A stretch of 64,000 bases of DNA. It comes from Guptibacillus hwajinpoensis. Its GTDB lineage: Bacteria; Bacillota; Bacilli; Bacillales; Guptibacillaceae. The notes beneath the pieces were generated by a model. That model saw only the letters and a program-made list of their open reading frames with translations. It was not told the DNA's origin and ran no database searches. The position numbers were made by a program, and so were the translations under genes. The stretch covers positions 1 to 64,000 of the forward strand of contig NZ_JAIVAE010000006.1 in the NCBI RefSeq assembly GCF_020171785.1, written 5' to 3'. Positions within the stretch are counted from its first letter, which is position 1; each line of letters begins with the position of its first letter. This document shows positions 1 to 64,000 of the stretch, one piece after another.

Positions 1-43
1 CCCTTTTTCTTAATTCAAATGTAGAATGTGGTTTTCTCGCCAT
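1..43 (-). CDS. Partial 5' end of an unidentified gene leaving the window
   Basis: On the minus strand an ATG at 43 is preceded by a purine-rich AAGGGGGAAAAAGGT ribosome binding site, and the frame stays open to the window edge (reads MARKPHSTFELRKR). Only 14 codons are visible, so no family can be assigned. It would be divergent from the MgtC-like gene at 257. Confidence 0.4.
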   Translation of the reverse strand, partial: MARKPHSTFELRKR

Positions 44-116
44 TACCTTTTTCCCCCTTAAACTCACTTGTCTCGTATCTTTATGATACCTCATGTGTCC
101 ATTATAAGGGGGTCAA

Positions 117-155
117 CCACTGTCACCGCCCGTTTTTGCTCGCAATTTGTCGAAT
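117..155 (+). repeat. Family A dispersed repeat, long variant, degenerate
   Basis: Reads TGTCACCGCCCG, then a T-rich spacer, then ATTTGTCGAATG. It matches the copies at 4930 and 7139 but has lost the leading GTGCC. It lies between two divergent genes. Confidence 0.65.
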
Positions 156-256
156 GCTTCATATAGTCTTTCGCCTCATTCTAATATTTCCTTCAAGTGA
201 ATAGGGTAATAGAGAGATGGGGTCCTTCTCTATTCCAACGGTGGAGATGACGAACG

Positions 257-931
257 ATGGTGATTGTTCTAATTAAATTATCTGTTTCTGCTTTACTTGG
301 ATTATTGATTGGAATTGAGCGAGAATTAAAGCATAAGCCTCTTGGATTAAAGACGTGCATTGTAATTGCAGTCAGCAGCTGTTTGTTAACGATCGTGTCA
401 ATTGAGTCAGCGGAAACATTCGCTGAGCTTTCTCCGAATATCCGAACTGATCCGATGCGGTTAGCGGCTCAAATTGTTTCTGGGATTGGTTTTATCGGTG
501 CTGGTGTCATCTTAAGACGAAACAATGACGCGATTTCAGGGTTAACGACAGCTGCTATTATATGGGGAGCATCGGGATTAGGCATCGCAGCTGGTGCCAG
601 TTTTTACTATGAAGCGTTCGTTGGGGCTGGTCTTATTCTGTTCAGCGTCAACATCCTACCCTGGATTATAAAACGCATCGGTCCAAAAGCCCTAAGGCAG
701 CGTGAAATGCGGGCAAAGTTAACCCTGAAAAAAAACGTAAACGTGAGTCATTTTATGAAAGCCATTGTTGCGAATGACTTTGAAATTCGTCACGTACGTG
801 TTCGTGATACGAAAGAAAAAAATCCACAGATTGAGCTTAAACTAATGACGTTTGAGAAGAATCATACGACAGACATTTATGAGCAGCTTCGAAAAGTGGA
901 CGGTGTGAATGAAGTTGAGGTGGAGGGGTAA
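257..931 (+). CDS. MgtC/SapB family membrane protein
   Basis: An integral membrane protein of 224 residues. The N-terminal half has about five hydrophobic segments and carries the MgtC/SapB signature: an RxxxQIVSGIGFIGAG stretch at about 68-83 and a TTAAIIWGASGLGIAAG stretch at about 97-113. Residues about 155-224 form a soluble ACT-like tail, as in the longer MgtC members. MgtC proteins affect Mg2+ homeostasis and inhibit F-ATPase in some pathogens; in Bacillus relatives the role is unproven. The ATG follows GGTGGAGATGACGAACG, an acceptable ribosome binding site. The gene stands alone and shares a convergent terminator with the deacetylase gene downstream. Family call is firm; physiological role is open. 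Confidence 0.88.
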   Translation: MVIVLIKLSVSALLGLLIGIERELKHKPLGLKTCIVIAVSSCLLTIVSIESAETFAELSPNIRTDPMRLAAQIVSGIGFIGAGVILRRNNDAISGLTTAAIIWGASGLGIAAGASFYYEAFVGAGLILFSVNILPWIIKRIGPKALRQREMRAKLTLKKNVNVSHFMKAIVANDFEIRHVRVRDTKEKNPQIELKLMTFEKNHTTDIYEQLRKVDGVNEVEVEG

Positions 932-957
932 ATAGGACGTTTTGAGTAGTAGGGAGA

Positions 958-996
958 AGAGGAGGTGGCTATCAAAATTAGCCATCTCCTCTTTTT
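958..996. terminator. Bidirectional hairpin terminator
   Basis: GAGGAGGTGGCTA pairs with TAGCCATCTCCTC around a TCAAAAT loop and is followed by TTTTTC. It sits between the convergent mgtC-like and deacetylase genes and probably serves both. Confidence 0.85.
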
Positions 997-1605
997 CTAC
1001 GAAAGTATGGTAAATCCATAGCCATCTGAACGTATTCGTTCAATAAGCTCGGGCAATATTTGAACCGTTTGCTTCAACTCGTGCAGAAGAATAATCGCTC
1101 CATCTTCAAGGTTTGGAATGACATTACTCAATATTTCTTCCGGATGACAAGCGAGTTCCCAATCCATTGAGCTAATACGCCACATGACCGTCTTTAATCC
1201 AAGATCTCTAGCAGCTTTCGTCGTAGCAAGGTCGTAGCGCCCGAATGGCGGTCTGAAATAAGTCACGGGGGTACCGGTGATATCCTCGATTTTTCGTTTG
1301 CTTCTTTCGAGATCCTCGTATTGTTCGGCATAACTGAGCTTGCTTAAATTAAGGTGTTTACACGAATGAGTGCCAATGACATGGCCTTCATCTAGCACCC
1401 TTTTCCAGGCCCTAGCTTGGTAAAGTAGCCGTGACTGCCAGAAGAACATAGCTGGTACCTTCTCTGTTTTTAGGATATCAAGTAGCTCTGGGAGAACGCG
1501 GCCGGGACCGTCATCAAAGGTTAAAATTACTTTCTTCTCAGCTGAGTTTTTATGCGTGATCACATCATGATTAGGAGAGTCGTACACGACCCTTGTGTGA
1601 TCCAC
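997..1605 (-). CDS. Polysaccharide deacetylase (NodB domain)
   Basis: A NodB-type carbohydrate esterase 4 domain fills most of the 202 residues. The catalytic TFDDGP motif is at 29-34, the metal-binding HSxxH (H80, H84) follows, RPPFG is at about 118-122 and the LLHE motif has H175. Members remove N-acetyl groups from GlcNAc or MurNAc in peptidoglycan or other glycans. No signal peptide or transmembrane segment is seen, unlike wall-acting PgdA/PdaA enzymes, so it may act in the cytoplasm on a precursor. The start is GTG at 1605 with a weak ribosome binding site and is uncertain. It follows the glycosyltransferase gene by 13 bp, so the two are probably one operon building or modifying a glycan. 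Confidence 0.88.
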   Translation of the reverse strand: MDHTRVVYDSPNHDVITHKNSAEKKVILTFDDGPGRVLPELLDILKTEKVPAMFFWQSRLLYQARAWKRVLDEGHVIGTHSCKHLNLSKLSYAEQYEDLERSKRKIEDITGTPVTYFRPPFGRYDLATTKAARDLGLKTVMWRISSMDWELACHPEEILSNVIPNLEDGAIILLHELKQTVQILPELIERIRSDGYGFTILS

Positions 1606-1618
1606 TACTCAAGGACTT

Positions 1619-2641
1619 TTAATCATTTGAGTTATCCCCTTTCTTTAAAAGGTTTAAGCTGAACGCATACATGTTAAGTATGGCGGCTATTTCTAGTGTT
1701 GCGGAGTGATGTTTTTCTACGTACTCCGCCGCTTGTTGGCCGAGTATTTGGCGAAGAGATTCCTGCTCAATGAGGCGAAGTGCACAAGTAATAAATTGCT
1801 CGACGCCTTCATAAACAAGTCCTGTTTTGTTATGCGTAACAAGGCTCAAATTTCCTTTGTTTTTTGACACAAGAACCGGTAGTCCGTAGCTCATCGCTTC
1901 AAGTATAGCGGAGGATTGTCCTTCGCTATGGGAGGTGTTCAGTACGACATCGGCACGACTGTACACCCCTTCCATTTCACTATGAGGGATAGCGCCTTCA
2001 TACTTCACCCACTCGCTATCGCGTATTAATTCCTTAACGAGTTCTCCCTCCTTCTTTTCAATCACTGGTCCGACAATCGTTAACCTAATCTCAGGATGAG
2101 TTTGACGCAATTTCTGCAAACTCTCGATCGCGAAGGGAATGTTTTTAACTTCTCGAATGCCTGCTGGAAGGAGAAAATGGAAGACATCAGAAGTCTTTTT
2201 AGGTGAGCGCTTACTACTTAAGGATCTCGTTCCTTGTGCAATTACAAACAACTTTCTTTCTAGAGCTGGTAAAACCTCTAGGATACGACGCTTCGCTTTT
2301 TCATCAAAAACGTGTACCGCGAGCGCAGCTTTCAAGCAGGCGATCACATCATGCTGTCTGTGTGGATTCGTTAGATCATGATTCAGATCCGTTCCAGTGA
2401 GCGTAATCGTATATTTGGTGATCGGAATGCTTAAGGTTTTCATAAACTGATAAAAACGATAAGCGTTAAAGCCATGAATTAAATCTGCTTCTTTTAGAAC
2501 CGCGATCGAATTTGTTTGTTCGGTTATAGAAATGACTTCCGTCTCAATATCTGCTTCGTTTAACCCCCGGGCGATACGCTGGACGGTAATGGTATTACCA
2601 CGAAGCTGATGATAGAAAGGCGTAGCAAGAATTACTTTCAT
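1619..2641 (-). CDS. GT4-like glycosyltransferase (group 1)
   Basis: A GT-B fold glycosyltransferase of about 340 residues. The N-terminus (MKVILATPFYHQLRGN) is a typical first Rossmann strand. The C-terminal donor domain has the ExxxxxxxE motif (EGQSSAILEAMSYGLPVL), normal for retaining GT4 enzymes. I chose ATG 2641 because the family begins at MKVIL and an AAAAGGATGAG element lies upstream; an in-frame ATG at 2653 would add four residues with the ribosome binding site touching the start. It is transcribed with the polysaccharide deacetylase. Donor and acceptor are unknown. Confidence 0.85.
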   Translation of the reverse strand: MKVILATPFYHQLRGNTITVQRIARGLNEADIETEVISITEQTNSIAVLKEADLIHGFNAYRFYQFMKTLSIPITKYTITLTGTDLNHDLTNPHRQHDVIACLKAALAVHVFDEKAKRRILEVLPALERKLFVIAQGTRSLSSKRSPKKTSDVFHFLLPAGIREVKNIPFAIESLQKLRQTHPEIRLTIVGPVIEKKEGELVKELIRDSEWVKYEGAIPHSEMEGVYSRADVVLNTSHSEGQSSAILEAMSYGLPVLVSKNKGNLSLVTHNKTGLVYEGVEQFITCALRLIEQESLRQILGQQAAEYVEKHHSATLEIAAILNMYAFSLNLLKKGDNSND

Positions 2642-2707
2642 GTATGGGCTCATCCTTTTGGTAGACGGGCGGGACGTATGGCGTAGTACAGCAGTGCCTG
2701 TTGCGTA

Positions 2708-2734
2708 GTGCCTGACACCACCCGGTATTTGTCG
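2708..2734 (+). repeat. Family A dispersed repeat, short variant
   Basis: GTGCCTGACACCACCCG followed by GTATTTGTCG, with one base change in the core relative to GTGCCTGTCACCACCCG. It lies upstream of the glycosyltransferase gene in the divergent intergenic region. Confidence 0.85.
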
Positions 2735-2834
2735 TATGTTGTCTTATTAGTTTAACAGGATTTATGGTGATGCGCGGGTATTGTGTTTCATCTTGCTTTC
2801 ATTTAGTTTATTAAAGGTAAGGAGGGTGACAGAA

Positions 2835-2996
2835 ATGAAGGGTTTTTTCGGAAGATTGATGGGGTTAGAGAAGTGCATGATTTGTAAGAAGAAGCCTGTA
2901 CGTCCACAGTATTATTTAGATGATGTGGGCAATCGGAAGCCGGTTTGTTATAAATGTGTTACTTATGCTGAGAGAAGGGCTTATCGGAAGGCGTAG
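2835..2996 (+). CDS. Small zinc-ribbon-like protein
   Basis: A 53-residue protein with two CxxC pairs (C14/C17 and C38/C41), which would form a single zinc-binding ribbon. The start ATG at 2835 has an excellent AAGGAGG ribosome binding site 8 bases upstream; a longer reading from 2781 would put that site inside the gene and is rejected. The C-terminus is rich in Arg, Lys and Tyr. I do not recognise a named family. Single-gene unit with a weak terminator after it. Confidence 0.75.
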   Translation: MKGFFGRLMGLEKCMICKKKPVRPQYYLDDVGNRKPVCYKCVTYAERRAYRKA

Positions 2997-3003
2997 TTGT
3001 ACT

Positions 3004-3021
3004 TAAATAAACGTTTGTTTA
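3004..3021. other. 18-bp near-palindrome, inverted copy at 14297
   Basis: TAAATAAACGTTTGTTTA is symmetrical about ACGT except for one position. The exact reverse complement occurs at 14297-14314. The shape resembles a TetR-type operator, but no such regulator is in the window. Confidence 0.4.
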
Positions 3022-3034
3022 AACAGGACATAAA

Positions 3035-3067
3035 CCAAAGCGTCGGTAGATGATAGGCGTTTTTTTG
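3035..3067 (+). terminator. Weak hairpin terminator
   Basis: AAAGCGTC pairs with GGCGTTTT (two G-T wobbles) around an 11-base loop and runs into a T tract, downstream of the zinc-ribbon gene. Confidence 0.45.
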
Positions 3068-3168
3068 AATGTTTTACCAACTGATCAATCACGATAAAAT
3101 CTTATCACTATGGTTGAAGCTTTCTTCTGGTTATAATAGAACGAGGTTTGTCTTAAAGGAGGAAAAGC

Positions 3169-3453
3169 ATGGAGCAACACGATAAGATGCCAAAAGATGA
3201 TCCACGCTATCGAATCGCCAATCGTGAAGCGCTCATCGGCGTCGTTCTTGTTATCATTAATTTTATTATATGGTATGGGTTTGCTTACGGTTTTGGATCA
3301 AAACCAGTAGATGACTATCAATATATATGGGGGCTGCCAGCGTGGTTTTTCTACAGCTGTGTGCTCGGAACCGGGATTGTGATCGTCCTCGTGATTTTAG
3401 CGGTTGTCTTCTTGTTTAAAGAAGTTTCGTTTGATGAGGAGGAAGGCGAATGA
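3169..3453 (+). CDS. YhdT/DUF997-like small symporter subunit
   Basis: A 94-residue protein with a charged N-terminus and two hydrophobic segments (about 22-42 and 60-86). It matches the pattern of the YhdT/DUF997 proteins encoded directly before sodium/pantothenate symporters. Its stop overlaps the panF start by four bases (ATGA), so translation is coupled. The AAAGGAGGAAAAGC site before the ATG is strong. The role of these small partners is not established; stabilising the symporter is a common guess. Confidence 0.8.
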   Translation: MEQHDKMPKDDPRYRIANREALIGVVLVIINFIIWYGFAYGFGSKPVDDYQYIWGLPAWFFYSCVLGTGIVIVLVILAVVFLFKEVSFDEEEGE

Positions 3454-4916
3454 ACTGGGACGTTGTGATTCCACTCCTTATCTTTCTTGTTATCATTTTT
3501 TTAATCGGGTTCTATGCTTCTACCCATTTGAAATCAACATCGAACTTTTTACAGGAGTATTTTCTTGGAAGCCGTGAACTTGGTGGATTTATTCTTGCGA
3601 TGACAATGGTTTCTACATATGGAAGTGCAAGTAGCTTCATTGGTGGTCCTGGTGTCGCTTACACGATGGGACTTGGCTGGGTCCTCTTATCGATGACGCA
3701 GCTCGCCACAGGTTATTTTGTATTATCGGTGCTCGGGAAAAAGTTTGCTATTATGGCTCGGAAAATTCGAGCGGTTACGTTAATTGATTTCCTAAAGGAG
3801 CGTTATCAGAGTAAAGGCGTGGTTATTTTATCTGCGCTTAGTATTATCATTTTCTTGTTTTCTGCGATGGCCGCTCAGTGGATTGGTGGCGCGCGGCTCA
3901 TTGAATCGTTAACCGGCCTACCTTATACGGGAGCGCTGTTTCTTTTTGCCGCCTCGGTTCTTGTCTACGTTATTATCGGTGGATTTCGAGCGGTAGCGAT
4001 TACGGACACAGTACAGGGTGTTGTGATGTTCGGTGGAACACTAGTCATTCTCATCGGAACTGTCATTGCTGGTGGGGGTGTTGAAAACATTATTACGACG
4101 CTAGGGGCTGAAAATCCTGATTTGATCTCTCCATTTGGCGCTGATCAATCTCTGACACCGCTGTACGTCTCATCTTTCTGGATTCTGGTAGGTGTTGGTG
4201 TTGTTGGGTTACCACAAGTGGCTGTCAGAGCCATGTCTTATAAAAGTTCAAAAGGGATGCACCGCGCTCTCATTATCGGAACAATCGTCGTAGGTGTGAT
4301 CATGCTTGGAATGCACCTCACGGGCGTATTTGCGCGTGCCGTTTTACCTGGAATTGAAGTTGGCGATACGGTAATGCCGAGGATTGCACTAGAGGTGCTA
4401 CCATCCTGGCTTGCTGGGATTGTTCTAGCAGCGCCAATGGCTGCGATCATGTCGACAGTCGACTCTCTGTTACTTCTCGTTAGTTCTGCGATTGTGAAAG
4501 ACATTTACTTGAATTATGTGAAGCCTGAAGCAAGTGATCAAACGATCAAGCGATTTAGCGTAGGTGTGACCGCAGTATTAGGCGTATTAGTATTTGCGAT
4601 GGCCGTCAATCCGCCTGAACTTCTTATCTGGTTAAATTTGTTTTCATTTGGGGGACTTGAGGCGGCCTTTATTTGGCCAGTCGTTATGGGACTCTACTGG
4701 AAACGAGGGAATGCGAGTGGAGCAATGGCCTCCATTCTTGTAGGTGTTGGCAGTTATATTGGCTTTCATACGTTTATGCCAAATGCGTTTGGGATGCATA
4801 CGGTTGTGTTCCCGGTGTTACTTTCGCTTCTTGGTTATGTGAGCGTCAGTTTGCTAACGACGAAGAAGCATGCGAATGTGCAGGAGGAAGTGCTCTTGAG
4901 ATTGTGGAGAGCGTGA
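3450..4916 (+). CDS. panF: Sodium/pantothenate symporter
   Basis: A 488-residue sodium:solute symporter (SSSF) with about 13 transmembrane segments. Family features include YFLGSRELGGFILAMTMVST near the N-terminus, GGFRAVAITDTVQG at about 177-190 and APMAAIMSTVDSLLLL at about 330-345. The DUF997 partner gene in front is the usual companion of PanF and supports this over a proline or sialic acid symporter. It imports pantothenate with Na+ for coenzyme A synthesis. Substrate assignment rests on family and context, not on residues diagnostic for pantothenate. Confidence 0.85.
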   Translation: MNWDVVIPLLIFLVIIFLIGFYASTHLKSTSNFLQEYFLGSRELGGFILAMTMVSTYGSASSFIGGPGVAYTMGLGWVLLSMTQLATGYFVLSVLGKKFAIMARKIRAVTLIDFLKERYQSKGVVILSALSIIIFLFSAMAAQWIGGARLIESLTGLPYTGALFLFAASVLVYVIIGGFRAVAITDTVQGVVMFGGTLVILIGTVIAGGGVENIITTLGAENPDLISPFGADQSLTPLYVSSFWILVGVGVVGLPQVAVRAMSYKSSKGMHRALIIGTIVVGVIMLGMHLTGVFARAVLPGIEVGDTVMPRIALEVLPSWLAGIVLAAPMAAIMSTVDSLLLLVSSAIVKDIYLNYVKPEASDQTIKRFSVGVTAVLGVLVFAMAVNPPELLIWLNLFSFGGLEAAFIWPVVMGLYWKRGNASGAMASILVGVGSYIGFHTFMPNAFGMHTVVFPVLLSLLGYVSVSLLTTKKHANVQEEVLLRLWRA

Positions 4917-4929
4917 TAACGGTATAACG

Positions 4930-4970
4930 GTGCCTGTCACCACCCGCTTTTTGAGAGAAATTGTCGAATG
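4930..4970 (+). repeat. Family A dispersed repeat, long variant
   Basis: GTGCCTGTCACCACCCG, then CTTTTTGAGAGAAA, then TTGTCGAATG. It begins 14 bp after the panF stop codon. Confidence 0.9.
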
Positions 4971-4988
4971 AAAGCTAAGGAAATATTG

Positions 4989-5022
4989 AAGAGCTCTTCA
5001 TCTTTGAAGGGCTCTTTGTTGA
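4989..5022 (+). terminator. Probable terminator of the panF operon
   Basis: AAGAGCTCTTCA pairs with TGAAGGGCTCTT (one G-T wobble) around a short loop and is followed by an imperfect T tract (TTGTTGATTTG). Confidence 0.6.
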
Positions 5023-5279
5023 TTTGACTAAAGGATGATTTCGTATGTGGTCAAAACGATCACAAAACTTAATGCGACTAAAAAATGACCGAGAATGCTC
5101 ATTTTCTCTACACATATATCTTAATTTCGACTGAACTAGAGTAAATTAGTGCAATTTCTTCTAGGTTAAAAGTCCAGTTTTTACTACCCTACCTCTTTTT
5201 AGACTAGATTCCTTAATTTACTAAACATTGGATTAATGGAATAATTATGCTGATCACTAATCTTAAGGAGGAATTTCGT

Positions 5280-6653
5280 TTGCGAAAGAAAGCGGTTACA
5301 GTAGCTCTTGCCACGGGTTTAGTCCTAAGTCCTATGTCTTTCACTGTTGATGCGGCAAAACCGGTACCAAATGAACAAGCTGACCATGCGTTTGACAACA
5401 AAGTAATTAAGAAAATCAGTAGTGAAAACATGTATAACAACATTGCCCTCTTATCAAAGCAACCTCGTGAAGCTGGTACGGAAGGGGAGTACCAAGCCGT
5501 TCAGTACATAAAAAGCGAGTTTGAGCGGTATGGGTATGAGACTGAATTGCAGCCGTTTACCATTCAAGAGTGGGATGGTGGAACTTCATCGCTTGCCTTG
5601 AATGATCAAGTCTTTCCTGGCGATGTTCATACGTTTGAAGGCTCGATTAACGATCGTGTCTCAGGATCCCTTGTATATGTAGGACTTGGGTCTAAAGATG
5701 AAGTGGGCGATGAAGTAGCGGGGAAGATCGCATTAATTGAGCGCGGTTCTTATAGTTTTTACGAAAAAATCCAGAACGTCTACGATAAAGGAGCGATTGG
5801 CGTTATTATGTTTAACGGCGAAGGACGCTCTGGGAATTCATTTGGCTATGCTTATGAAGGACAAGATATTCCAGCTGTAGGAATTACAAGAGAAGCGGGT
5901 CTTCAACTTGTTGATCAACTGAAAAAGGAAGACGTTCAAGCGACTGTAAGCGTAGAAAACGCTGGGACGGTTGATAAAACTTCTTATAACGTCATTGCGA
6001 AAAAAGAGCCTCATCCGAATAAAGACACCGGGCAAATTGTGACCGTTGGCGCGCATCACGATTCTGTTCCAAATGGACCAGGGGCAAACGATGATGCTTC
6101 AGGAGTAGCTGCTACGCTTGAGCTAGCGAGAATTATGGCGAAAACCCCTACTGATACGGAACTTCGATTTGTCACTTTTGGAGCGGAAGAAAAAGGATTG
6201 GTCGGCTCCTATTATTATGCGGACTCTTTGACTGATGAGGAGATCGAAAACTCAGTCGCTCATTTCCAATTGGATATGGTTGGGAGTCGCGATGCAGGAG
6301 AACTTATCATGTTCACTCCTGATGGAAATAAGAATCTCGTCACTGATCTTGGTGCCTCAGCTGGAGCAAGGATTTCAGGCGCAGTTGACTATGGTGAACT
6401 CGGTCGAAGCGATCACGTGCCTTTCTTTCTAAAAGGAATTCCAGCGGCTCTCTTTATTCACGCTCCGCTTGAGCCGTGGTACCATTCTCCTGAAGATACA
6501 ATTGATAAAATTAGCAAAGAGAAGCTTCAAAATGTAGCAGAAATTGTTGGAGCCTCTGTCTATCAAGTGGCAAGACCAGATACGCCAGCTCTTGAAAAAG
6601 CGCGCGTGGCACCAAATCCAGCAGACTATGATTTTGATGACAGGCCATTGTAA
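5280..6653 (+). CDS. Secreted M28 aminopeptidase with PA domain
   Basis: About 457 residues. The TTG at 5280 is chosen because AAGGAGG sits 6 bases upstream and the protein then opens with a clean signal peptide (RKKAVTVALATGLVLSPMSF..DAA); an in-frame ATG at 5247 would put the ribosome binding site inside the gene. A protease-associated (PA) insert lies at about 100-220. The M28 zinc peptidase core follows, with GAHHDS, NDDASG, the AEEKGLVGS glutamates, the QLDMVG aspartate and the WYHSPEDT histidine, so both metal sites look intact. It resembles B. subtilis YwaD. It should remove N-terminal residues from peptides outside the cell. Single gene with its own terminator. Confidence 0.9.
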   Translation: MRKKAVTVALATGLVLSPMSFTVDAAKPVPNEQADHAFDNKVIKKISSENMYNNIALLSKQPREAGTEGEYQAVQYIKSEFERYGYETELQPFTIQEWDGGTSSLALNDQVFPGDVHTFEGSINDRVSGSLVYVGLGSKDEVGDEVAGKIALIERGSYSFYEKIQNVYDKGAIGVIMFNGEGRSGNSFGYAYEGQDIPAVGITREAGLQLVDQLKKEDVQATVSVENAGTVDKTSYNVIAKKEPHPNKDTGQIVTVGAHHDSVPNGPGANDDASGVAATLELARIMAKTPTDTELRFVTFGAEEKGLVGSYYYADSLTDEEIENSVAHFQLDMVGSRDAGELIMFTPDGNKNLVTDLGASAGARISGAVDYGELGRSDHVPFFLKGIPAALFIHAPLEPWYHSPEDTIDKISKEKLQNVAEIVGASVYQVARPDTPALEKARVAPNPADYDFDDRPL

Positions 6654-6660
6654 GAGAAAA

Positions 6661-6688
6661 GAGGCGGGGATTCCCCACCTCTTTTTGC
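6661..6688 (+). terminator. Terminator of the M28 peptidase gene
   Basis: GAGGCGGGG pairs with CCCCACCTC (one mismatch) and is followed by TTTTTG. Confidence 0.85.
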
Positions 6689-6792
6689 TTTATTTAGGAT
6701 GTTAGCAGATGAAGTTTTGAGACCAACATAGGTAAATGGTCTATCCAATTAAGATAGCGGTCTATGATAAGATAATAAGTATCAGTTGCAAA

Positions 6793-6836
6793 GCAGGGTG
6801 GGCGGCGGTACCCCGTTGAAGAAAGGGGGTGCTGCC
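6793..6836 (+). promoter_or_regulatory. 5' leader of toxin mRNA: hidden ribosome binding site and 3'-end pairing arm
   Basis: Two structures can be read. GCAGGGTGGG (6793-6802) is perfectly complementary to CCCACCCTGC (6934-6943) just after the toxin stop, allowing 5'-3' closure of the mRNA. Separately, GGCGGC (6801-6806) plus ACCCC (6810-6814) can pair with GGGGT (6826-6830) plus GCTGCC (6831-6836), burying the GGGGG Shine-Dalgarno. Both are typical of type I toxin mRNAs that are made in an inactive form. Confidence 0.7.
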
Positions 6837-6840
6837 TATA

Positions 6841-6933
6841 ATGATGAGCACATTTGAGGCGCTTGTTTTAATGATTAGTTTTGCTTCTCTCGTGGTCACA
6901 ATTATTACGGTTTCTAGTAATAAAAAGAAGTAA
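6841..6933 (+). CDS. Holin-like type I toxin peptide, 30 aa
   Basis: A 30-codon ORF reading MMSTFEALVLMISF and continuing as one hydrophobic helix with an NKKK tail. This matches the putative holin-like toxin family (short peptides of the form M-TFEAL-LM-FG...KK) and is similar in shape to TxpA, BsrG and BsrE of B. subtilis. Such peptides insert in the membrane when overproduced and are kept silent by an antisense RNA. The site GAAAGGGGGT lies about 10 bases before the ATG and can be hidden in a hairpin. An antisense promoter lies downstream on the minus strand. The start could be either the first or the second ATG. Confidence 0.82.
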   Translation: MMSTFEALVLMISFASLVVTIITVSSNKKK

Positions 6934-6974
6934 CCCACCCTGCCCCGGCCAAGGATTAAGGTGAGTTACTTTTT
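6928..6974. terminator. Bidirectional terminator shared by toxin mRNA and antisense RNA
   Basis: AAGTAAC plus CACC (6928-6939) pairs with GGTG plus GTTACTT (6960-6971). TTTT follows on the plus strand, and TTCTTTTTATT follows on the minus strand. Confidence 0.75.
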
Positions 6975-7015
6975 GCCTTTTGAGCCGCCGCTCGTCATGC
7001 GGAGCAGCTGTATGG

Positions 7016-7048
7016 ACGCTGGTGCGAAAGCACCGGCGTTCTTTTTTA
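7016..7048 (+). terminator. Strong hairpin with T tract downstream of the toxin
   Basis: ACGCTGGTGC, loop GAAA, GCACCGGCGT, then TCTTTTTT. On the plus strand it is a textbook backup terminator. In the antisense RNA the same sequence forms the 5' stem-loop. Confidence 0.8.
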
Positions 7049-7069
7049 TACCTTATGTTCTCTAGCTTT

Positions 7070-7098
7070 ATTATATGCAATTAGGGTGAGTGTGACAA
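7070..7098 (-). promoter_or_regulatory. Sigma-A promoter for the antisense RNA
   Basis: On the minus strand TTGTCA (7098-7093) and TATAAT (7075-7070) are separated by exactly 17 bases. There is no ORF with a ribosome binding site downstream on this strand, only the toxin region. Confidence 0.7.
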
Positions 7099-7138
7099 GA
7101 GGGATCGTTCGGGAAGTGGTTGTTCGAACAGTCGATCG

Positions 7139-7180
7139 GTGCCTGTCACCACCCGGTTTTTGGGTGATTTTGTCGAACGA
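7139..7180 (+). repeat. Family A dispersed repeat, long variant
   Basis: GTGCCTGTCACCACCCG, then GTTTTTGGGTGATT, then TTGTCGAACG. It is followed by about 140 bp of AT-rich leader before the carbamoylase gene. A 10-bp palindrome TGTTCGAACA lies just upstream at 7121-7130. Confidence 0.9.
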
Positions 7181-7319
7181 ATGGCAGGTCATTTGCGTCA
7201 TGCTGCAGATTAAATAGACGAAATATATATAATATTCAATTATTAAACGACATTGTGTACAATGATCATTCAAAACGGCTTTGCTATAGTGAATAAAACG
7301 TTGAAAAGGATGAGTGTGA

Positions 7320-8564
7320 ATGGGAATTAACCGCGATCGTTTACAGAGTCATCTTGAAGAATTAGCTAATATCGGAAAGATTGGTGAGACGGGTGTATGT
7401 CGTCTAGCGCATTCGAAGGAAGATCGAGAAGCAGTTGAGGTCGTGAAGGGGTGGATGGAAGCTGCTGGTTTGGAAGCTCGTATCGATGGTTTTGGGAATT
7501 TAATAGGAAGGATAGAGGGATCCGAGAAGGATAAGCCAATTCTTATGCTTGGATCTCACATCGACTCTCAACCGTATGGCGGGCGCTTTGACGGAACAGC
7601 CGGCGCACTTGGTGCGATTGAGGTTGTACATACGATGAAAGATAACGGCATCATACCGAAGCGAACGATTGAGGTGATTTGTTTTTCAGATGAAGAAGGT
7701 TCCCGTTTTAACAAAGGTGTCTTCGGTGTGAGAGCACTTGCTGGCCTGCTAGAGGAAGGTGAACTTGAGCGGAAAGATAAGAATGGAATGACGCGAAAAG
7801 AAGCACTGAAAGAATTCGGTGTCGAACCTGATCTCACAGAAAGTCCCGTCTACAAAAACGGAGATATTGAGGCATTCTTAGAGCTTCATATTGAGCAAGG
7901 GCCTGTTTTAGAATCTAAAAATAAACCTGTAGGAATTGTTTCAGGAATTTCAGGACCAATCTGGCTAACCGTCACGCTTGAAGGATTTGCCGGCCATGCT
8001 GGCTCCGTTCCGATGCCATTAAGGCAAGATGCCATGGTTGGAGCGAGTGAGATTATTACGAAATTTGATCACCTCATTAAAGAAGAAGGACAAGAAACAA
8101 CGGTCGGTACCGTTGGAAGTGTCCAGGTATTTCCGAACTCTCGTAACATTATTCCGGAGAAAGTGGAATTTACGATGGATTTACGTGATATCGATCTTGA
8201 GCATCGCACCACGCTCGAAAAAAAGCTCTACACGATTATTGAAGAAGCTGCCTCGATTTACAAGCTTACGTACACGATTACGGAAGACACCAGGAGTGAA
8301 CCACGCTATTGTGCAGATTGGATTAAAGCAATCATGAGCGAAGAAGATAAGAAACTCGGTTATGAATCGCCCGTTTTAATGAGCGGTCCATTTCACGATG
8401 CTCTTTTTATGTCGTATATCAGTGACTACGGAATGATTTTCGTTCGATGTGAAAAAGGCATCAGTCATAATCCGCTTGAATTTGCCGAAATGGATGATAT
8501 TGAGAAGGGGGTTCAGTTGCTTTATCAGACAGCAGTGCGGATTGCGATCGATGAGGAGGGGTGA
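7320..8564 (+). CDS. M20 family hydantoinase/carbamoylase-type amidohydrolase
   Basis: A 414-residue zinc-dependent amidase of the N-carbamoyl-L-amino acid hydrolase / allantoate amidohydrolase group. Metal ligands can be placed at H80 (GSHIDS), D91 (FDGTAGALG), E125/E126 (FSDEEGSRF) and H190 (ELHIEQGPVLE), with a further His near the C-terminus (GPFHDAL). A dimerisation domain lies at about 210-325. These enzymes release CO2 and ammonia from N-carbamoyl or ureido compounds. The ATG follows AAGGATGAG. It starts a four-gene run: an amidohydrolase begins 5 bp after its stop, then a DUF3311 protein and a Na+ symporter. The natural substrate cannot be chosen from sequence. Confidence 0.87.
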   Translation: MGINRDRLQSHLEELANIGKIGETGVCRLAHSKEDREAVEVVKGWMEAAGLEARIDGFGNLIGRIEGSEKDKPILMLGSHIDSQPYGGRFDGTAGALGAIEVVHTMKDNGIIPKRTIEVICFSDEEGSRFNKGVFGVRALAGLLEEGELERKDKNGMTRKEALKEFGVEPDLTESPVYKNGDIEAFLELHIEQGPVLESKNKPVGIVSGISGPIWLTVTLEGFAGHAGSVPMPLRQDAMVGASEIITKFDHLIKEEGQETTVGTVGSVQVFPNSRNIIPEKVEFTMDLRDIDLEHRTTLEKKLYTIIEEAASIYKLTYTITEDTRSEPRYCADWIKAIMSEEDKKLGYESPVLMSGPFHDALFMSYISDYGMIFVRCEKGISHNPLEFAEMDDIEKGVQLLYQTAVRIAIDEEG

Positions 8565-8568
8565 TGGA

Positions 8569-10173
8569 TTGCAGGCAGATATCATTTTTTTCAATGGCGA
8601 GGTTGTTACGGTTGATGAGGCCTTCTCGATTAAAAAAGCAGTAGCAATTAAGGGAAACCGCATTCTTGCCACTTGTACAAATGAAGAAGTGGCACAATTT
8701 CAGGGGAAACATACTCAACTCATCGATTTACAAGGCAGAAGCTTGCTGCCTGGGTTTATTGATGCACATGCTCACCTTGAATTGTTTGGCACGAATTACC
8801 TCGATGTGAATTGTAAAGAAGTTAGCGGAATCGATGACATTATTAAGAAACTGTCCAATCGTGTTCCTCTTACATCAAAAGGAGAGTGGATTCGTGGGTG
8901 GGGATATAATCAAAATGCTCTTGGACGTCATCTCACGAGATGGGATCTTGATCAAGTTTCAACTGAGCACCCGATTATTGTAGTAAGAACGTGTGGACAT
9001 CTTTCGTGTGTGAACAGTAAAGCGCTAGAAATGGCTGGAATAACACATAATACCCCTGACCCTTCAGGTGGTAAATATGGAAGAGAAAATGGAGAGTTAA
9101 CGGGCGTATTACTCGAGTCCGCTCATATGAATTTCTTTTTACAAGCGATGCATTCTGAGGAACAAATCCAAACCGGATTGAAGATTGCTTCTGAACATTT
9201 CTTAAAGCATGGTATTACGAGTGTACATGATGCAGGAGGTTATGGGCCTTCACATATACGCTCATTACAAAAAGCTGTTTCGTCAAAAGCCATCCAACAA
9301 CGTGTTTACACACTCTATGGGTCACTTCACGAATCAGGGAAGATGGTAGAAAAGGGACTTGCGAGTGGAATTGTAACTGGTCTTGGCGATGAGTGGTTTA
9401 AAATTGGTCCAGCTAAAGTGTTTATTGACGGAAGTAGCAGTGGCCCAACAGCGAAAACCCGAGAGCCATATTCGAGCAATCCTGATGACTCAGGAATTCT
9501 ATATTTGCAACAAGATGAACTTGATCAATCCCTTATAGAATCACATAGAAAAGGTTGGCAAATTACAGCGCACGCAATTGGTGATCAAGCTGTTGAAATG
9601 ATGCTTCGAACGATTGAAAGAGGATTGGCTGATACTCCCATCAATCATCACCGTCATCGTATCGAGCATGCTGCGATGACCCCATCTGATCTGTTAGAAA
9701 GAATGGGATCTTTAAAAGTTATTCCGATTCCGAACCCAGCTTTTCTCTATGAATTTGGTGATGGGTATGTTCAGGATTATGGAGATAGAACTCAAATTAT
9801 GTTTCCACTAAAGGACTTTGTCGAAAACAATATCCCTTTTGCAATAGGATCAGATAGCCCAATTACAGATGTAAATCCTCTACTAGGTATTTATGCGGCG
9901 GTTACACGTCATAGTAAATCAGGAAACGTGATTGGAAATGAACAAGGGATTTCGATTCAAGATGCGATTAAAGCCTATACATTGTCAGGAGCATATGCGA
10001 GTTTTGAAGAAAACGAGAAAGGGAGTATCGAAAGTGGAAAGCTAGCCGACTTTGTCATTCTTAATGAAAGTATTCTTACGTGTAAACCAGATAGGCTAAA
10101 GGAGGTTAGTGTCGATCTTACGATGATCAATGGAGAAATTGTATTTTCAAATCAAAAGGAGGGCGTTTTGTGA
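8569..10173 (+). CDS. Amidohydrolase family 3 (YtcJ-like)
   Basis: About 534 residues. The frame is open further upstream, but TTG at 8569 is preceded by GAGGAGGGG and gives the expected N-terminus (QADIIFFNGEVVTVDE); starts further left would overlap the carbamoylase by over 100 bp. It has the metal-dependent hydrolase core: a DAHAHLE motif near the first barrel strand, a conserved HAIGD, HRIEHA and GSDSP towards the C-terminus. YtcJ-like enzymes hydrolyse amide or imide bonds; no member has a firmly general substrate. Its stop overlaps the GTG of the DUF3311 gene (GTGA). With the carbamoylase and symporter it suggests uptake and stepwise hydrolysis of a cyclic or N-carbamoyl compound. Confidence 0.85.
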   Translation: MQADIIFFNGEVVTVDEAFSIKKAVAIKGNRILATCTNEEVAQFQGKHTQLIDLQGRSLLPGFIDAHAHLELFGTNYLDVNCKEVSGIDDIIKKLSNRVPLTSKGEWIRGWGYNQNALGRHLTRWDLDQVSTEHPIIVVRTCGHLSCVNSKALEMAGITHNTPDPSGGKYGRENGELTGVLLESAHMNFFLQAMHSEEQIQTGLKIASEHFLKHGITSVHDAGGYGPSHIRSLQKAVSSKAIQQRVYTLYGSLHESGKMVEKGLASGIVTGLGDEWFKIGPAKVFIDGSSSGPTAKTREPYSSNPDDSGILYLQQDELDQSLIESHRKGWQITAHAIGDQAVEMMLRTIERGLADTPINHHRHRIEHAAMTPSDLLERMGSLKVIPIPNPAFLYEFGDGYVQDYGDRTQIMFPLKDFVENNIPFAIGSDSPITDVNPLLGIYAAVTRHSKSGNVIGNEQGISIQDAIKAYTLSGAYASFEENEKGSIESGKLADFVILNESILTCKPDRLKEVSVDLTMINGEIVFSNQKEGVL

Positions 10174-10391
10174 GTAAAAAGAAATTTACAACGATATATT
10201 GTACGTCTTTAGTCATTCCCTTACTTCTACTGATTTTTCCTCTCTTTTCACTTGGAAATCGAAGTACACCATTTATCGTAGGTCTACCCTTTTCAGTATT
10301 CTGGGTAATTGCATGGATTATTGTAACATTTTTAATTGTCCTAATGATGTATATCTTAGATCCAGATAAAGACGAAGAGGAGGTGCAGTAA
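10170..10391 (+). CDS. DUF3311-like small membrane subunit
   Basis: A 73-residue protein with two hydrophobic segments (about 7-28 and 39-63) and an acidic tail DPDKDEEE. Small proteins of this type (DUF3311) precede a distinct clade of sodium:solute symporters. It uses GTG as start, overlapping the previous stop by four bases, and ends directly before the symporter ATG. It is therefore translationally linked to both neighbours. Function unknown; probably an accessory part of the transporter. Confidence 0.75.
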   Translation: MSKKKFTTIYCTSLVIPLLLLIFPLFSLGNRSTPFIVGLPFSVFWVIAWIIVTFLIVLMMYILDPDKDEEEVQ

Positions 10392-11858
10392 ATGGAAGCA
10401 TGGCAAATTGCAATGATTATTATGATTGGTTATTTGGTTATTGCTCTTGTAATTGGTGTTTTGGCTGGAAGAAATCAGGATAAAAGCTCACTAGATGAAT
10501 TTGCAGTAGCAGGTGGAAAGTTAGGACTTTTCGTGATGTGGTTCTTAATGGGTGGAGCAGTATTTAGCGCCTTCTCGTTCCTTGGCGCACCAGGCTGGGC
10601 ATATTCAAAAGGTGCACCTGCTCTTTATATTCTTACATATACTGCTTTTGCCATTCTTCCATGGTACATTATCGGTCCGAAGATTGGTAAGATCGGAAGG
10701 AAGTACAGCATTTATACTGTTTCAGGCTTTTTGAAAAAGAGATACAATAGTCGAGTACTTCCAATATTAATTGGTTTGATTGCGGTGCTTGCCTCAATTC
10801 AGTATTTAGCCACCCAGATGAAAGGCATGGCTTACATATTTAATATTATGACGGAAGGAAGAATTCCTTTCTGGCTTGGTGCGCTTGTTTCTTACGGTAT
10901 CGTTGTTGTGTATGTTGCAACAGGAGGCTTACGAGCGGCAGCGTGGTCAGATGTTTTTCAAGGATTACTCATGATTATTATCTCCTGGGTGGTTGGTCTG
11001 GCTATTGTGAACCAGCTTCACAATAGTGTATCAGGGATGTTTACTGACCTGGTGGATGCAAAGCCTGGTTTTCTTGAGATTGGAAATCAAGGGTCAGCTA
11101 TGTCACCAACTGCTTATACTACCACAATTCTAGTATCGGTCATTGGGTTTCTCATGTGGCCACATCTTTTCTCGAAATCATACGCTTCAAATGCCAGAAC
11201 GATCAAAAAAACCGTGCTTGTCTATCCGATTTTCGCCTTGTTTTTAATTCCGTTATTATTTGTAGGGTTCGCGGCTGCCAATGTTGTAGATGCTTCACTC
11301 ATCGGTTCACCTGATGAAATTCTTCCTTACTTAATCACCGCTGTATTAAGCTTGCCAGGGTGGGTGTATGGATTAGTTGGTGCAGGTGCTCTTGCTGCCG
11401 CCATGTCTTCAGCTGATGCGATTACTCATAGTGCTTCTCTTGAATTTACAGATGGTGTAATTAAAAATGTGAAAACGGATCTAACGAACAAAACAACCCT
11501 TCTTTTGATGAGAATCGGTGTTTTCGTGATTGGTGGTCTTGCATATTTTATTACTGTTTTCGGTGGCCAAGGATTAATTGCCTTACTTCTTGGCGCTTAC
11601 GGCTCCATTGTTCAATTTGCGCCTGGCGTTTATGGTGCCCTATACTCAAGGCGGATCACAGGTTCCGCTGTTATCGTCGGACTTGTGGCTGGTACATTTG
11701 TGAATTACTATTTTCAACTAGTAGCTTCAAGCACACCTTTTGATATCCACGCAGGTATTTTGGGGTTAATCAGTAACATTGTTCTTGTAGTGGTTATATC
11801 AAGTTTTACTCAACCAAAAAGCATGCAAATGGCAGAAGAGTATCGGAAAATTGGTTAA
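10392..11858 (+). CDS. Sodium:solute symporter (SSS family)
   Basis: A 488-residue SSSF transporter with about 13 transmembrane segments. Recognisable parts are VAGGKLGLFVMWFLMGG at about 39-55, VATGGLRAAAWSDVFQG at about 175-191 and GAGALAAAMSSADAITHS at about 331-348. It is a second copy of the symporter-plus-small-subunit arrangement seen at 3169-4916, but the partner is of the DUF3311 and not the DUF997 type. Context suggests it brings in the substrate of the two amidohydrolases encoded upstream. A terminator follows immediately. Confidence 0.85.
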   Translation: MEAWQIAMIIMIGYLVIALVIGVLAGRNQDKSSLDEFAVAGGKLGLFVMWFLMGGAVFSAFSFLGAPGWAYSKGAPALYILTYTAFAILPWYIIGPKIGKIGRKYSIYTVSGFLKKRYNSRVLPILIGLIAVLASIQYLATQMKGMAYIFNIMTEGRIPFWLGALVSYGIVVVYVATGGLRAAAWSDVFQGLLMIIISWVVGLAIVNQLHNSVSGMFTDLVDAKPGFLEIGNQGSAMSPTAYTTTILVSVIGFLMWPHLFSKSYASNARTIKKTVLVYPIFALFLIPLLFVGFAAANVVDASLIGSPDEILPYLITAVLSLPGWVYGLVGAGALAAAMSSADAITHSASLEFTDGVIKNVKTDLTNKTTLLLMRIGVFVIGGLAYFITVFGGQGLIALLLGAYGSIVQFAPGVYGALYSRRITGSAVIVGLVAGTFVNYYFQLVASSTPFDIHAGILGLISNIVLVVVISSFTQPKSMQMAEEYRKIG

Positions 11859-11861
11859 CTT

Positions 11862-11897
11862 AAAAAGTGGTGTGCGTGAATGCATGCCACTTTTTTA
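11862..11897 (+). terminator. Terminator of the amidohydrolase/symporter operon
   Basis: AAAAAGTGG pairs with CCACTTTTTT through an extended imperfect stem (TGC/GCA inside), ending in a six-T run. Confidence 0.85.
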
Positions 11898-11911
11898 TGA
11901 GATTCTTAGAT

Positions 11912-12343
11912 CTAATGTTCAATTAACTTTTCAAAGTGACTCAGTGCATCTTTAATTTGCTGAGGAATCAACTGCGCTTTACCACTTTTCATATCATAAT
12001 TCACTTGTATGACTTCAGCTTTCACAAGGAGCTCATCATTTCGCATAATTGTATGACTCAGTTCAAAACTAGATTTCCCAAGCTTCGTAACGCGACAGAA
12101 CACGTCAAGAACGTCATCTAACTTCGCCGGTTTTATGAACTCAAGGGTAATCTTTCTTAATACGGGATCAAATGAGTGATCGTCAGCAAGCTGTTGTAAC
12201 CGGTCACCAAGAACATGTCGGAAATACTCGGTCGTAGCAATGTCGATGTAAGTGGAATAATGGGCATTAAAAACAATTTTTTGACCGTCAATCTCAGAAT
12301 AGCGAACGCGGATAGGATACGAAAAATGCTCGTTTTGAGACAT
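11912..12343 (-). CDS. Hotdog-fold acyl-CoA thioesterase
   Basis: A 143-residue single hotdog domain. The YSEIDGQKIVFNAHYSTYIDIATTEYF region carries the Asp-x-x-G...N-x-Y pattern of the 4-hydroxybenzoyl-CoA thioesterase/YbgC group, with Asp as the usual catalytic base. It should hydrolyse short- or medium-chain acyl-CoAs in the cytoplasm. It is convergent with the symporter operon and divergent from the dehydrogenase gene at 12510. Confidence 0.83.
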   Translation of the reverse strand: MSQNEHFSYPIRVRYSEIDGQKIVFNAHYSTYIDIATTEYFRHVLGDRLQQLADDHSFDPVLRKITLEFIKPAKLDDVLDVFCRVTKLGKSSFELSHTIMRNDELLVKAEVIQVNYDMKSGKAQLIPQQIKDALSHFEKLIEH

Positions 12344-12509
12344 AATTCACCTCAAGTTCCTTTTTTCTTCATATTAACACAATATTCAGTTTATAAAGAG
12401 AGCATTATTACGAAATTTCCCGGGTAATGTCTCTATGTGGAAAAGGGATTTGGACTTTATTCGTGAAAAGTGTAGCATGGGGGAAAATAACAGCTGGGAG
12501 TGGAGAAAA

Positions 12510-13475
12510 GTGTTGAAACCTAAAGTCTATCTGACGCGAAAATTACCAGATGAAATTGTTAATAGTTTACGTCAAAATTGTGAGTTGAAGATGTGGGAAT
12601 CTGAGGAAGAACCTGTACCTCCTGATGTTCTTGAGCAAGAAATCCAAGAGGCGGACGGACTTTTCTGTATGTTAACCGAAGAAATTGATCGCTCGCTTTT
12701 AGAAAAGGCATCTAAATTTAAAGTCGTAGCGAACATGGCAGTAGGTTATAACAATATCGACATTCAAGCAGCTAAAGAAAAGGGAGTTGTTGTGACAAAT
12801 ACACCGGGTGTGCTGACGGAAACGACAGCTGACTTAACCTTTGCTTTGCTGATGGCAACAGCTCGAAGAATTCCTGAAGCTTCCACCTATTTACGCGAAG
12901 GAAAATGGGAAGCCTGGACTCCCATGCAACTAACCGGTCAAGACATACACGGAGCAACGTTAGGAATCATTGGCATGGGAAGAATCGGAGAATCCGTGGC
13001 GAAAAGAGCCAAAGGATTCGATATGAATGTTCTTTATCACAACCGTCGTAGAAATCAAGAAGCTGAAGATAAGATGGGTCTTCAATTTGCTGAACTCAAT
13101 CAGCTCTTAAAAGATTCTGATTTTGTTTGTGTCTTAACACCGTTAACCTCAGAGACGGAGAACTTAATTGGAGTGAAAGAACTTAGGATGATGAAAGAAA
13201 CCGCTATTTTAATCAACACAGCAAGAGGGGGAATTGTTAACGAGGAAGCTCTTTATCATGCGCTTAAGGACGGCGATATTTGGGCTGCTGGTTTAGATGT
13301 TTTCGTAGAAGAGCCAGTATCACTCAATCATCCTCTTTTAAGTTTATCAAACGTAGTAACCCTGCCACATATCGGAAGTGCGAGTAGGAAAACAAGGCTT
13401 AAGATGGCAGAAGTAGCTATGATGAATCTATTGAAAGTGTTGAACGGAGAAAAGCCCCCTCATCAGGTTGAATGA
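12510..13475 (+). CDS. D-2-hydroxyacid dehydrogenase (glyoxylate/hydroxypyruvate reductase type)
   Basis: About 321 residues. The start is set at GTG 12510 (a TTG follows at 12513) because GGGAGTGGAG lies just upstream and homologues begin at KPKVYLTRKLP; upstream ATGs at 12435 and 12477 lack ribosome binding sites. The NAD-binding motif GIIGMGRIGESVAKRA is intact, as are the catalytic Arg (NTARGGIVNEE), the Glu (EEP) and the His (LPHIGSAS). This set points to the glyoxylate/hydroxypyruvate or D-glycerate dehydrogenase branch. A GC-rich hairpin overlaps the stop codon. Confidence 0.88.
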   Translation: MLKPKVYLTRKLPDEIVNSLRQNCELKMWESEEEPVPPDVLEQEIQEADGLFCMLTEEIDRSLLEKASKFKVVANMAVGYNNIDIQAAKEKGVVVTNTPGVLTETTADLTFALLMATARRIPEASTYLREGKWEAWTPMQLTGQDIHGATLGIIGMGRIGESVAKRAKGFDMNVLYHNRRRNQEAEDKMGLQFAELNQLLKDSDFVCVLTPLTSETENLIGVKELRMMKETAILINTARGGIVNEEALYHALKDGDIWAAGLDVFVEEPVSLNHPLLSLSNVVTLPHIGSASRKTRLKMAEVAMMNLLKVLNGEKPPHQVE

Positions 13476-13481
13476 GGGGCT
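13452..13481 (+). terminator. Hairpin overlapping the dehydrogenase stop codon, no T tract
   Basis: AGCCCCCTCAT pairs with ATGAGGGGCT. There is no U-run, so termination would be inefficient or factor dependent. A family A repeat follows 28 bp later. Confidence 0.45.
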
Positions 13482-13508
13482 GACTGCTGGGCGGCGGGTG
13501 AGTAGATG

Positions 13509-13538
13509 GTGCCTGTCACCGCCCGGTATTTGTCGAAG
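13509..13538 (+). repeat. Family A dispersed repeat beside the RAYT gene
   Basis: GTGCCTGTCACCGCCCG followed by GTATTTGTCGAAG. It is preceded by GGGCGG, which can pair with the CCGCCC of the repeat. This is the copy closest to the transposase gene. Confidence 0.9.
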
Positions 13539-13613
13539 AGATTCCATTGACGGGTAAGCAAAGGAAGATTATTCTTGGAGAAAGAGTAGAAAAAAAGCAG
13601 AGGAGGAAGAACT

Positions 13614-13679
13614 TTGACGAAGCGTCTATGGGGCAAGGGGTCAGTCCATGCTCACCTAGCAACATACATGAGATGGTGA
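13614..13679 (+). CDS. Possible 21-aa leader ORF coupled to the RAYT start
   Basis: A strong AGAGGAGG (13599-13606) stands 7 bases before a TTG that opens 21 codons. Its TGA (13677-13679) overlaps the ATG of the transposase (13673). The transposase itself has no visible ribosome binding site, so coupling through this leader is plausible. Evidence is positional only. Confidence 0.35.
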   Translation: MTKRLWGKGSVHAHLATYMRW

Positions 13680-14254
13680 GAAAACCGAGGGTCTGGCTCC
13701 CAAATCATTTTTATCACATCGTAAGTCGAGGAAACCGAAAAGATCTTCTTTTTAAAGATGAGAGAGATTACCGCACGTTTTTGTATATCCTTCAGCAAGT
13801 CTTCGAAACACATCCATTTGAGTTAGCTTCTTATTGTTTAATGAATAATCACTATCATCTTCAACTCCGATCAAAAGAACAGCCGATTTCAAAAATTATG
13901 TCTCTTGTGAACAAGCGTTACGCAACCTATTTTAATGGAAGGTACGAGTTGACTGGTCACGTTTTTGAGAAACGTTATTTTGATGAGCCGCTTAACACCC
14001 CAGCGAATATGTTAGAAGTTAGTCGCTATATTCACCTCAATCCATTGAAAGCAAACCTCGTCTTACAACCAGCAGATTACCCATGGTCCAGTTATCGCTA
14101 TTATGGGCTGAAAGTTCCTATGAAAAAACCTTATCTTAACGTACTTCCACTAATAGAGAGTTACCCAGGTACGCTTGAAGAAAAGAAAAAACAATACTGT
14201 GATTATGTGTCTGCACGAGAGGAACTCATCATGGCATTTCCCTTATCAAAATAA
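13673..14254 (+). CDS. REP-associated tyrosine transposase (Y1, IS200-like)
   Basis: About 193 residues from ATG 13673, where family similarity begins (RKPRVWLPNHFYHIVSRGN). The HUH motif is NNHYHLQ with H60 and H62. The catalytic tyrosine region is VNKRYATYFNGRYELTGHVFEKRY, with Y83 or Y86 the likely nucleophile, and RYIHLNPLKANLV-x-PADYPWSSY closes the domain. These features define RAYT proteins, single-copy relatives of IS200 transposases that act on REP palindromes. The frame is open back to 13547, but that extension is unlike the family. There are no IS200 ends around it; instead a family A repeat lies 135 bp upstream. All catalytic residues look intact. Confidence 0.88.
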   Translation: MVRKPRVWLPNHFYHIVSRGNRKDLLFKDERDYRTFLYILQQVFETHPFELASYCLMNNHYHLQLRSKEQPISKIMSLVNKRYATYFNGRYELTGHVFEKRYFDEPLNTPANMLEVSRYIHLNPLKANLVLQPADYPWSSYRYYGLKVPMKKPYLNVLPLIESYPGTLEEKKKQYCDYVSAREELIMAFPLSK

Positions 14255-14263
14255 AGCAAAATC

Positions 14264-14295
14264 AAAAAAAAGATGCTTCGTCCAGCACCTTTTTC
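14264..14295. terminator. Bidirectional terminator
   Basis: AAAAAAAGATGCT pairs with AGCACCTTTTT (one A-C mismatch) and T or A tracts flank both sides, between the convergent RAYT and membrane-protein genes. Confidence 0.7.
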
Positions 14296-14296
14296 T

Positions 14297-14314
14297 TAAA
14301 CAAACGTTTATTTA
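14297..14314. other. 18-bp near-palindrome, inverted copy of 3004
   Basis: TAAACAAACGTTTATTTA is the exact reverse complement of the 3004-3021 element. It lies 14 bp beyond the stop of the minus-strand gene at 14328. Confidence 0.4.
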
Positions 14315-14327
14315 GTTAAATTCCTCG

Positions 14328-14804
14328 TTATTTATAGTCCCACAAAACTTTAAACTCTCCTTCTTCTTTAACGACGAACACTTCCTGAACGAGATCAAAA
14401 TTACCGAACTGATTTTGAAAATGCTGGGTTACTTTTATCTTATAGACTTTTTTCATAATGACGCCGTTTACTCCCGATCGCCAGTTCTTTTTTGTCTTCA
14501 CTTTTCCAACATCAAAAGTAAATGACGTGGCCCCAATATCCTGCGTGATCAGTTGGGAGCGTAATTGGCTGTATTGTTCATCTGAAAACCGGTTTTTGAT
14601 CTCAGAGTGAAACAGGGACCAAGATTTCTTGAAATCACCACTTTGTTCATATAAATAAAACTCTTTTACAGTTGCTACAGCTTGTGATTTTGGTTGTTTC
14701 CAGATCCAAATACCGATGCTGCCACCGAGAAGCAGCAAGACGATTAAGCTAAAAATAATCTTTCCTGAACCTCCACGCTTCCTCCTCGTTTTAAAATATG
14801 ACAA
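14328..14804 (-). CDS. Membrane-anchored protein of unknown function
   Basis: 158 residues: a short Arg/Lys-rich cytoplasmic start, one membrane anchor at about 15-34, and an extracellular domain. The domain (KEFYLYEQSGDFKKSWSLFHSEIKNRF and onward) looks like the NTF2-like folds often found on Bacillus membrane-anchored proteins, but I do not recognise a named family. The start is TTG at 14804, with GGAGG eight bases upstream. It is divergent from the ankyrin lipoprotein gene. Confidence 0.65.
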   Translation of the reverse strand: MSYFKTRRKRGGSGKIIFSLIVLLLLGGSIGIWIWKQPKSQAVATVKEFYLYEQSGDFKKSWSLFHSEIKNRFSDEQYSQLRSQLITQDIGATSFTFDVGKVKTKKNWRSGVNGVIMKKVYKIKVTQHFQNQFGNFDLVQEVFVVKEEGEFKVLWDYK

Positions 14805-14958
14805 CGTTTCGTCCTCCCTGAAGCTTGACTATTAAATTGTATGACAGGCGTAAGTTGTCCCATTCGAAGACATATTTCACTAAATTTTAATCCTTCCTCA
14901 CAATGATTCACGATATAATGGTTTAGGAATTGACTTTTTAGACAGTTGGAGGGAAATA

Positions 14959-15918
14959 ATGAAGCGAAAGTTACTTTGGATGCTCATGCTGATCGTGGTA
15001 GCGGCATGTTCTGAATTAAATCGAGATAACACGACGTCTGAATCACATAAAGAAGCTAGTGCAGAAAACCAAGGAGCAGACACCGACGTTCTTACGGAAG
15101 AAGACCAATTGTGGCAACTTCTCTATCAGAATCGTTCAGATGAAACGACATTAAAGGAGATGGAGGATCTTTTTCATGAGGGCGTTTCACCGAATACAGT
15201 AAATAATGATGGCGTATCACCAATTACTTACGCGGTCATGGAAGGAGACAGCAAGCTCGTCGAGTTCCTGCTTCTGAACGGGGTAGAAGTACATGATCAC
15301 GAAGAATCGGATCACGATGGGGATGCTGAAGTAAATCATGAGAAAAATGAGAACCTTCTAGAAGTAGCAGTCGAACAAGGAAATAACGAAATTGTTGACT
15401 TGCTATTAAAAATGGGTGCTCATTTTGAAATCGGAAATGAGGAAATGTTAGTCAAAGCAGTAAAAGAAGAAAACATCGAACTCATCAAAATTTTATTACA
15501 CAATGGTTATAATCCTAACCTAGAAATAGAAGTGGAAGGCGAGCATGATACTTTATTAACTTATTCCATCATTCAAGGAAATGAAGAAATAATTACGCTA
15601 CTTCTTGATTCTGGAGCAAATCCAAACTTTACGGTTGAAAACAATGAGGAAAGTGCGCTGGCTATTGCAGTTACTGAAGAAAAGTCTACTGAACTAGTTT
15701 CCTTGCTATTAGGTAGAGGCGGCGATGCGAATACTCGTTACAATGGGAAGCCATTGCTGTTTGAAGCAATCAAACAAGACAACACTTCTCTTGTTGAAGC
15801 ATTCCTCGTAGCTGGAGCGCTTCCTTCTTCTATTGAGGAAAGTGAAGAGGCATTTGGGTTAGCGGAAGAGAGCGATCACACTGCGGTGGCAGAGCTCCTT
15901 CAGCAATACGGATGGTGA
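14959..15918 (+). CDS. Ankyrin-repeat lipoprotein
   Basis: 319 residues. The signal peptide ends in a lipobox (VVAAC, C17), so the protein should be anchored to the outer face of the membrane. From about residue 60 onward there are about seven ankyrin-like repeats, each with the pattern V-x-x-LL-x-x-G-x-x-(P/V)N. The stretch EESDHDGDAEVNHEKNE breaks the second repeat with acidic and histidine residues. Ankyrin repeats mediate protein binding; the partner is unknown. The ATG has GGAGG upstream and a strong terminator follows. Confidence 0.8.
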   Translation: MKRKLLWMLMLIVVAACSELNRDNTTSESHKEASAENQGADTDVLTEEDQLWQLLYQNRSDETTLKEMEDLFHEGVSPNTVNNDGVSPITYAVMEGDSKLVEFLLLNGVEVHDHEESDHDGDAEVNHEKNENLLEVAVEQGNNEIVDLLLKMGAHFEIGNEEMLVKAVKEENIELIKILLHNGYNPNLEIEVEGEHDTLLTYSIIQGNEEIITLLLDSGANPNFTVENNEESALAIAVTEEKSTELVSLLLGRGGDANTRYNGKPLLFEAIKQDNTSLVEAFLVAGALPSSIEESEEAFGLAEESDHTAVAELLQQYGW

Positions 15919-15925
15919 ATGTAAA

Positions 15926-15966
15926 AAGGGTCCTTGTTGGCAGTAACCAACGAGGACCTTTTTTTC
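15926..15966. terminator. Strong convergent terminator
   Basis: AAAAAGGGTCCTTGTTGG pairs with CCAACGAGGACCTTTTTTT around CAGTAA. It separates the ankyrin lipoprotein and GDPD genes. Confidence 0.9.
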
Positions 15967-15968
15967 GT

Positions 15969-16862
15969 TCATTTACCATGAAGTACATCATTCAAAACAT
16001 CCGGATAGTTCGTAAACATTCCTGTAACGCCCCAGTCCAATAAACGCGTCATTTCTTCTTTGTCATTTACCGTATAAGGGTGGATAAGAAATCCTGCATT
16101 TCTTACTTTTTGGACGTAGGTTTCATCAATTTTTGAAGCAGACATGCCGACACCGACAGCGTATTTAGAGAGCTCTTGTAATTCATTCTCTGAAATCGTA
16201 GCAGGCTCTTTATATGAAATGAGCTGAATGAGGGGCAAGTTCGGATTCAGGTTATGCATTTTCATTAAACTCTCTTGACTGAATGATTGGATAAGCACTT
16301 TGCTAGATCGTTCATTAACACCTGTTAAATGATATTTGTTTAGAACGCGAAGTAATTCTTCTTCCATGCCAGGATAAACTTCGGATGATTTTGTTTCAAT
16401 ATAATAGCGAGCGCCTGTCCCAAAAGTTTGAATCACTTCTTCAAAAGTAGGTACTTGAATGCCTTCGTAAGTTGGATCAGCTTTCTCAGGATATTTTTCA
16501 TTAAACCAGCTACCAGCATCTAACTCTTTTATCTGCTCCAGTGTATAGTCTTTCACAAGGCCTGTCCCGTTTGTGGTTCGATCAACTGACTCATCATGCA
16601 TCGCGATAAGCGTTCCATCCTTTGTCATTTGAAGGTCTACTTCAATGTAGTCACCTTTCATTTCTTCACCAAGTTCATAAGATGGAATTGTGTGTTCAGG
16701 TGCATGTCCTGAAGCCCCTCTATGGGCAACGTTTAGTAGTTTGCTAGTGTTCATACTTGGTGTTTTTTCATTTCCACTCGCTGAGGCAGCCCCTGGCGAA
16801 AGTAAACTTCCAATCAGAGCCATACTCATTGTGAACGCTGCAATCTTCTTTTTCCGCTTCAT
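15969..16862 (-). CDS. Secreted glycerophosphodiester phosphodiesterase
   Basis: About 297 residues from ATG 16862, which has AAAGGATG upstream and opens a signal peptide ([28 protein letters not shown]). The GDPD catalytic region is clear: [13 protein letters not shown] near the mature N-terminus, then [10 protein letters not shown] and [12 protein letters not shown]. It should cleave deacylated phospholipids or glycerol-phosphate teichoic acid fragments to glycerol-3-phosphate outside the cell, like B. subtilis GlpQ. An upstream in-frame ATG at 16907 would bury the signal peptide. The teichoic acid genes at 50-58 kb make polyglycerolphosphate a sensible substrate. Confidence 0.9.
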
Positions 16863-17238
16863 TATCATCATCCTTTCAACATTTACTACAACTGATAGTA
16901 TATTCATTGAGTGTAAACTCTGATTTACATAAAGCGGATATAGAAGAGAATCGGGTTATTGAAAATCCTTATTTCGAAGGAGAAATGTTCTTATAAATAA
17001 GAAAGAGGTCTCTTGATCGTTTCGAATCAAATCCGTATTTAGGAACTTATACCGATGGAATCTAGCAATACAAATAAGGACCTTTAACTTATAAAAGTTC
17101 ATCATTTCTAAATATAGAGTGCCTGTCACCACCCGCTATTTGTCAGTTGATGTCGAGAGGAAAATAGTCTTATAGAGTAGAAGAACTATGATAGGATTAT
17201 GATATAAATACTTACTATTATTTGGAAGGAGCAAAAGG
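16863..17238. other. Divergent intergenic region
   Basis: A 376-bp AT-rich region between the divergent GDPD and histidinol-phosphatase genes. It contains a family A repeat at 17119. I see no further ORF or stable terminator. TATGAT and TATAAA sequences lie at about 17190-17215, but no matching -35 is obvious. Confidence 0.45.
17119..17144 (+). repeat. Family A dispersed repeat, short variant
   Basis: GTGCCTGTCACCACCCG followed by CTATTTGTC. A second TGTCGA follows 10 bp later, as if the 3' end had been partly duplicated. Confidence 0.88.
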
Positions 17239-18045
17239 ATGAAATTTGATTACCATACGCATCATGAACGGTGCGGGCATGCGGAGGCTACGATTGAAGA
17301 GTACATAAAAGCAGCGATTCAAAATGATCTACAGATGATTGGCATATCGGATCATTCGCCGTTTTTTGCGAGTGAAAAGGATCGCGCATTGCCGCGTATC
17401 GCGATGGCAAAGAGCGAGTTTGCTTCTTATGTGGAGGAGGTACTGACTTTAAAAGAAAAGTATCGAGGGAAAATTGACGTTTTACTCGGTGTAGAATCCG
17501 ATTTCTTTCAAGAGCATTACCCATTATATAAAAGCATTTATGACCAGTATCCATTTGATTACATTATCGGCTCCGTTCATTTTAGTAATGGAAACAACAT
17601 CTTTGATAAAAGTCGATGGGAGAATTTAACCGAAGAAGATATTCTTAAGGAGAAAGAACATTATTACAAGTTAATTGTTGAGTCAGCTGAAAGCGGCGTT
17701 TTTGATATTTTAGCTCATATTGACGCGATGAAAGGCTTTTATCCTGATTTCACGAATGTGGAAACGCCTGAGGTAGAAAAAGCGATCAAGCGACTCGGTG
17801 AGCTCGAATCAACGATTGAAATTAACACATCTGGTAAGCATAAAGACTGCGGTGGCTGGTACCCGGCAAATGATATGCTTGAAATGGCGTGTCATTACGG
17901 TGTAGGTGTAACGTTTGGTTCAGACGCTCATTGGCCAGCACGAGTGGGAGAAGAGTTTGAAGAAGTTCGCGCAAAGCTCAAGGAGATTGGGTTTAAGAAT
18001 TGGACGGTGTTTCGGGAACGTAAGAAGGAGTTTGTTGGGTTGTAG
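17239..18045 (+). CDS. hisJ: Histidinol-phosphatase (PHP family)
   Basis: 268 residues of a PHP-type phosphatase. The metal cluster is visible as YHTHHERCGHA at the N-terminus, GISDHSPF, GVESDFF, IGSVHF, LAHIDAMK and FGSDAHWPARVG near the C-terminus. It should dephosphorylate L-histidinol phosphate to L-histidinol, the penultimate histidine step, like B. subtilis HisJ (YtvP). The gene stands apart from other his genes, as is usual in Bacillus. GGAAGGAGC precedes the ATG. Confidence 0.87.
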   Translation: MKFDYHTHHERCGHAEATIEEYIKAAIQNDLQMIGISDHSPFFASEKDRALPRIAMAKSEFASYVEEVLTLKEKYRGKIDVLLGVESDFFQEHYPLYKSIYDQYPFDYIIGSVHFSNGNNIFDKSRWENLTEEDILKEKEHYYKLIVESAESGVFDILAHIDAMKGFYPDFTNVETPEVEKAIKRLGELESTIEINTSGKHKDCGGWYPANDMLEMACHYGVGVTFGSDAHWPARVGEEFEEVRAKLKEIGFKNWTVFRERKKEFVGL

Positions 18046-18128
18046 GGGGGAGCGTATGTCTCTCTGTACACTGAAAGACTTTTTAAACAAATCTCAAATC
18101 TAATAAACGCTTGAAATCAATAGAGTTC

Positions 18129-18176
18129 GAACCCTGACTCCCCTCCAAAGTTGGAGCCGATCAGGGTTCTTCCATT
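18129..18176 (+). terminator. Terminator after hisJ
   Basis: GAACCCTGA pairs with TCAGGGTTC, enclosing a second perfect hairpin CTCCAA-AG-TTGGAG. A short T-rich stretch follows. It ends 24 bp before the nucleoside hydrolase gene. Confidence 0.65.
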
Positions 18177-18199
18177 TTACCTAAAAGGAGCAATGCTTC

Positions 18200-19126
18200 A
18201 TGAGCGAAAAAAGAAAAGTGATTTTAGACTGTGATCCGGGTCATGATGACGCAATATCAATTATTCTGGCCGCATCAAGTGATCGAATCCAGATAGAAGG
18301 CATTACAACGGTGGCAGGAAATGTTGAACTTGAGAAAACGACGCTGAATGCGTTAAAAGTGTGTGATTTGCTAGGGCTGGATGTACCTGTTGCACGTGGT
18401 GCCGAGCAACCGCTTGTAAAAGTGCGTGAATTTGCGCCCGATATTCACGGTGATTCGGGACTAGATGGACCTCAGCTACCTAAAGTGCCACAAAAAAAGG
18501 CGATTGATCAGCATGCGGTCGATTTTATCATAGAGCGTTTGTTGGCTTCGGATGGTGAGATTACGCTGGTTCCGACAGGTCCGCTCACAAATATCGCATT
18601 AGCTCTTCAAAAAGAACCGGCGATCGTTGAAAAAATTCAAGAAATTGTTCTGATGGGCGGGGGTACGTTTGGGAATTGGACGCCTACGGCTGAGTTTAAT
18701 ATTTACGTTGATGCAGAGGCGGCGGAACTGGTCTTTAACAGCGGCGTTCCCGTTACCATGTTTGGGCTTGATGTAACGCACCAGGCGATCACCACCCCAG
18801 CTATACTTGAACAAATCGCTTCAATTGGTAGTCCTATTTCTGAATTTGTTGGAGAACTTCTTGCTTATTTCACCAAAACCTATAAAGATGTTTTTGGTTT
18901 TGAAGGGGCCCCGATTCATGATGCGTGCACGATTGCGTATTTAATCGATGAATCGATTTTTGAATTCGAGACGGTTCGTGTGGATATTGAGACGAAGGGA
19001 GAATTTACATACGGCACCACCTGCGTGGACCTACTGCATGTAACGGGAAGAGAGCCCAATGTGAAATTTACGCGTGGTATTGATCAGGAGAGGTTTTGGG
19101 GGTTGTTGCTTAGTGCGTTGAATTGA
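18200..19126 (+). CDS. Inosine-uridine type nucleoside hydrolase
   Basis: 308 residues. The calcium-binding signature DCDPGHDD is at 10-17, followed by TTVAGN, LVPTGPLTN, VLMGGG at about 150-155 and a C-terminal HDACT. These define the IUNH family, which cleaves ribonucleosides to base and ribose in the cytoplasm. Base preference cannot be read. AAAGGAG precedes the ATG. It appears to be a single gene, followed by a family B palindrome 15 bp after its stop. Confidence 0.88.
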   Translation: MSEKRKVILDCDPGHDDAISIILAASSDRIQIEGITTVAGNVELEKTTLNALKVCDLLGLDVPVARGAEQPLVKVREFAPDIHGDSGLDGPQLPKVPQKKAIDQHAVDFIIERLLASDGEITLVPTGPLTNIALALQKEPAIVEKIQEIVLMGGGTFGNWTPTAEFNIYVDAEAAELVFNSGVPVTMFGLDVTHQAITTPAILEQIASIGSPISEFVGELLAYFTKTYKDVFGFEGAPIHDACTIAYLIDESIFEFETVRVDIETKGEFTYGTTCVDLLHVTGREPNVKFTRGIDQERFWGLLLSALN

Positions 19127-19141
19127 AAGAGGTTATTTATA

Positions 19142-19184
19142 GGGGGTCAGGTACGTCACCGGTGACGTACCTGGCCCCCTATAA
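19142..19184. repeat. Family B palindrome, elongated variant
   Basis: GGGGGTCAGGTACGTCACC meets GGTGACGTACCTGGCCCCC, a nearly perfect inverted repeat, followed by TATAAAGACAA. The centre is longer than in other copies. Confidence 0.9.
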
Positions 19185-19233
19185 AGACAAAATCACATAA
19201 AAGTCTCTCCTCGAAGGACTGAAAAAACCGCAA

Positions 19234-19250
19234 GTGCCTGTCACCACCCG
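19234..19250 (+). repeat. Family A repeat, core only
   Basis: A perfect GTGCCTGTCACCACCCG core. The 3' part has diverged (AATTCTCTCAAATTTTG) and resembles the long variant without TTGTCGAA. Confidence 0.8.
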
Positions 19251-19372
19251 AATTCTCTCAAATTTTGAAATAAAGCTACAAAACGAACTTAAATTAATTG
19301 TTACAATACTTCAAATTCATTCCAATGACCTATGCGGAATGGTCTATAAATGACGCTGTTTTTTGGTAATCC

Positions 19373-19401
19373 ATGACTTAAGTGGTATAGACGACTATAA
19401 A
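19373..19401 (+). promoter_or_regulatory. Candidate sigma-A promoter for the secreted hydrolase operon
   Basis: ATGACT (19373-19378) and TATAAA (19396-19401) with a 17-base spacer. Four of six and five of six positions match consensus, so this is tentative. Confidence 0.4.
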
Positions 19402-19502
19402 GGAAGAGGGTACGATTTGAATAGAATATTCTGAATGTTAGTTCATTTGGAAAGGGAGGAGTCATTCATTTAGCTGTATTCAACTAATAAGAGGAGGGCA
19501 CT

Positions 19503-21182
19503 ATGAGAAGAAAAACGCTGTCGCTGCTTCTAACTACGGCACTTGGAACGTCACTTTTAGCCCCTGGATCAGGATTAGCTGCACCCGGTCCGACAATCGA
19601 AAAAGAGGGAAAGGTTAACATGCATCAATCGAGAAAAGCTCACCCCGCTTTTTCTTGGGATAACCCGGGACCAACCTCTCCTGTTCTTCATCCTGGCTCA
19701 TACAAAGGAGCAGGAATGCGTGAAGAACCGCTCCAAAAGATTGACGGTTTACTGCAAAGCGCCATTGAGGATCAAGTAATGCCTGGCGCTGTTGCTTTTG
19801 TTGCAAGAAGAGGACAGATCGTGAAGGAAGAAGCGTACGGATATTCGGCTCAATACACAGATGGCGACTTTACTGAAATGGACAATCCGATTCCAATGAG
19901 CGAGAATACCATTTTTGATCTTGCTTCTATTAGTAAGCTCTTCACAACGACGGCGGCGATGACGCTCTATGAGGATGGGGCATTTCAGTTAGATGACCCT
20001 GTTGCCAAGTACATTCCTGAATTTGCGGCAAATGGAAAAGAAAACGTGACGATTGAACAGCTCATGACCCACACCTCTGGATTTAAACCGTGGATTCCTC
20101 TTTACACAATCGGAGAAGATCGAGACAATCGCTTAGAGTATGTCTTTCAATACCCACTTCAATCAGCGCCAGGAACAGACTATACATACAGCGACCTGAA
20201 CATGATTACGCTTGGTGCTTTGATTGAGAGGCTCTCAGGTATGCGTCTCGATGAGTATGTAAAGCAGGAAATCACAGAGCCGCTTGGCATGGACGATACG
20301 ATGTATAACCCGCCTGCTGAATTAAAAGAACGAATCGCCGCAACCGAATACCAGCCGTGGACAAATCGTGGACTCGTTTGGGGCGAGGTGCATGATGAAA
20401 GCGCCTGGTCACTTGACGGAGTAGCTGGTCATGCCGGTGTATTTTCAACGGCATCGGACCTCGCGAAATTTGCACATATGTATTTGATGGAAGGACGCTA
20501 CGGCGGAACGCGGATTCTAGAGCCGGCAACTGTCAAACTTTTAACGGAGAACCGGATTCCAGAGTTCCCTGGAGACGATCATGGACTTGGCTGGGAGCTT
20601 CAGCAGGGCTGGTTTATGGATGCTTTATCTGAAAGCACGACGCTCGGGCATACCGGGTATACTGGAACGTCGATCGTTGTGAGCCCAACAAATCAAACGA
20701 TTGCGATTCTGTTAACGAACCGCGTGCATCCAACGCGCGAAACAGTTTCAACGTCACCAACGAGACGAGCATTTGCGAGACAAGTAGCGGATGCGATTCC
20801 AGTTGCGATGGATAAAAAAGCAGATCCGTGGTTTGCAGGATATGGCAATAACGAGTCCAAACAGTTAACGGCTGAAGTTGATGTGGACGAAGCAACGACA
20901 CTTTCGTTTGATACGTGGTATCAAATGGAGGAAGGCTATGATACAGGAACAGTTGAGGTTACAGAGGATGGCGAGAAATGGACAGAGGTAGCGTCGCTAA
21001 CTGGCGCAAGCGAAAGTTGGGAAAGAGAAGAAGTTACGATTCCAGCGAATACGACACAAGTTCGCTTTACTTATCATACAGACGGATCAACGAATAAGCG
21101 CGGCTGGTACGTTGATGATGCCAAACTTGATCAACAGAAAATCTCGTTCACAAGCAATGAATGGGTGAAGCGAGCTTATTAA
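19503..21182 (+). CDS. Secreted AmiE-like serine hydrolase with C-terminal accessory domain
   Basis: 559 residues with a signal peptide (cleavage near GLAAPG). The beta-lactamase/S12 fold has SISK at 142-145, the YSDLN motif at 229-233 and GHTGYTG at about 382-388. In B. subtilis the equivalent position before nagZ and namZ is held by AmiE (YbbE), which removes the peptide from MurNAc; this is the likely role. An extra 120 residues (about 440-559, ending GWYVDDAKL) form a beta-rich domain resembling carbohydrate or surface-binding modules. It starts a three-gene unit: nagZ follows after 24 bp. AAGAGGAGGG precedes the ATG. Confidence 0.8.
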   Translation: MRRKTLSLLLTTALGTSLLAPGSGLAAPGPTIEKEGKVNMHQSRKAHPAFSWDNPGPTSPVLHPGSYKGAGMREEPLQKIDGLLQSAIEDQVMPGAVAFVARRGQIVKEEAYGYSAQYTDGDFTEMDNPIPMSENTIFDLASISKLFTTTAAMTLYEDGAFQLDDPVAKYIPEFAANGKENVTIEQLMTHTSGFKPWIPLYTIGEDRDNRLEYVFQYPLQSAPGTDYTYSDLNMITLGALIERLSGMRLDEYVKQEITEPLGMDDTMYNPPAELKERIAATEYQPWTNRGLVWGEVHDESAWSLDGVAGHAGVFSTASDLAKFAHMYLMEGRYGGTRILEPATVKLLTENRIPEFPGDDHGLGWELQQGWFMDALSESTTLGHTGYTGTSIVVSPTNQTIAILLTNRVHPTRETVSTSPTRRAFARQVADAIPVAMDKKADPWFAGYGNNESKQLTAEVDVDEATTLSFDTWYQMEEGYDTGTVEVTEDGEKWTEVASLTGASESWEREEVTIPANTTQVRFTYHTDGSTNKRGWYVDDAKLDQQKISFTSNEWVKRAY

Positions 21183-21206
21183 TTTTCAACAAACAGGAGG
21201 GATAAA

Positions 21207-23288
21207 ATGAAAGCACGAAAAATCGCGGTGGGGATATTGGCGTTTGTGATGATGTTTTCACAAATGTGGCTGCCAAAGGCTAGTGCAGAAGGTGCGCCAC
21301 AAATCATTTTAATGGAAAACGTTCCTGAAGTAAGCGCAGAGTTTGAGGGAGATACCATCACCCTTCATCCACTCCATATTTATGAAGACGGACATTTTAT
21401 GAAAACAGAGCAAAATCTTACATGGAAGTCATCGAATAAAAATGTTGCGAAAGTAGATGAGGATGGGGAGGTTACGTTAACAGGTAAGCGTGGCCGCACA
21501 TTCATTAGCGTTTCTGATGGCGAAAGCAGCGATCGCATTGCGATTGATTACAAAGTGAATAAAGCGGATAAAAAATCGTCTTCTCCAGTGATCGTTAAGC
21601 AAAAAGGAAAGAAGTATAACCTGATTGATAATGCGATTGCGGGCATGACGATGGAAGAAAAAGTTGGTCAAATGCTCATGCCAGATTACCGAAACTGGAA
21701 TGGTGAAAATGTCACTGAGATGCTTCCGGAAATCGAAGCACAGATCAAACAGTATCATCTTGGCGGCGTGATTTTATTTCGTGAGAACGTGGTGACTACT
21801 GAACAAACAACGAAGCTAGTCGCTGAATATCAAGAGGCTTCTGAAAAATACGGCATGCTGATGACGATTGACCAAGAAGGCGGCATCGTTACGCGTCTTC
21901 AGTCGGGAACCGACATGCCTGGGAACATGGCGCTTGGCGCAACGCGTTCACCAGAGCTTTCGGAAAAAGTCGGTCATGCGATTGGAGAAGAGCTAGCTTC
22001 TCTTGGAATCAATATGAACTTTGCACCTGATATGGATGTGAACAACAATCCCGATAACCCTGTTATTGGCGTTCGTTCATTTGGAGAAGATCCGGAGCTT
22101 GTTGCTGATCTCGGGATTGCTTATACAAAAGGACTTCAAGAAACTGGCGTAGCGGCAACGGCAAAGCATTTCCCTGGTCACGGTGATACAGCCGTAGACT
22201 CTCACCTCGGCCTGCCTGAAGTTCCTTATGACAAAGATCGCCTTATGGAAGTAGAGCTTTATCCGTTCCAAAAGGCGATGGAAGCTGGGATCGACGCGAT
22301 CATGACCGCTCACGTGACGTTTCCGAAAATTGATGATACGAAAGTAATTTCAAAAAAAGATGGAACGGAAATTTCGCTTCCTGCCACGCTCTCTCACAAA
22401 GTGTTAACCGAATTAATGCGCGATGAGATGGGATATGAAGGCGTCATTACAACCGATGCAATGAACATGGGCGCGATTCAAGATCACTTCGGATCTGTCG
22501 ATGCAGCAATCCGCGCCGTGAAAGCAGGAACGGATATTGTCTTGATGCCTGTTGGTCTTCCGGAAGTAGCAGAAGGATTATATGAAGCAGTAGAATCAGG
22601 TGATATTCCTGAGGAGCGCATTGAAGCGTCCGTTGAACGCATTTTAACGTTAAAAGTGAACAGAGGGATTATCAAGTCTGAGCATCCTATTGATGTAGAA
22701 GACCAAATTCAAGAAGCGCTTCAAACCGTTGGATCAGGCGAGCATAAAGCGGTTGAGAAAGAAGCTGCCGACAAGTCGATCACACTTGTGAAAAATGAGG
22801 ATGTTTTACCGCTTGATGCAAACAGTGATGATCACGTAGTCGTGGTTGGGAGAAGTTTTGTGTCTACGCTAGGTGACGCTGTAAAAGCACAGCATGAGAA
22901 TACGACAGTCATTGAAGCGAATTCCAGCTACACGTTAACGGATGAACAGCGTGAAACGATTGTTTCCGCTGATCAAATTATTGTAGGAACGTACACGTAT
23001 AGCGTAGGAACGCGTTCACCTGAGCATCCGCAAATGCTGATGGTTAACGCCATCATGAATGAAGCAGATGCACCGGTTATTGCTGTTGGGATTCGGAATC
23101 CATATGACATTATGGCGTATCCGGATGTTGACAGTTACCTCACACAGTATGGTTTTAGAACAGCGAGTTTTGAAGCGACAGCTGCTACTATTTTTGGTGA
23201 AAATGCACCAACAGGTAAGCTCCCGATCACGATTCCAGGGGAAACAGGCGGCATCCTTTACGACTTTGGACACGGATTAACGTACTAA
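21207..23288 (+). CDS. nagZ: Secreted beta-N-acetylglucosaminidase NagZ (GH3) with Ig-like domain
   Basis: 693 residues with a signal peptide. Residues about 45-115 look like a bacterial Ig-like (BIG2) domain (WKSSNKNVAKVDEDGEVTLTG). A GH3 barrel follows, with the diagnostic KHFPGHGDTAVDSH at 320-333, whose loop histidine is the acid/base in NagZ enzymes, and the nucleophile Asp in TTDAMNMGA (D417). A second alpha/beta domain follows to about 693, as in B. subtilis NagZ (YbbD). It removes non-reducing GlcNAc from muropeptides outside the cell. Genes on both sides are its expected partners. The Ig-like addition may tether it to the wall. Confidence 0.92.
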   Translation: MKARKIAVGILAFVMMFSQMWLPKASAEGAPQIILMENVPEVSAEFEGDTITLHPLHIYEDGHFMKTEQNLTWKSSNKNVAKVDEDGEVTLTGKRGRTFISVSDGESSDRIAIDYKVNKADKKSSSPVIVKQKGKKYNLIDNAIAGMTMEEKVGQMLMPDYRNWNGENVTEMLPEIEAQIKQYHLGGVILFRENVVTTEQTTKLVAEYQEASEKYGMLMTIDQEGGIVTRLQSGTDMPGNMALGATRSPELSEKVGHAIGEELASLGINMNFAPDMDVNNNPDNPVIGVRSFGEDPELVADLGIAYTKGLQETGVAATAKHFPGHGDTAVDSHLGLPEVPYDKDRLMEVELYPFQKAMEAGIDAIMTAHVTFPKIDDTKVISKKDGTEISLPATLSHKVLTELMRDEMGYEGVITTDAMNMGAIQDHFGSVDAAIRAVKAGTDIVLMPVGLPEVAEGLYEAVESGDIPEERIEASVERILTLKVNRGIIKSEHPIDVEDQIQEALQTVGSGEHKAVEKEAADKSITLVKNEDVLPLDANSDDHVVVVGRSFVSTLGDAVKAQHENTTVIEANSSYTLTDEQRETIVSADQIIVGTYTYSVGTRSPEHPQMLMVNAIMNEADAPVIAVGIRNPYDIMAYPDVDSYLTQYGFRTASFEATAATIFGENAPTGKLPITIPGETGGILYDFGHGLTY

Positions 23289-23354
23289 CACTGATGATCG
23301 GGGAGAGGCGCTCCTTCTTTCCGATCTTTTAAAAAATGGGGAGGCGTTCGGAAT

Positions 23355-24626
23355 ATGAAAAAGTGGTTGGTTATGGTTGTGACAGTGATGCTTGTTCTAT
23401 CCTCTTTGTCAGTCGCGCTTGCGGATAACAATGGAAAAGGAAATGCGTATGGTCATGATAAAAATAAGAAGAAATTCGAGCTTGGTGTGGAAGTGCTCCT
23501 TGAAGATCAGAAAGAATTAATCGAAGGTAAAAGCGTTGGCCTCATTACAAATCCAACGGGTGTTGATCAAGAGCTTAACAGTATCGTAGATTTATTACAC
23601 AATGACGCTGATGTTGATTTGAAAGCGCTCTATGGTCCAGAGCACGGCGTGCGTGGAAGTGCACAGGCGGGAGAATACGTGGAGTATTATATTGATGAAG
23701 AAACAGGTCTTCCTGTTTATAGTCTGTACGGCGATACGAAAAAACCAACGCCTGAAATGCTAGAAGGCATCGATGTGCTTCTATTTGATATTCAAGACGT
23801 TGGAACGCGATTCTACACGTATATTTACACGATGGCTTATGCCATGGAAGCTGCAGCTGAAAATGACATTGAATTTATCGTATTGGACCGACCGAATCCT
23901 CTTGGTGGTGAAGCGGTAGAAGGCCCTGTACTTAATGATGAGTACTCTTCTTTCGTTGGAAAATATGAAATTCCACTTCGCCACGGTATGACGGTAGGAG
24001 AGCTCGCCCAACTTTTTAATGAAGAATTTGAAATAGGTGCTAATTTGACTGTTGTTGAAATGGATAAGTGGAAGCGGGACATGTACTATGATGACACGCC
24101 TCTCGAATGGGTGCTTCCATCGCCAAATATGCCAACGCTTGATACAGCACTCGTCTATCCAGGTGCCGCTTTAATTGAAGGAACGAATGTCTCAGAAGGT
24201 CGCGGAACGACAAAGCCATTTGAATTAATTGGCGCACCTTTTATTAACGCAACGGAACTAGCCAATGAATTGAACGATCTTGAGCTTCCAGGCGTTGATT
24301 TTCGAGCGGCTTCCTTTACGCCTTCGTTCTCGAAGCACGCTGGGAAGTTAACACACGGCGTTCAAATTCATGTAACCGATAAAGAAGCATTTGAACCAGT
24401 TACAACAGGCCTTAGTCTAGTGAAAACCATACATGATCTATACCCAGAGGACTTCGAATTCCGTGCAGAAAACAGCGCTGGGGTTTCGTTCTTTGATCTT
24501 CTCGTAGGAAACGGTTGGATTCGAGAAGCGATTGAAAATGGCGAAAGCGTCGAAGAAATGCAGCAGCAGTGGGAAGAAGATCTTGAAAGTTTTAAAGAAG
24601 TAAGAGAAGAATACTTGCTTTACTAA
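23355..24626 (+). CDS. namZ: Exo-beta-N-acetylmuramidase NamZ (DUF1343, GH171)
   Basis: 423 residues with a signal peptide (ending VALA). The rest is one DUF1343 domain: GLITNPTGVD, YGPEHGVRG, FDIQDVGTRFYTY, DRPNPLGG and EGTNVSEGRGTTKPFE are all present. This family was shown to be the exo-N-acetylmuramidase NamZ (YbbC) of B. subtilis, which releases MurNAc from the non-reducing end of peptide-free glycan. With AmiE and NagZ it would convert wall fragments to free MurNAc and GlcNAc outside the cell. A strong terminator follows, so the downstream mur genes need another promoter. Confidence 0.9.
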   Translation: MKKWLVMVVTVMLVLSSLSVALADNNGKGNAYGHDKNKKKFELGVEVLLEDQKELIEGKSVGLITNPTGVDQELNSIVDLLHNDADVDLKALYGPEHGVRGSAQAGEYVEYYIDEETGLPVYSLYGDTKKPTPEMLEGIDVLLFDIQDVGTRFYTYIYTMAYAMEAAAENDIEFIVLDRPNPLGGEAVEGPVLNDEYSSFVGKYEIPLRHGMTVGELAQLFNEEFEIGANLTVVEMDKWKRDMYYDDTPLEWVLPSPNMPTLDTALVYPGAALIEGTNVSEGRGTTKPFELIGAPFINATELANELNDLELPGVDFRAASFTPSFSKHAGKLTHGVQIHVTDKEAFEPVTTGLSLVKTIHDLYPEDFEFRAENSAGVSFFDLLVGNGWIREAIENGESVEEMQQQWEEDLESFKEVREEYLLY

Positions 24627-24636
24627 GGGTTTAAAC

Positions 24637-24663
24637 GCACTCGTGAATGGCGAGTGCTTTTTT
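24637..24663 (+). terminator. Terminator after namZ
   Basis: GCACTCG, loop TGAATGG, CGAGTGC, then TTTTTT. Confidence 0.9.
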
Positions 24664-24855
24664 ATGTAATAAAACTTCACAAAAACACTTACATTATTAA
24701 ATAAAACTTGTTAAACTTAAATTATTAGAAAATTCAATACAAACATACTAAGAGGGGAGGATTACGCACGCCTTAGGGGGCAGTTATCTGATTACATAGC
24801 TGAAGAAGGATATGAAGACGTGTCATGAAATCATCAGAAGAAATGGGGAAAGCTT

Positions 24856-26256
24856 GTGAGAAAAGAAGAACGGTTAGCTAGTGAGATTTTACCTCTTCTC
24901 GGTGGGCCATCGAATATTCAATCATTAACAAGTTGTATGACGAGGCTTCGCGTAACACCTATTGATTCGTCAAAAGTAGCGCTCCAACAGTTAAAAGAAA
25001 TTGACGGGGTACTCGGCGTTGTCGAAGCTGAAACGGTTCAGGTGATTTTAGGACCAGGCATTGTGACGAAGGTAGCAGAAGAAGTTTCTAAGATGAGTGG
25101 CGTCGAAGCTGAGGATTTGGATGATAATGAAGACATTTTTGAAGGACTTGCAGCTCAAACGAAATCAGATTTGAAGCAAAAAAACGCTACGCCTTTCAAA
25201 TTGTTCTTAAGAAAAATAGCCAGCATCTTTATTCCGCTTATTCCAGCGATCGTAGCCTCAGGGTTAATTGCCGGAATTACGAACATCGTCATTCGATCAG
25301 GTGTCGATCCTGAAACGTCAATCGTATCGATACTTAATTTCATTGGTTGGGGACTCTTTGGTTATCTTGGTATTTTCGTTGGGATTAACGCTGCTAAGGA
25401 ATTTGGTGGAACCCCTGCACTAGGTGGAATTGCAGGTATCCTGATCATTAACCCGGCCCTTGCGGATATTACGCTCTTTGGTGAACAGCTCGTTCCTGGT
25501 CGTGGTGGTTTAGTCGGTGTCATGCTCGCTGCCTTTTTCATGGCCTGGACAGAGCGTCGCGTGCGTCGCTTCGTTCCTTCTTCTCTTGATATTATCGTAA
25601 CGCCAACGATTTCGGTGTTAATTACAGGGTTTGCGACGTTAATCGTGCTTCAGCCGATCGGCGGATTCGTTTCAGATTTGATTACACAAGGACTATTAGG
25701 ATTAATTGACGCTGGAGGTATTTTCTCAGGATTGATTCTTGCAGGAACGTTCCTACCGCTTGTCGTAACGGGGCTCCATCAGGGACTAACGCCCGTTCAT
25801 ATGGAATTAATTAACACGATTGGTGATGATCCACTGCTTCCGATTCTTGCAATGGGAGGCGCCGGTCAAGTTGGAGCAGCCTTCGCAATTTATTTTAAAA
25901 CAAAAAATAAGAAGCTTAGAAAAGTCATTAAAGCTGGATTACCAGTTGGGATTTTAGGTATCGGAGAGCCACTAATATTTGGGGTGACATTGCCACTTGG
26001 CCGACCGTTCGTCACAGCATGTCTCGGTGCAGCGATCGGAGGCGCTTTTGCCGCATTCTTTAAAGTCGCAACCATCGCAATTGGCGTATCCGGCTTGCCG
26101 CTCATTTTTCTTGTGAATTCAAATCAAATTCTGTACTACATCATTTCCCTTGTCGTGGCGTACTTCTTTGGCTTTGTCTTCACGTATCTGTTCGGATTTA
26201 AAGAAGAAATGACGGTTGCGATTGATAAAGGAGTCTCAAAGACGACAGCTGCATAG
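24856..26256 (+). CDS. murP: PTS EIIBC, MurNAc-type
   Basis: 466 residues. The N-terminal IIB domain carries the phosphorylated cysteine C27 in SLTSCMTRLRV; the IIC domain spans about 110-460 with about ten membrane segments and GEPLIFGVTLPLGRPF near the end. No IIA domain is present, so it must borrow one, as MurP of B. subtilis and S. aureus do. It should import MurNAc or GlcNAc-MurNAc disaccharide with 6-phosphorylation. The start is GTG at 24856 after a GGGG element. Assignment to MurNAc rests on mupG, murQ and murR directly downstream. It begins a ten-gene colinear run. Confidence 0.88.
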   Translation: MRKEERLASEILPLLGGPSNIQSLTSCMTRLRVTPIDSSKVALQQLKEIDGVLGVVEAETVQVILGPGIVTKVAEEVSKMSGVEAEDLDDNEDIFEGLAAQTKSDLKQKNATPFKLFLRKIASIFIPLIPAIVASGLIAGITNIVIRSGVDPETSIVSILNFIGWGLFGYLGIFVGINAAKEFGGTPALGGIAGILIINPALADITLFGEQLVPGRGGLVGVMLAAFFMAWTERRVRRFVPSSLDIIVTPTISVLITGFATLIVLQPIGGFVSDLITQGLLGLIDAGGIFSGLILAGTFLPLVVTGLHQGLTPVHMELINTIGDDPLLPILAMGGAGQVGAAFAIYFKTKNKKLRKVIKAGLPVGILGIGEPLIFGVTLPLGRPFVTACLGAAIGGAFAAFFKVATIAIGVSGLPLIFLVNSNQILYYIISLVVAYFFGFVFTYLFGFKEEMTVAIDKGVSKTTAA

Positions 26257-26269
26257 AGGAGGTACCAAG

Positions 26270-27334
26270 GTGCTCGGAATGTCTATCTATCTAGGAAGTG
26301 ATGGTGATATGGAACGGAAGTTAGAAAAAGCGCAGTCTTTCGGAGTGAAGGTGCTTTTCACTTCCTTACATATACCAGAAGACGATCACACGATCTATCA
26401 AACTCGTTTAAAAGAGCTTGGTCGTTTGGCAAAAAAATTTAAGATGGAGTTAGTGGCGGACATCTCGCCTCACTCCATCACCTTTTTAGGAATTGAGAAC
26501 TTTGAAGATTTACTAGAGTGGGGATTGAGTGGAATTCGGCCTGATTACGGGTATACTGATGACTTAATCGTTTCACTGTCTCAAAAGATGAAAGTTGGTC
26601 TTAATGCGAGCACCGTAACAAGAGAAGACATCAAGCGGTGGGTTGAATTAGGTGCAAACACACAGAATCTCGAAGCATGGCATAACTATTACCCACGTCC
26701 TGAAACGGGACTTGATGAGGAATTCTTTTCTGAGAGAAATCGATTATTTAAAGAATACGGCATCCAAACGATGGCATTCATTCCTGGAGATGGACAGCTG
26801 AGAGGACCTATTTATGCGGGCTTACCAACACTTGAGAAACATCGCCACGTCCCACCGCACATCGCCTGCGCTGATCTTCTCTATCACTATAATGTGGACC
26901 ACGTGCTGGTTGGGGATATTTCGATTAGCGACAATCAGTTTCGTAAACTATCACTTCTTTCAGAGGGCGTGATTCCACTTGAAGTGGAGAATTCAAATGC
27001 ACAGTTTGATAGATACCACGTCGCAGGTCGTCATGAAAATCGACCTGATCAAGCTCGAGATGTGATTCGTTCCGCGACTTCCAGACGTTTTCATGATCGT
27101 CCTGAGCCCATGATTTCAATGGAACGAAAATATGGGGCGGTGACGATTGATAACGTGAACTATGGCCGCTATGCCGGCGAAATCCAGCTAACAAAACGTG
27201 ATCTTCCGTCAGATGATCGAGTGAATGTAATTGGAAATGTAACAACAACTGATTTGCCGCTCTTACAATGGATCGGGGCGTCGCAGCCCTTTGACTTACG
27301 TTTGAAAAATGATGCTACAGATGAAAGGAATTAA
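26270..27334 (+). CDS. mupG: MupG-like 6-phospho-N-acetylmuramidase (DUF871)
   Basis: About 354 residues. GTG 26270 is chosen, with AGAGGAGG seven bases upstream and 13 bp after the murP stop. The DUF871 fold is a TIM barrel (SIYLGSDGDMERKLEKAQ, DISPHSI, GIRPDYG, GLNASTVT, HNYYPRPETGL) followed by a small C-terminal beta domain. MupG of S. aureus cleaves MurNAc-6P-GlcNAc, the product of MurP import, in the cytoplasm. Neighbours murP, murQ and murR are the same as in the S. aureus operon. Having MupG together with secreted NagZ and NamZ combines two known strategies. Confidence 0.85.
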   Translation: MLGMSIYLGSDGDMERKLEKAQSFGVKVLFTSLHIPEDDHTIYQTRLKELGRLAKKFKMELVADISPHSITFLGIENFEDLLEWGLSGIRPDYGYTDDLIVSLSQKMKVGLNASTVTREDIKRWVELGANTQNLEAWHNYYPRPETGLDEEFFSERNRLFKEYGIQTMAFIPGDGQLRGPIYAGLPTLEKHRHVPPHIACADLLYHYNVDHVLVGDISISDNQFRKLSLLSEGVIPLEVENSNAQFDRYHVAGRHENRPDQARDVIRSATSRRFHDRPEPMISMERKYGAVTIDNVNYGRYAGEIQLTKRDLPSDDRVNVIGNVTTTDLPLLQWIGASQPFDLRLKNDATDERN

Positions 27335-27338
27335 TGAA

Positions 27339-28244
27339 ATGAATTTAACAAACATCCAGACTGAACGAAGAAACCAAAACACACTCAAGATTGATCAAAT
27401 GACAACGTATGAAATTCTTCACGTGATAAATCAAGAAGATCATGTGATACCAGGAGCCGTTAAAGCATCGTTGCCTATCATTGATCAACTCGTTGATCAA
27501 ATTGTGGAGGCTTTTCAGAAGGACGGTCGCTTAATTTACGTTGGGGCAGGAACGAGTGGCAGGCTCGGTGTTCTTGACGCATCAGAATGTCCACCTACGT
27601 TCGGCACCCCATCTGAAAAGGTGATCGGCGTCATTGCAGGAGGAGATCAGGCGCTTCAATATGCTCTTGAAGGAGCAGAAGACGATGAAGAACAGGGCGT
27701 AGAGGATATGAGGAAGCTTAACCTTACTTCAAACGATGTGGTTGTTGGTATTGCCGCAAGTGGAAGAACGCCTTATACAGTAGCAGCCATGGCGTACGCG
27801 AAAACAGTAGGTGCTACGGTTGGTGCGGTAACTTGTAGTCGCCATTCGAAAATGGAGGAAGTGGCCCATTACAGTATCGTTGCGGATGTAGGGCCGGAAG
27901 TTGTAACAGGATCAACGCGTATGAAAGCGGGAACGGCTCAGAAGCTTGTCCTGAACATGCTGACTACCGCTTCCATGATCAAAATTGGAAAGGTTTACAG
28001 CAATTTGATGGTCGATGTTGTGCCAACGAACCGGAAACTCGTGCAGCGCGGGAAGAACATTGTCGCTGAAATTGCTGGGGTATCGGTCGAAGAGGCTGAA
28101 AAATCGCTAGAAAAATATGGATCAACGAAGGCAGCGATTTTATCCTTACTAACTGGATTAACAGGTGAAGCGGTTCACGCTACGTTAGATAGGTATGACG
28201 GTCACTTAAGAAAAGCAATTGAATCTGCTGTTGTGCCGAGCTAG
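27339..28244 (+). CDS. murQ: N-acetylmuramic acid 6-phosphate etherase (copy 1)
   Basis: About 301 residues from ATG 27339 (AAAGGA upstream, 4 bp after the mupG stop). The SIS-domain etherase motifs are GAGTSGRLGVLDASECPPTFG, containing the catalytic Glu, AASGRTPYT and GSTRMKAGTAQKL. It removes D-lactate from MurNAc-6P to give GlcNAc-6P, which enters the amino sugar pathway. Length and motifs match E. coli MurQ. A second copy lies at 34245, about 6 kb downstream. Confidence 0.93.
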   Translation: MNLTNIQTERRNQNTLKIDQMTTYEILHVINQEDHVIPGAVKASLPIIDQLVDQIVEAFQKDGRLIYVGAGTSGRLGVLDASECPPTFGTPSEKVIGVIAGGDQALQYALEGAEDDEEQGVEDMRKLNLTSNDVVVGIAASGRTPYTVAAMAYAKTVGATVGAVTCSRHSKMEEVAHYSIVADVGPEVVTGSTRMKAGTAQKLVLNMLTTASMIKIGKVYSNLMVDVVPTNRKLVQRGKNIVAEIAGVSVEEAEKSLEKYGSTKAAILSLLTGLTGEAVHATLDRYDGHLRKAIESAVVPS

Positions 28245-28304
28245 GCTAAGAGGATATGCTAAAATGAAATGATTGAAAATTTATAAGATAAAGGTGGGCT
28301 AGTT

Positions 28305-29156
28305 ATGAACGGTGGCCTGATCAGTCTTCAGGAATCAATCACTTCATTAAAACCTTCAGAACGAAAAGTGGCGGAATACATTATTCATTACCCAGAAGAA
28401 GTGATCAATCTCTCAATCCAGAAGCTCTCAAAACGAACAGAAGTAAGCGAAGCGACGATCATCCGTCTGGCTCGTACGCTAAATTACAAAGGATTTCAAG
28501 AACTGAAGCTTCGGATTGCAGGGGATCTTGCGACAAAGCAAACGAGTAAATCTTATCAAGAAATTTCGATTGATGGTACAGTGGATTCATTTATTGAAAA
28601 TGTCTCAAACAACAACATTCAATCAATCAATGATACGATCTCGGTTCTTTCAAAAGAGGAAGTGGAGAAAGCGATCGCTGCCCTTAGTCAGGCGCGCAAA
28701 ATTGCCCTGTTTGGCATTGGAGCATCTGGCTTAATTGCTCAGGATTTTAAACAAAAGCTTTCTCGCATCAATCGCTGGTGTGAAGCGGCCGTCGATTATG
28801 ATACACAAGGTACGATTAGCGCGAATCTCGAGGAGCAGGATGTTGTTTTTGGTATCTCCTACTCAGGTCAAACGAACGATATCATTGAATCGCTTAAAAT
28901 CGCAAAGGATAACGGCGCCACCGTTATAACATTAACCAAGTACGGCACGAACCCAGTATCAGATCTTGCTGATATTAAGCTGTTCACAAGCTCTCTTGAG
29001 AAAAGCATTCGAAGCGGCGCGATGAGCTCCCGTATTTCTCAGCTTAATGTAATTGATATTTTATACGTAGGCATGACAAGCCGAAACTACGAGGAAAGCG
29101 TAGCGGCACTTGAACGCACGCGAAAAGCGGTGGAGGTTGCGAAAAAGCATGGTTGA
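28305..29156 (+). CDS. murR: RpiR-family regulator MurR
   Basis: 283 residues: an N-terminal RpiR helix-turn-helix (about 1-75, with LSKRTEVSEATIIRLARTLNYKGFQELK) and a C-terminal SIS domain (about 115-260, FGIGASGLIAQDFKQKL and GISYSGQTND) that binds a sugar phosphate. In E. coli MurR binds MurNAc-6P and represses murQP; the same role is likely here. AAAGGTGGG precedes the ATG. Its stop overlaps the next gene (ATGGTTGA), joining regulator and amidase translation. Its operator could not be located. Confidence 0.87.
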   Translation: MNGGLISLQESITSLKPSERKVAEYIIHYPEEVINLSIQKLSKRTEVSEATIIRLARTLNYKGFQELKLRIAGDLATKQTSKSYQEISIDGTVDSFIENVSNNNIQSINDTISVLSKEEVEKAIAALSQARKIALFGIGASGLIAQDFKQKLSRINRWCEAAVDYDTQGTISANLEEQDVVFGISYSGQTNDIIESLKIAKDNGATVITLTKYGTNPVSDLADIKLFTSSLEKSIRSGAMSSRISQLNVIDILYVGMTSRNYEESVAALERTRKAVEVAKKHG

Positions 29157-30168
29157 AATTGACGCCTATCTCCGCGATCTTATTGTCAAAAAGGAGCTCC
29201 CTAGCGCTGTTCTTCACGTTCAACAGAAAGGGAGCACCGTTTTCCATCGTGCATACGGTGGATTTATTGATTCAAACCATCAACCCCACACCATGAAAAT
29301 ATCAACACGGTTTGACATTGCCTCCTTAACAAAAGTAATGGCCACCCTTCCGTCGATCCTATGGCTTGTTGACAACACATCTGTTGAACTCGATCACACG
29401 ATTCAAACCTACATCCCAGAATTCGTACACCAAGAGATTACGATTCGTCAGGCGCTTACCCATACGACAGGACTTCCAGCCGACCTTACGCCACCTGTAC
29501 AACGTTTCGAGACACGTGATGTTTTTAACGAAGTGGTGAATGCTGAACTTATTTCTAAGCCTGGAACAGTTGTAAAGTATAGCGATCTTGGCATGATTTT
29601 ACTAGGAATGGTCATTGAAAAGATAACTGGCCGGCCGATTTCCGCTTTTACAAAGAAGGTTCTCTATAAACCGTTGGGGTTAACACAGACTAGCTTTCAT
29701 CCAGATCAACCGCTGCAAGTCGCTTCAACAGAGTGGACGAAAGAGAGCTATCTACAAGGAGAAGTACATGATGAAAAAGCGCTCCATCTTGGCGGCGCGA
29801 GCGGAAGTGCTGGTCTCTTTTCTACTGCGAGTGATGTTGGCAATTTTGGATCTTATTTTCTTTATCCAGAAACGCAAACGGTGCTATCACATGAATTGAT
29901 CAGAAAGACTCGGAATCACGTTGCTGAAAACCGCGGCATGGGGTTTGAAGTGTGGAGCGGGAAAGGCACTACTTTATCATGCGGAAGGGGGTGGTCAGCA
30001 GGAAGCTTCGGCCATACGGGATTTACGGGAACGAGTTTATGGATTGATCCGCAGAAAGAGCTGATTGTTACGTTTTTAACGAATGTTGTTCAGTATGGAA
30101 GGAAGCACAATATGAAACACATTCGTCCTAATCTTCATTCTTTGATTCACGCTCATTTTACTAACTAA
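29149..30168 (+). CDS. Cytoplasmic AmiE-like serine hydrolase paralogue
   Basis: About 339 residues from ATG 29149, which overlaps the murR stop by 8 bp; GGAGG lies upstream. It is a beta-lactamase/S12 domain with SLTK at 59-62, KYSDLGM around 143 and GHTGFTG around 289. It resembles the secreted enzyme at 19503 but has neither signal peptide nor the C-terminal module, so it should stay in the cytoplasm. A sensible inference is removal of peptide from imported MurNAc-peptides. An esterase or D-amino peptidase role cannot be excluded from sequence. Confidence 0.78.
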   Translation: MVEIDAYLRDLIVKKELPSAVLHVQQKGSTVFHRAYGGFIDSNHQPHTMKISTRFDIASLTKVMATLPSILWLVDNTSVELDHTIQTYIPEFVHQEITIRQALTHTTGLPADLTPPVQRFETRDVFNEVVNAELISKPGTVVKYSDLGMILLGMVIEKITGRPISAFTKKVLYKPLGLTQTSFHPDQPLQVASTEWTKESYLQGEVHDEKALHLGGASGSAGLFSTASDVGNFGSYFLYPETQTVLSHELIRKTRNHVAENRGMGFEVWSGKGTTLSCGRGWSAGSFGHTGFTGTSLWIDPQKELIVTFLTNVVQYGRKHNMKHIRPNLHSLIHAHFTN

Positions 30169-30184
30169 ACGAGGGGGAAAAGTA

Positions 30185-31465
30185 ATGAATAGAATGAAAG
30201 CGTTTACTTTAACTGGTTTTTTAGCATTTATTTTAGTTTTATCCGCATGTAGCTCTGAAAGTGGTGGCAATTCAGGAGATTCTGAAGCGAGTGAAGACAG
30301 CGTCACGCTAACGATTGGCAGCTGGCGAACAGAAGATAAAGCAAGTTATCAAAAAATCATCGATAAATTTAATGAAGAAAACCCGGACATTAACGTTGAG
30401 TTTAAACCTTCCAAAAACACGGAGTATAACACGATTTTAAACACAGCCCTTCAAAGTGGGGAAGGACCTGATATCATTCACCTACGTCCTTATACACCTG
30501 GGATCGAACTTGCGGATGCAGGATACTTGGAGCCGCTTGATGATTTAGAAGGCCTCGATCAATATCCAGAAGAAACGCTATCCGCTTCAAAAGGATCGGA
30601 TGATAAGCAATATGGTGTACCGCTTAATATGAGCACGACCCAAATGTTTTACAACAAAAAAATGTTTGAAGAAATGGGCCTTGAAGAACCACAAACGTGG
30701 GATGAGTTCATGGCGCTAAATGAAAAAATTAAGAAAGAAGGTACGACACCGATCGCCCTTGGTACAAAAGAAGGCTGGCTGTTGTCGTTATCACATGGCA
30801 TCATTGGACCTGCTCACTATGGTGGCAATGAATTCGTCGATCAGATTACAGCAGGCGAAACCGATTTTACAAGCGACGAATTTCAAAGCTCGATTGACGC
30901 AATGGATGAGCTAAAACAGTTTTTCCCTGATAACTATGAAGGACTTGGGATGGAAGATATTCGCACGATGTTCTTTACAGGTGACGCAGCGATGTTCCCG
31001 CTAGGAAGCTGGGAAATTGAAGTGCTACGTGAAATGAATCCTGACCTTGAACTCGGTTTCTTCCCGATTCCGTCTGCTGTTGGAAAAGAGCCGACGATTA
31101 CAACATGGGTGGATGGCTCCTATGCGATCAATGCGAGTTCTGAGCATAAAGATGCCGCAAAGAAATTTCTTCAGTTTATGACAACGGAAGAGTTTGGCAC
31201 GATGTTCACAGAAGAATTTAAAATGATCAGCGCGATTCCAGGGATTGAGTCTGAGGATGAGCTTGTGAATGCGCTCGGAAAAGCAGCAGAAGAGCAGTCG
31301 ACACCTTACATGATGCTTGTTCACTTTGCTGGTGGAAATCCGTCCACGAAAGCGACAATTGAAACAGAGCTACAAGGCATGTACCTTGGTGAACGCACAC
31401 CGGAGGAAGTAGCGAAAACGGTTCAGGAAAGCGCGCAGTCATGGTATGAGCCACTACAGAAATAA
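30185..31465 (+). CDS. Sugar ABC transporter substrate-binding lipoprotein
   Basis: 426 residues. Signal peptide with lipobox LSAC (C22), then a family 1 extracellular solute-binding domain (CUT1). GAGGGGG precedes the ATG and the gene starts 16 bp after the amidase, within the mur run. CUT1 proteins bind oligosaccharides or amino sugars. Position between an amidase and a BadF-type kinase plus MurQ suggests MurNAc, a muropeptide or GlcNAc as ligand. It is clearly different from the two binding proteins at 60-63 kb. Confidence 0.85.
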   Translation: MNRMKAFTLTGFLAFILVLSACSSESGGNSGDSEASEDSVTLTIGSWRTEDKASYQKIIDKFNEENPDINVEFKPSKNTEYNTILNTALQSGEGPDIIHLRPYTPGIELADAGYLEPLDDLEGLDQYPEETLSASKGSDDKQYGVPLNMSTTQMFYNKKMFEEMGLEEPQTWDEFMALNEKIKKEGTTPIALGTKEGWLLSLSHGIIGPAHYGGNEFVDQITAGETDFTSDEFQSSIDAMDELKQFFPDNYEGLGMEDIRTMFFTGDAAMFPLGSWEIEVLREMNPDLELGFFPIPSAVGKEPTITTWVDGSYAINASSEHKDAAKKFLQFMTTEEFGTMFTEEFKMISAIPGIESEDELVNALGKAAEEQSTPYMMLVHFAGGNPSTKATIETELQGMYLGERTPEEVAKTVQESAQSWYEPLQK

Positions 31466-31477
31466 GGGGCGGAGAGT

Positions 31478-32434
31478 ATGAAACCAGCTACGAATTCAAA
31501 TTCAGTCGTCAAAATGAAGAAGGAGAGGAACTGGAAAAGGTGGACCATCCACCTTTTTCCTATTCCTGCTCTTCTCATCTATGGGCTATTTATTGTTTAT
31601 CCACTATTTGCCGCATTAACGTACAGCTTTTTTGATTGGAAAGGGATTGTGCGCGGAGAGTTTGTCGGCTTAAAGAATTTCAAGGATCTCTTTACACTTG
31701 AGCCTTTTTCAGGACTTTTCTGGAATGCTTTTGGCCACAACATTCTTTATTTCGTGCTACAGATGATTTTTCAAAACGGTCTTGCTTTTATTCTGGCTTA
31801 TATTATCTATAAAAAGGTAAAAGGGTCGGAATTTCTTAAAATTGCTTACTTCCTGCCACGACTGTTATCCGTTATTGTTGTCGGATTCTTATGGAAGCTG
31901 ATTTTAAATCCAAACTACGGTGCACTAAATGTCATTCTTGAGAAGATCGGTTTGGAACAGCTCCAAAAAGCGTGGCTTGGTGATCCAGATACAGCTCTTA
32001 TTTCGATCATTCTCGTTAACTGCTGGTACGGCATCGGGTTCGGTGTGCTCATTTTTCTTGCTGGTCTTCAGTCGATTCCAAAGGAATTGTTTGAAGCAGG
32101 TAAGCTCGATGGCGCAGATGGCCTTTCGATGATCCGAAAAATTGTTCTACCGTTAATGGTTCCTTCGTTCATGATTATGACAGTCCTTACGTTTATTCAG
32201 TCGTTCGAGGCATTCGAACTTGTCTATGCGATGCAAGGATCGCAGGGAGAACCTTATCATTCGACGGATACGCTTGCGATTTACTTCTATCGCCTCGCAT
32301 TCGGCGGCTCCGCAGGTGGATCAACGACGGCAGTCGGATTAGGATCCGCACTGGCGGTTGTGCTCTTTCTCTTTATCTCATTTTTTACCGCACTTTATTT
32401 ACGCTACATGCAGAAAAAACAAGTGGACATGTAA
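31478..32434 (+). CDS. Sugar ABC transporter permease (MalF type)
   Basis: 318 residues, six predicted membrane segments after a Lys-rich N-terminus. The EAA loop EAGKLDGADGLSMIRKIVLPLM, which contacts the ATPase, is present. It pairs with the permease at 32447. No ATP-binding subunit is encoded in this cluster, as is common in Bacillus CUT1 systems that share an MsmX-like ATPase. Confidence 0.87.
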   Translation: MKPATNSNSVVKMKKERNWKRWTIHLFPIPALLIYGLFIVYPLFAALTYSFFDWKGIVRGEFVGLKNFKDLFTLEPFSGLFWNAFGHNILYFVLQMIFQNGLAFILAYIIYKKVKGSEFLKIAYFLPRLLSVIVVGFLWKLILNPNYGALNVILEKIGLEQLQKAWLGDPDTALISIILVNCWYGIGFGVLIFLAGLQSIPKELFEAGKLDGADGLSMIRKIVLPLMVPSFMIMTVLTFIQSFEAFELVYAMQGSQGEPYHSTDTLAIYFYRLAFGGSAGGSTTAVGLGSALAVVLFLFISFFTALYLRYMQKKQVDM

Positions 32435-32446
32435 GGAGGCGAACTG

Positions 32447-33271
32447 ATGAACCATACGATCTGGACGAGACCGTTTTACTATGTATTTGCTTTTCTGATC
32501 GCGTCAATCAGCATCTATCCGATTTTATTAATGATCCTTTCGTCTTTCAAAACGAGCGCGGAGATTTTCACAAGTCCACTCTCCTTGCCGAAGACGTTCA
32601 ACCTTGATACGTACCGGAACTTACTTGAAATGATTCCGTTTACGACGTATTTTATGAACAGCGTTTTTGTGAGTGTTGTATCTGTGTTATTAATTCTGAT
32701 CACATCTTCACTCGCTGCTTTCTATATTGCACGCTTCACATTCGTCTGGAATAACATTATTTTCTTTTTTTTCCTGATGGGGATGATGCTTCCGATTAAA
32801 CTTGGCATCGTGCCGTTGTTTATTTTAATGAAAGATTTGAATCTATTAAACTCCTTATGGTCGCTGATTTTTATGTATGTGGCAACGGGGATACCTCTGT
32901 CAATTCTGATTTTGACCGGATTCTTCCGAACGATGCCGCGCGAGCTTGAAGAAGCGGCACGAATTGATGGAGCTGGAAACCTGCGTATTTTATGGAATGT
33001 TGTTCTTCCCTTAATGCGTCCAGCGCTTGGAACGGTTATGATTATTCAGTTTATCCAATCGTGGAATGATTTCTTTTTCCCGCTCATTTTTATTACGGAT
33101 GATCTGAAAAAGACGATTCCGGTTGGCATGCTTTCACTTTTCGGTGAATACTCTGCAGACTGGGGGGCGCTTTTTGCAGGACTAACGTTAGCTTCACTGC
33201 CGATGATTGTGCTTTTCTTCATCGCATCGAAACAATTTATGGAAGGACTGACTCAGGGTGCCATTAAATAA
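32447..33271 (+). CDS. Sugar ABC transporter permease (MalG type)
   Basis: 274 residues with six membrane segments and the EAA loop EAARIDGAGNLRILWNVVLPLM. AAGGAGG lies just before the ATG, 12 bp after the first permease. It overlaps the start of the kinase gene by 14 bp, so the kinase is translationally linked to transport. Confidence 0.88.
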   Translation: MNHTIWTRPFYYVFAFLIASISIYPILLMILSSFKTSAEIFTSPLSLPKTFNLDTYRNLLEMIPFTTYFMNSVFVSVVSVLLILITSSLAAFYIARFTFVWNNIIFFFFLMGMMLPIKLGIVPLFILMKDLNLLNSLWSLIFMYVATGIPLSILILTGFFRTMPRELEEAARIDGAGNLRILWNVVLPLMRPALGTVMIIQFIQSWNDFFFPLIFITDDLKKTIPVGMLSLFGEYSADWGALFAGLTLASLPMIVLFFIASKQFMEGLTQGAIK

Positions 33272-34226
33272 AAAAGTGTATATGGGGATAGACGGCGGTG
33301 GCACGAAGACGGTTGGCCTCATTTGTAATCAGGATGGGGTCATTCTCTCAAAGAGTATAGTCGGATCCACGAATGTGAAATCGCGCCCGGAAGTTGAAGT
33401 TCGAGCGGCGATTCATCAGGTAACGACGGAATTAATGTCAGGTGTAAAAGAGAGAGAGCTTTGTAGTGTTTTTGTCTCCACAGCGGGTGGTGATCGTGAA
33501 GTAGATCAGCTGCGCTGGAAAAAGTGGGTGTTAGAGGTCCTGCCAGGATATAAAGGAGGACTCGAGGTTCGGAACGATGCCTACGGTGCGTTAGCAAGTG
33601 GAACCTTTTCCATGGAAGGAACAGTTGTGATCGCTGGAACGGGTTCGATTGCTTATGCTTTAGATCCGGATGGCTCAAGACGAGCGGGTGGTTGGGGTTA
33701 TTTGTTTGGAGATGAAGGCAGCGGCTATGATATTGGACAGCATGCGCTTCGCACTGTTGCGATGATGCATGATGGAAGATTAATCGTAGATAAAGCCTTT
33801 TGTGACGAACTTCTTTCCTTCTTGAAGTTAACCAGTGTTACCGAGATGATTACGGCGATTTATGAGGATCCATATGCGCGTATGAAAATCGCTTCTGTGG
33901 CTGAAGTGGTGATCGCCCTAGCGGAAAAGCGAAATCCGACAGCTTTGGGTCTCGTTCAGCATGCGTATCAAAAGTTGAGCGAGTTAATTAATGCGATTGA
34001 GGTGCGGAGCGGTAGGCTTGTCGTTTGTGGAGGATTGATGCAATCGTCTTTTTTCCAGGATGGGCTTGTTAAGGAAGTAAGGAAAAGCGGTATTAGCAAT
34101 GTGTTTTTCCCGACTTTATCACCAGCGGTAGGCGCATGTATTTGTGCCTTGATTGTGAATGGGCAGCCGATTACCGAAGAACGAAAATCAAATCTTATGT
34201 CGTCTTATCACGTCATGAGCGGATAA
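33258..34226 (+). CDS. BadF/BadG-type amino sugar kinase (MurK-like)
   Basis: 322 residues of the ASKHA ATPase family. The phosphate-binding loop GIDGGGTKTVG is at 10-20, then ND near 113, VIAGTGSIAYA, GGWGYLFGDEGSGYDIG at about 152-168 and an adenosine motif VCGGL. Related enzymes are N-acetylglucosamine kinases and the MurNAc/GlcNAc kinase MurK of Clostridium. Next to a sugar ABC transporter and MurQ2, a 6-kinase for MurNAc (and maybe GlcNAc) is the best reading. The GTG start at 33258 overlaps the permease end; a later GTG at 33276 is possible. Confidence 0.8.
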   Translation: MPLNKKVYMGIDGGGTKTVGLICNQDGVILSKSIVGSTNVKSRPEVEVRAAIHQVTTELMSGVKERELCSVFVSTAGGDREVDQLRWKKWVLEVLPGYKGGLEVRNDAYGALASGTFSMEGTVVIAGTGSIAYALDPDGSRRAGGWGYLFGDEGSGYDIGQHALRTVAMMHDGRLIVDKAFCDELLSFLKLTSVTEMITAIYEDPYARMKIASVAEVVIALAEKRNPTALGLVQHAYQKLSELINAIEVRSGRLVVCGGLMQSSFFQDGLVKEVRKSGISNVFFPTLSPAVGACICALIVNGQPITEERKSNLMSSYHVMSG

Positions 34227-34244
34227 CGAATAGGAGAGATGCAA

Positions 34245-35147
34245 ATGAGTGATGAAAACAATGCGAAAACGGAAATGAGAAATGCAAAATCGGAACATCT
34301 TCATCAGTTTTCAACACTTGAGATTATTGAGCTAATGAATGAGGAGGATGCGAGCGTTGCTGGAGTTGTGAAAATCGCTCTTCCTCAGGTTGAAAAAGTG
34401 ATTGATGAGGTTGTTGGTGTGATAAGAAATGGCGGGAAACTCTATTATTTCGGTGCTGGTACGAGCGGACGGCTCGGCGTGTTAGATGCCTCTGAGTGCC
34501 CACCTACTTTTGGCGTAGCAGCGGATCTTGTAAATGGCATTATCGCAGGCGGAGACCGAGCGCTTCGTTATCCGATTGAGGGAGCGGAAGACAGTCGAGA
34601 GCTTGGTGCTGAAGATGTGCGAAAACATATGAGTGAACGTGATATGGCGATTGGTCTTGCGGCTAGTGGAAGAACGCCATACGTGCTTGGGGCGATGGAA
34701 GCGGCAAATGAAATAGGTGCAAAGACGGCGGGGATTTCATGCAATACGAGCGCTCTGCTTTCGAAAATCGTTACATACGCAATTGAACTACCAGTTGGAC
34801 CAGAAGTGGTGACGGGATCGACCCGGTTAAAAGCAGGAACGGCGCAGAAGATGGTGTTAAATATGATTACGACTGCTTCCATGGTGAAGCTTGGAAAGGT
34901 GTACCGCAATTTAATGGTCAATGTGCAGGCGTCGAATGAAAAGCTGCGGAAGCGGACTGTTTCGATTATTCAGGAGTTGACGGGAGTTAGTAAGGGAGAA
35001 GCCGCGCGCTATAGTGAACAGGCGGAAGGGGATGCACGTGTAGCGGTTTTGATGATTTTGTTGAAGCTGGATGGGGAGAGAGCGAGGCAGATGTTAGAGG
35101 AGAAGTGTGGGGATTTTGTGGCGGTGATGGAGGAGGATAGAGGATAG
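34245..35147 (+). CDS. murQ: N-acetylmuramic acid 6-phosphate etherase (copy 2)
   Basis: About 300 residues. All MurQ motifs are present: GAGTSGRLGVLDASECPPTFG, AASGRTPYV and GSTRLKAGTAQKM. It differs from copy 1 at many positions across its length, so this is an old duplication or separate acquisition, not a recent copy. ATG 34245 is preferred, with GGAGAG seven bases upstream; ATG 34239 abuts that site. It closes the ten-gene run, and its stop codon touches a family B palindrome. Confidence 0.92.
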   Translation: MSDENNAKTEMRNAKSEHLHQFSTLEIIELMNEEDASVAGVVKIALPQVEKVIDEVVGVIRNGGKLYYFGAGTSGRLGVLDASECPPTFGVAADLVNGIIAGGDRALRYPIEGAEDSRELGAEDVRKHMSERDMAIGLAASGRTPYVLGAMEAANEIGAKTAGISCNTSALLSKIVTYAIELPVGPEVVTGSTRLKAGTAQKMVLNMITTASMVKLGKVYRNLMVNVQASNEKLRKRTVSIIQELTGVSKGEAARYSEQAEGDARVAVLMILLKLDGERARQMLEEKCGDFVAVMEEDRG

Positions 35148-35173
35148 GGGGTCAGGCTCGAGCCTGACCCCTA
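35147..35173. repeat. Family B palindrome
   Basis: GGGGTCAGGCTC meets GAGCCTGACCCC, a perfect inverted repeat centred on CTCGAG, followed by TACAAAGTACAAATGTCC. It shares its first G with the TAG stop of murQ copy 2. Confidence 0.92.
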
Positions 35174-35213
35174 CAAAGTACAAATGTCCACTCCAAAAAT
35201 ACACCTTTACATA

Positions 35214-35250
35214 CCAAAACAGCCCCTGCAGGAATTCCCTGCAGGGGCTG
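35214..35250 (-). terminator. Minus-strand terminator of the BH0509-like gene
   Basis: A perfect 13-bp stem CAGCCCCTGCAGG / CCTGCAGGGGCTG. TTTT follows it on the minus strand, none on the plus strand. Confidence 0.85.
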
Positions 35251-35261
35251 TGAACGTCTAT

Positions 35262-35411
35262 TTACATCATCAAGTCCGCTGGTGATTCATCAAAGTAGAG
35301 CCAGTGAAAATATTCTACTTCTGCATCAGACATTTTGAGAACTTCTTCTCTATTCATCGTCGTTTTGTCGCACAAAAGATCAATAAATTGGTTTCGTGCT
35401 TGCTGGCTCAT
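35262..35411 (-). CDS. BH0509-like small protein, 49 aa
   Basis: A 49-residue soluble, acidic peptide (MSQQARNQFIDLLC at its start, then REEVLKMSDAEVEYF). The N-terminal helix followed by an EEVLKMSDAEVE pattern fits the BH0509 family of very short Bacillaceae proteins of unknown function. Support: GGGAGG eight bases before the ATG, a consensus-like promoter upstream and a strong terminator after the stop. The promoter spacer holds a 15-bp palindrome, so a repressor may control it. It is convergent with the mur operon. Confidence 0.8.
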   Translation of the reverse strand: MSQQARNQFIDLLCDKTTMNREEVLKMSDAEVEYFHWLYFDESPADLMM

Positions 35412-35747
35412 TGTAAATCCTCCCTAGTATTTTAAGCGGCTTTCTGATTTTGGTAACCGCTTTCAATTTGTTAATTCTATTATATATCTCATAATGAGAT
35501 CATTCAAATACCGTTTTGAGATATATCACCTGAAACCGATGTGGTTTTGGTATGAAAGTGAGCAGATGTTCAGAGAAAAAGAGGTAAAATAGGAATACAT
35601 GTTCTGTTTTTGGGGTTTGAAGACGCAACATGATCTAAAAAGAGAAAATGGGCTGGAAAAGAAGTGGTAACTGAACTGTTCGTGCAAAGGTAACAAGCAG
35701 GTATTTCACCTATTTAATGGAAGTAGAGACATAAGAGAAGAAGGGAA
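35412..35747. other. Divergent intergenic region
   Basis: A 336-bp region upstream of both the BH0509-like gene and the S9 peptidase. It contains the promoter/operator at 35479-35507, and a further half-site TGAGATATAT at about 35517-35526. The mRNA leader of the small gene can form an AGCGG/CCGCT hairpin. Nothing clear was seen at 35530-35740. Confidence 0.5.
35479..35507 (-). promoter_or_regulatory. Promoter with palindromic operator in the spacer
   Basis: On the minus strand TTGAAT and TATAAT are 17 bases apart. The spacer contains the perfect 7-1-7 palindrome ATCTCATAATGAGAT (35486-35500), a position where a bound repressor would block RNA polymerase. The 7-1-7 geometry recalls Fur-family boxes, but the bases do not match the Fur, PerR or Zur consensus. 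Confidence 0.65.
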
Positions 35748-37790
35748 GTGGAAAGTTTGAAGAAAGAAATTGAAAAAGAATTGGAAAAGAGCGAGCAGTT
35801 GGAAGAGCTTTTATATGATTTCACCTTTGTGGGTAGTCCTCAGATTTCGCCTGATGGAACCTATATCGTTTATGTGAAAAAAGTGATAAATGAGGAAAGA
35901 GAATATACTTCAAACCTCGTACTAGTGAACCGAGATACTGGAATTGAGCATGATTGGACAGCTTTAGGAGGAGAAAAGAAGGACCGTTCTCCACGCTGGT
36001 CACCAGACGGTAAGACGATTGCTTTCGTTTCCGACCGATCAGGAGAAGATCAAATATGGCTAATTTCCACGGATGGTGGTGAAGCGCGCAAGCTAACCAA
36101 TTTGAAGAGCGGTGTATCAGCACCGGTTTGGAGGCCGGATGGTACATCATTACTCATTTTAAGTAAAGATAAAAAGGAAGAAGAGAAGGTCGAGGGACGG
36201 AAGCCTCTTGTCGTAACGGACTTGCAGTATAAATCAGATGGCGTTGGTTTTCTGGATGGGTATCACCAGCAGATTGTCATCATCGACGTTTCTTCAGGAG
36301 GAGAGAAAATTAAATGGTTGACGGATGCTCCGTTTAATCATTCAAGTCCTAGCTGGTCACCAGATGGTCAATCGATTGCTTATGTGAGAAGCCGCAATGA
36401 GGATGCGGAACAAGGCACGTATATGCGGTCGGATTTATTCGTACAGCGCTTAGAAGAAGGGGAGGTCGAACCTGAACAACTAAACAGGGAAGGCGGTAGC
36501 TTTGACACACCTAAATGGTCACCAGATGGTAAGAAGCTTTCGTTTATCGGGCACTTCTTTCTCCACGAAGGAGCTACATTAAATAAGGTGTGGACCGTTG
36601 ATGTAGACAAAAGAGAGTTTACTTGTTTAACAGATATAGCTGATTTGGAGTGCTCGGATGTGTTAATTTCAGATATGCACTGGGGAGGCGCTTCGCCAGG
36701 GGCAGTGTGGAATGAGGATGGAACGGAAGTGTATTTTCTTGCTAGTGAACAGGGAAACACTGGCGTATACTGCGCTAACGTCGACTGCACAGTTCGACAA
36801 ATAACGGGTGGTGACAGGCACTTCTACGCTTTTCACTACATACCGAAGACAAACGAGGCGGCAGTTGCAGTTAGTGATCCTCTAAACATTGGTGATATCT
36901 ATACGCTTTCATTTCATGGTGACCGAGTCAATGAGGAATGTATTTCTCACTCCAATGAGGAAGTTCTTCAACGAATGGAGCTTTCGTCTCCAGAGAGCTT
37001 TACATACACTGGGAAAGATGGTTTAGAAATTCAAGGGTGGATGATGCGACCGGCTGGGTTTAAAGGTGACCAAACCTACCCTCTCATTCTCGAAATTCAT
37101 GGTGGCCCACATATGATGTACGGAAATTCGTTTATGCATGAATTTCAGTTTCTCGTTTCAAAGGGGTATGCGGTTTTATACACAAATCCACGTGGAAGCC
37201 AGGGGTACGGTCAAGATTTTGTAAATGGCTGCCGAGGCGACTATGGTGGCGGCGATTATGAGGATGTGATGGCGGGTGTTGATGCTTCGTTGAAGAGCTA
37301 TTCCTTTATTGATGAAGATCGACTCTATGTAACAGGAGGAAGCTACGGTGGCTTTATGACGAACTGGATTGTTGGAAAAACGGATCGATTCAAAGCAGCC
37401 GTCACGCAGCGATCGATTTCAAATTGGCAGAGTTTCTATGGGGTAAGTGATATCGGCTATTTTTTCACAAAGTGGGAAGTTGGAAGTGATCTTGATGAGA
37501 ATCCTGATAAACTGTGGCACCATTCGCCTTTGAAGTATGTTGATCAAATTCAGACGCCACTTCTTATTCTGCATAGCGAACATGATTACCGCTGTCCTAT
37601 TGAGCAGGGAGAGCAGTTGTATATTGCCTTAAAACATCGTGGCAAAGATACGATGTTTGTGAGATTCCCAGATTCAGATCATAATTTATCTCGAAGTGGA
37701 CATCCAGAGCTAAGAGTGGCGAGGCTGAAGCATCTCGTAAACTGGTTTGATCAACGCGGAGGAAGTGATTCGACAAATACCGGGGAGTGA
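35748..37790 (+). CDS. S9 family prolyl oligopeptidase-like peptidase
   Basis: 680 residues: a seven-blade beta propeller (about 20-400, repeated WSPDGK motifs) and an alpha/beta hydrolase domain (about 420-670). The catalytic triad is visible: Ser in GGSYGGFMTN (about S531), Asp in HSEHDYRC and His in DSDHNLS. It resembles B. subtilis YuxL and should cleave oligopeptides in the cytoplasm. GTG 35748 lies very close to the AAGGG site, so TTG 35757 may be the true start. Two oddities: a complete family A repeat lies in frame at residues about 349-358, and another supplies the last codons and stop (DSTNTGE). Confidence 0.9.
   Translation: MESLKKEIEKELEKSEQLEELLYDFTFVGSPQISPDGTYIVYVKKVINEEREYTSNLVLVNRDTGIEHDWTALGGEKKDRSPRWSPDGKTIAFVSDRSGEDQIWLISTDGGEARKLTNLKSGVSAPVWRPDGTSLLILSKDKKEEEKVEGRKPLVVTDLQYKSDGVGFLDGYHQQIVIIDVSSGGEKIKWLTDAPFNHSSPSWSPDGQSIAYVRSRNEDAEQGTYMRSDLFVQRLEEGEVEPEQLNREGGSFDTPKWSPDGKKLSFIGHFFLHEGATLNKVWTVDVDKREFTCLTDIADLECSDVLISDMHWGGASPGAVWNEDGTEVYFLASEQGNTGVYCANVDCTVRQITGGDRHFYAFHYIPKTNEAAVAVSDPLNIGDIYTLSFHGDRVNEECISHSNEEVLQRMELSSPESFTYTGKDGLEIQGWMMRPAGFKGDQTYPLILEIHGGPHMMYGNSFMHEFQFLVSKGYAVLYTNPRGSQGYGQDFVNGCRGDYGGGDYEDVMAGVDASLKSYSFIDEDRLYVTGGSYGGFMTNWIVGKTDRFKAAVTQRSISNWQSFYGVSDIGYFFTKWEVGSDLDENPDKLWHHSPLKYVDQIQTPLLILHSEHDYRCPIEQGEQLYIALKHRGKDTMFVRFPDSDHNLSRSGHPELRVARLKHLVNWFDQRGGSDSTNTGE
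36793..36821 (-). repeat. Family A repeat inside the S9 peptidase coding sequence
   Basis: Read on the minus strand it is GTGCCTGTCACCACCCG followed by TTATTTGTCGAA, a full-length match to the short variant. On the plus strand it is translated as VRQITGGDRH without disturbing the frame. Confidence 0.92.
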
Positions 37791-37798
37791 CAGGCACT
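37769..37798 (-). repeat. Family A repeat overlapping the S9 peptidase stop codon
   Basis: Minus strand: GTGCCTGTCACTCCCCG followed by GTATTTGTCGAA. On the plus strand the GAGTGA inside it gives the last codon and the stop. Confidence 0.92.
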
Positions 37799-37835
37799 CG
37801 CGGGCACGCGGCACGCGGTTTTTCTCGATCTACCC

Positions 37836-37864
37836 TTGACGCCATTCGAGAAAGATACTATACT
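37836..37864 (+). promoter_or_regulatory. Sigma-A promoter of the SAM-riboswitch operon
   Basis: TTGACG and TATACT separated by exactly 17 bases, about 30 bp upstream of the riboswitch. Confidence 0.75.
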
Positions 37865-37892
37865 ATTGAAAATAGTTAAATAATATTGAAAA

Positions 37893-38001
37893 CTCTTATC
37901 AAGAGTGGCAGAGGGACTGGCCCTATGACGCCCAGCAACCATCTCAGTTCGTGAGAAAGGTGCTAATTCCAGCAAACGAGCAATCGTTTGAAAGATGAGA
38001 G
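37893..38001 (+). promoter_or_regulatory. SAM-I (S-box) riboswitch
   Basis: Conserved S-box blocks are in order: CTTATCAAGAG, AGAGGGACTGGCCCTATGA, CCCAGCAACC, AAGGTGCTAATTCC and the closing GATGAGAGGGAG. The first and last blocks form the P1 helix. Binding of S-adenosylmethionine stabilises P1 and allows the terminator at 38041 to form, shutting off the operon when SAM is plentiful. Confidence 0.95.
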
Positions 38002-38040
38002 GGAGTTCAAGCACGGCTGATTTGTTATCCGAAATCACTC

Positions 38041-38075
38041 AACTCTCTCTGTCCTTTACAGAGGGAGTTTTTTTA
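38041..38075 (+). terminator. Riboswitch-controlled terminator
   Basis: ACTCTCTCTGT pairs with ACAGAGGGAGT, followed by TTTTTTT. Its 5' arm can alternatively pair with the GAGAGGGAGTT at the riboswitch 3' end, giving the antiterminator. Confidence 0.9.
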
Positions 38076-38172
38076 TTGGGATGGGGTTTAACAGATTCTA
38101 AAACTTTTGCGCTTTGAAGTTTTAGTGCTAGAACGCTTTATATTACTACATAATTTAGGAGGAGATTCAAAG

Positions 38173-38982
38173 ATGAAGAAATCATTCTATTTACTAGGAG
38201 CACTACTATTAATCTTTTTGGCAGCTTGTTCAGGAAACGAGGCGTCAGGGGGTTCTGATGAAGAGGGTCCACTGAAGGTTGGCGTAACGGCCGGGCCACA
38301 TGAAGATGTGATGAACAAAGTAAAGGAAGTGGCAGCGGAAGATGGGTTTGAGATTGAAGTGATCGCATTTAATGATTATGTGATGCCGAACACGGCGCTT
38401 GATGAAGGGGAACTTGATGCGAACGTGTTTCAAACAGAACCGTACTTAAAGGATTTCGTGCAAGAAAGAGGCTTAGATCTTTCAAAAGTTGCGTCCACGA
38501 TTAATTTTCCAATGGGGATTTATTCGGATCAATATAAAAGCCTTGATGAATTGAAAGATGGAGATAAAGTTGGTTTACCAAACCATTCAACTGGAGAGCC
38601 AAGAGCATTACAACTCTTTGAGAAAGCTGGTCTTATTGAATTAAAAGAAGGCGTTGGAGTAGAAGCAACGATTAAGGATATTGAAAAAAATCCGTTGAAT
38701 TTAGAATTCATTCCATTAGAAGCCTCTCAAATTCCTAGACAGTTGGAAGAGCTTGCGATCGCGGCGATTAATACAAACTACGCTATGGAAAGCGGACGCG
38801 TTCCGAAAGAAGATTCACTCGAGATGGAGGCTGATGACTCCCCGTGGGTAAATGTGATTGCGACAAAAACAGAGAATACAGAAGATGACCGTATTCAAAA
38901 ATTAGTGGACTATTATCATACGGGTGAAGTGAAAGATTTTGTTCAAGAAGAATTTGCAAAGTCTGTTGTTCCATCCTGGTAA
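38173..38982 (+). CDS. metQ: Methionine ABC transporter substrate-binding lipoprotein
   Basis: About 269 residues from ATG 38173, with TAGGAGG upstream. Signal peptide with lipobox LAAC, then a NlpA/MetQ domain (KVGVTAGPHEDVM, ALDEGELDANVFQ, NFPMGIYS, GLPNHSTGEPRAL). It binds methionine (D- or L-, possibly derivatives) outside the membrane. First gene after the S-box, so regulation by SAM is direct. A longer reading from 38107 would put the ribosome binding site inside the gene. Confidence 0.93.
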   Translation: MKKSFYLLGALLLIFLAACSGNEASGGSDEEGPLKVGVTAGPHEDVMNKVKEVAAEDGFEIEVIAFNDYVMPNTALDEGELDANVFQTEPYLKDFVQERGLDLSKVASTINFPMGIYSDQYKSLDELKDGDKVGLPNHSTGEPRALQLFEKAGLIELKEGVGVEATIKDIEKNPLNLEFIPLEASQIPRQLEELAIAAINTNYAMESGRVPKEDSLEMEADDSPWVNVIATKTENTEDDRIQKLVDYYHTGEVKDFVQEEFAKSVVPSW

Positions 38983-39003
38983 TTTGAAAGAGGAGTGAAT
39001 ACG

Positions 39004-40038
39004 ATGATTCGATTAGAGAATATAACGAAAACGTATCAAAGTGGCGAGACGGTAACAAAAGCTGTAGATGATGTCTCACTGCAGGTTGAAAAAGGAACCA
39101 TCTATGGCGTCATTGGCTATAGTGGCGCTGGCAAAAGTACGCTTGTCCGCATGGTGAACCTATTGGAGAGACCGACGAATGGAAAAGTGTTTATCAATGA
39201 TGTCGAGCTCACTTCCTTATCAACGGGTAAGCTTCAAAAAACAAGACAGCGAATTGGAATGATATTCCAATCCTTTAATTTGTTGAAAACAGGAACTGTT
39301 CACCAGAACATTGCGATTCCACTTAAGTTAACGGGTGTACCGAAAAAAGAAATTGAAAATCGGGTGGATAAATACTTAGAGATCGTTGGGTTATCGGATA
39401 AGCGCGATGCTTATCCTTCTCAGCTTTCAGGTGGTCAGAAACAACGTGTTGCGATTGCGCGTGCGCTTGCTCATGAACCTGATGTGCTTTTATGTGACGA
39501 GGCGACAAGTGCGCTTGACCCTGATACGACCGAGTCCATTTTGGCGCTATTGGAACAAATTAATCGTGATTTTGGCATTACCATTTTACTGATTACTCAC
39601 GAAATGCACGTTGTGCAGAAAATTTGTCATGAAGTCGCTGTGATGGAGAATGGAAAAGTGATTGAACAAGGTAGAGTGGTTGATATCTTTAGTCAACCCG
39701 AGACATCCACGGCAAAACGGTTTGTACAGTCGCTCTTCCAAGATGAGCTTCCAGAGTCGCTCGTTACGCGTTTGAAAGAAAACGGTCAGATCGTGAACCT
39801 TTCCTTTATTGGCGAGCGTTCCGGAAGTCCAGCTCTTGCGCATGTTAGTAAAAAGTTTGATGTATACCCGTCCATTTTAGCCGGGAATATTACACAGCTA
39901 AAGGATCAGCCGTTTGGCAGACTTATCGTTCATTTGGAAGGCAATGCAGATGAAACGAATCGAGCAGTGGCCTTTTTAGAAGAAAGCGGTGTTGTCGTCG
40001 AAGGATATGTTCAGGAGGTGGAAGCACATGTCAGCTAA
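39004..40038 (+). CDS. metN: Methionine ABC transporter ATP-binding protein
   Basis: About 344 residues. Walker A GYSGAGKST, signature LSGGQKQRVAIARA and Walker B VLLCDEATSALDP are intact. The C-terminal 90 residues form a NIL/ACT-like regulatory domain (VNLSFIGERSGSPALAHVSKKF), which in MetN senses methionine and inhibits transport. ATG 39004 is preferred since AGAGGAG lies eight bases upstream; GTG 38995 touches it. It overlaps metI by 11 bp. Confidence 0.94.
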   Translation: MIRLENITKTYQSGETVTKAVDDVSLQVEKGTIYGVIGYSGAGKSTLVRMVNLLERPTNGKVFINDVELTSLSTGKLQKTRQRIGMIFQSFNLLKTGTVHQNIAIPLKLTGVPKKEIENRVDKYLEIVGLSDKRDAYPSQLSGGQKQRVAIARALAHEPDVLLCDEATSALDPDTTESILALLEQINRDFGITILLITHEMHVVQKICHEVAVMENGKVIEQGRVVDIFSQPETSTAKRFVQSLFQDELPESLVTRLKENGQIVNLSFIGERSGSPALAHVSKKFDVYPSILAGNITQLKDQPFGRLIVHLEGNADETNRAVAFLEESGVVVEGYVQEVEAHVS

Positions 40039-40702
40039 AATTTCGGAATTTCTCGATCTGTGGGGAGCAGATATTTGGAGTGCCATTATAGAAACGTTTC
40101 AGATGGTTGGGATTTCCCTCCTGATTTCGGTATTAATCGGGCTTCCGCTAGGTGTGTTACTTGTTTTAACACGACCTGAAAAAGCACTTGAAAACAAGGT
40201 TCTTTTCCGCTTACTAAACACGGTAATTAATGTGATCAGGTCGATTCCATTCATTATTCTACTTTTTTTCATTTTACCTTTTACGAAGATGATCGCAGGT
40301 ACAACAATCGGTGTGAAAGGCGTGATTGTGCCGCTCGTTGTTTTTACAGCTCCGTACATTGCGCGGCTGATGGAATCCGCTTTACTTGAAGTAGATCGCG
40401 GAGTTGTTGAAGCGTATGAAGCGATGGGTGTCAAAACGAGACACATTATTTGGCACGTTCTAGTCAGAGAATCGCGATCCTCAATTGTGCTTGGGTTAAC
40501 GATTGCCACGATCGGACTCATTGGGGCCACGGCCATGGCTGGTCTTGTTGGCGCAGGTGGACTTGGAGACCTTGCTTACCGCTATGGGCATTTGCGGTAT
40601 GAAGTTGATGTGATGTACGTGACGGTGTTTTTGCTCATTGTCCTTGTTCAGGGGCTTCAGTCGTTTGGTAACATTCTTTCTGCTCGTTTGAAAAAAGATT
40701 AA
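40028..40702 (+). CDS. metI: Methionine ABC transporter permease
   Basis: About 224 residues with five membrane segments and the EAA-like loop EAYEAMGVKTRHIIWHVLVRE. The start is ATG 40028 with CAGGAGGTGG upstream, overlapping metN. Standard MetI length. The gene is followed after 11 bp by the oxidase, which appears to belong to the same transcript. Confidence 0.93.
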   Translation: MSAKISEFLDLWGADIWSAIIETFQMVGISLLISVLIGLPLGVLLVLTRPEKALENKVLFRLLNTVINVIRSIPFIILLFFILPFTKMIAGTTIGVKGVIVPLVVFTAPYIARLMESALLEVDRGVVEAYEAMGVKTRHIIWHVLVRESRSSIVLGLTIATIGLIGATAMAGLVGAGGLGDLAYRYGHLRYEVDVMYVTVFLLIVLVQGLQSFGNILSARLKKD

Positions 40703-40713
40703 GTGGAAGGGGG

Positions 40714-41820
40714 ATGAACGTGGTCGTAGATACAACTTTTCCTGTTCAGTATGAGCAGCTGGAAAAAATGGCGCAACTAAAATTACCTAATGATGTTTTT
40801 GATTATGTGCAAAGTGGCGCTGGAGCTGAGGAAACGCTTCGGGCGAATCGACAGGCGTTTGAACAGTGGAAGATCGTTCCTCGCTTTCTAACAGATGTCT
40901 CGCATCTTTCAACGCAAGTGAAGGTGAATGGATCTGTCATTGCGGCACCGATATTACTTGCGCCCATTGGGATGCATGGAATTGTTCATGAAGAGGGGGA
41001 GCTTGCGACGGCTCGGGCAGCCGCGAAAGAAAATCTTCCGTTTGTTTTAAGCACGGTTTCTTCTTATTCAATGGAAGAAATTGCATCTGAAACTCATGGC
41101 GTTAAATGGTTTCAATTGTACTATCCGAATGATCCTGCAATCGCTAAAAGTTTGGTAGAGAGAGCTGAGACGGCAGGATATGCTGCTATTGTTATCACGG
41201 TAGATACGGCGATGCTTGGCTATCGAGAGCGTGATCGGACCAATGGTTATTCTCCGTTTCTTCTTGGTAAGGGAATTGCAAACTATGAAGCTGATCCCGT
41301 ACTCAACGAACGAGTAAGGCGGTCGGAGAATGCTTCCTTTTTAGATGAAATGAAAAAGGTTTTCTATAAACCTTCTCTCTGTTGGGAGGACATTGCGTAT
41401 TTGAGAAGCGTTACGTCGCTTCCCATCTATTTAAAAGGAATATTGAGTGCGGAGGATGCGCGGGTTGCTGCAGATTTTGGCATCGAAGGGATTGTCGTAT
41501 CCAATCACGGAGGACGTCAGCTAGATGGCTGTATTGCTTCTCTTGATGCTCTTTCTTCTATTAAAAAGGAAGTCGGTGATGAGCTGACGATCTTATTTGA
41601 CAGTGGGATTAGACGTGGAGCTGACATCGTTAAGGCACTTGCACTTGGAGCTGACGCAGTCTTTGTTGGTCGACCCTACCTTTATGGACTTGCTGTAGAT
41701 GGAGAAGTTGGAGTGCAACGTGTGTTAAAGCAGCTTAAGGAAGATCTCTTTATCTCATTATCATTAGCAGGAGTTTCTTCATTAAAAGAACTAAACAAAG
41801 AATGGCTTCAGCAAGCTTAG
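40714..41820 (+). CDS. FMN-dependent alpha-hydroxy-acid oxidase
   Basis: 368 residues of the lactate oxidase/glycolate oxidase family. Key parts: LLAPIGMHGIVHEEGELATARAA (FMN site), STVSSYSMEEI, QLYYPND, TVDTAMLGYRERD, the active-site histidine in VSNHGGRQLD and DSGIRRGADIVKALALGADAVFVGRP. It oxidises 2-hydroxy acids to 2-oxo acids with O2 (or another acceptor). ATG 40714 abuts GGAAGGGGG; GTG 40720 has better spacing. It lies 11 bp after metI and 12 bp before a 2-hydroxyacid dehydrogenase-like gene, inside an S-box operon. Substrate is unknown; 2-hydroxy-4-methylthiobutanoate fits the context. Confidence 0.87.
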   Translation: MNVVVDTTFPVQYEQLEKMAQLKLPNDVFDYVQSGAGAEETLRANRQAFEQWKIVPRFLTDVSHLSTQVKVNGSVIAAPILLAPIGMHGIVHEEGELATARAAAKENLPFVLSTVSSYSMEEIASETHGVKWFQLYYPNDPAIAKSLVERAETAGYAAIVITVDTAMLGYRERDRTNGYSPFLLGKGIANYEADPVLNERVRRSENASFLDEMKKVFYKPSLCWEDIAYLRSVTSLPIYLKGILSAEDARVAADFGIEGIVVSNHGGRQLDGCIASLDALSSIKKEVGDELTILFDSGIRRGADIVKALALGADAVFVGRPYLYGLAVDGEVGVQRVLKQLKEDLFISLSLAGVSSLKELNKEWLQQA

Positions 41821-41832
41821 GAGGAATGAAAA

Positions 41833-42930
41833 TTGGAATCGATACAAGTAAGGGCAACGCCTGGGCATTATGAATGTCGATCGGGCGTGCTTCAAGATTT
41901 ACCTCGTCTTCTTCAAGAAGGACGGTTTGAGAAGGTATTTATTCTTTCAGGGCATCGCTCCTGGGAGGCGGCTCAAGAATACTTCCCTGATTTATCTGAT
42001 TTTCATACGGCGTACTCTACGTACAATGGGGAATGTTCTGAAACAGAAATTGCAAGACAAGCTGAATTAGCAAGCATTCATGAGGCTGATGTGATTTTAG
42101 GTGTCGGGGGCGGAAAAGTTCTCGATGTTGCCAAAGCCGTTGGTCACGAAATTAATAAAGATGTAGCACTCGTGCCCACGCTTGCTTCTACTTGCGCAGC
42201 GACCACTCCCCTTAGCGTGAAGTATTCAGATGAAGGCGAATTTATTACGTATACTATTTTTCCAAGAAGTACATATCTTGTTCTTGTAGAGCCCGAAATT
42301 CTTTTACAGTCGCCAATCGCTTATTTACGAGCGGGGATTGGAGACACGCTTGCCAAATGGTATGAAGCGAGAGCATTAATTGAAGAGCTACCTTCTACGC
42401 CTGTGTCTGTACAATTAGCATACGAGGTTGCTAAAAGCTGCCGCGATGTGCTTGTGAAGGATGGTGATCAAGCGGTTAAAGATCAGCAAAAGGGTCATCT
42501 GAGCGATGCGTTTATCCGCGTCGTTGAAACGAACCTTTTATCAGGAGGAATGGTAGGCGGCCTTGGTGATCGCTATGGACGAATTGCTGGAGCGCATTCG
42601 ATTCATAATGGGCTAACGCATGTTACAGAAGCACATTCTTTTCTTCATGGTGAAAAAGTTGCGTACGGTATTTTAGTACAGCTTGTACTAGAAGGGGAGT
42701 GGGCGGAAGTAAGAGGGTTGTTTTCTTTCTATGAGCAAATTGGCTTGCCGCTCTCATTAGAGTTACTTGGGGTTACATCTGCAAATATGGAAGGCGTTGC
42801 TGAGGTGATTGCTGAATACGCGACGAAAGAAGGAGAGTCGATTCATTTTCCAATGGCTTCACCTGTTTCGAAAAGTGATGTCATTGAAGCGATCGTGGGA
42901 TTAGAAGCTTTGCAACTGACGTTAAGCTGA
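41833..42930 (+). CDS. Iron-containing alcohol dehydrogenase family, HcxA/YbdH-like
   Basis: 365 residues from TTG 41833, with TAGGAGG upstream. The NAD(P) site GVGGGKVLDVAKA, the VPTLASTCAATTPLSVKY stretch and the metal ligands in AGIGDTLAKWYEA, HSIHNGLTH and SFLHGEK are intact. The pattern closely resembles E. coli YbdH (HcxA), a hydroxycarboxylate dehydrogenase acting on 2-oxo acids, more than glycerol dehydrogenase. E. coli ybdH is adjacent to ybdL, a methionine aminotransferase, so the methionine link recurs. It is the last gene of the five-gene SAM-regulated operon. Confidence 0.82.
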   Translation: MESIQVRATPGHYECRSGVLQDLPRLLQEGRFEKVFILSGHRSWEAAQEYFPDLSDFHTAYSTYNGECSETEIARQAELASIHEADVILGVGGGKVLDVAKAVGHEINKDVALVPTLASTCAATTPLSVKYSDEGEFITYTIFPRSTYLVLVEPEILLQSPIAYLRAGIGDTLAKWYEARALIEELPSTPVSVQLAYEVAKSCRDVLVKDGDQAVKDQQKGHLSDAFIRVVETNLLSGGMVGGLGDRYGRIAGAHSIHNGLTHVTEAHSFLHGEKVAYGILVQLVLEGEWAEVRGLFSFYEQIGLPLSLELLGVTSANMEGVAEVIAEYATKEGESIHFPMASPVSKSDVIEAIVGLEALQLTLS

Positions 42931-42950
42931 TGAGCTAATTCCTAAATGTA

Positions 42951-42989
42951 AGAAAAAGTCCCCTGGCTGCATTCAACATCCAGGGGGCT
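42951..42989 (-). terminator. Terminator of the minus-strand micro-operon
   Basis: AGTCCCCTGG / CCAGGGGGCT stem. The T tract (TTTTT) is on the minus strand, so it serves the two small ORFs. It may also slow the convergent met operon transcript. Confidence 0.75.
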
Positions 42990-43110
42990 AGCTATGATGG
43001 TAAGGGGACCTTGCGAGCAGATCAAGGTGTCGATTATGGTGATTGCGTATGTGCTGCTGCTCATGAGGCTTTGTTTTAAAGACGTTTTTGATAAGCAATA
43101 AGATTGTCAT
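42988..43110 (-). CDS. Histidine-rich 40-aa peptide
   Basis: Starts MTILLLIKNVF; the second half is rich in histidine (HEQQHIRNHHNRH...PYHH), which could bind metal. AAGGAGG stands eight bases before the ATG. It follows a 15-codon ORF by 28 bp, with a T-tract terminator on its stop codon. I do not recognise the family. The short hydrophobic start resembles a membrane-associated segment. Confidence 0.6.
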   Translation of the reverse strand: MTILLLIKNVFKTKPHEQQHIRNHHNRHLDLLARSPYHHS

Positions 43111-43138
43111 AGAGAATCCTCCTTAAATGATTTAGATG

Positions 43139-43186
43139 TTAGCGGCGGTTGATGATTTCTTGTTCAAGCACATAAATGTTTTCCAT
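43139..43186 (-). CDS. 15-aa peptide MENIYVLEQEIINRR
   Basis: A 15-codon ORF with a perfect AAAGGAGG site eight bases before its ATG, upstream of the 40-codon ORF in the same direction. It is too short for family assignment. The two ribosome binding sites in tandem argue that both are translated. Confidence 0.55.
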   Translation of the reverse strand: MENIYVLEQEIINRR

Positions 43187-43246
43187 CAGAAGCACCTCCT
43201 TTGTTTCTTTTGTTACTTTCATTCTACGTCGCAACGAAATGAAATA

Positions 43247-43270
43247 AACCGGCCACCGGTTCGGTTTTTA
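43247..43270 (+). terminator. Small hairpin with T tract
   Basis: AACCGG, loop CCA, CCGGTT, then CGGTTTTT. No plus-strand gene ends just before it, so its role is unclear; it might end read-through from the met operon. Confidence 0.4.
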
Positions 43271-43310
43271 TCTCATCCTTAAGAAGGAGATTTCCTCAGT
43301 CTTTTACCCA

Positions 43311-43339
43311 TTCGACAAATAACGGGGAGTGACAGGCAC
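43311..43339 (-). repeat. Family A repeat, short variant
   Basis: Minus strand: GTGCCTGTCACTCCCCG followed by TTATTTGTCGAA. It ends 18 bp before the tcyP promoter, and GGCACTG at its edge forms an inverted repeat with CAGTGCC, which overlaps the -35. Confidence 0.92.
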
Positions 43340-43356
43340 TGTTCCGACGGTTCTAC

Positions 43357-43385
43357 TTGACAGTGCCACAATATGGTAGTATTTT
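43357..43385 (+). promoter_or_regulatory. Sigma-A promoter of tcyP
   Basis: Perfect TTGACA and TATTTT with a 17-base spacer. An inverted repeat GACTAAA...TTTAGTC lies downstream at about 43398-43428 and could be an operator. Confidence 0.7.
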
Positions 43386-43459
43386 AGATTAATGCCGACT
43401 AAACTTATAAGGATTATATATTTTAGTCTCAAGATCATATTAAAGAGGGGGAATTCAGT

Positions 43460-44854
43460 ATGGATACATTTATCGTTATTGTGAATATTGCTATTTTACT
43501 TGTTCTTATTGGTGTATTAATTAAGATGCAGCAGAAGCATGTATCATTTAGTAAGCGGGTTTTTGCTGGATTAGGTTTCGGTGTCGCGCTGGGGATTTAC
43601 TTACAAATTGCATTTGGTGCTAGTTCGAAGATCGTTAGTCAAACATCCGATTGGTATAGCATTGTAGGAAGCGGATACGTTCGCTTGCTCATGATGATCG
43701 TTATTCCACTCGTTATGGTTTCAATCATTCAATCGATTACAAATCTTGAGAAGACATCAGAGCTTGGAAAGATGTCAGGTTGGATCATTGGCATTCTTGT
43801 CTCCACTGCAATGGTTGCGGCCATTGTTGGTGTCGGAAGTTCGCTCATCTTTGACTTAAATGCCGAGCAAATTGAAGCGGGGCAGGCGGAGCAGGACCGA
43901 GGAAGTTATCTTGAAGAAACGCTTGGTAGCGTAAAGGATATGAGTACTCCAGATAAGATTCTTGCTTTCATTCCCGCTAATCCGTTTGAAGATATGACTG
44001 GAGCTCGTCCAACTTCCACGATTGCGGTCGTTATTTTCTCAGCAATCGTAGGGGTTGCGGCACTTGGCGTACGACGGAAAAATCCTGAACAAGCGGCCGT
44101 TTTCACGAAGGGTGTTAATGCCGTTTATGCAATCGTAATGCGTATCGTGACGCTTGTTCTTCGTTTAACTCCTTTTGGGATAATGGGCTTAATGGCAACA
44201 ACAGTGGCTCAGACGAACGTAGCCGGAATTCTTGAACTTGGAAAATTCGTTCTCGCATCATATCTCGCCTTACTTGTAATGTTTATCATTCATTTAATTT
44301 TGATTGCAACGGGTGGATTAAATCCACTTACGTATTTGAAAAAGGTTCTACCTGTTCTTACATTTGCTTTTACATCACGTTCAAGCGCAGGGACCATTCC
44401 GTTGAATATTTCTGCACAGAAAAATAGCCTTGGTGTTGATGAAGGAACAGCGAATATGTCCGCTTCGTTTGGCGCTACGATCGGTCAAAATGGTTGCGCA
44501 GGCATTTATCCTGCGATGCTCGCAGTGATGATCGCGCCAACAGTTGGCATCGATCCACTTAGCCCAGGATTTTTAATTCAGCTTGTGCTAATCGTAGGCA
44601 TTAGTTCATTTGGGGTCGCTGGTGTTGGCGGTGGAGCCACTTTTGCAGCATTGATCGTCCTTTCTTCAATGAACTTACCCGTTTACTTAGCAGGACTTCT
44701 TATTTCTGTGGAACCTCTTATTGATATGGGACGTACGGCTCTTAACGTAAACGGTGCAATGACATCAGGAACGCTCACTTCCCGTATTCTTGGGAAATTT
44801 AATCATGATAAGTTTAACGATTCGAACGCAATTGAAAAAGATATTGCTGTATAA
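43460..44854 (+). CDS. tcyP: L-cystine symporter TcyP
   Basis: 464 residues of the dicarboxylate/amino acid:cation symporter family, with eight or more membrane segments. Typical blocks: RLLMMIVIPLVMVSIIQSI, TFAFTSRSSAGTIPLNI, ASFGATIGQNGCAGIYPAML and the last helix motif MGRTALNVNGAMTSG. The pattern matches B. subtilis TcyP (YhcL), a sodium-coupled cystine importer, and not glutamate GltT/GltP. GAGGGGG precedes the ATG. It adds a second sulfur amino acid transporter beside the met operon. Confidence 0.88.
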   Translation: MDTFIVIVNIAILLVLIGVLIKMQQKHVSFSKRVFAGLGFGVALGIYLQIAFGASSKIVSQTSDWYSIVGSGYVRLLMMIVIPLVMVSIIQSITNLEKTSELGKMSGWIIGILVSTAMVAAIVGVGSSLIFDLNAEQIEAGQAEQDRGSYLEETLGSVKDMSTPDKILAFIPANPFEDMTGARPTSTIAVVIFSAIVGVAALGVRRKNPEQAAVFTKGVNAVYAIVMRIVTLVLRLTPFGIMGLMATTVAQTNVAGILELGKFVLASYLALLVMFIIHLILIATGGLNPLTYLKKVLPVLTFAFTSRSSAGTIPLNISAQKNSLGVDEGTANMSASFGATIGQNGCAGIYPAMLAVMIAPTVGIDPLSPGFLIQLVLIVGISSFGVAGVGGGATFAALIVLSSMNLPVYLAGLLISVEPLIDMGRTALNVNGAMTSGTLTSRILGKFNHDKFNDSNAIEKDIAV

Positions 44855-44866
44855 AGAAAAAAGGAT

Positions 44867-44896
44867 CCCGCTTCGATTAAGAAGCGGGTTTTTTTA
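44867..44896 (+). terminator. Terminator of tcyP
   Basis: CCCGCTTC, loop GATTAA, GAAGCGGG, then TTTTTTT. Confidence 0.92.
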
Positions 44897-44960
44897 ATTT
44901 CTTCAGTACTCTTAGATTCGTTGCGTATTGCAGTAGGATTAAAAAATTTCCATCAAAGGT

Positions 44961-44999
44961 CACAAGAGGAGCGACTCATTCTGATTCGCTCCTCTCGTG
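44961..44999 (+). other. Unexplained stable hairpin in a leader
   Basis: CAC plus AGAGGAGCGA pairs with TCGCTCCTCT plus GTG (13 pairs, one mismatch), loop CTCATTCTGAT. No T tract follows. It lies upstream of the lipoprotein gene and after the tcyP terminator. Confidence 0.55.
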
Positions 45000-45075
45000 A
45001 AATTCTGCAAAGGAAGGAAGTTCGGCAGTCACCGTCGAAAAGAAATAAGGGTATAAATGGTCAGGGGGGAAGCGA

Positions 45076-45573
45076 ATGTATTGGCTCAGGCTTCTTGTTT
45101 TAAGTCTAGTGATCGTCGTGGCTGCTTCTTGTTCATCACAGGCATCGGTTCAACATGAGACAACCGATACAATTCATCTCGTTCCGGAAGGTTTTGAAGG
45201 GAAATTGATCGTTATTTATAACGTAGAAGGCGCACCTAAGTTAAAAAAAGAAAAAGGCTTTACGGTTATCCCTTATGATCAGGATGGCACGTACTTAACA
45301 TCAACGGAAGATATGGAGTATGGGGCAGTAACAGACGAGTTTTATTACGTTGATCAAAAGGATAAGCGTACCCCCATTGAGACGAATTGCACGTATCTTT
45401 TCTCGAATAGCGGCATTACTATAGCGGATCGGCGCTTACTTTATAATGCTTTTTACTTAACTCAGTCACACTGCAGTGACGACTTTCACGGAAAAGGTCC
45501 GGAAAATGCGAGCAACCGAAATATTACAGGTAGTGTAGAAGAGAAGCTTAAGGAAGAAGGGTTATTGGAGTAA
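45076..45573 (+). CDS. Small lipoprotein of unknown function
   Basis: 165 residues with a signal peptide and lipobox AASC (C19). The mature part begins with an acidic, Thr-rich stretch and then a compact domain (IHLVPEGFEGKLIVIYN, PYDQDGTYLTSTEDMEYG). I recognise it only as a Bacillaceae domain-of-unknown-function lipoprotein. Two cysteines (CTYLF and HCSDD) in the mature domain may form a disulfide. GGGGGGAAGCG precedes the ATG. Confidence 0.72.
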   Translation: MYWLRLLVLSLVIVVAASCSSQASVQHETTDTIHLVPEGFEGKLIVIYNVEGAPKLKKEKGFTVIPYDQDGTYLTSTEDMEYGAVTDEFYYVDQKDKRTPIETNCTYLFSNSGITIADRRLLYNAFYLTQSHCSDDFHGKGPENASNRNITGSVEEKLKEEGLLE

Positions 45574-45588
45574 CCAAATAACGATAAG

Positions 45589-45616
45589 AAAACGACGGCG
45601 AGTTCGCCGGCGTTTT
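45589..45616. terminator. Bidirectional terminator
   Basis: AAAACG plus CGGCGA pairs with TCGCCG plus CGTTTT, between the convergent lipoprotein and phosphatase genes. Confidence 0.85.
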
Positions 45617-46181
45617 AGTTTACTCTCTCCCATATTCTCTGTACGTTTACCAAGGTTTCTTCTTCAAACGTCAAGCAATACACATCAGGCATATCAAGGT
45701 TACGCCAGAAGGTGACATCGTACTTCTGATCGAAATAACTCATGATTAATGCAAGCAAATTTCCATGAGTTCCAATGACAATGCTTTCTCCTTCATATGT
45801 TTTTAGCACGTCCTTCAGTGCATCAATGCCGCGATTACGCGCTTCATCGTTTGATTCACCACCTGGATGTGCATAGGATTCGTTATGCCAAACCATTTCT
45901 ATCGCTTCCTGGAAATTTTCAACTGGCTTTCCGGCGAGTGTTCTTTCTTTAAATGCTTCGATCAGTTGAATGTCCTTATCGTGCTGTTGAGCGATGCCTT
46001 CAACTGTTTGAATTGCTCGCTTATATGGACTAGAAAGAATCACATTGACGTGCTTTTCAGCCATCTGGTGCATGAGCAATTTCTGATCGTGATGGCCATT
46101 TGACGATAATCCACGACCGTACTCATCTGGTGAATAGGTCGAGTGCGCATGGCGGACAAGATAGATTTCTGTTTGCTTCAT
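45615..46181 (-). CDS. Histidine phosphatase family protein
   Basis: 188 residues. The phosphohistidine motif LVRHAHST is at about 8-15 and the second catalytic histidine is in GTHGNLLAL, with an SSPYKRAIQT block between. This is the phosphoglycerate mutase-like phosphatase superfamily. Substrate unknown. Its upstream region contains a family B palindrome and then the LuxR-type regulator in the same direction. Confidence 0.85.
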   Translation of the reverse strand: MKQTEIYLVRHAHSTYSPDEYGRGLSSNGHHDQKLLMHQMAEKHVNVILSSPYKRAIQTVEGIAQQHDKDIQLIEAFKERTLAGKPVENFQEAIEMVWHNESYAHPGGESNDEARNRGIDALKDVLKTYEGESIVIGTHGNLLALIMSYFDQKYDVTFWRNLDMPDVYCLTFEEETLVNVQRIWERVN

Positions 46182-46203
46182 TGGTTCACCTCTTTAAAGC
46201 AGC

Positions 46204-46230
46204 GGGGGTCAGGTACGTACCTGACCCCCA
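46204..46230. repeat. Family B palindrome
   Basis: GGGGGTCAGGTAC meets GTACCTGACCCCC, a perfect 26-bp inverted repeat. It lies between two minus-strand genes, nine bases from the LuxR-type stop codon. The tail AAAGACAA..TGTCC of other copies is absent. Confidence 0.92.
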
Positions 46231-46238
46231 CACCGCCA

Positions 46239-48215
46239 CTATTTTCTCTCAAGCATCACACGTGTAAGCTGAGTCCGGTTTTTTACACCGGTTTTCTCAT
46301 AAATTCGGCTAAGATGCTTTTTAATTGTCACTTCGCTTAATGAAAGAGTTTGTGCTAGCTTGGCATTAGAATATCCTTGTATCACAAGTGAAACGACTTC
46401 CTGCTCACGAGCAGTAAAATGGAAATGATGGTCGGGCGTCTCAGATAGATTAACTCCAAGAGCATTTGCGAACGTTTCAAGATAGTGAGAGAGCCGAGCA
46501 TTTCGTAAATCAAGCTCATAAGTTTTAGAAGGTCGATCAGGGCCATAATCAAAATGCCTCGCTTCTGGAATTTCATTAAATCGAAACTGTTCTAATAATT
46601 CTTGATAAAAAGGAAGCGGCGTTGAAGCTACGAGAATCCCTTCGGTTAATACAAGCGGAAGAAGGTGGTAAAGAAGTGCTTTTCGATCTTCCATCTGTTT
46701 GGGGTTTTTCACGCCTAGGTAACGAATCACCCAGCCGGATGGTTTATCTTGTGAAAGAATGCGCTTTTCTTCAGCGGGAGAGATTCTCTTAAAATAACTT
46801 CTTGTCACAGGACTGCTCTGCAAGTTTCTAAGCGTGTTTGACTGAATGGGTAGCAAGAAAGCAATTCCCTTGACGATTCCATCTCTTTGACGAAGCAACT
46901 TGACGTGGTGAATACCGACGGACTCGATCATTTCTTTTGTCATAAAAGCCGATTCCTGGTTGTTATTTTTAGAGGTGAAGTATTTGTTGACCGTCTCTCC
47001 ACTGTGCTCATTCGCAAATGGAGTCTGCAGATCTTCGCTGACAAGAGCATTCTCTTCTAAATAAGGAAGGATCTCCCTCCAGTCATCTTGATTCGCTGAA
47101 GTCATCGTGTACGTCGATAACGTTTCATGATCAAATAACGAGGCTCGCATCATAGGTTCACCTAGCAAATAAAAAAACTCACTAATTTCCGTAGAATCTA
47201 CTATTCGATCATGATCGAAAAACGAACGACAATAGAGCAATGCGCGCTTCCAGAGCTGATGATAATAAAAAGGCTTCCTTCTTCTAAGGTCATCCCGCAT
47301 TGCGCGTTGGAAAAGTGTATTTAACTGCCAGCCGGCTTCGGTTTCTTCAAAAAAGGAAAGAGAGATGAGCGCTTCAAAATCTTTGCGTGATATCGATTGA
47401 TCAAGCATTACCTCAAGTTTTTCCTGCTGAATGTAGCGACCGATTGATGCCACCTCAATGTAAGGAATGAGGTGATCATCTTCAAGTTCACTAAGCCATT
47501 CCTTTACAACAGTACGATAAATTTTTTGTTCATCTCTTTCATTCCACTCTTGTGTTTCATTTAATTTCTGTACGCAGAGCGATAAGGCATAAGGATTACC
47601 GCTTGAAAATTTCCAGGCTAGCTGTACGAGCTCTGGATTCAATGTTTGGAACACGGAATCAAATTGGCCTATACTAAACCCTTTTAACTCAATCGATGTG
47701 ATAAAGGGATACCAGATTGACGCTCTCCAGGACGCATTAAGTTGCTTACGACCGCAGAAAATGAGAATGCTGGAAGAGGGTAGCGAAGGAAGAAAAGACT
47801 GTCTAAACCATTCATCTAACTTTTCAAATCGTTCGTAGGAATCAATCGCAATGACAAAGCGAATACCTTGCTTCTCTAGATGTTGGATGTGCATATGAAT
47901 GGCTTCAAGTGGTGAAATGTATACGTTAGAAGCGCCCATCTGGTCAAGCAATAGTTGAAGAAAAGCAGATGGTTCCGCTTTTGAATATTGTGCATTAACA
48001 AGATAAAAAACGACGCCTCGTTCCGTGGCTTCTTTTCGATAGTGAGTCATTAATTCGCTTTTCCCTGTACCTGGTTGGCCATAGACTGAAAGAATACCAC
48101 TTCCACTATGGTCTAGTAAGCGAGAGAAGCTAGCTAATTCTTTTTCTCTCGTAATATTAAATGGAAAAGCCTTCATCTGACTTTGATCATGATTGGGGTT
48201 ATCTGGAAGGATCAT
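46239..48215 (-). CDS. LuxR-type regulator with N-terminal ATPase domain
   Basis: About 658 residues from ATG 48215 (GGAG upstream; a GTG at 48224 is possible). The N-terminus holds an ATPase domain with the P-loop GQPGTGKS at about 46-53 and further AAA/STAND-like features (FVIAIDSYERF, ILIFCGRKQL). The middle 300 residues have no clear domain. The C-terminus is a LuxR/GerE helix-turn-helix (FTAREQEVVSLVIQGYSNAKLAQTLSLSEVTIKKHLSRIYEKTGV, read from about 598 in blocks). It is built like MalT/LAL regulators but shorter. No target gene is obvious next to it. Confidence 0.8.
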   Translation of the reverse strand: MILPDNPNHDQSQMKAFPFNITREKELASFSRLLDHSGSGILSVYGQPGTGKSELMTHYRKEATERGVVFYLVNAQYSKAEPSAFLQLLLDQMGASNVYISPLEAIHMHIQHLEKQGIRFVIAIDSYERFEKLDEWFRQSFLPSLPSSSILIFCGRKQLNASWRASIWYPFITSIELKGFSIGQFDSVFQTLNPELVQLAWKFSSGNPYALSLCVQKLNETQEWNERDEQKIYRTVVKEWLSELEDDHLIPYIEVASIGRYIQQEKLEVMLDQSISRKDFEALISLSFFEETEAGWQLNTLFQRAMRDDLRRRKPFYYHQLWKRALLYCRSFFDHDRIVDSTEISEFFYLLGEPMMRASLFDHETLSTYTMTSANQDDWREILPYLEENALVSEDLQTPFANEHSGETVNKYFTSKNNNQESAFMTKEMIESVGIHHVKLLRQRDGIVKGIAFLLPIQSNTLRNLQSSPVTRSYFKRISPAEEKRILSQDKPSGWVIRYLGVKNPKQMEDRKALLYHLLPLVLTEGILVASTPLPFYQELLEQFRFNEIPEARHFDYGPDRPSKTYELDLRNARLSHYLETFANALGVNLSETPDHHFHFTAREQEVVSLVIQGYSNAKLAQTLSLSEVTIKKHLSRIYEKTGVKNRTQLTRVMLERK

Positions 48216-48353
48216 CCGTATCACACTCCGCTATAAAAGATTACTCGAATTTTGTCTAAGTAGTATACTTTCGTATACTACCCCCAAATTCCTGCTTTTG
48301 ATAAAATTAATTTATAAAATATTCTGAATTTACAAAATAAGGGAGGGATCGCT

Positions 48354-48731
48354 GTGGAGGCCGGGAATAGTCCAGAAAAAATGACGCCAACCCCACGAAA
48401 AACTTCAAGTGGATTGGAGGAAAACGTCGCAGGACTGTTGACCTATGTATTAGGCTTTGTCACTGGAATTATTTTTTTGTTAATCGAAAAAGAAAACAAG
48501 TTCGTTCGCTTTCACGCCATGCAATCAATTGTTGTGTTCGGAGCTTTCTTCGTTATAAGCCTTGTGTTAAATGTTGTTCCTGTTATTGGTACAATCGTTT
48601 CTGTTCTGATTTTACCTCCTCTTAGCTTAATTGTTTGGATTGTTTTAATGGTAAAAGCCTATCAGGGCAAACAATATAAGCTTCCAATCGCTGGCGACTT
48701 CTCCGAAAAGCAGTTAGCGAAAATGAAATAA
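48354..48731 (+). CDS. DUF4870-type membrane protein
   Basis: 125 residues. A short N-terminal tail is followed by about three hydrophobic segments: about 24-42, 52-80 and 82-102. The motif KENKFVRFHAMQS between the first two is typical of the DUF4870 (Tic20-like) family. Function unknown. The GTG start at 48354 has AAGGGAGG upstream. It is divergent from the LuxR-type regulator and may be its target, though nothing proves this. Confidence 0.78.
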   Translation: MEAGNSPEKMTPTPRKTSSGLEENVAGLLTYVLGFVTGIIFLLIEKENKFVRFHAMQSIVVFGAFFVISLVLNVVPVIGTIVSVLILPPLSLIVWIVLMVKAYQGKQYKLPIAGDFSEKQLAKMK

Positions 48732-48732
48732 G

Positions 48733-48770
48733 AAAAGCCGCGATTCTCTTTTGGAGAAATCGCGGCTTTT
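48733..48770. terminator. Bidirectional terminator
   Basis: AAAAGCCGCGATT pairs with AATCGCGGCTTTT around an inner CTC/GAG stem, between the convergent DUF4870 and gtaB genes. Confidence 0.92.
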
Positions 48771-48806
48771 ATTGAATCAGAGCTTCAAAGGCTCAAGTAG
48801 ACTTCT

Positions 48807-49697
48807 TTAGTTTTTTGTCGTTAGTTCTTGATCAACCACTTGTTTTAAGTAGTTCATCACATCTTTTTGAAGATCTGGGCGTGTTAGAGCAAAATCGACG
48901 GTTGCTTTAATGAAACCAAATTTATCACCAACATCGTAACGCTGACCTTCGAATTCATGAGCAAAAACAGCTTGCTGTTCATTCAATACTTTAATCGCAT
49001 CTGTCAGCTGAATTTCTCCACCAGCGCCTTTAGGTAGGTTTTCAAGAATGGAGAATATTTCAGGAGTTAGAATGTAACGTCCTAAAATCGCATAGTTAGA
49101 CGGTGCTTCTTCAAGGGAAGGTTTCTCAACAAGAGATTTAATAGGGATAATACCATTATCGATTTGTTCTCCTTTTGGAGCGATAATCCCGTATTTTGAA
49201 ACGGCTTCGTCCGCAACTTGTTGAACACCAACAATGGAAGTACGGTAACGATTGTAGCTATCCATGAGCTGGCCAATACACGGCTGCTCTGATTTGACAA
49301 TGTCGTCTCCAAGGAGAACTGCGAAAGGCTCATTACCGATAAAACGACTTGCGCAGTTAATCGCATGTCCAAGGCCTTTTGGTTCTTTTTGACGGATATA
49401 GTGAATGTTGGCTAAATTAGATATTTGCTGAACTTCTTTCAACATCGCTTCTTTTTGCTTCTTAATAAGCGTTTCTTCAAGCTCATAGGATTTGTCAAAA
49501 TGGTCTTCAATTGCGCGCTTTCCACGACCGCTAACAATGATAATATCTTCAATTCCAGCGGCAACAGCCTCTTCTACAATATATTGAATCGTTGGCTTGT
49601 CCACGATTGGTAGCATTTCTTTTGGCTGCGCCTTAGTTGCCGGTAAGAACCTTGTTCCAAGACCAGCGGCAGGTATAATAGCCTTCCTTACTCTCAT
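48807..49697 (-). CDS. gtaB: UTP-glucose-1-phosphate uridylyltransferase
   Basis: 296 residues of the GalU/GtaB nucleotidyltransferase family. N-terminal [30 protein letters not shown] binds [23 protein letters not shown] and YDVGDKFGF follow in order. It makes UDP-glucose for teichoic acid glucosylation, glycolipids and, with GalE, UDP-galactose. It faces away from the teichoic acid cluster across an 836-bp gap. Confidence 0.94.
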
Positions 49698-50533
49698 GTT
49701 GAATCCTCCCAGTAACTAATTGATTTCAAATTCTATATAAATGCTTACTAATATTAACATATTTCCCGACTTTTTTCCTGCTTTTTCACAACTTAGCATA
49801 ATCCACGTAGTACGACGTGCTTAGCTGCTTCAGTTCCATTTTGTTTATTGTGAATGCCTCTATTACAGAATTTTCGACAACAATAGTCGGTATCCTTCTC
49901 AATCCTGAAATGTTAAGATGAAATACACTAAATTCCGTTTACCGAGACAATCTCGCCGATACGTCTTTGTATCGTTTTATTTCATACAAGAAGGGTAATG
50001 TAGGATAACTGCGTGATCGAAATTATTAAATGTGGTTAATTAAAGAAGTAAGCTCAATTGTTTTGTTGTGTAGTTTGTCAAAACGATTGAACTTATTATT
50101 CTAAATGACCCTATTCCCATTTTGGTTTAAAAGGATGCGTTGGCTTTATGTTTGTCTATACGCACGACCGAATTCATTTAAATAGGCATTTATTACAAGC
50201 GAATGAAGGGCCACAATTTACCGGGATGTGACGAAGGGTGTCATATGTTGCGATGAAGTGATAGCGACAGCATTGTTTTATACCATAATGAACCTAGTTT
50301 TCTCATTAATCCACGATCAGTCAGTCTTAGCTTTTTTGACGTGAGAACATGAAGAATCTAGCAGAAATTGTTCACACAATTGAAAGAAAATAAACTGCTT
50401 TTCCCTTATTTTTACAATGATTATTCAATCGAATTCATGTATACTTAAGTATTAGATTGAAAAGATTTATTGAAAAAATAGTCTCATAGAGAGAAAAAAG
50501 AGATAAGGCGAAGTTGTGAAGGGATGAAAAGAA
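49698..50533. other. Large AT-rich intergenic region upstream of the teichoic acid cluster
   Basis: 836 bp without a supportable ORF on either strand. A hairpin CGATAC-GTCTTT-GTATCG followed by TTTTATTTC lies at about 49955-49980 and looks like a small terminator with no gene before it, so a short RNA is possible. TTGTCA and TATTCT spaced 16 apart occur near 50087-50114. A TATACT lies at about 50440, upstream of the first teichoic acid gene. None is strong evidence. Confidence 0.45.
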
Positions 50534-51589
50534 ATGAAAGAATTGTTCTTTTCCGTGCTTCTCGTCGTGAAGAATGAAGAGAGGTATATACGAAAGTTGC
50601 TAGAAGGTGTCTTGCAACAGGAGTTTCCTCAGCATTCATATGAAATTCTAGTCGTTGATGGAATGTCGTCCGATCGAACGAAAGATATTATAGAAGATGT
50701 TAGTCTTAAGAATCCGGGAAGAATTCGACTATTTGAAAATCCAAAAGAAACCTTACCTACAGGATGGAATCTTGCTATCCAGAATGCAAAAGGAAAGTAC
50801 ATTTTAAGGGTAGACGGTCATACGATGATCCCGAAAGATTTCCTTAAAGGTTACTATGACTTAATTCAACGCAAGCCAAATATGGACTGCGTCGGAGGCG
50901 TTATTCGAACAGAAGGAAAAGGATTTTGGGGAACAATTAATGCGTATGTTTACTCACATCCAATGGGAGTCGGGAACTCAATGTTCCGCATTACAAAAAG
51001 CTCCAGTAAATGGGAAGGACTTGTAGATACAGTTCCGTATGGTGCTTACAAACGTGAAGTATTCCAAAAAGCCGGATTGTTCAACGAAAACTTAAGAAGA
51101 AGTGAAGATATAGAATTTCATGCGAGGGTTAGAAATCGAGGCGGAAAGTTTTATTTGTCTAGTGATATTGCTTCCACTTATTTTGCTAGAGATAGTGTAA
51201 AGACATTTGTTCAAAAGTCTTACGCAGATGGTAAATGGGGTATTATTGCTTCTAGAAGTACAAAAGGTGTAATGAGATTTCGACAGCTTGCTCCCTTGAT
51301 GGCATTCCTTACTGGGACAGGTCTTGGAATTGGAGCACTCTTTAATGATGCTTTTTTAATCGGGCTACTCTCATTAGTTGCAATTTACCTGATGATGATC
51401 GGTGTTTCTTCACTAGGCGTTATTAAACAACATGGTTTCCGCGCATACTTTCCTACAGTGATGCAGTTCTTTCTGCTCCACTTTTCGAGGGGACTTGGAC
51501 TAGTAGGCGGATACTTTAGCAAACAATACTGGAAGGTGAAGACCGGTCATGAAAAATGGGCAAGAATTACTACCGACCACATTTCTTGA
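50534..51589 (+). CDS. GT2 family glycosyltransferase (ExoA-like)
   Basis: 351 residues. An N-terminal GT-A domain (SVLLVVKNEERYIRKLLEGVLQQ, EILVVDGMSSDRT, RVDGHTMIPKDFL, GAYKREVFQKAGLFNE, RRSEDIEFHAR) is followed by two or three membrane segments at about 255-335. It resembles succinoglycan-type ExoA transferases, which act on lipid-linked sugars at the membrane. Its 3' end overlaps the next gene by 41 bp. As the first gene of the cluster it may act in making the teichoic acid lipid-linked unit. Confidence 0.85.
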   Translation: MKELFFSVLLVVKNEERYIRKLLEGVLQQEFPQHSYEILVVDGMSSDRTKDIIEDVSLKNPGRIRLFENPKETLPTGWNLAIQNAKGKYILRVDGHTMIPKDFLKGYYDLIQRKPNMDCVGGVIRTEGKGFWGTINAYVYSHPMGVGNSMFRITKSSSKWEGLVDTVPYGAYKREVFQKAGLFNENLRRSEDIEFHARVRNRGGKFYLSSDIASTYFARDSVKTFVQKSYADGKWGIIASRSTKGVMRFRQLAPLMAFLTGTGLGIGALFNDAFLIGLLSLVAIYLMMIGVSSLGVIKQHGFRAYFPTVMQFFLLHFSRGLGLVGGYFSKQYWKVKTGHEKWARITTDHIS

Positions 51590-52322
51590 TAATGAGACGA
51601 TTCTTTCTTATCGAAAGCAGTCTCAAACGTTAAGTTATAAAGAAGATTTATGGTCATGGTATGTACTGCGGCGAATTTCGATTTATATTACCATTTTGTT
51701 TATTAAAATGCGGATAAAACCAAATACGGTAAGCTGGATGAGTGCATTCTTTATGATTATCTCAGGCTTATCGCTAATGATTGCTACACCTTTATCGATT
51801 GTTTTTGCCGCGCTGTTTTATAATATTGGCTATCTCTTTGATTGTGTTGATGGTGAAGTTGCTAGAATTACGAAACAAACGTCATCAAAAGGGTATTATA
51901 TTGACATTATTATACAAGCTGCAGCATTGCCGGTCTTTTTATCGATGGTTTTAACTGTCTTAAGACAAGCTGGGATGCTTGAGGTGAATTTACTCGAGAT
52001 GACATTGATCTATGTGACGATTGTAGCGATTATCATGGCATTACTCGTTCCAATTGCCTACCAGCTAACGAAGTTAACGATGTCGCAATCAACCACTCAG
52101 GATCCTGTAAATTCGATTCGAGATGGTTCACTGTTTTTTGATATTGTAGCTGTTCTGCTTGGCCTACCGGGCTTTTATGTTACGGCTGTGTTCATTGTTT
52201 TGATTGAACAGGTAACAGGCGCAGAGTTTCTACTTTACTATATATCCTTTTTCCTCGCCATGCTTGTGATAAAGACAGGCCTGCGCGTCATGATTACATC
52301 ACGCTCATTTGATAAAGGATAG
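51549..52322 (+). CDS. CDP-alcohol phosphatidyltransferase family protein, altered active site
   Basis: 257 residues with about six membrane segments. The family motif D-x2-DG-x2-AR-x8-G-x3-D-x3-D is present as DCVDGEVAR, eight residues, GYYID, III, then Q: the fourth aspartate, thought to be the catalytic base, is replaced by glutamine (codon CAA). It may use another base, transfer a different alcohol or be inactive. It starts inside the previous gene (41-bp overlap), and tagD, which supplies CDP-glycerol, follows. A role in priming or lipid linkage of the teichoic acid is possible. Confidence 0.8.
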   Translation: MKNGQELLPTTFLDNETILSYRKQSQTLSYKEDLWSWYVLRRISIYITILFIKMRIKPNTVSWMSAFFMIISGLSLMIATPLSIVFAALFYNIGYLFDCVDGEVARITKQTSSKGYYIDIIIQAAALPVFLSMVLTVLRQAGMLEVNLLEMTLIYVTIVAIIMALLVPIAYQLTKLTMSQSTTQDPVNSIRDGSLFFDIVAVLLGLPGFYVTAVFIVLIEQVTGAEFLLYYISFFLAMLVIKTGLRVMITSRSFDKG

Positions 52323-52452
52323 ACTTGGATACAAATCTATTATAAAGCAAATAAAGCACGTGTGATGTTAAGTGTTATTAAAAATTGTAAATTGTATGTT
52401 AATTCGTGTCTCGTAAAAAAACTATTAAACACTAATAACTGGAGGGGTCGAA

Positions 52453-52848
52453 ATGAAGAAGGTTTTGACTTACGGTACGTTTGATTTATTGCATTGGGGA
52501 CATATTAATTTATTAAAGAGAGCAAAGGATCTTGGCGACTATCTAATTGTAGCCATTTCAACTGATGAATTTAACGAACTCAAAAATAAAAAGGCGTATC
52601 ACAGCTACGAAAATCGTAAAGTGATTTTAGAAGCGATTCGTTACGTAGATGAAGTTATTCCTGAAGAACATTGGGAACAAAAAGTAGACGATGTTAAAAA
52701 TAACGATGTTGATATTTTCGTAATGGGCGATGATTGGGAAGGCAAATTTGACTTCTTGAAAGATCATTGTGAAGTTGTTTATCTTCCACGTACGGCAGGA
52801 ATTTCAACAACGAAAATCAAGAAAGAGTTGCTTGTATCTAACGGCTAA
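52453..52848 (+). CDS. tagD: Glycerol-3-phosphate cytidylyltransferase
   Basis: 131 residues, the usual TagD length. The nucleotide-binding HWGH is at 14-17 and RTAGISTTKI at about 113-122. It makes CDP-glycerol from CTP and glycerol-3-phosphate for polyglycerolphosphate wall teichoic acid. GGAGGGG precedes the ATG. The AT-rich 130-bp gap upstream may hold a separate promoter. Confidence 0.95.
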   Translation: MKKVLTYGTFDLLHWGHINLLKRAKDLGDYLIVAISTDEFNELKNKKAYHSYENRKVILEAIRYVDEVIPEEHWEQKVDDVKNNDVDIFVMGDDWEGKFDFLKDHCEVVYLPRTAGISTTKIKKELLVSNG

Positions 52849-52895
52849 GCAGTCATAGAATTTGAGAATAAATAGTTGGGGTGCTAGGGATTGTG

Positions 52896-55055
52896 ATGGG
52901 ACAAATTAGTGTAATAGTAACCGTTTATAATAAACAAGATTATATTCAAAAATGCCTTGATTCTTTGCTTCAGCAGTCTTATCAGGATTTTGAGATTATC
53001 CTGATCAATGATGCTTCAACTGATCGTAGTAAAGAAATCATCGAGCAATATCATGACCCAAGACTAAGCTGCTATCATTTAGACACAAATGTTGGTGTCT
53101 CAAAAGCGCGCAATATGGGAATTGACCATGCTTCCAATGAGTTCATCTATTTTATGGACGGTGACGATTACCTGGCCCCATATACACTAGAACTTCTTCT
53201 AAGCAATGTTGGAGAAGACCATCTAATTGGTGCGTCTATTTTTAAAGCTGGTAAAATTGACATTCCTACAGAAATTGGAGAAGATTCCTACCACTTACGG
53301 AGATTAAGAGGCGGTAGAAAGATTAAAGCTCTCCGCCGTAGAAGTGCGACGAACTTTCTAATTCGCAAAGACTTTATTGAGTACCATCAGCTTCGTTTTG
53401 ATGAAGAAGCAACGTTTTACGCGGATTTATCATTTTCCATACCTGCGATTGTGCATTCGGAAGAGATTCCGATGATTTCAGGCGTTCCGACTTATTTAAA
53501 AGGGGAATGTTACGATCCAATTGACCATCCAACTTTAATGTTGCACTCGGTTGAGGAGAAGCTACCTGACTTATTTTATATTTATCACAAGATGAAGCTA
53601 TCATATGGCGAAACGAAAAGCATTAGTCGTTATTTGGACTTGCTTTTGTTAAACTATTACTCAAAAAGTATTACAAATAAAGCGACGAAAGAACCATCTG
53701 TTTTATTTGATCATTTTACTGCTTTAAAAAACTGTCTTGCCCTCGTGGCCCCAGGAAGAATCAAGCGAAGAAATTTAGTTGAACGAAGAGAACATCGCCT
53801 CCTCCAGAAAGGTAAGAAGGAAGCCGTTCTGAAGTCAATGAAGTTTCGCGTTCGCTTAAGACAGTGGCGAAGAGCGTTAAGGAAAAAGCACTTACTCATG
53901 CGTCAGCTCTACCGAACTGTCCTTGTGAAAATGCCAATGAAAGAGCGAAAAGTGTTGCTTGAAAGCTTTGGCGGCAAAGGCTACTCTGATAGTCCTCGCT
54001 ACATTTATGAGGAGCTGTTAAAAAGCAACCAGAAATACGATTATTTATGGGTTTATGATAAGCAGAAAAAGGACATACCTGGAAATCCGAAGCAGGTGCG
54101 TCGTTTAAGTCCAGCATATTATTACCACCTGGCAACGGCGAAATACTGGGTATCGAACGCCAGAATGCCGAATTTTGCTATTAAACGTCCCGAAACGGTG
54201 TATTTGCAAACATGGCACGGTACGCCACTTAAGAAGCTTGCAGCTGATATGAAAGAAGTGCGTATGCCGGGTACAACGACTGAAAAGTATAAGCGGAATT
54301 TTTATAATGAAGCCCAAAAGTGGGACTACCTTGTTTCGCCGAATGATTATTCTACGCAGATCTTTAGAAGAGCGTTCAAGTTCGGAAAAGAAATGCTAGA
54401 TGTTGGTTATCCGAGAAATGATATTCTTTACCTTCCAGAAGAAGAAAAGAAAAATCGACAGCAGGAAATTAAGGCGAAGCTCGATATTCCTACAGATAAG
54501 AAGGTCATCCTCTATGCACCAACGTGGCGTGACGATGAGTTTCATGGGAAAGGTCAGTATAAATTTGACTTAAAGTTAGATCTAAAGAAAATGCAGGAGC
54601 GTCTAGGAAATCAGTATGTGATTGCTCTTAGAATGCACTATTTAGTTGCTGAGCACATCGATACAACGGGTATGAGTGATTTTGTTTACAATCTTTCTGA
54701 CTATGGCGATATTGCGGAGCTTTATTTGCTATCAGATGTGTTGATTACCGATTATTCATCCGTATTCTTTGATTACGCGAACCTGCGTCGTCCGATTCTT
54801 TTCTTCACTTATGACATCGAAAAATATCGCGATTCACTGCGCGGATTTTATATGGATTTTGAAAATGAAGCACCTGGCCCATTGTTGAAAACATCAGAGG
54901 GCGTTCTTGATGCCATTGAAAATCTCGAAAGAATTGAGATCGAGTACGAAAGTAAATTTAATGCATTTTACGATAAATATTGCCATCTAGATGATGGGCA
55001 TGCAGCTAAGAAAGTGATTAACAGGGTGTTTGAACCCGAAAAAGCTGAAGTGTAG
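52896..55055 (+). CDS. GT2 glycosyltransferase fused to CDP-glycerol glycerophosphotransferase
   Basis: About 719 residues. Residues 1-220 are a GT-A glycosyltransferase (ISVIVTVYNKQDYIQKCLDSLL, NDASTDRSKEI, FMDGDDYL). Residues about 345-710 are a TagF/TagB-type domain: QTWHGTPLKKLA, YAPTWRDDEF, LRMHYL and ITDYSSVFFDYA, with both catalytic histidines. A basic linker (about 290-345) should bind the membrane. The fusion can both add a sugar and polymerise glycerol phosphate, giving perhaps a mixed polymer. ATG 52896 is preferred over GTG 52881. Confidence 0.87.
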   Translation: MGQISVIVTVYNKQDYIQKCLDSLLQQSYQDFEIILINDASTDRSKEIIEQYHDPRLSCYHLDTNVGVSKARNMGIDHASNEFIYFMDGDDYLAPYTLELLLSNVGEDHLIGASIFKAGKIDIPTEIGEDSYHLRRLRGGRKIKALRRRSATNFLIRKDFIEYHQLRFDEEATFYADLSFSIPAIVHSEEIPMISGVPTYLKGECYDPIDHPTLMLHSVEEKLPDLFYIYHKMKLSYGETKSISRYLDLLLLNYYSKSITNKATKEPSVLFDHFTALKNCLALVAPGRIKRRNLVERREHRLLQKGKKEAVLKSMKFRVRLRQWRRALRKKHLLMRQLYRTVLVKMPMKERKVLLESFGGKGYSDSPRYIYEELLKSNQKYDYLWVYDKQKKDIPGNPKQVRRLSPAYYYHLATAKYWVSNARMPNFAIKRPETVYLQTWHGTPLKKLAADMKEVRMPGTTTEKYKRNFYNEAQKWDYLVSPNDYSTQIFRRAFKFGKEMLDVGYPRNDILYLPEEEKKNRQQEIKAKLDIPTDKKVILYAPTWRDDEFHGKGQYKFDLKLDLKKMQERLGNQYVIALRMHYLVAEHIDTTGMSDFVYNLSDYGDIAELYLLSDVLITDYSSVFFDYANLRRPILFFTYDIEKYRDSLRGFYMDFENEAPGPLLKTSEGVLDAIENLERIEIEYESKFNAFYDKYCHLDDGHAAKKVINRVFEPEKAEV

Positions 55056-55068
55056 ATGCACATTTAAG

Positions 55069-55118
55069 AAACAGGGTACTGCCGCTGATAAAGGCGAAAT
55101 GGCACTATCCTGTTTTTT
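55069..55118 (+). terminator. Internal terminator or attenuator in the teichoic acid cluster
   Basis: AACAGGGTA pairs with TATCCTGTT (one wobble), with an inner GCC/GGC step, and TTTTTT follows. It lies between the two glycerophosphotransferase genes. Confidence 0.65.
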
Positions 55119-55176
55119 AAAGCGAGAGGGCATTTCAAATGAATCTACTATTTGTCGGGAGTAAGGTGTCCAATTC

Positions 55177-56379
55177 ATGAAAAAGCTATTAAAGATGATG
55201 AAAATATATCCATTGATGAAGGCATTTAGTCGACTTCTTTTCGTGGCATTAGGTCGGTTTCCTGCAAATAAGCGACTGGTGATATTCGAAAGCTTTTCTG
55301 GAAAACAGTATAGCTGTAATCCAAGAGCGATCTACGAATATCTTGTGGAGCACAATTATAACCTTGAAATGATTTGGAGCGTTGAAGAGTCACATGCTGA
55401 TTTATTCCGCAAAAAGGGTATACCTACTGTAAGGCGTTTTTCACTAAAGTGGTTTTACCTGATGGCTCGTGCTCGTTATTGGGTAACGAATAGTCGAATG
55501 TCCCTTTGGATTCCCAAGCCATCGCACACCGTTTACGTGCAAACGTGGCATGGAACGCCGCTTAAGAAGCTTGCTGGAGATATGGACGAGGTCCATATGC
55601 CTGGGACAAATACGCTTTCTTATAAAGATAATTTCTATAAGGAAGCTGCGAAGTGGGATTATCTTATTTCTCCTAACCGTTACTCCACAGAAATTTTTGA
55701 GCGAGCATTTGGTTTTAAGAAGAACATGATTGAATCGGGTTATCCCCGTAATGATCGTCTGCATCTTGAAAATGATGAAAACGGGATTGCCGCATTAAAA
55801 GCGGAGTACGGCATTCCAACGCATAAAAAGGTGGTACTTTATGCACCGACTTGGCGAGATGATGAGTTCTATCAGCCGGGCAAATACAAACATGAGCTAA
55901 AATTAGATTTAGATATGTTAAGAAGCGAAATCGGCGATGATTATGTTATTGTGTTAAGGATGCACTACTTGATTGCTGAGCAATTTGACCTTTCTCTATA
56001 TGAAGGATTTGTCTATGATTTATCTGTAGGTGTCGACGTAAACGATCTTTACTTAATGTCCGATGTTTTGATTACGGATTATTCTTCTGTCTTTTTCGAT
56101 TATGCAAATTTAAGGAGACCGATCATTTTCTTCACCTACGATCTCGCTTCATATCGAGACAAATTGCGTGGCTTCTACTTTGATTTAGAAGTTGAAGCAC
56201 CGGGTCCTGTAGTGACAACAACCGCAGAAGTGTTGAAGGCCATTCAAACGTTTGAAAATGAAGGTTTTGGCGCATTCGAGGAGAAGTATAACGATTTCTA
56301 TCAGACGTATTGTTACCTCGAGGGAGGATCTGCTACCAAAAAGGTTGTTGACCAAATTTTTGTTAGTGAGGCAAAATAA
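55177..56379 (+). CDS. CDP-glycerol glycerophosphotransferase (TagB/TagF type)
   Basis: 400 residues, a stand-alone version of the C-terminal domain of the preceding fusion protein and very similar to it (QTWHGTPLKKLAGDM, YAPTWRDDEF, LRMHYL, ITDYSSVFFDYANLRRPI). The catalytic histidines are kept. In poly(glycerol phosphate) synthesis one such enzyme primes (TagB) and another polymerises (TagF); which of the two does which cannot be told. A short basic and hydrophobic N-terminus suits membrane attachment. The permease gene starts 2 bp after its stop. Confidence 0.87.
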   Translation: MKKLLKMMKIYPLMKAFSRLLFVALGRFPANKRLVIFESFSGKQYSCNPRAIYEYLVEHNYNLEMIWSVEESHADLFRKKGIPTVRRFSLKWFYLMARARYWVTNSRMSLWIPKPSHTVYVQTWHGTPLKKLAGDMDEVHMPGTNTLSYKDNFYKEAAKWDYLISPNRYSTEIFERAFGFKKNMIESGYPRNDRLHLENDENGIAALKAEYGIPTHKKVVLYAPTWRDDEFYQPGKYKHELKLDLDMLRSEIGDDYVIVLRMHYLIAEQFDLSLYEGFVYDLSVGVDVNDLYLMSDVLITDYSSVFFDYANLRRPIIFFTYDLASYRDKLRGFYFDLEVEAPGPVVTTTAEVLKAIQTFENEGFGAFEEKYNDFYQTYCYLEGGSATKKVVDQIFVSEAK

Positions 56380-56381
56380 GC

Positions 56382-57185
56382 ATGAATTCGATGATTGCAG
56401 TTTTAAAAGAACAAGTAAGCAACTTTTACTTAATAAATCGACTTTCGATTTATCAAGTGAAAAGTACAAATAGCAACAACTATCTTGGTATGGTCTGGGA
56501 AATTCTCAATCCTCTGTTTCAAATGAGTATTTACTGGTTTGTATTTGGATTTGGGATCCGTAATGGTAATCCCGTCGACGGGGTGCCGTTTGTGCTGTGG
56601 ATGTCTGCTGGTCTTGTAGTTTGGTTTTTCTTTAATCCAGCTGTTATTCAAGGCTCAAAATCGATTTATACCAGGATTTCGATGGTATCGAAAATGAACT
56701 TCCCTATGAGTACTATTCCTAGTTTTGTGATCATGTCGGTCTTTTATCAGCACTTGATTCTTCTGGGTATTTATTTTGCAGCCGTGTTATTAACCGGTCA
56801 GGGTTTATCGTGGCACTTAATTCAATTGCCTTATTACATGTTTGCATTAATTATTTTAATCTTTGCGATCTCTCTTATTACGTCAACATTATCGACAATT
56901 GTAAGAGATGTACACAAAATGCTTCAGTCATTTATACGAATGTTTCTTTATTTAACACCGATTCTTTGGACAATTGATGATTTACCTGGATTTATCCAGG
57001 TTGGGATGAAACTTAATCCGCTATACTATATAGTGGAAGGCTACAGAGATGCACTTCTCGGCATGGGCTGGGTTCATCAGACGCTTCAATACACACTTTA
57101 TTATTGGGTGGTTGTTGTGCTGTTATTGATGATTGGTTCCTACCTGCATATGAAGTTCAAGAGTCATTTCGTAGACTATATTTAA
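56382..57185 (+). CDS. tagG: Teichoic acid ABC transporter permease
   Basis: 267 residues with six membrane segments, ABC-2 type. The N-terminal KSTNSNNYLGMVWEILNPLF and MLQSFIRMFLYLTPILW are typical of TagG/TarG. With TagH it exports the lipid-linked teichoic acid. The ATG directly follows the preceding gene. Confidence 0.9.
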   Translation: MNSMIAVLKEQVSNFYLINRLSIYQVKSTNSNNYLGMVWEILNPLFQMSIYWFVFGFGIRNGNPVDGVPFVLWMSAGLVVWFFFNPAVIQGSKSIYTRISMVSKMNFPMSTIPSFVIMSVFYQHLILLGIYFAAVLLTGQGLSWHLIQLPYYMFALIILIFAISLITSTLSTIVRDVHKMLQSFIRMFLYLTPILWTIDDLPGFIQVGMKLNPLYYIVEGYRDALLGMGWVHQTLQYTLYYWVVVVLLLMIGSYLHMKFKSHFVDYI

Positions 57186-57200
57186 TAAGGACTGTCGTTT

Positions 57201-58049
57201 ATGAGCTATTCAGTTAAATTAAATGGGATTACGAAAAAATATAAAATGCACAGGCAGAACTCCGATAAGTTAAAGGACATCCTTCTTCCTGGAGGTTACG
57301 GTGAGGATTTTTACGCCATTCGTGACTTAACTTTTGAAGCAGGAGAAGGCGACGTTGTTGGCATTATTGGGGTTAACGGATCAGGGAAATCAACTTTCTC
57401 GAATCTTGTTGCCAACATTACTCCCCCAACGAGCGGGGAAATTGACGTTAAAGGTGATGTTTCTCTAATCGCCGTTTCAGCTGGATTAAATAAAGAGTTA
57501 ACAGGTCGTGAGAATATTGAGTTAAAGCTTCTTATGATGGGCTATAAAAAGGACGTAATTGAAAAAATGAAGCCTGATATTATTGAGTTTGCCGATATCG
57601 GTAAATTTATTGATATGCCTGTCAAAAAATACTCAAGCGGTATGAAATCACGTCTTGGATTTTCGATTTCAATTAGCGTAGATCCGGATGTTCTGATTGT
57701 CGATGAGGCGCTTTCCGTTGGTGATAAAACATTTGCTGATAAATGCCTTGTGAAAATGGAAGAGTTCAAAGAAAGAGGCAAGACGATTTTCTTCGTTAGT
57801 CACTCGAACGGACAGATGAAGAAGTTTTGTAATAAAGCAATCTGGCTTGAACATGGTACGATCCGTGAGTATGGACCGATGAAGGATATCATGCCGAAGT
57901 ATGAAGCCTTTATTAAAGAATACAAATCGTGGTCAAAGGAAGAAAAACGCCGTTTTAAAGAAGAAGGAATGAAGAAGCAGGAAGGTCTTTTAGCTGCTGA
58001 TTCAGAAGAAAAAGGGAAACGAAAGAAATCCAGGCTTTTGTTTAGGTAA
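57201..58049 (+). CDS. tagH: Teichoic acid ABC transporter ATPase, short form
   Basis: 282 residues. Walker A GVNGSGKST, signature KKYSSGMKSRLGFS, Walker B VLIVDEALSVGD and the switch histidine in FVSHS are intact. B. subtilis TagH has about 527 residues because of a long C-terminal extension; here only a Lys-rich tail remains, so this is the compact TarH-like form. It powers export with TagG. A strong terminator follows. Confidence 0.9.
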   Translation: MSYSVKLNGITKKYKMHRQNSDKLKDILLPGGYGEDFYAIRDLTFEAGEGDVVGIIGVNGSGKSTFSNLVANITPPTSGEIDVKGDVSLIAVSAGLNKELTGRENIELKLLMMGYKKDVIEKMKPDIIEFADIGKFIDMPVKKYSSGMKSRLGFSISISVDPDVLIVDEALSVGDKTFADKCLVKMEEFKERGKTIFFVSHSNGQMKKFCNKAIWLEHGTIREYGPMKDIMPKYEAFIKEYKSWSKEEKRRFKEEGMKKQEGLLAADSEEKGKRKKSRLLFR

Positions 58050-58069
58050 TTGGCTTTCTTCTTTAACCG

Positions 58070-58097
58070 AATCGCTCTCAGTAGAGAGCGATTTTTT
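58070..58097 (+). terminator. Terminator of the teichoic acid cluster
   Basis: AATCGCTCT pairs with AGAGCGATT, loop CAGTAG-like, followed by TTTTTT. Confidence 0.9.
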
Positions 58098-58183
58098 CAT
58101 GATTAACGATGAATTTACGGGAATGAATGTGATATGATGAGAAGGAATTTTTTGGTGACATCACAAGAAGTGGGGGAGAAAGA

Positions 58184-59227
58184 ATGGCTATTTTAGTAAC
58201 AGGCGGTGCTGGCTACATTGGAAGTCATACGTGTGTGCAGTTACTTGATCACGGTTCTGATATTGTTGTTGTTGATAACTTTTCGAATAGTAAGATGGAG
58301 TCGCTTGATCGTGTGAAAGAATTAACAGAGAGAGATTTTCCCATATATGAAGTGGATCTCCTTGATCGTACTTCGGTAGAAAAGGTATTTGAAGAAAATG
58401 AGATTGAAGCGGTTATTCATTTTGCAGGCTTGAAAGCGGTCGGTGAATCCGTTTCTATGCCGCTTCATTATTATCACAATAACTTAACAGGGACGTTCGT
58501 TCTATGTGAAGTGATGGAGAAGTATAACGTAAGGAATATTGTCTTCAGCTCTTCTGCCACTGTATATGGGATGCCAGACGTAATGCCGATTACAGAAAAA
58601 GCGCCCCTAAGTGCGACGAATCCTTATGGCCAAACGAAGCTTATGATTGAACAGATTCTTCGTGATCTTCACGTGGCAGATTCAAACTGGAGCATTGCTC
58701 TCCTTCGTTATTTCAATCCAATTGGGGCGCACATCAGCGGGCGAATTGGAGAAGATCCGAACGGGATTCCTAACAACTTGATGCCATATATTAGTCAGGT
58801 AGCTGTTGGAAAGCTTGAACAGCTTAGCGTGTTTGGTGACGATTACGACACAGCTGACGGTACGGGGGTACGTGATTACATTCATGTGGAAGATCTAGCG
58901 AATGGCCATCTAAAAGCTCTTGAGCATATTCTAGGTACGACAGGTGTTGAAGCATATAACCTTGGGACAGGTAATGGCTATAGTGTACTTCAAATGGTAA
59001 AGGCTTTTGAAGAAGCAACAGGAAAAGAAGTGAAGTATTCGATTGCACCACGCCGGCCTGGCGATATCGGAGAATGCTACGCCGATCCCACGAAAGCTGA
59101 AACAGAGCTTGGATGGAAAGCAGCGAAAGGCATTGAAGAAATGTGTCGCGACACGTGGCGCTGGCAGTCGGAGAATCCAGATGGATATAAAGAAGGGCGT
59201 CGTCGAAGGGGTCAGGTTCGAACCTGA
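58184..59227 (+). CDS. galE: UDP-glucose 4-epimerase
   Basis: 347 residues. N-terminal [12 protein letters not shown] binds [11 protein letters not shown] and the catalytic YGQTK follow, with RYFNPIGAH and [15 protein letters not shown] near the C-terminus. It interconverts UDP-glucose and UDP-galactose, with gtaB supplying the former. GGGGGAG precedes the ATG. The last residues (RRRRGQVRT) are unlike GalE and come from a family B palindrome, which also supplies the TGA stop. The native protein probably ended near GYKEG. Confidence 0.94.
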
Positions 59228-59232
59228 CCCCC
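59207..59232. repeat. Family B palindrome overlapping the galE stop
   Basis: GGGGTCAGGTTC meets GAACCTGACCCC, followed by CATCACAAACAAGTGTCC. The galE TGA is in the right arm. Confidence 0.92.
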
Positions 59233-59267
59233 ATCACAAACAAGTGTCCCTATATAAAAGACACAGT

Positions 59268-59296
59268 AAAGCTCGCTCTTTCATAGAGCGGGCTTT
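59268..59296 (+). terminator. Terminator of galE
   Basis: AAAGCTCGCTCT pairs with AGAGCGGGCTTT (one wobble) around TTCAT, with TTTTGTGTTT following. Confidence 0.8.
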
Positions 59297-59376
59297 TGTG
59301 TTTGGATGAAGCATTCTTGTTATAATACCTATAGTGGTATTCAACGATAGGAAGAAATTCTAAGGAGGTTTTCACT

Positions 59377-59934
59377 ATGGCCGGGAAACGATTTAAACCG
59401 GGAAAGGCGGATCGACTTCTTGATCCGAAGCGAAAGGAAATCATTTCACCTGAACAAGTTATAGCTCATCTTGAAGTAACGACGACCGATTATGTAGCTG
59501 ATTTTGGTGCGGGGAATGGGTATTTCACCTTACCTCTAGCGGAAGTGGCTGAAAAGGTCTATGCGGTTGATATTGAGAAGCAGATGTTAGATCTTCTTAA
59601 AAAACGTGCGATAGAAGTGGAGAATATCGATTACATTGTCAGTAGTCTTGAACAAATTAACCTGGCTGATCAAGTAGCGGATAAAGCTGTTGCTGCTTTT
59701 GTTATTCATGAAGTACCTGATCTCAAGAAAGCTTTTCAAGAATTTAAGCGAATTGTTAAGGCGGGTAACAAAATACTCGTGCTCGAATGGGAAGCTATTG
59801 AAATGGAAATGGGTCCTCCCCTTCATGAGCGAATTTCTTCACAGAAGATGAAGGAGATTTTTGAAGAAAATGGTCTTAAGCCAGAGGTGCATCATTTTCA
59901 TGAGGCTGTTTATGGGGTAACGGCGGTAGTGTAG
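59377..59934 (+). CDS. Class I SAM-dependent methyltransferase
   Basis: 185 residues. Motif I is VADFGAGNGYFTLPLAEVA, followed by the acidic VYAVDIEKQML and AFVIHEVPDLKKAF. The N-terminal KRFKPGKADRLLDPKR is seen in a Bacillus group of arsenite/UbiE-like methyltransferases. The substrate is not predictable. CTAAGGAGG precedes the ATG. A family B palindrome lies just downstream. Confidence 0.85.
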   Translation: MAGKRFKPGKADRLLDPKRKEIISPEQVIAHLEVTTTDYVADFGAGNGYFTLPLAEVAEKVYAVDIEKQMLDLLKKRAIEVENIDYIVSSLEQINLADQVADKAVAAFVIHEVPDLKKAFQEFKRIVKAGNKILVLEWEAIEMEMGPPLHERISSQKMKEIFEENGLKPEVHHFHEAVYGVTAVV

Positions 59935-59944
59935 TGGATTGAGA

Positions 59945-59999
59945 TGGGGGTCTTTGAGGGGGTCAGGTTCGAACCTGACCCCCTTCAAAGACAATTGTC
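59945..59999. repeat. Family B palindrome, extended copy
   Basis: TCTTTGA before and TTCAAAGA after the GGGGGTCAGGTTC / GAACCTGACCCCC core extend the inverted repeat to about 41 bp (59951-59991). The tail AAAGACAATTGTCC completes the fullest copy in the window. Confidence 0.92.
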
Positions 60000-60070
60000 C
60001 TCCTATGAAAACACTCTATTTAATAACTATTTTATAGAGGTGAAGTTTTGGGTGTGAAAGTAAACTTATC

Positions 60071-60084
60071 AGTAAATATTTACT
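60071..60084. promoter_or_regulatory. Palindromic operator at the first binding-protein promoter
   Basis: AGTAAATATTTACT is a perfect 14-bp palindrome ending on the first base of the -35. The same element, with one change, precedes the second copy of the gene. Confidence 0.65.
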
Positions 60085-60112
60085 TGACTATTAGGCCTTT
60101 GTACCTTAATCT
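60084..60112 (+). promoter_or_regulatory. Promoter of the first sugar-binding protein gene
   Basis: TTGACT and TAATCT with a 17-base spacer. It aligns base for base with the promoter at 61612, which supports the weak -10. Confidence 0.6.
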
Positions 60113-60119
60113 AAAAACA

Positions 60120-60133
60120 TGAATACGCTTTCA
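60120..60133. promoter_or_regulatory. CcpA cre site
   Basis: TGAATACGCTTTCA matches the TGWAARCGYTWNCW consensus at 13 of 14 positions, just after the predicted transcription start, a repressing position. Confidence 0.7.
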
Positions 60134-60178
60134 TTTTCTTTTTCAGTATTGTTTAGTAAACAAACAGGAGGGGTTAAG

Positions 60179-61468
60179 GTGAGAAAGGTAATGGGTCGAG
60201 TAAGTATTTTATTGATTCTTATGTTGGTTCTCGGTGCTTGTTCTAGTAACAATAGCTCGAGTGAAGGATCAGGTGATGGAGAGAGTAGTGGAAAGAAAGT
60301 TACGGCATGGGCATGGAACATTAACGTTCCAGTTCTTGAAGAAGCGGCTGAGAAGTTTAAAGAAGAAAACCCGGATTTTGAGTTAGAAGTAGTGGAACTT
60401 GGTCGTGAAGACGTTTACTCGAAGTTAACGACTGGTCTCCAAGCTGGAGGAAAAGGATTGCCAGATATCGTTCTTGTAGAGGATGATCGGATCCAGGGAT
60501 ATATGGAAACATTCCCTGATGCATTTGTAAATGTATCGGATAAGGGATTTGATGAGAGCAAAGAGAGCTTTCCTACTTATAAAACAGATCTTCTGTCAAA
60601 AGACGGAGCGATGTATGGTTTCCCGTTTGACGGTGGGCCAACAGGCGTTTTTTACCGCACTGATTATTTTGAAGAAGCTGGAGTGAATCCTGACGATATT
60701 CAAACGTGGGATGACTTTATTGATGCTGGTAAAAAAATCAAAGAAGCGACTGGAAAAGCGATGCTTGGACTTGATTTGAATGGTGATGACGGTCTTTATC
60801 GTATGATGATGACGCAACAAGGCACGTTCTATTTTGATGATGAAAAGAATGTGAACTTTACTTCTGAAGAATCAAAAATGGCCGCAGAGAAAGTGAAAAT
60901 GATGAAAGAAGAAGGCCTGGTGAAAGATACAGTAGGCTGGGATGCCTGGATTAGTGCGATGGCTCAAGGCGAAGTAGCAACTGCTCCATCTGGCGCATGG
61001 TTAAGTGGATCGATTACACAACAGGCGAAAGATACAGAAGGCAACTGGGGTGTGTTCAAGCTTCCTGCTTTTGAAGAAAGCGGAAACCGCGCAGCCAACC
61101 TTGGTGGAAGTAACTATGTGATTACAAGTGCAAGTGAAAACCAGGACATGGCTTATGACTTCATGGAATTCTTTACGACTAGTGAAGGTGTTCAGTTAAC
61201 GGCGATGGACAACGGTTTGTTCCCAACGCTGAACACGATTTATGAAAGTGAAGCTTTCACGAAAGATGTGGCGTTCTTTAGCAACCAGCCGATTTGGGAG
61301 CTATTTGCGAGTGAAATGAATGATATTCCATCTGTGAACTTTACTGGTAACTATGCAATTGCAAGCGATGAGTCCATTAAAGCGCAATCTGAAGTGATGA
61401 ACGATAAGAAATCGATTGAAGAAGCGTATAAAGCAGCGGAAGATCGATTGAAGAATCGCATTCAATAA
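60179..61468 (+). CDS. Sugar ABC transporter substrate-binding lipoprotein (copy 1)
   Basis: About 429 residues from GTG 60179, with AGGAGGGG upstream; an ATG at 60119 would place the cre site inside the gene. Lipobox LGAC, then a Ser/Gly linker and a family 1 solute-binding domain. It is highly similar to the protein encoded directly downstream, with long identical stretches such as GLQAGGKGLPDIVLVEDDR and KDGAMYGFPFDGGPTGVFYR. The ligand is probably an oligosaccharide under carbon catabolite control. Confidence 0.88.
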   Translation: MRKVMGRVSILLILMLVLGACSSNNSSSEGSGDGESSGKKVTAWAWNINVPVLEEAAEKFKEENPDFELEVVELGREDVYSKLTTGLQAGGKGLPDIVLVEDDRIQGYMETFPDAFVNVSDKGFDESKESFPTYKTDLLSKDGAMYGFPFDGGPTGVFYRTDYFEEAGVNPDDIQTWDDFIDAGKKIKEATGKAMLGLDLNGDDGLYRMMMTQQGTFYFDDEKNVNFTSEESKMAAEKVKMMKEEGLVKDTVGWDAWISAMAQGEVATAPSGAWLSGSITQQAKDTEGNWGVFKLPAFEESGNRAANLGGSNYVITSASENQDMAYDFMEFFTTSEGVQLTAMDNGLFPTLNTIYESEAFTKDVAFFSNQPIWELFASEMNDIPSVNFTGNYAIASDESIKAQSEVMNDKKSIEEAYKAAEDRLKNRIQ

Positions 61469-61473
61469 TGGTG

Positions 61474-61500
61474 CGGGGGTCAGGTTCGAACCAGACCCCC
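61474..61500. repeat. Family B palindrome
   Basis: GGGGGTCAGGTTC meets GAACCAGACCCCC (one change), followed by CATAAAGACAA. It lies between the tandem binding-protein genes. Confidence 0.9.
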
Positions 61501-61517
61501 CATAAAGACAAAAGAGA

Positions 61518-61553
61518 GAAAGTGTCCGTCACAGATGGACACTTTCTTCTTTG
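61518..61553 (+). terminator. Terminator of binding-protein copy 1
   Basis: GAAAGTGTCC pairs with GGACACTTTC, loop GTCACAGAT, then TTCTTTG. Confidence 0.8.
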
Positions 61554-61598
61554 TATAAACCACCATTAACTGGTAAGTAAATAAACTAGTAAACTTTT

Positions 61599-61612
61599 AG
61601 TAAACATTTACT
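61599..61612. promoter_or_regulatory. Palindromic operator at the second binding-protein promoter
   Basis: AGTAAACATTTACT, one base from the perfect palindrome at 60071, ends on the -35. Related AGTAAA half-sites lie at 61576 and 61588. Confidence 0.6.
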
Positions 61613-61640
61613 TGACTCTGTTTACTACATCGACTATTCT
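61612..61640 (+). promoter_or_regulatory. Promoter of the second sugar-binding protein and permeases
   Basis: TTGACT and TATTCT with a 17-base spacer. Confidence 0.75.
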
Positions 61641-61646
61641 AATAAG

Positions 61647-61660
61647 TGTAGACGCTTTCA
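61647..61660. promoter_or_regulatory. CcpA cre site
   Basis: TGTAGACGCTTTCA matches the cre consensus at 13 of 14 positions, at the expected transcription start. Confidence 0.72.
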
Positions 61661-61705
61661 TTATGAATTTTGAAAGTTTTCAGTAATTAATTGGAGGGGT
61701 AGTCG

Positions 61706-62986
61706 ATGAAGAAGGTAACGGGTCTAGTTAGTATAAGTATGATGCTTGTGTTAAGTCTGTTTCTTGCGGCGTGTGGGAATGGCGGAAGCGAGGACGAAGG
61801 TTCAGGTGATAGCAATAAAGTAACAGCCTGGGCTTGGAATATTAACGTACCGGTGCTTGAAAAAGCAGCCGAGAAATTTAAAGAAGAAAATCCGGATTTT
61901 GAACTTGAAGTTGTTGAAATGGGTACTGATGATGTTTACTCGAAACTGACAACGGGTCTTCAAGCAGGAGGTAAAGGTTTACCCGATATCGTTCTTGTCG
62001 AAGATGATCGCGTTCAAGGGTATATGAGTGCTTTTCCGGACGCTTTTGTAAACGTTTCCGATAAAGGCTTTGATGAAATGAAGGATAGCTTCCCTTCTTA
62101 TAAAACTGAGCTTGTTTCAAAAGATGGCGCAATGTACGGCTTCCCGTTTGACGGTGGACCAACTGGCGTATTCTACCGCACTGATATTTTTGAAGAAGCT
62201 GGCGTAAATGCAGAAGATATCAAGACGTGGGATGACTATATTGAAGCAGGTAAAACGATTAAAGAAAAAACAGATAAAGCGATGATCGGTTTGGATCTTA
62301 ATGGCGATGACGGTCTTTACCGCATGATGCTCAATCAGCAGGGAACATTCTACTTTGATGATGAGAAGAACGTAGCGCTTACTTCTGAAGAATCAAAGAA
62401 GGCAATGAAAGTCCAACAGACGCTTAATGAAGAAGGTCTTGTCAAAGAAACAGTTGGTTGGGACGCATGGATCAGTGCAATGACAAGCGGCGATGTGGCT
62501 ACTGCTCCATCTGGTGCATGGTTATACGGTTCCATTACACAACAGGGCAAAGATACATCAGGTAATTGGGGATTAATTGAACTTCCGGCATTTGAAGAGG
62601 GCGGAAATCGTGCATCGAACCTTGGTGGAAGTAACTACATGATTCCAAGTGCAAGTAACAATGCGGATCTAGCTTATGACTTTATGGAATTCTTCTCAAC
62701 AAATAAAGATGTTCAATTATCAGCAATGGAAGGCGGCCTGTTCCCTTCATTGAACACAATCTACGATAACGAAGCATTTACAAAAGAAGTTGAGTTCTTT
62801 AGCAATCAGCCAATCTGGAGTCTACTTGCTGACGAAATGGATAGCATTCCTGCTGTTAACTACACAGGAGACTATGCTGTAGCAAAAGATGAAGCTGTGA
62901 AAGCACAGTCTGAAATCGCAAATGGCAAAGGCATTGAAGAAGCGTTAAAAGCATCAGAAGATCGTTTGAAAAACCGTATTCAATAA
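61706..62986 (+). CDS. Sugar ABC transporter substrate-binding lipoprotein (copy 2)
   Basis: 426 residues, with lipobox LAAC, then the same family 1 domain as copy 1. The two proteins share most positions; differences cluster in the linker, around residues 225-250 and near the C-terminus. TTGGAGGGG precedes the ATG. It leads into two permease genes, so it is the copy in the transporter operon. The pair may widen ligand range or raise expression. Confidence 0.9.
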   Translation: MKKVTGLVSISMMLVLSLFLAACGNGGSEDEGSGDSNKVTAWAWNINVPVLEKAAEKFKEENPDFELEVVEMGTDDVYSKLTTGLQAGGKGLPDIVLVEDDRVQGYMSAFPDAFVNVSDKGFDEMKDSFPSYKTELVSKDGAMYGFPFDGGPTGVFYRTDIFEEAGVNAEDIKTWDDYIEAGKTIKEKTDKAMIGLDLNGDDGLYRMMLNQQGTFYFDDEKNVALTSEESKKAMKVQQTLNEEGLVKETVGWDAWISAMTSGDVATAPSGAWLYGSITQQGKDTSGNWGLIELPAFEEGGNRASNLGGSNYMIPSASNNADLAYDFMEFFSTNKDVQLSAMEGGLFPSLNTIYDNEAFTKEVEFFSNQPIWSLLADEMDSIPAVNYTGDYAVAKDEAVKAQSEIANGKGIEEALKASEDRLKNRIQ

Positions 62987-63047
62987 GCTACAGAAATCAT
63001 CAGGGGTTGATTCATTTCAACCCCTATCATGCTAAGGTGGGATATTC

Positions 63048-63899
63048 ATGAATCGAGCGAAACGTTTTCCATATTTATTCGCAGCTCCGGCCATTCTGCT
63101 TTTCCTAGCATTTACCGTCTATCCGATTATCGCGTCCTTCGTTCTTAGTTTTCAGGAACGAGTGGGTGGAGAATACGTTTTTGCAGGATTAAAAAACTAT
63201 ACGCGTCTCTGGAACGATGATATTTTCTGGACGGCGATGCAGAACACATTCATTATCTTTGTTGTTCAAGTCCCAGTTATGATCATTCTTGCAATGGTAC
63301 TAGCCAATGTATTGAACAACCAGCTGTTAAAGCTAAAAGGATTTTTCCGCGTTTCCTTCTTTCTACCGGCTGTCACGTCGCTTGTAGCCTACTCGATCTT
63401 GTTTTCGATCATGCTTCAAGAAGAGGGAATTATTAACACGGCATTAAGCTACATTGGAATCACTGCGATTCCTTGGTTGTCTGACCCATTTTGGGCGAAA
63501 GCTTCGATCATTATCGCCATGACTTGGAGGTGGACGGGATATAACATGGTTATTTTCCTTGCTGCGCTTCAGAACATTCCAGAAGATTTATACGAAGCGG
63601 CTTCTCTAGATGGCGCGAATAAGTTTAAGCAATTTTTCTATATTACCGTTCCACAACTAAAACCCGTTATTCTTTTTGCCGGTATCCTATCCACAATTGG
63701 AACGCTTCAGCTTTTCGATGAACCGTTCAACTTAACTGGTGGTGGACCAGCAGATTCAACGATGACCCTTGGACTTTATATTTATCAAAGTGGATTCGAA
63801 TACTTTGACTTTGGCTATGCTTCCGCCATTGCATACGCGGTTGTGGTCATGGTAGGTATTCTCTCCATTATCCAATTCAAGATAGCAGGTGATGAATAA
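63048..63899 (+). CDS. Sugar ABC transporter permease (MalF type)
   Basis: 283 residues, six membrane segments, with the EAA loop EAASLDGANKFKQFFYITVPQL. It has the same fold as the permease at 31478 but is clearly distinct. Its stop overlaps the ATG of the next permease by one base. As in the mur cluster, no ATPase gene is seen. Confidence 0.88.
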   Translation: MNRAKRFPYLFAAPAILLFLAFTVYPIIASFVLSFQERVGGEYVFAGLKNYTRLWNDDIFWTAMQNTFIIFVVQVPVMIILAMVLANVLNNQLLKLKGFFRVSFFLPAVTSLVAYSILFSIMLQEEGIINTALSYIGITAIPWLSDPFWAKASIIIAMTWRWTGYNMVIFLAALQNIPEDLYEAASLDGANKFKQFFYITVPQLKPVILFAGILSTIGTLQLFDEPFNLTGGGPADSTMTLGLYIYQSGFEYFDFGYASAIAYAVVVMVGILSIIQFKIAGDE

Positions 63900-64000
63900 T
63901 GGCTAAGAACCTAGAGGTAATTGAACAGTCGACAAATAAACTCACCCTTGCTGAAAGGCAACAAAAGAAACCGAAGAAAAAGAAGAATAAGTTAAAAGCT
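63899..64000 (+). CDS. Sugar ABC transporter permease (MalG type), partial
   Basis: ATG 63899 overlaps the previous stop (TAATG). The 34 visible codons give a polar, Lys-rich N-terminus (QQKKPKKKKNKLK), common before the first membrane helix of MalG-type permeases. The rest lies outside the window; the family is inferred from position. Confidence 0.65.
   Translation, partial: MAKNLEVIEQSTNKLTLAERQQKKPKKKKNKLKA

Follow-up and report, generated by a model that had tools for sequence, protein, structure and literature searches.

A tight operon at positions 28305 to 35147 of the Guptibacillus hwajinpoensis window (the whole 64,000-nucleotide stretch of DNA analysed) probably equips the cell to salvage cell-wall fragments containing MurNAc independently of the PTS. 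It comprises murR, a short AmiE (AmiE2), a sugar-binding lipoprotein, two permeases, a MurK-type kinase and a second MurQ. Most likely, this gene set mediates the ATP-driven import of a cell-wall sugar, with or without peptide, followed by breakdown inside the cell, and so departs from the textbook route. A more specific proposal, to which we give an even chance, is that a dedicated sugar-type ABC importer takes up MurNAc-peptides whole, after which a cytosolic AmiE, then MurK and MurQ, would yield GlcNAc-6P in a route common in Bacillota and so far undescribed. The assembly is not unique to the G. hwajinpoensis genome and is a real, widespread and little-described variant of MurNAc salvage. 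In the literature searched, no description of MurNAc import by an ABC system in Bacillota was found.

A preliminary description of this DNA had amiE2 translationally coupled to murR and lying 16 bp before the ABC binding-protein gene, with the kinase gene overlapping that of the permease and murQ2 following it. Each of these points was borne out. The amiE2 ATG at 29149 produces an 8 bp overlap with the end of murR (ATGGTTGA) and is preceded by a GGAGG inside murR, and exactly 16 bp separate amiE2 from the binding-protein gene. Gaps of 12 bp lie on either side of the permease 1 gene. The kinase gene starts with a GTG at 33258, overlapping permG by 14 bp, and murQ2 begins 12 bp after it. Scans for sigma-70 promoters and terminators remained at chance level overall (16 terminator-like sites found, 15.4 expected); a hairpin similar to that following namZ occurs at the same place in most relatives. 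None of the NCBIfam equivalog models named the binding protein, the kinase, AmiE2 or MupG above cut-off. Against the MurP model, the first gene of the PTS trio reached 321 bits, short of the cut-off of 516, and is therefore named from context.

Table 1 Features of the operon and of the region upstream of it.
Feature	Position	Strand	Basis
Upstream secreted set, amiE1–nagZ–namZ	19503..24626	+	families; signal-peptide-like N-termini on all
Terminator-like hairpin after namZ	24637..24657	+	GC stem with T run; separates secreted set from operon
Candidate MurR operator, two boxes, GTAATAAAACTTC (24666) and TAAATAAAACTTG (24698)	24666..24710		32 bp apart, namZ–murP gap
MurP-like PTS EIIBC, first of PTS trio	24856..26256	+	PTS_EIIC/EIIB
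MupG, 6-phospho-N-acetylmuramidase	26279..27334	+	PF19200 (E 2e-71), PF05913
MurQ1, MurNAc-6-phosphate etherase	27309..28244	+	TIGR00274, 374 bits (cut-off 302)
MurR, RpiR-family regulator	28305..29156	+	HTH_6 plus SIS
AmiE2, cytosolic S12 hydrolase, predicted MurNAc-L-Ala amidase	29149..30168	+	PF00144
Sugar-binding lipoprotein, CUT1-type ABC importer	30185..31465	+	SBP_bac_1, lipobox LSAC
ABC permease 1 (MalF type)	31478..32434	+	BPD_transp_1
ABC permease 2 (MalG type, permG)	32447..33271	+	BPD_transp_1
MurK-type amino-sugar kinase (BadF/NAGK family)	33258..34226	+	PF01869 (BcrAD_BadFG)
MurQ2, MurNAc-6-phosphate etherase	34239..35147	+	TIGR00274

MurQ2 scored 367.8 bits on TIGR00274 against a cut-off of 302, identifying it as a MurQ. 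It carries ASECPPTF and EGAED, which we take, from the roles assigned in E. coli MurQ, to be the two catalytic glutamate motifs of the enzyme. The genome encodes two MurQ proteins, MurQ2 being 49% identical to MurQ1. The kinase has the BcrAD_BadFG fold, and its DGGGTKT, NDA (catalytic aspartate) and AGTGS motifs are kept among 19 orthologues. Its best solved relative was the MurNAc/GlcNAc kinase MurK of C. acetobutylicum (8zo3, E 5.5e-34), although the relationship is distant; the score against the NagK model was 92.9, below the cut-off of 370. The kinase loop GGWGYLFGDEG is common to GlcNAc kinases of the same family, and its residues did not separate MurNAc kinases from GlcNAc kinases.

AmiE2 matched PF00144 (S12/beta-lactamase fold) with an E value of 4e-51. 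The motifs SLTK (59–62), YSD (144–146) and HTG (289–291) were invariant or nearly so when orthologues were compared. The preliminary description had contrasted this paralogue, lacking a signal peptide, with its counterpart at 19503, which has one, and the domain starts agree: the catalytic domain of AmiE2 begins within the first few residues, whereas in AmiE1 a signal peptide is followed by a domain from residue 81. No signal peptide was found in AmiE2 or its orthologues, whose N-termini leave no room for one; in the AlphaFold model (mean pLDDT 95), residues 2 to 13 form part of the first helix of the fold. The proposed intracellular location of the amidase is thus upheld. AmiE1 and AmiE2 are the only full AmiE homologues in the genome. 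The presence of a secreted AmiE1, which would be expected to remove peptides outside the cell, is a point against the route.

The fold matches of AmiE2 were mostly esterases and DD-peptidases, so the fold by itself does not prove hydrolysis of amides. Furthermore, AmiE2 possesses GSAG in place of the GHAG retained in secreted AmiE and in the AmiE of NagZ operons. The histidine is replaced by serine or asparagine across the clade (GNAG in Thalassobacillus), and given this replacement the specificity of AmiE2 may differ from that of AmiE. In a phylogenetic tree, the AmiE2 proteins of ABC operons formed one supported clade (100/99) apart from both secreted AmiE and the NagZ-operon AmiE, which rules out AmiE2 as a recent copy of AmiE1. 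Additionally, a dN/dS of 0.13 to 0.31 indicates purifying selection and rules out a decaying gene. AmiE2 has evolved faster than its neighbours.

The transport genes have the composition of a CUT1 importer, with an SBP_bac_1 lipoprotein, two BPD_transp_1 permeases and an MsmX/MalK-type ATPase in the genome. The operon itself contains no ATPase gene; the single MsmX/MalK-type ATPase encoded elsewhere would presumably be shared with this importer. The closest solved fold to the binding protein was a chitin-oligosaccharide binding protein (7eho, TM 0.78 to 0.82), and raffinose and xylo-oligosaccharide binders also ranked high. Assigning CUT1 binding proteins from their sequences is difficult. The predicted cargo is MurNAc, MurNAc-peptide or both.

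The order of the block was identical in all 15 family genomes examined. Seven of these lack both mupG and a MurP orthologue, yet the block is complete there; in the remaining eight, murP-mupG-murQ1 stands between a tandem-palindrome operator and murR. In the outgroup genus and in deeper branches, which have no trio, the operator lies directly before murR. On this distribution the ABC/kinase block forms the core, into which the PTS trio seems to have been inserted later; a single insertion was judged more likely than the loss of an ancestral trio. Of 78 orthologous operons, 51 have the 32-bp tandem (consensus GAAATWWWATTTC) upstream, compared with 3 of 1560 shuffles, and the candidate pair in the window is the only one within 64 kb. 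We infer that MurR binds this tandem operator.

Orthologues of the binding protein (n = 80) belonged mostly to Bacillaceae, Planococcaceae and Paenibacillaceae. Near them lay murQ (65), murR (60), a short AmiE (57) and murK (41), with at least one of these MurNAc-salvage genes (murQ, murR, murK or amiE) near 73 of the 80. Conservation of block order in every family genome and across three families argues against chance. Among 39 more distant importer-bearing genomes, no MurP was found at E ≤ 1e-70 in 36, and a MurK-type kinase was encoded somewhere in all 39; murK is missing locally from several clusters (Sutcliffiella and the P. ehimensis/elgii/tyrfis group). Thus, the preliminary description was right as to PTS independence, the intracellular AmiE and a kinase nearest to MurK among solved structures, but not in regarding the block as a branch beside the PTS system: the block is the conserved core and the trio the variable part.

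Many importer genomes, including Paenibacillus, Lysinibacillus and Psychrobacillus, show only the short AmiE (frames of about 340 to 375 aa) and no 550-aa secreted form, which favours peptide removal inside the cell. Conversely, clusters without AmiE2 (Neobacillus and the P. decolorationis group) carry a secreted AmiE1, so that the two look like alternatives for one step. Since one clade keeps the same importer with secreted AmiE only, the importer must accept free MurNAc at least in that clade, and its retention in clades without any AmiE2 means that peptide-bearing cargo is not required. These clusters, the change from GHAG to GSAG and the faster evolution of AmiE2 would all fit an importer whose cargo is free MurNAc alone (or a disaccharide of MurNAc), with AmiE2 performing another cytosolic job on, for example, a different amide or ester. 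We consider this unlikely, as the short AmiE is the sole AmiE found in many genomes and amiE2 directly precedes the binding-protein gene across three families.

Equally, the kinase might precede the amidase, MurK phosphorylating the incoming MurNAc-peptide and AmiE2 acting on the phosphorylated muropeptide. Human NAGK, which belongs to the same family as MurK, directly phosphorylates MurNAc-dipeptide at C6 (PMC9477735), and a change of substrate might be in keeping with the altered GSAG motif. However, the amidase-first order is simpler and needs no phospho-muropeptide intermediate, leaving the reverse order rather improbable. It is quite unlikely that the importer takes GlcNAc-MurNAc(-peptide) disaccharides that a NagZ or NamZ in the cytosol then cleaves: a Fredinandcohnia locus does join the same importer with murK, murQ, a short AmiE and a short NagZ, and a short NamZ adjoins the importer in two cases (L062 and L066), but NagZ and NamZ are secreted in the window genus and loci containing NagZ usually hold another ABC importer of a different kind. 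That the importer serves some unrelated oligosaccharide and was placed here by accident is barely credible given the salvage-gene linkage described above, despite the ambiguous ranking of CUT1 binders.

The analysis establishes gene order, protein families, the missing signal peptide, conservation and independence of PTS genes; the steps of the route that we favour are proposed. Secreted NamZ, NagZ and AmiE1, together with other autolysins, would release MurNAc and small MurNAc-peptides for capture by the lipoprotein at 30185. The two permeases and the shared MsmX-type ATPase would then bring the cargo in unphosphorylated. Where a peptide is still attached, AmiE2 would strip it in the cytosol before MurK phosphorylates O6 with ATP, and MurQ2 would convert MurNAc-6P to GlcNAc-6P and D-lactate. 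MurR would control the operon through the tandem operator.

The B. subtilis cluster murQ-murR-murP-amiE-nagZ-ybbC (NamZ) (Borisova 2016, PMC5061867) shares the secreted AmiE, NagZ and NamZ, the regulator family and the MurQ etherase. There, the MurP PTS takes up the sugar and phosphorylates it on entry; the present block instead has an ABC importer and a kinase, besides a second AmiE, which is cytosolic, and it persists in genomes lacking MurP. The window trio murP-mupG-murQ1 matches the S. aureus MupG-MurQ-MurP-MurR set, which as described (PMC6262408) does not include an ABC importer, MurK or AmiE; the trio is, however, dispensable here. C. acetobutylicum MurK is reported to act on MurNAc and GlcNAc (Reith 2011, as cited in PMC5790795). 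MurNAc import, kinase and MurQ recur in Tannerella forsythia MurT-MurK-MurQ, although this Gram-negative is auxotrophic for MurNAc; its kinase and C. acetobutylicum MurK share only 26.7% identity (PMC5790795). Agrobacterium YejBEF-YepA likewise combines muropeptide ABC import with cytosolic peptide removal, but through a broad peptide-type importer of anhydro-muropeptides in Gram-negatives (PMC9790009); here the importer is of the CUT1 sugar type, the route runs through MurK and MurQ, and the amidase is an S12 enzyme, not one of the AmpD type. If MurNAc-peptides do enter whole, as proposed, the route would resemble Gram-negative AmpG/AmpD recycling, the extracellular step of B. subtilis having moved inside with an S12 enzyme replacing AmpD.

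MurNAc salvage in Gram-positives has been described as PTS-dependent, and for both B. subtilis and S. aureus MurP was reported to be the sole route of uptake (PMC5061867). If true, the ABC route would explain wall recovery by Paenibacillus, Lysinibacillus and many Bacillaceae that have MurQ without MurP. It also puts forward specific proteins as candidate MurNAc binders, a class likewise missing for mycobacteria, whose transporter is described as unknown (PMC13041923). Such a protein would serve wall labelling and muropeptide sensing.

The genome under study (4.24 Mb) belongs to the Pseudalkalibacillus group, its nearest named relatives being P. hwajinpoensis and P. spartinae. Using Pfam and NCBIfam models for gene family assignment, the block of interest was found to comprise murR, amiE2 (a short predicted MurNAc-L-Ala amidase), a sugar-binding lipoprotein gene, two permease genes (permF, permG), a BadF/NAGK-type kinase gene (murK) and murQ2. 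Successive intergenic distances are -8, 16, 12, 12, -14 and 12 bp. This bears out the tight coupling claimed in the preliminary description (as measured, amiE2 overlaps murR by 8 bp and lies 16 bp from the binding-protein gene; the kinase gene overlaps permG by 14 bp) and the second MurQ behind the kinase, murQ2 starting 12 bp after its gene. Upstream, in the same direction, lie murP, mupG and murQ1. The secreted set amiE1-nagZ-namZ is located ahead of a 229-bp gap containing a T-tailed hairpin. Directly 3' of murQ2 is a 24-bp palindrome beginning GGGGTCAGGCTC (or GGTTC), with two or three further copies in the window, which also encodes a REP-associated tyrosine transposase. A very strong hairpin of 15 pairs, also 3' of murQ2, may terminate transcription.

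Coordinates of the features discussed
Feature	Sequence	Position
REP-associated tyrosine transposase	window	13547-14254
amiE1	window	from 19503
Tandem box	window	24666/24698
murP-mupG-murQ1	window	24856-28244
murR to murQ2 block	window	28305-35147
amiE2	window	29149-30168
Binding lipoprotein gene	window	30185-31465
murK	window	33258-34226
24-bp palindrome	window	35148-35171
Further palindrome copies	window	59208-59231, 59959-59982, 61476
15-pair hairpin	window	35219-35251
SAM riboswitch (Rfam, 99.8 bits) 5' of MetQ-type methionine ABC importer	window	37893-40702
Second operon type	L194	4095-18539
murR and importer with namZ and GNAT genes	L062	5513-9709
murR and importer with namZ and GNAT genes	L066	6702-13947

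The order murR-amiE2-SBP-permF-permG-murK-murQ2 behind amiE1-nagZ-namZ was conserved in all 15 family genomes, while murP-mupG-murQ1 was interposed between the secreted set and murR in only eight. The remaining seven contained no mupG genome-wide (E cut-off 1e-10) and no EIIBC exceeding 38% identity to MurP. Since the trio is confined to the closer relatives of the window genome (kinase identity 69-89%) and the outgroup genus lacks it, a single gain is the simplest reading. Thus, the ABC/kinase block is the core and the PTS trio looks like an addition.

A scan with the binding-protein alignment recovered 80 loci, mostly from Bacillaceae, Planococcaceae and Paenibacillaceae, with two from candidate phyla. 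Neighbours included murQ (65 loci), murR (60), short AmiE (57) and murK (41), and in 73 loci one or more salvage genes lay close to the binding-protein gene; some loci are clipped by contig ends, and many species are related, so that events are not independent. No MurP was detected at E<=1e-70 in 36 of 39 importer-bearing genomes searched, the other three yielding merely 38-39% matches; a MurK-type kinase was present somewhere in all 39. The importer thus tracks MurNAc genes and not the PTS. In the candidate-phylum genomes (L099, L109), binding-protein relatives of approximately 50% identity have an SIS-domain protein and further ABC genes as neighbours, but salvage genes are not evident in the vicinity.

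The best solved relative of the kinase is the MurNAc/GlcNAc kinase 8zo3 (E 5.5e-34), from its name presumably the C. acetobutylicum enzyme. MurQ2 retains both motifs bearing the catalytic glutamates of MurQ. The nearest folds to the binding-protein model are chitin-oligosaccharide binding proteins (7eho, TM 0.78-0.82), then raffinose binders, which fits an amino-sugar ligand without proving it. The operon contains no ATPase gene; CUT1 importers of Bacillota usually share an ATPase, and the genome encodes one MalK-OB protein, an MsmX-like ATPase.

The S12 domain begins within the first few residues of AmiE2 versus residue 81 of AmiE1 (Pfam), upholding the claim that only the latter carries a signal peptide. 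AmiE2 orthologues inside and outside the family share the same start, and AlphaFold models residues 2-13 as the fold's first helix (32 sequences, mean pLDDT 95.3). AmiE2 is, by these criteria, cytosolic. It retains the SLTK, YSD and HTG motifs; the fourth is GHAG in secreted and NagZ-operon AmiE and GSAG in the AmiE2 clade (GNAG in Thalassobacillus). Its dN/dS against four relatives was well under one (0.13-0.31; importer <=0.03). Across the same species, the AmiE2 and MurK proteins diverge several-fold faster than the importer. A tree of 45 AmiE domains placed the secreted, NagZ-operon and ABC-operon forms in separate supported clades, three in all, ruling out AmiE2 as a fresh copy of AmiE1 and indicating a long-standing partner of the importer.

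The AmiE frames found in Paenibacillus, Lysinibacillus, Psychrobacillus and some Bacillaceae are all short (~340-375 aa), and the secreted 550-aa form was not found; two genomes of this survey gave no AmiE1 match at the cut-off. Here the AmiE step must be internal, unless polymer-acting amidases work outside. In the P. decolorationis group, a genome-wide search found secreted AmiE1 alone, and neither amiE2 nor murK is part of the cluster. In Neobacillus, too, the clusters encode AmiE1 rather than AmiE2, and a short AmiE occurs elsewhere. It thus looks as though the secreted and short forms substitute for each other at a single step, one outside the membrane and the other inside. Binding proteins are ~70% identical across these groups; judged from gene content, the importer must accept free MurNAc in the secreted-AmiE groups and probably MurNAc-peptide in the short-AmiE groups.

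Regions 5' of orthologous operons share a tandem box (consensus GAAATWWWATTTC, 32-bp spacing). It is the top pair in 51 of the 78 regions, against 3 of 1560 shuffles, and six further regions have it at 33 bp. The window's sole such pair lies in the namZ-murP gap, and PTS-less relatives carry the same box immediately ahead of murR, so that the trio sits between this putative operator and murR. From position and palindromic character, MurR is predicted to bind the box, and all ten genes from murP to murQ2 could form a single MurR-controlled transcript.

A second operon type occurs in Bacillaceae and Paenibacillaceae (L182, L183, L184, L185, L186, L187, L189, L194 and similar loci). It combines, in varying sets, a MurK-type kinase, GNAT acetyltransferase, MurQ, short AmiE, PIG-L deacetylase, short NagZ lacking a signal peptide, AnmK, short NamZ and a MupG-like protein with a different ABC importer, which in some cases has an ATPase of its own, and resembles a complete route by which larger wall fragments are processed in the cytosol. 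At L062 and L066, genes for a short NamZ and a GNAT acetyltransferase of two domains adjoin murR and the same importer as in the window, and may serve the use of de-N-acetylated wall sugars.

MurP imports MurNAc or MurNAc-GlcNAc in B. subtilis and S. aureus (PMC5061867, PMC6262408), and Agrobacterium takes up muropeptides via the ABC system YejBEF-YepA (PMC9790009). No description of a Bacillota ABC MurNAc importer was found in the literature searched, mostly outside subscription journals; a regulon database or a paper may already contain such a prediction. Human NAGK phosphorylates MurNAc-dipeptide (PMC9477735), so that the kinase may act before or after the amidase. The preliminary proposal of PTS-independent salvage with a cytosolic AmiE is supported by the synteny (15/15) and the missing trio (7/15), its MurNAc-peptide cargo and enzyme order standing as predictions. 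The arrangement noticed there is real and its reading good in essentials: the operon is widespread and conserved, salvages MurNAc independently of the PTS and encodes a cytosolic AmiE.
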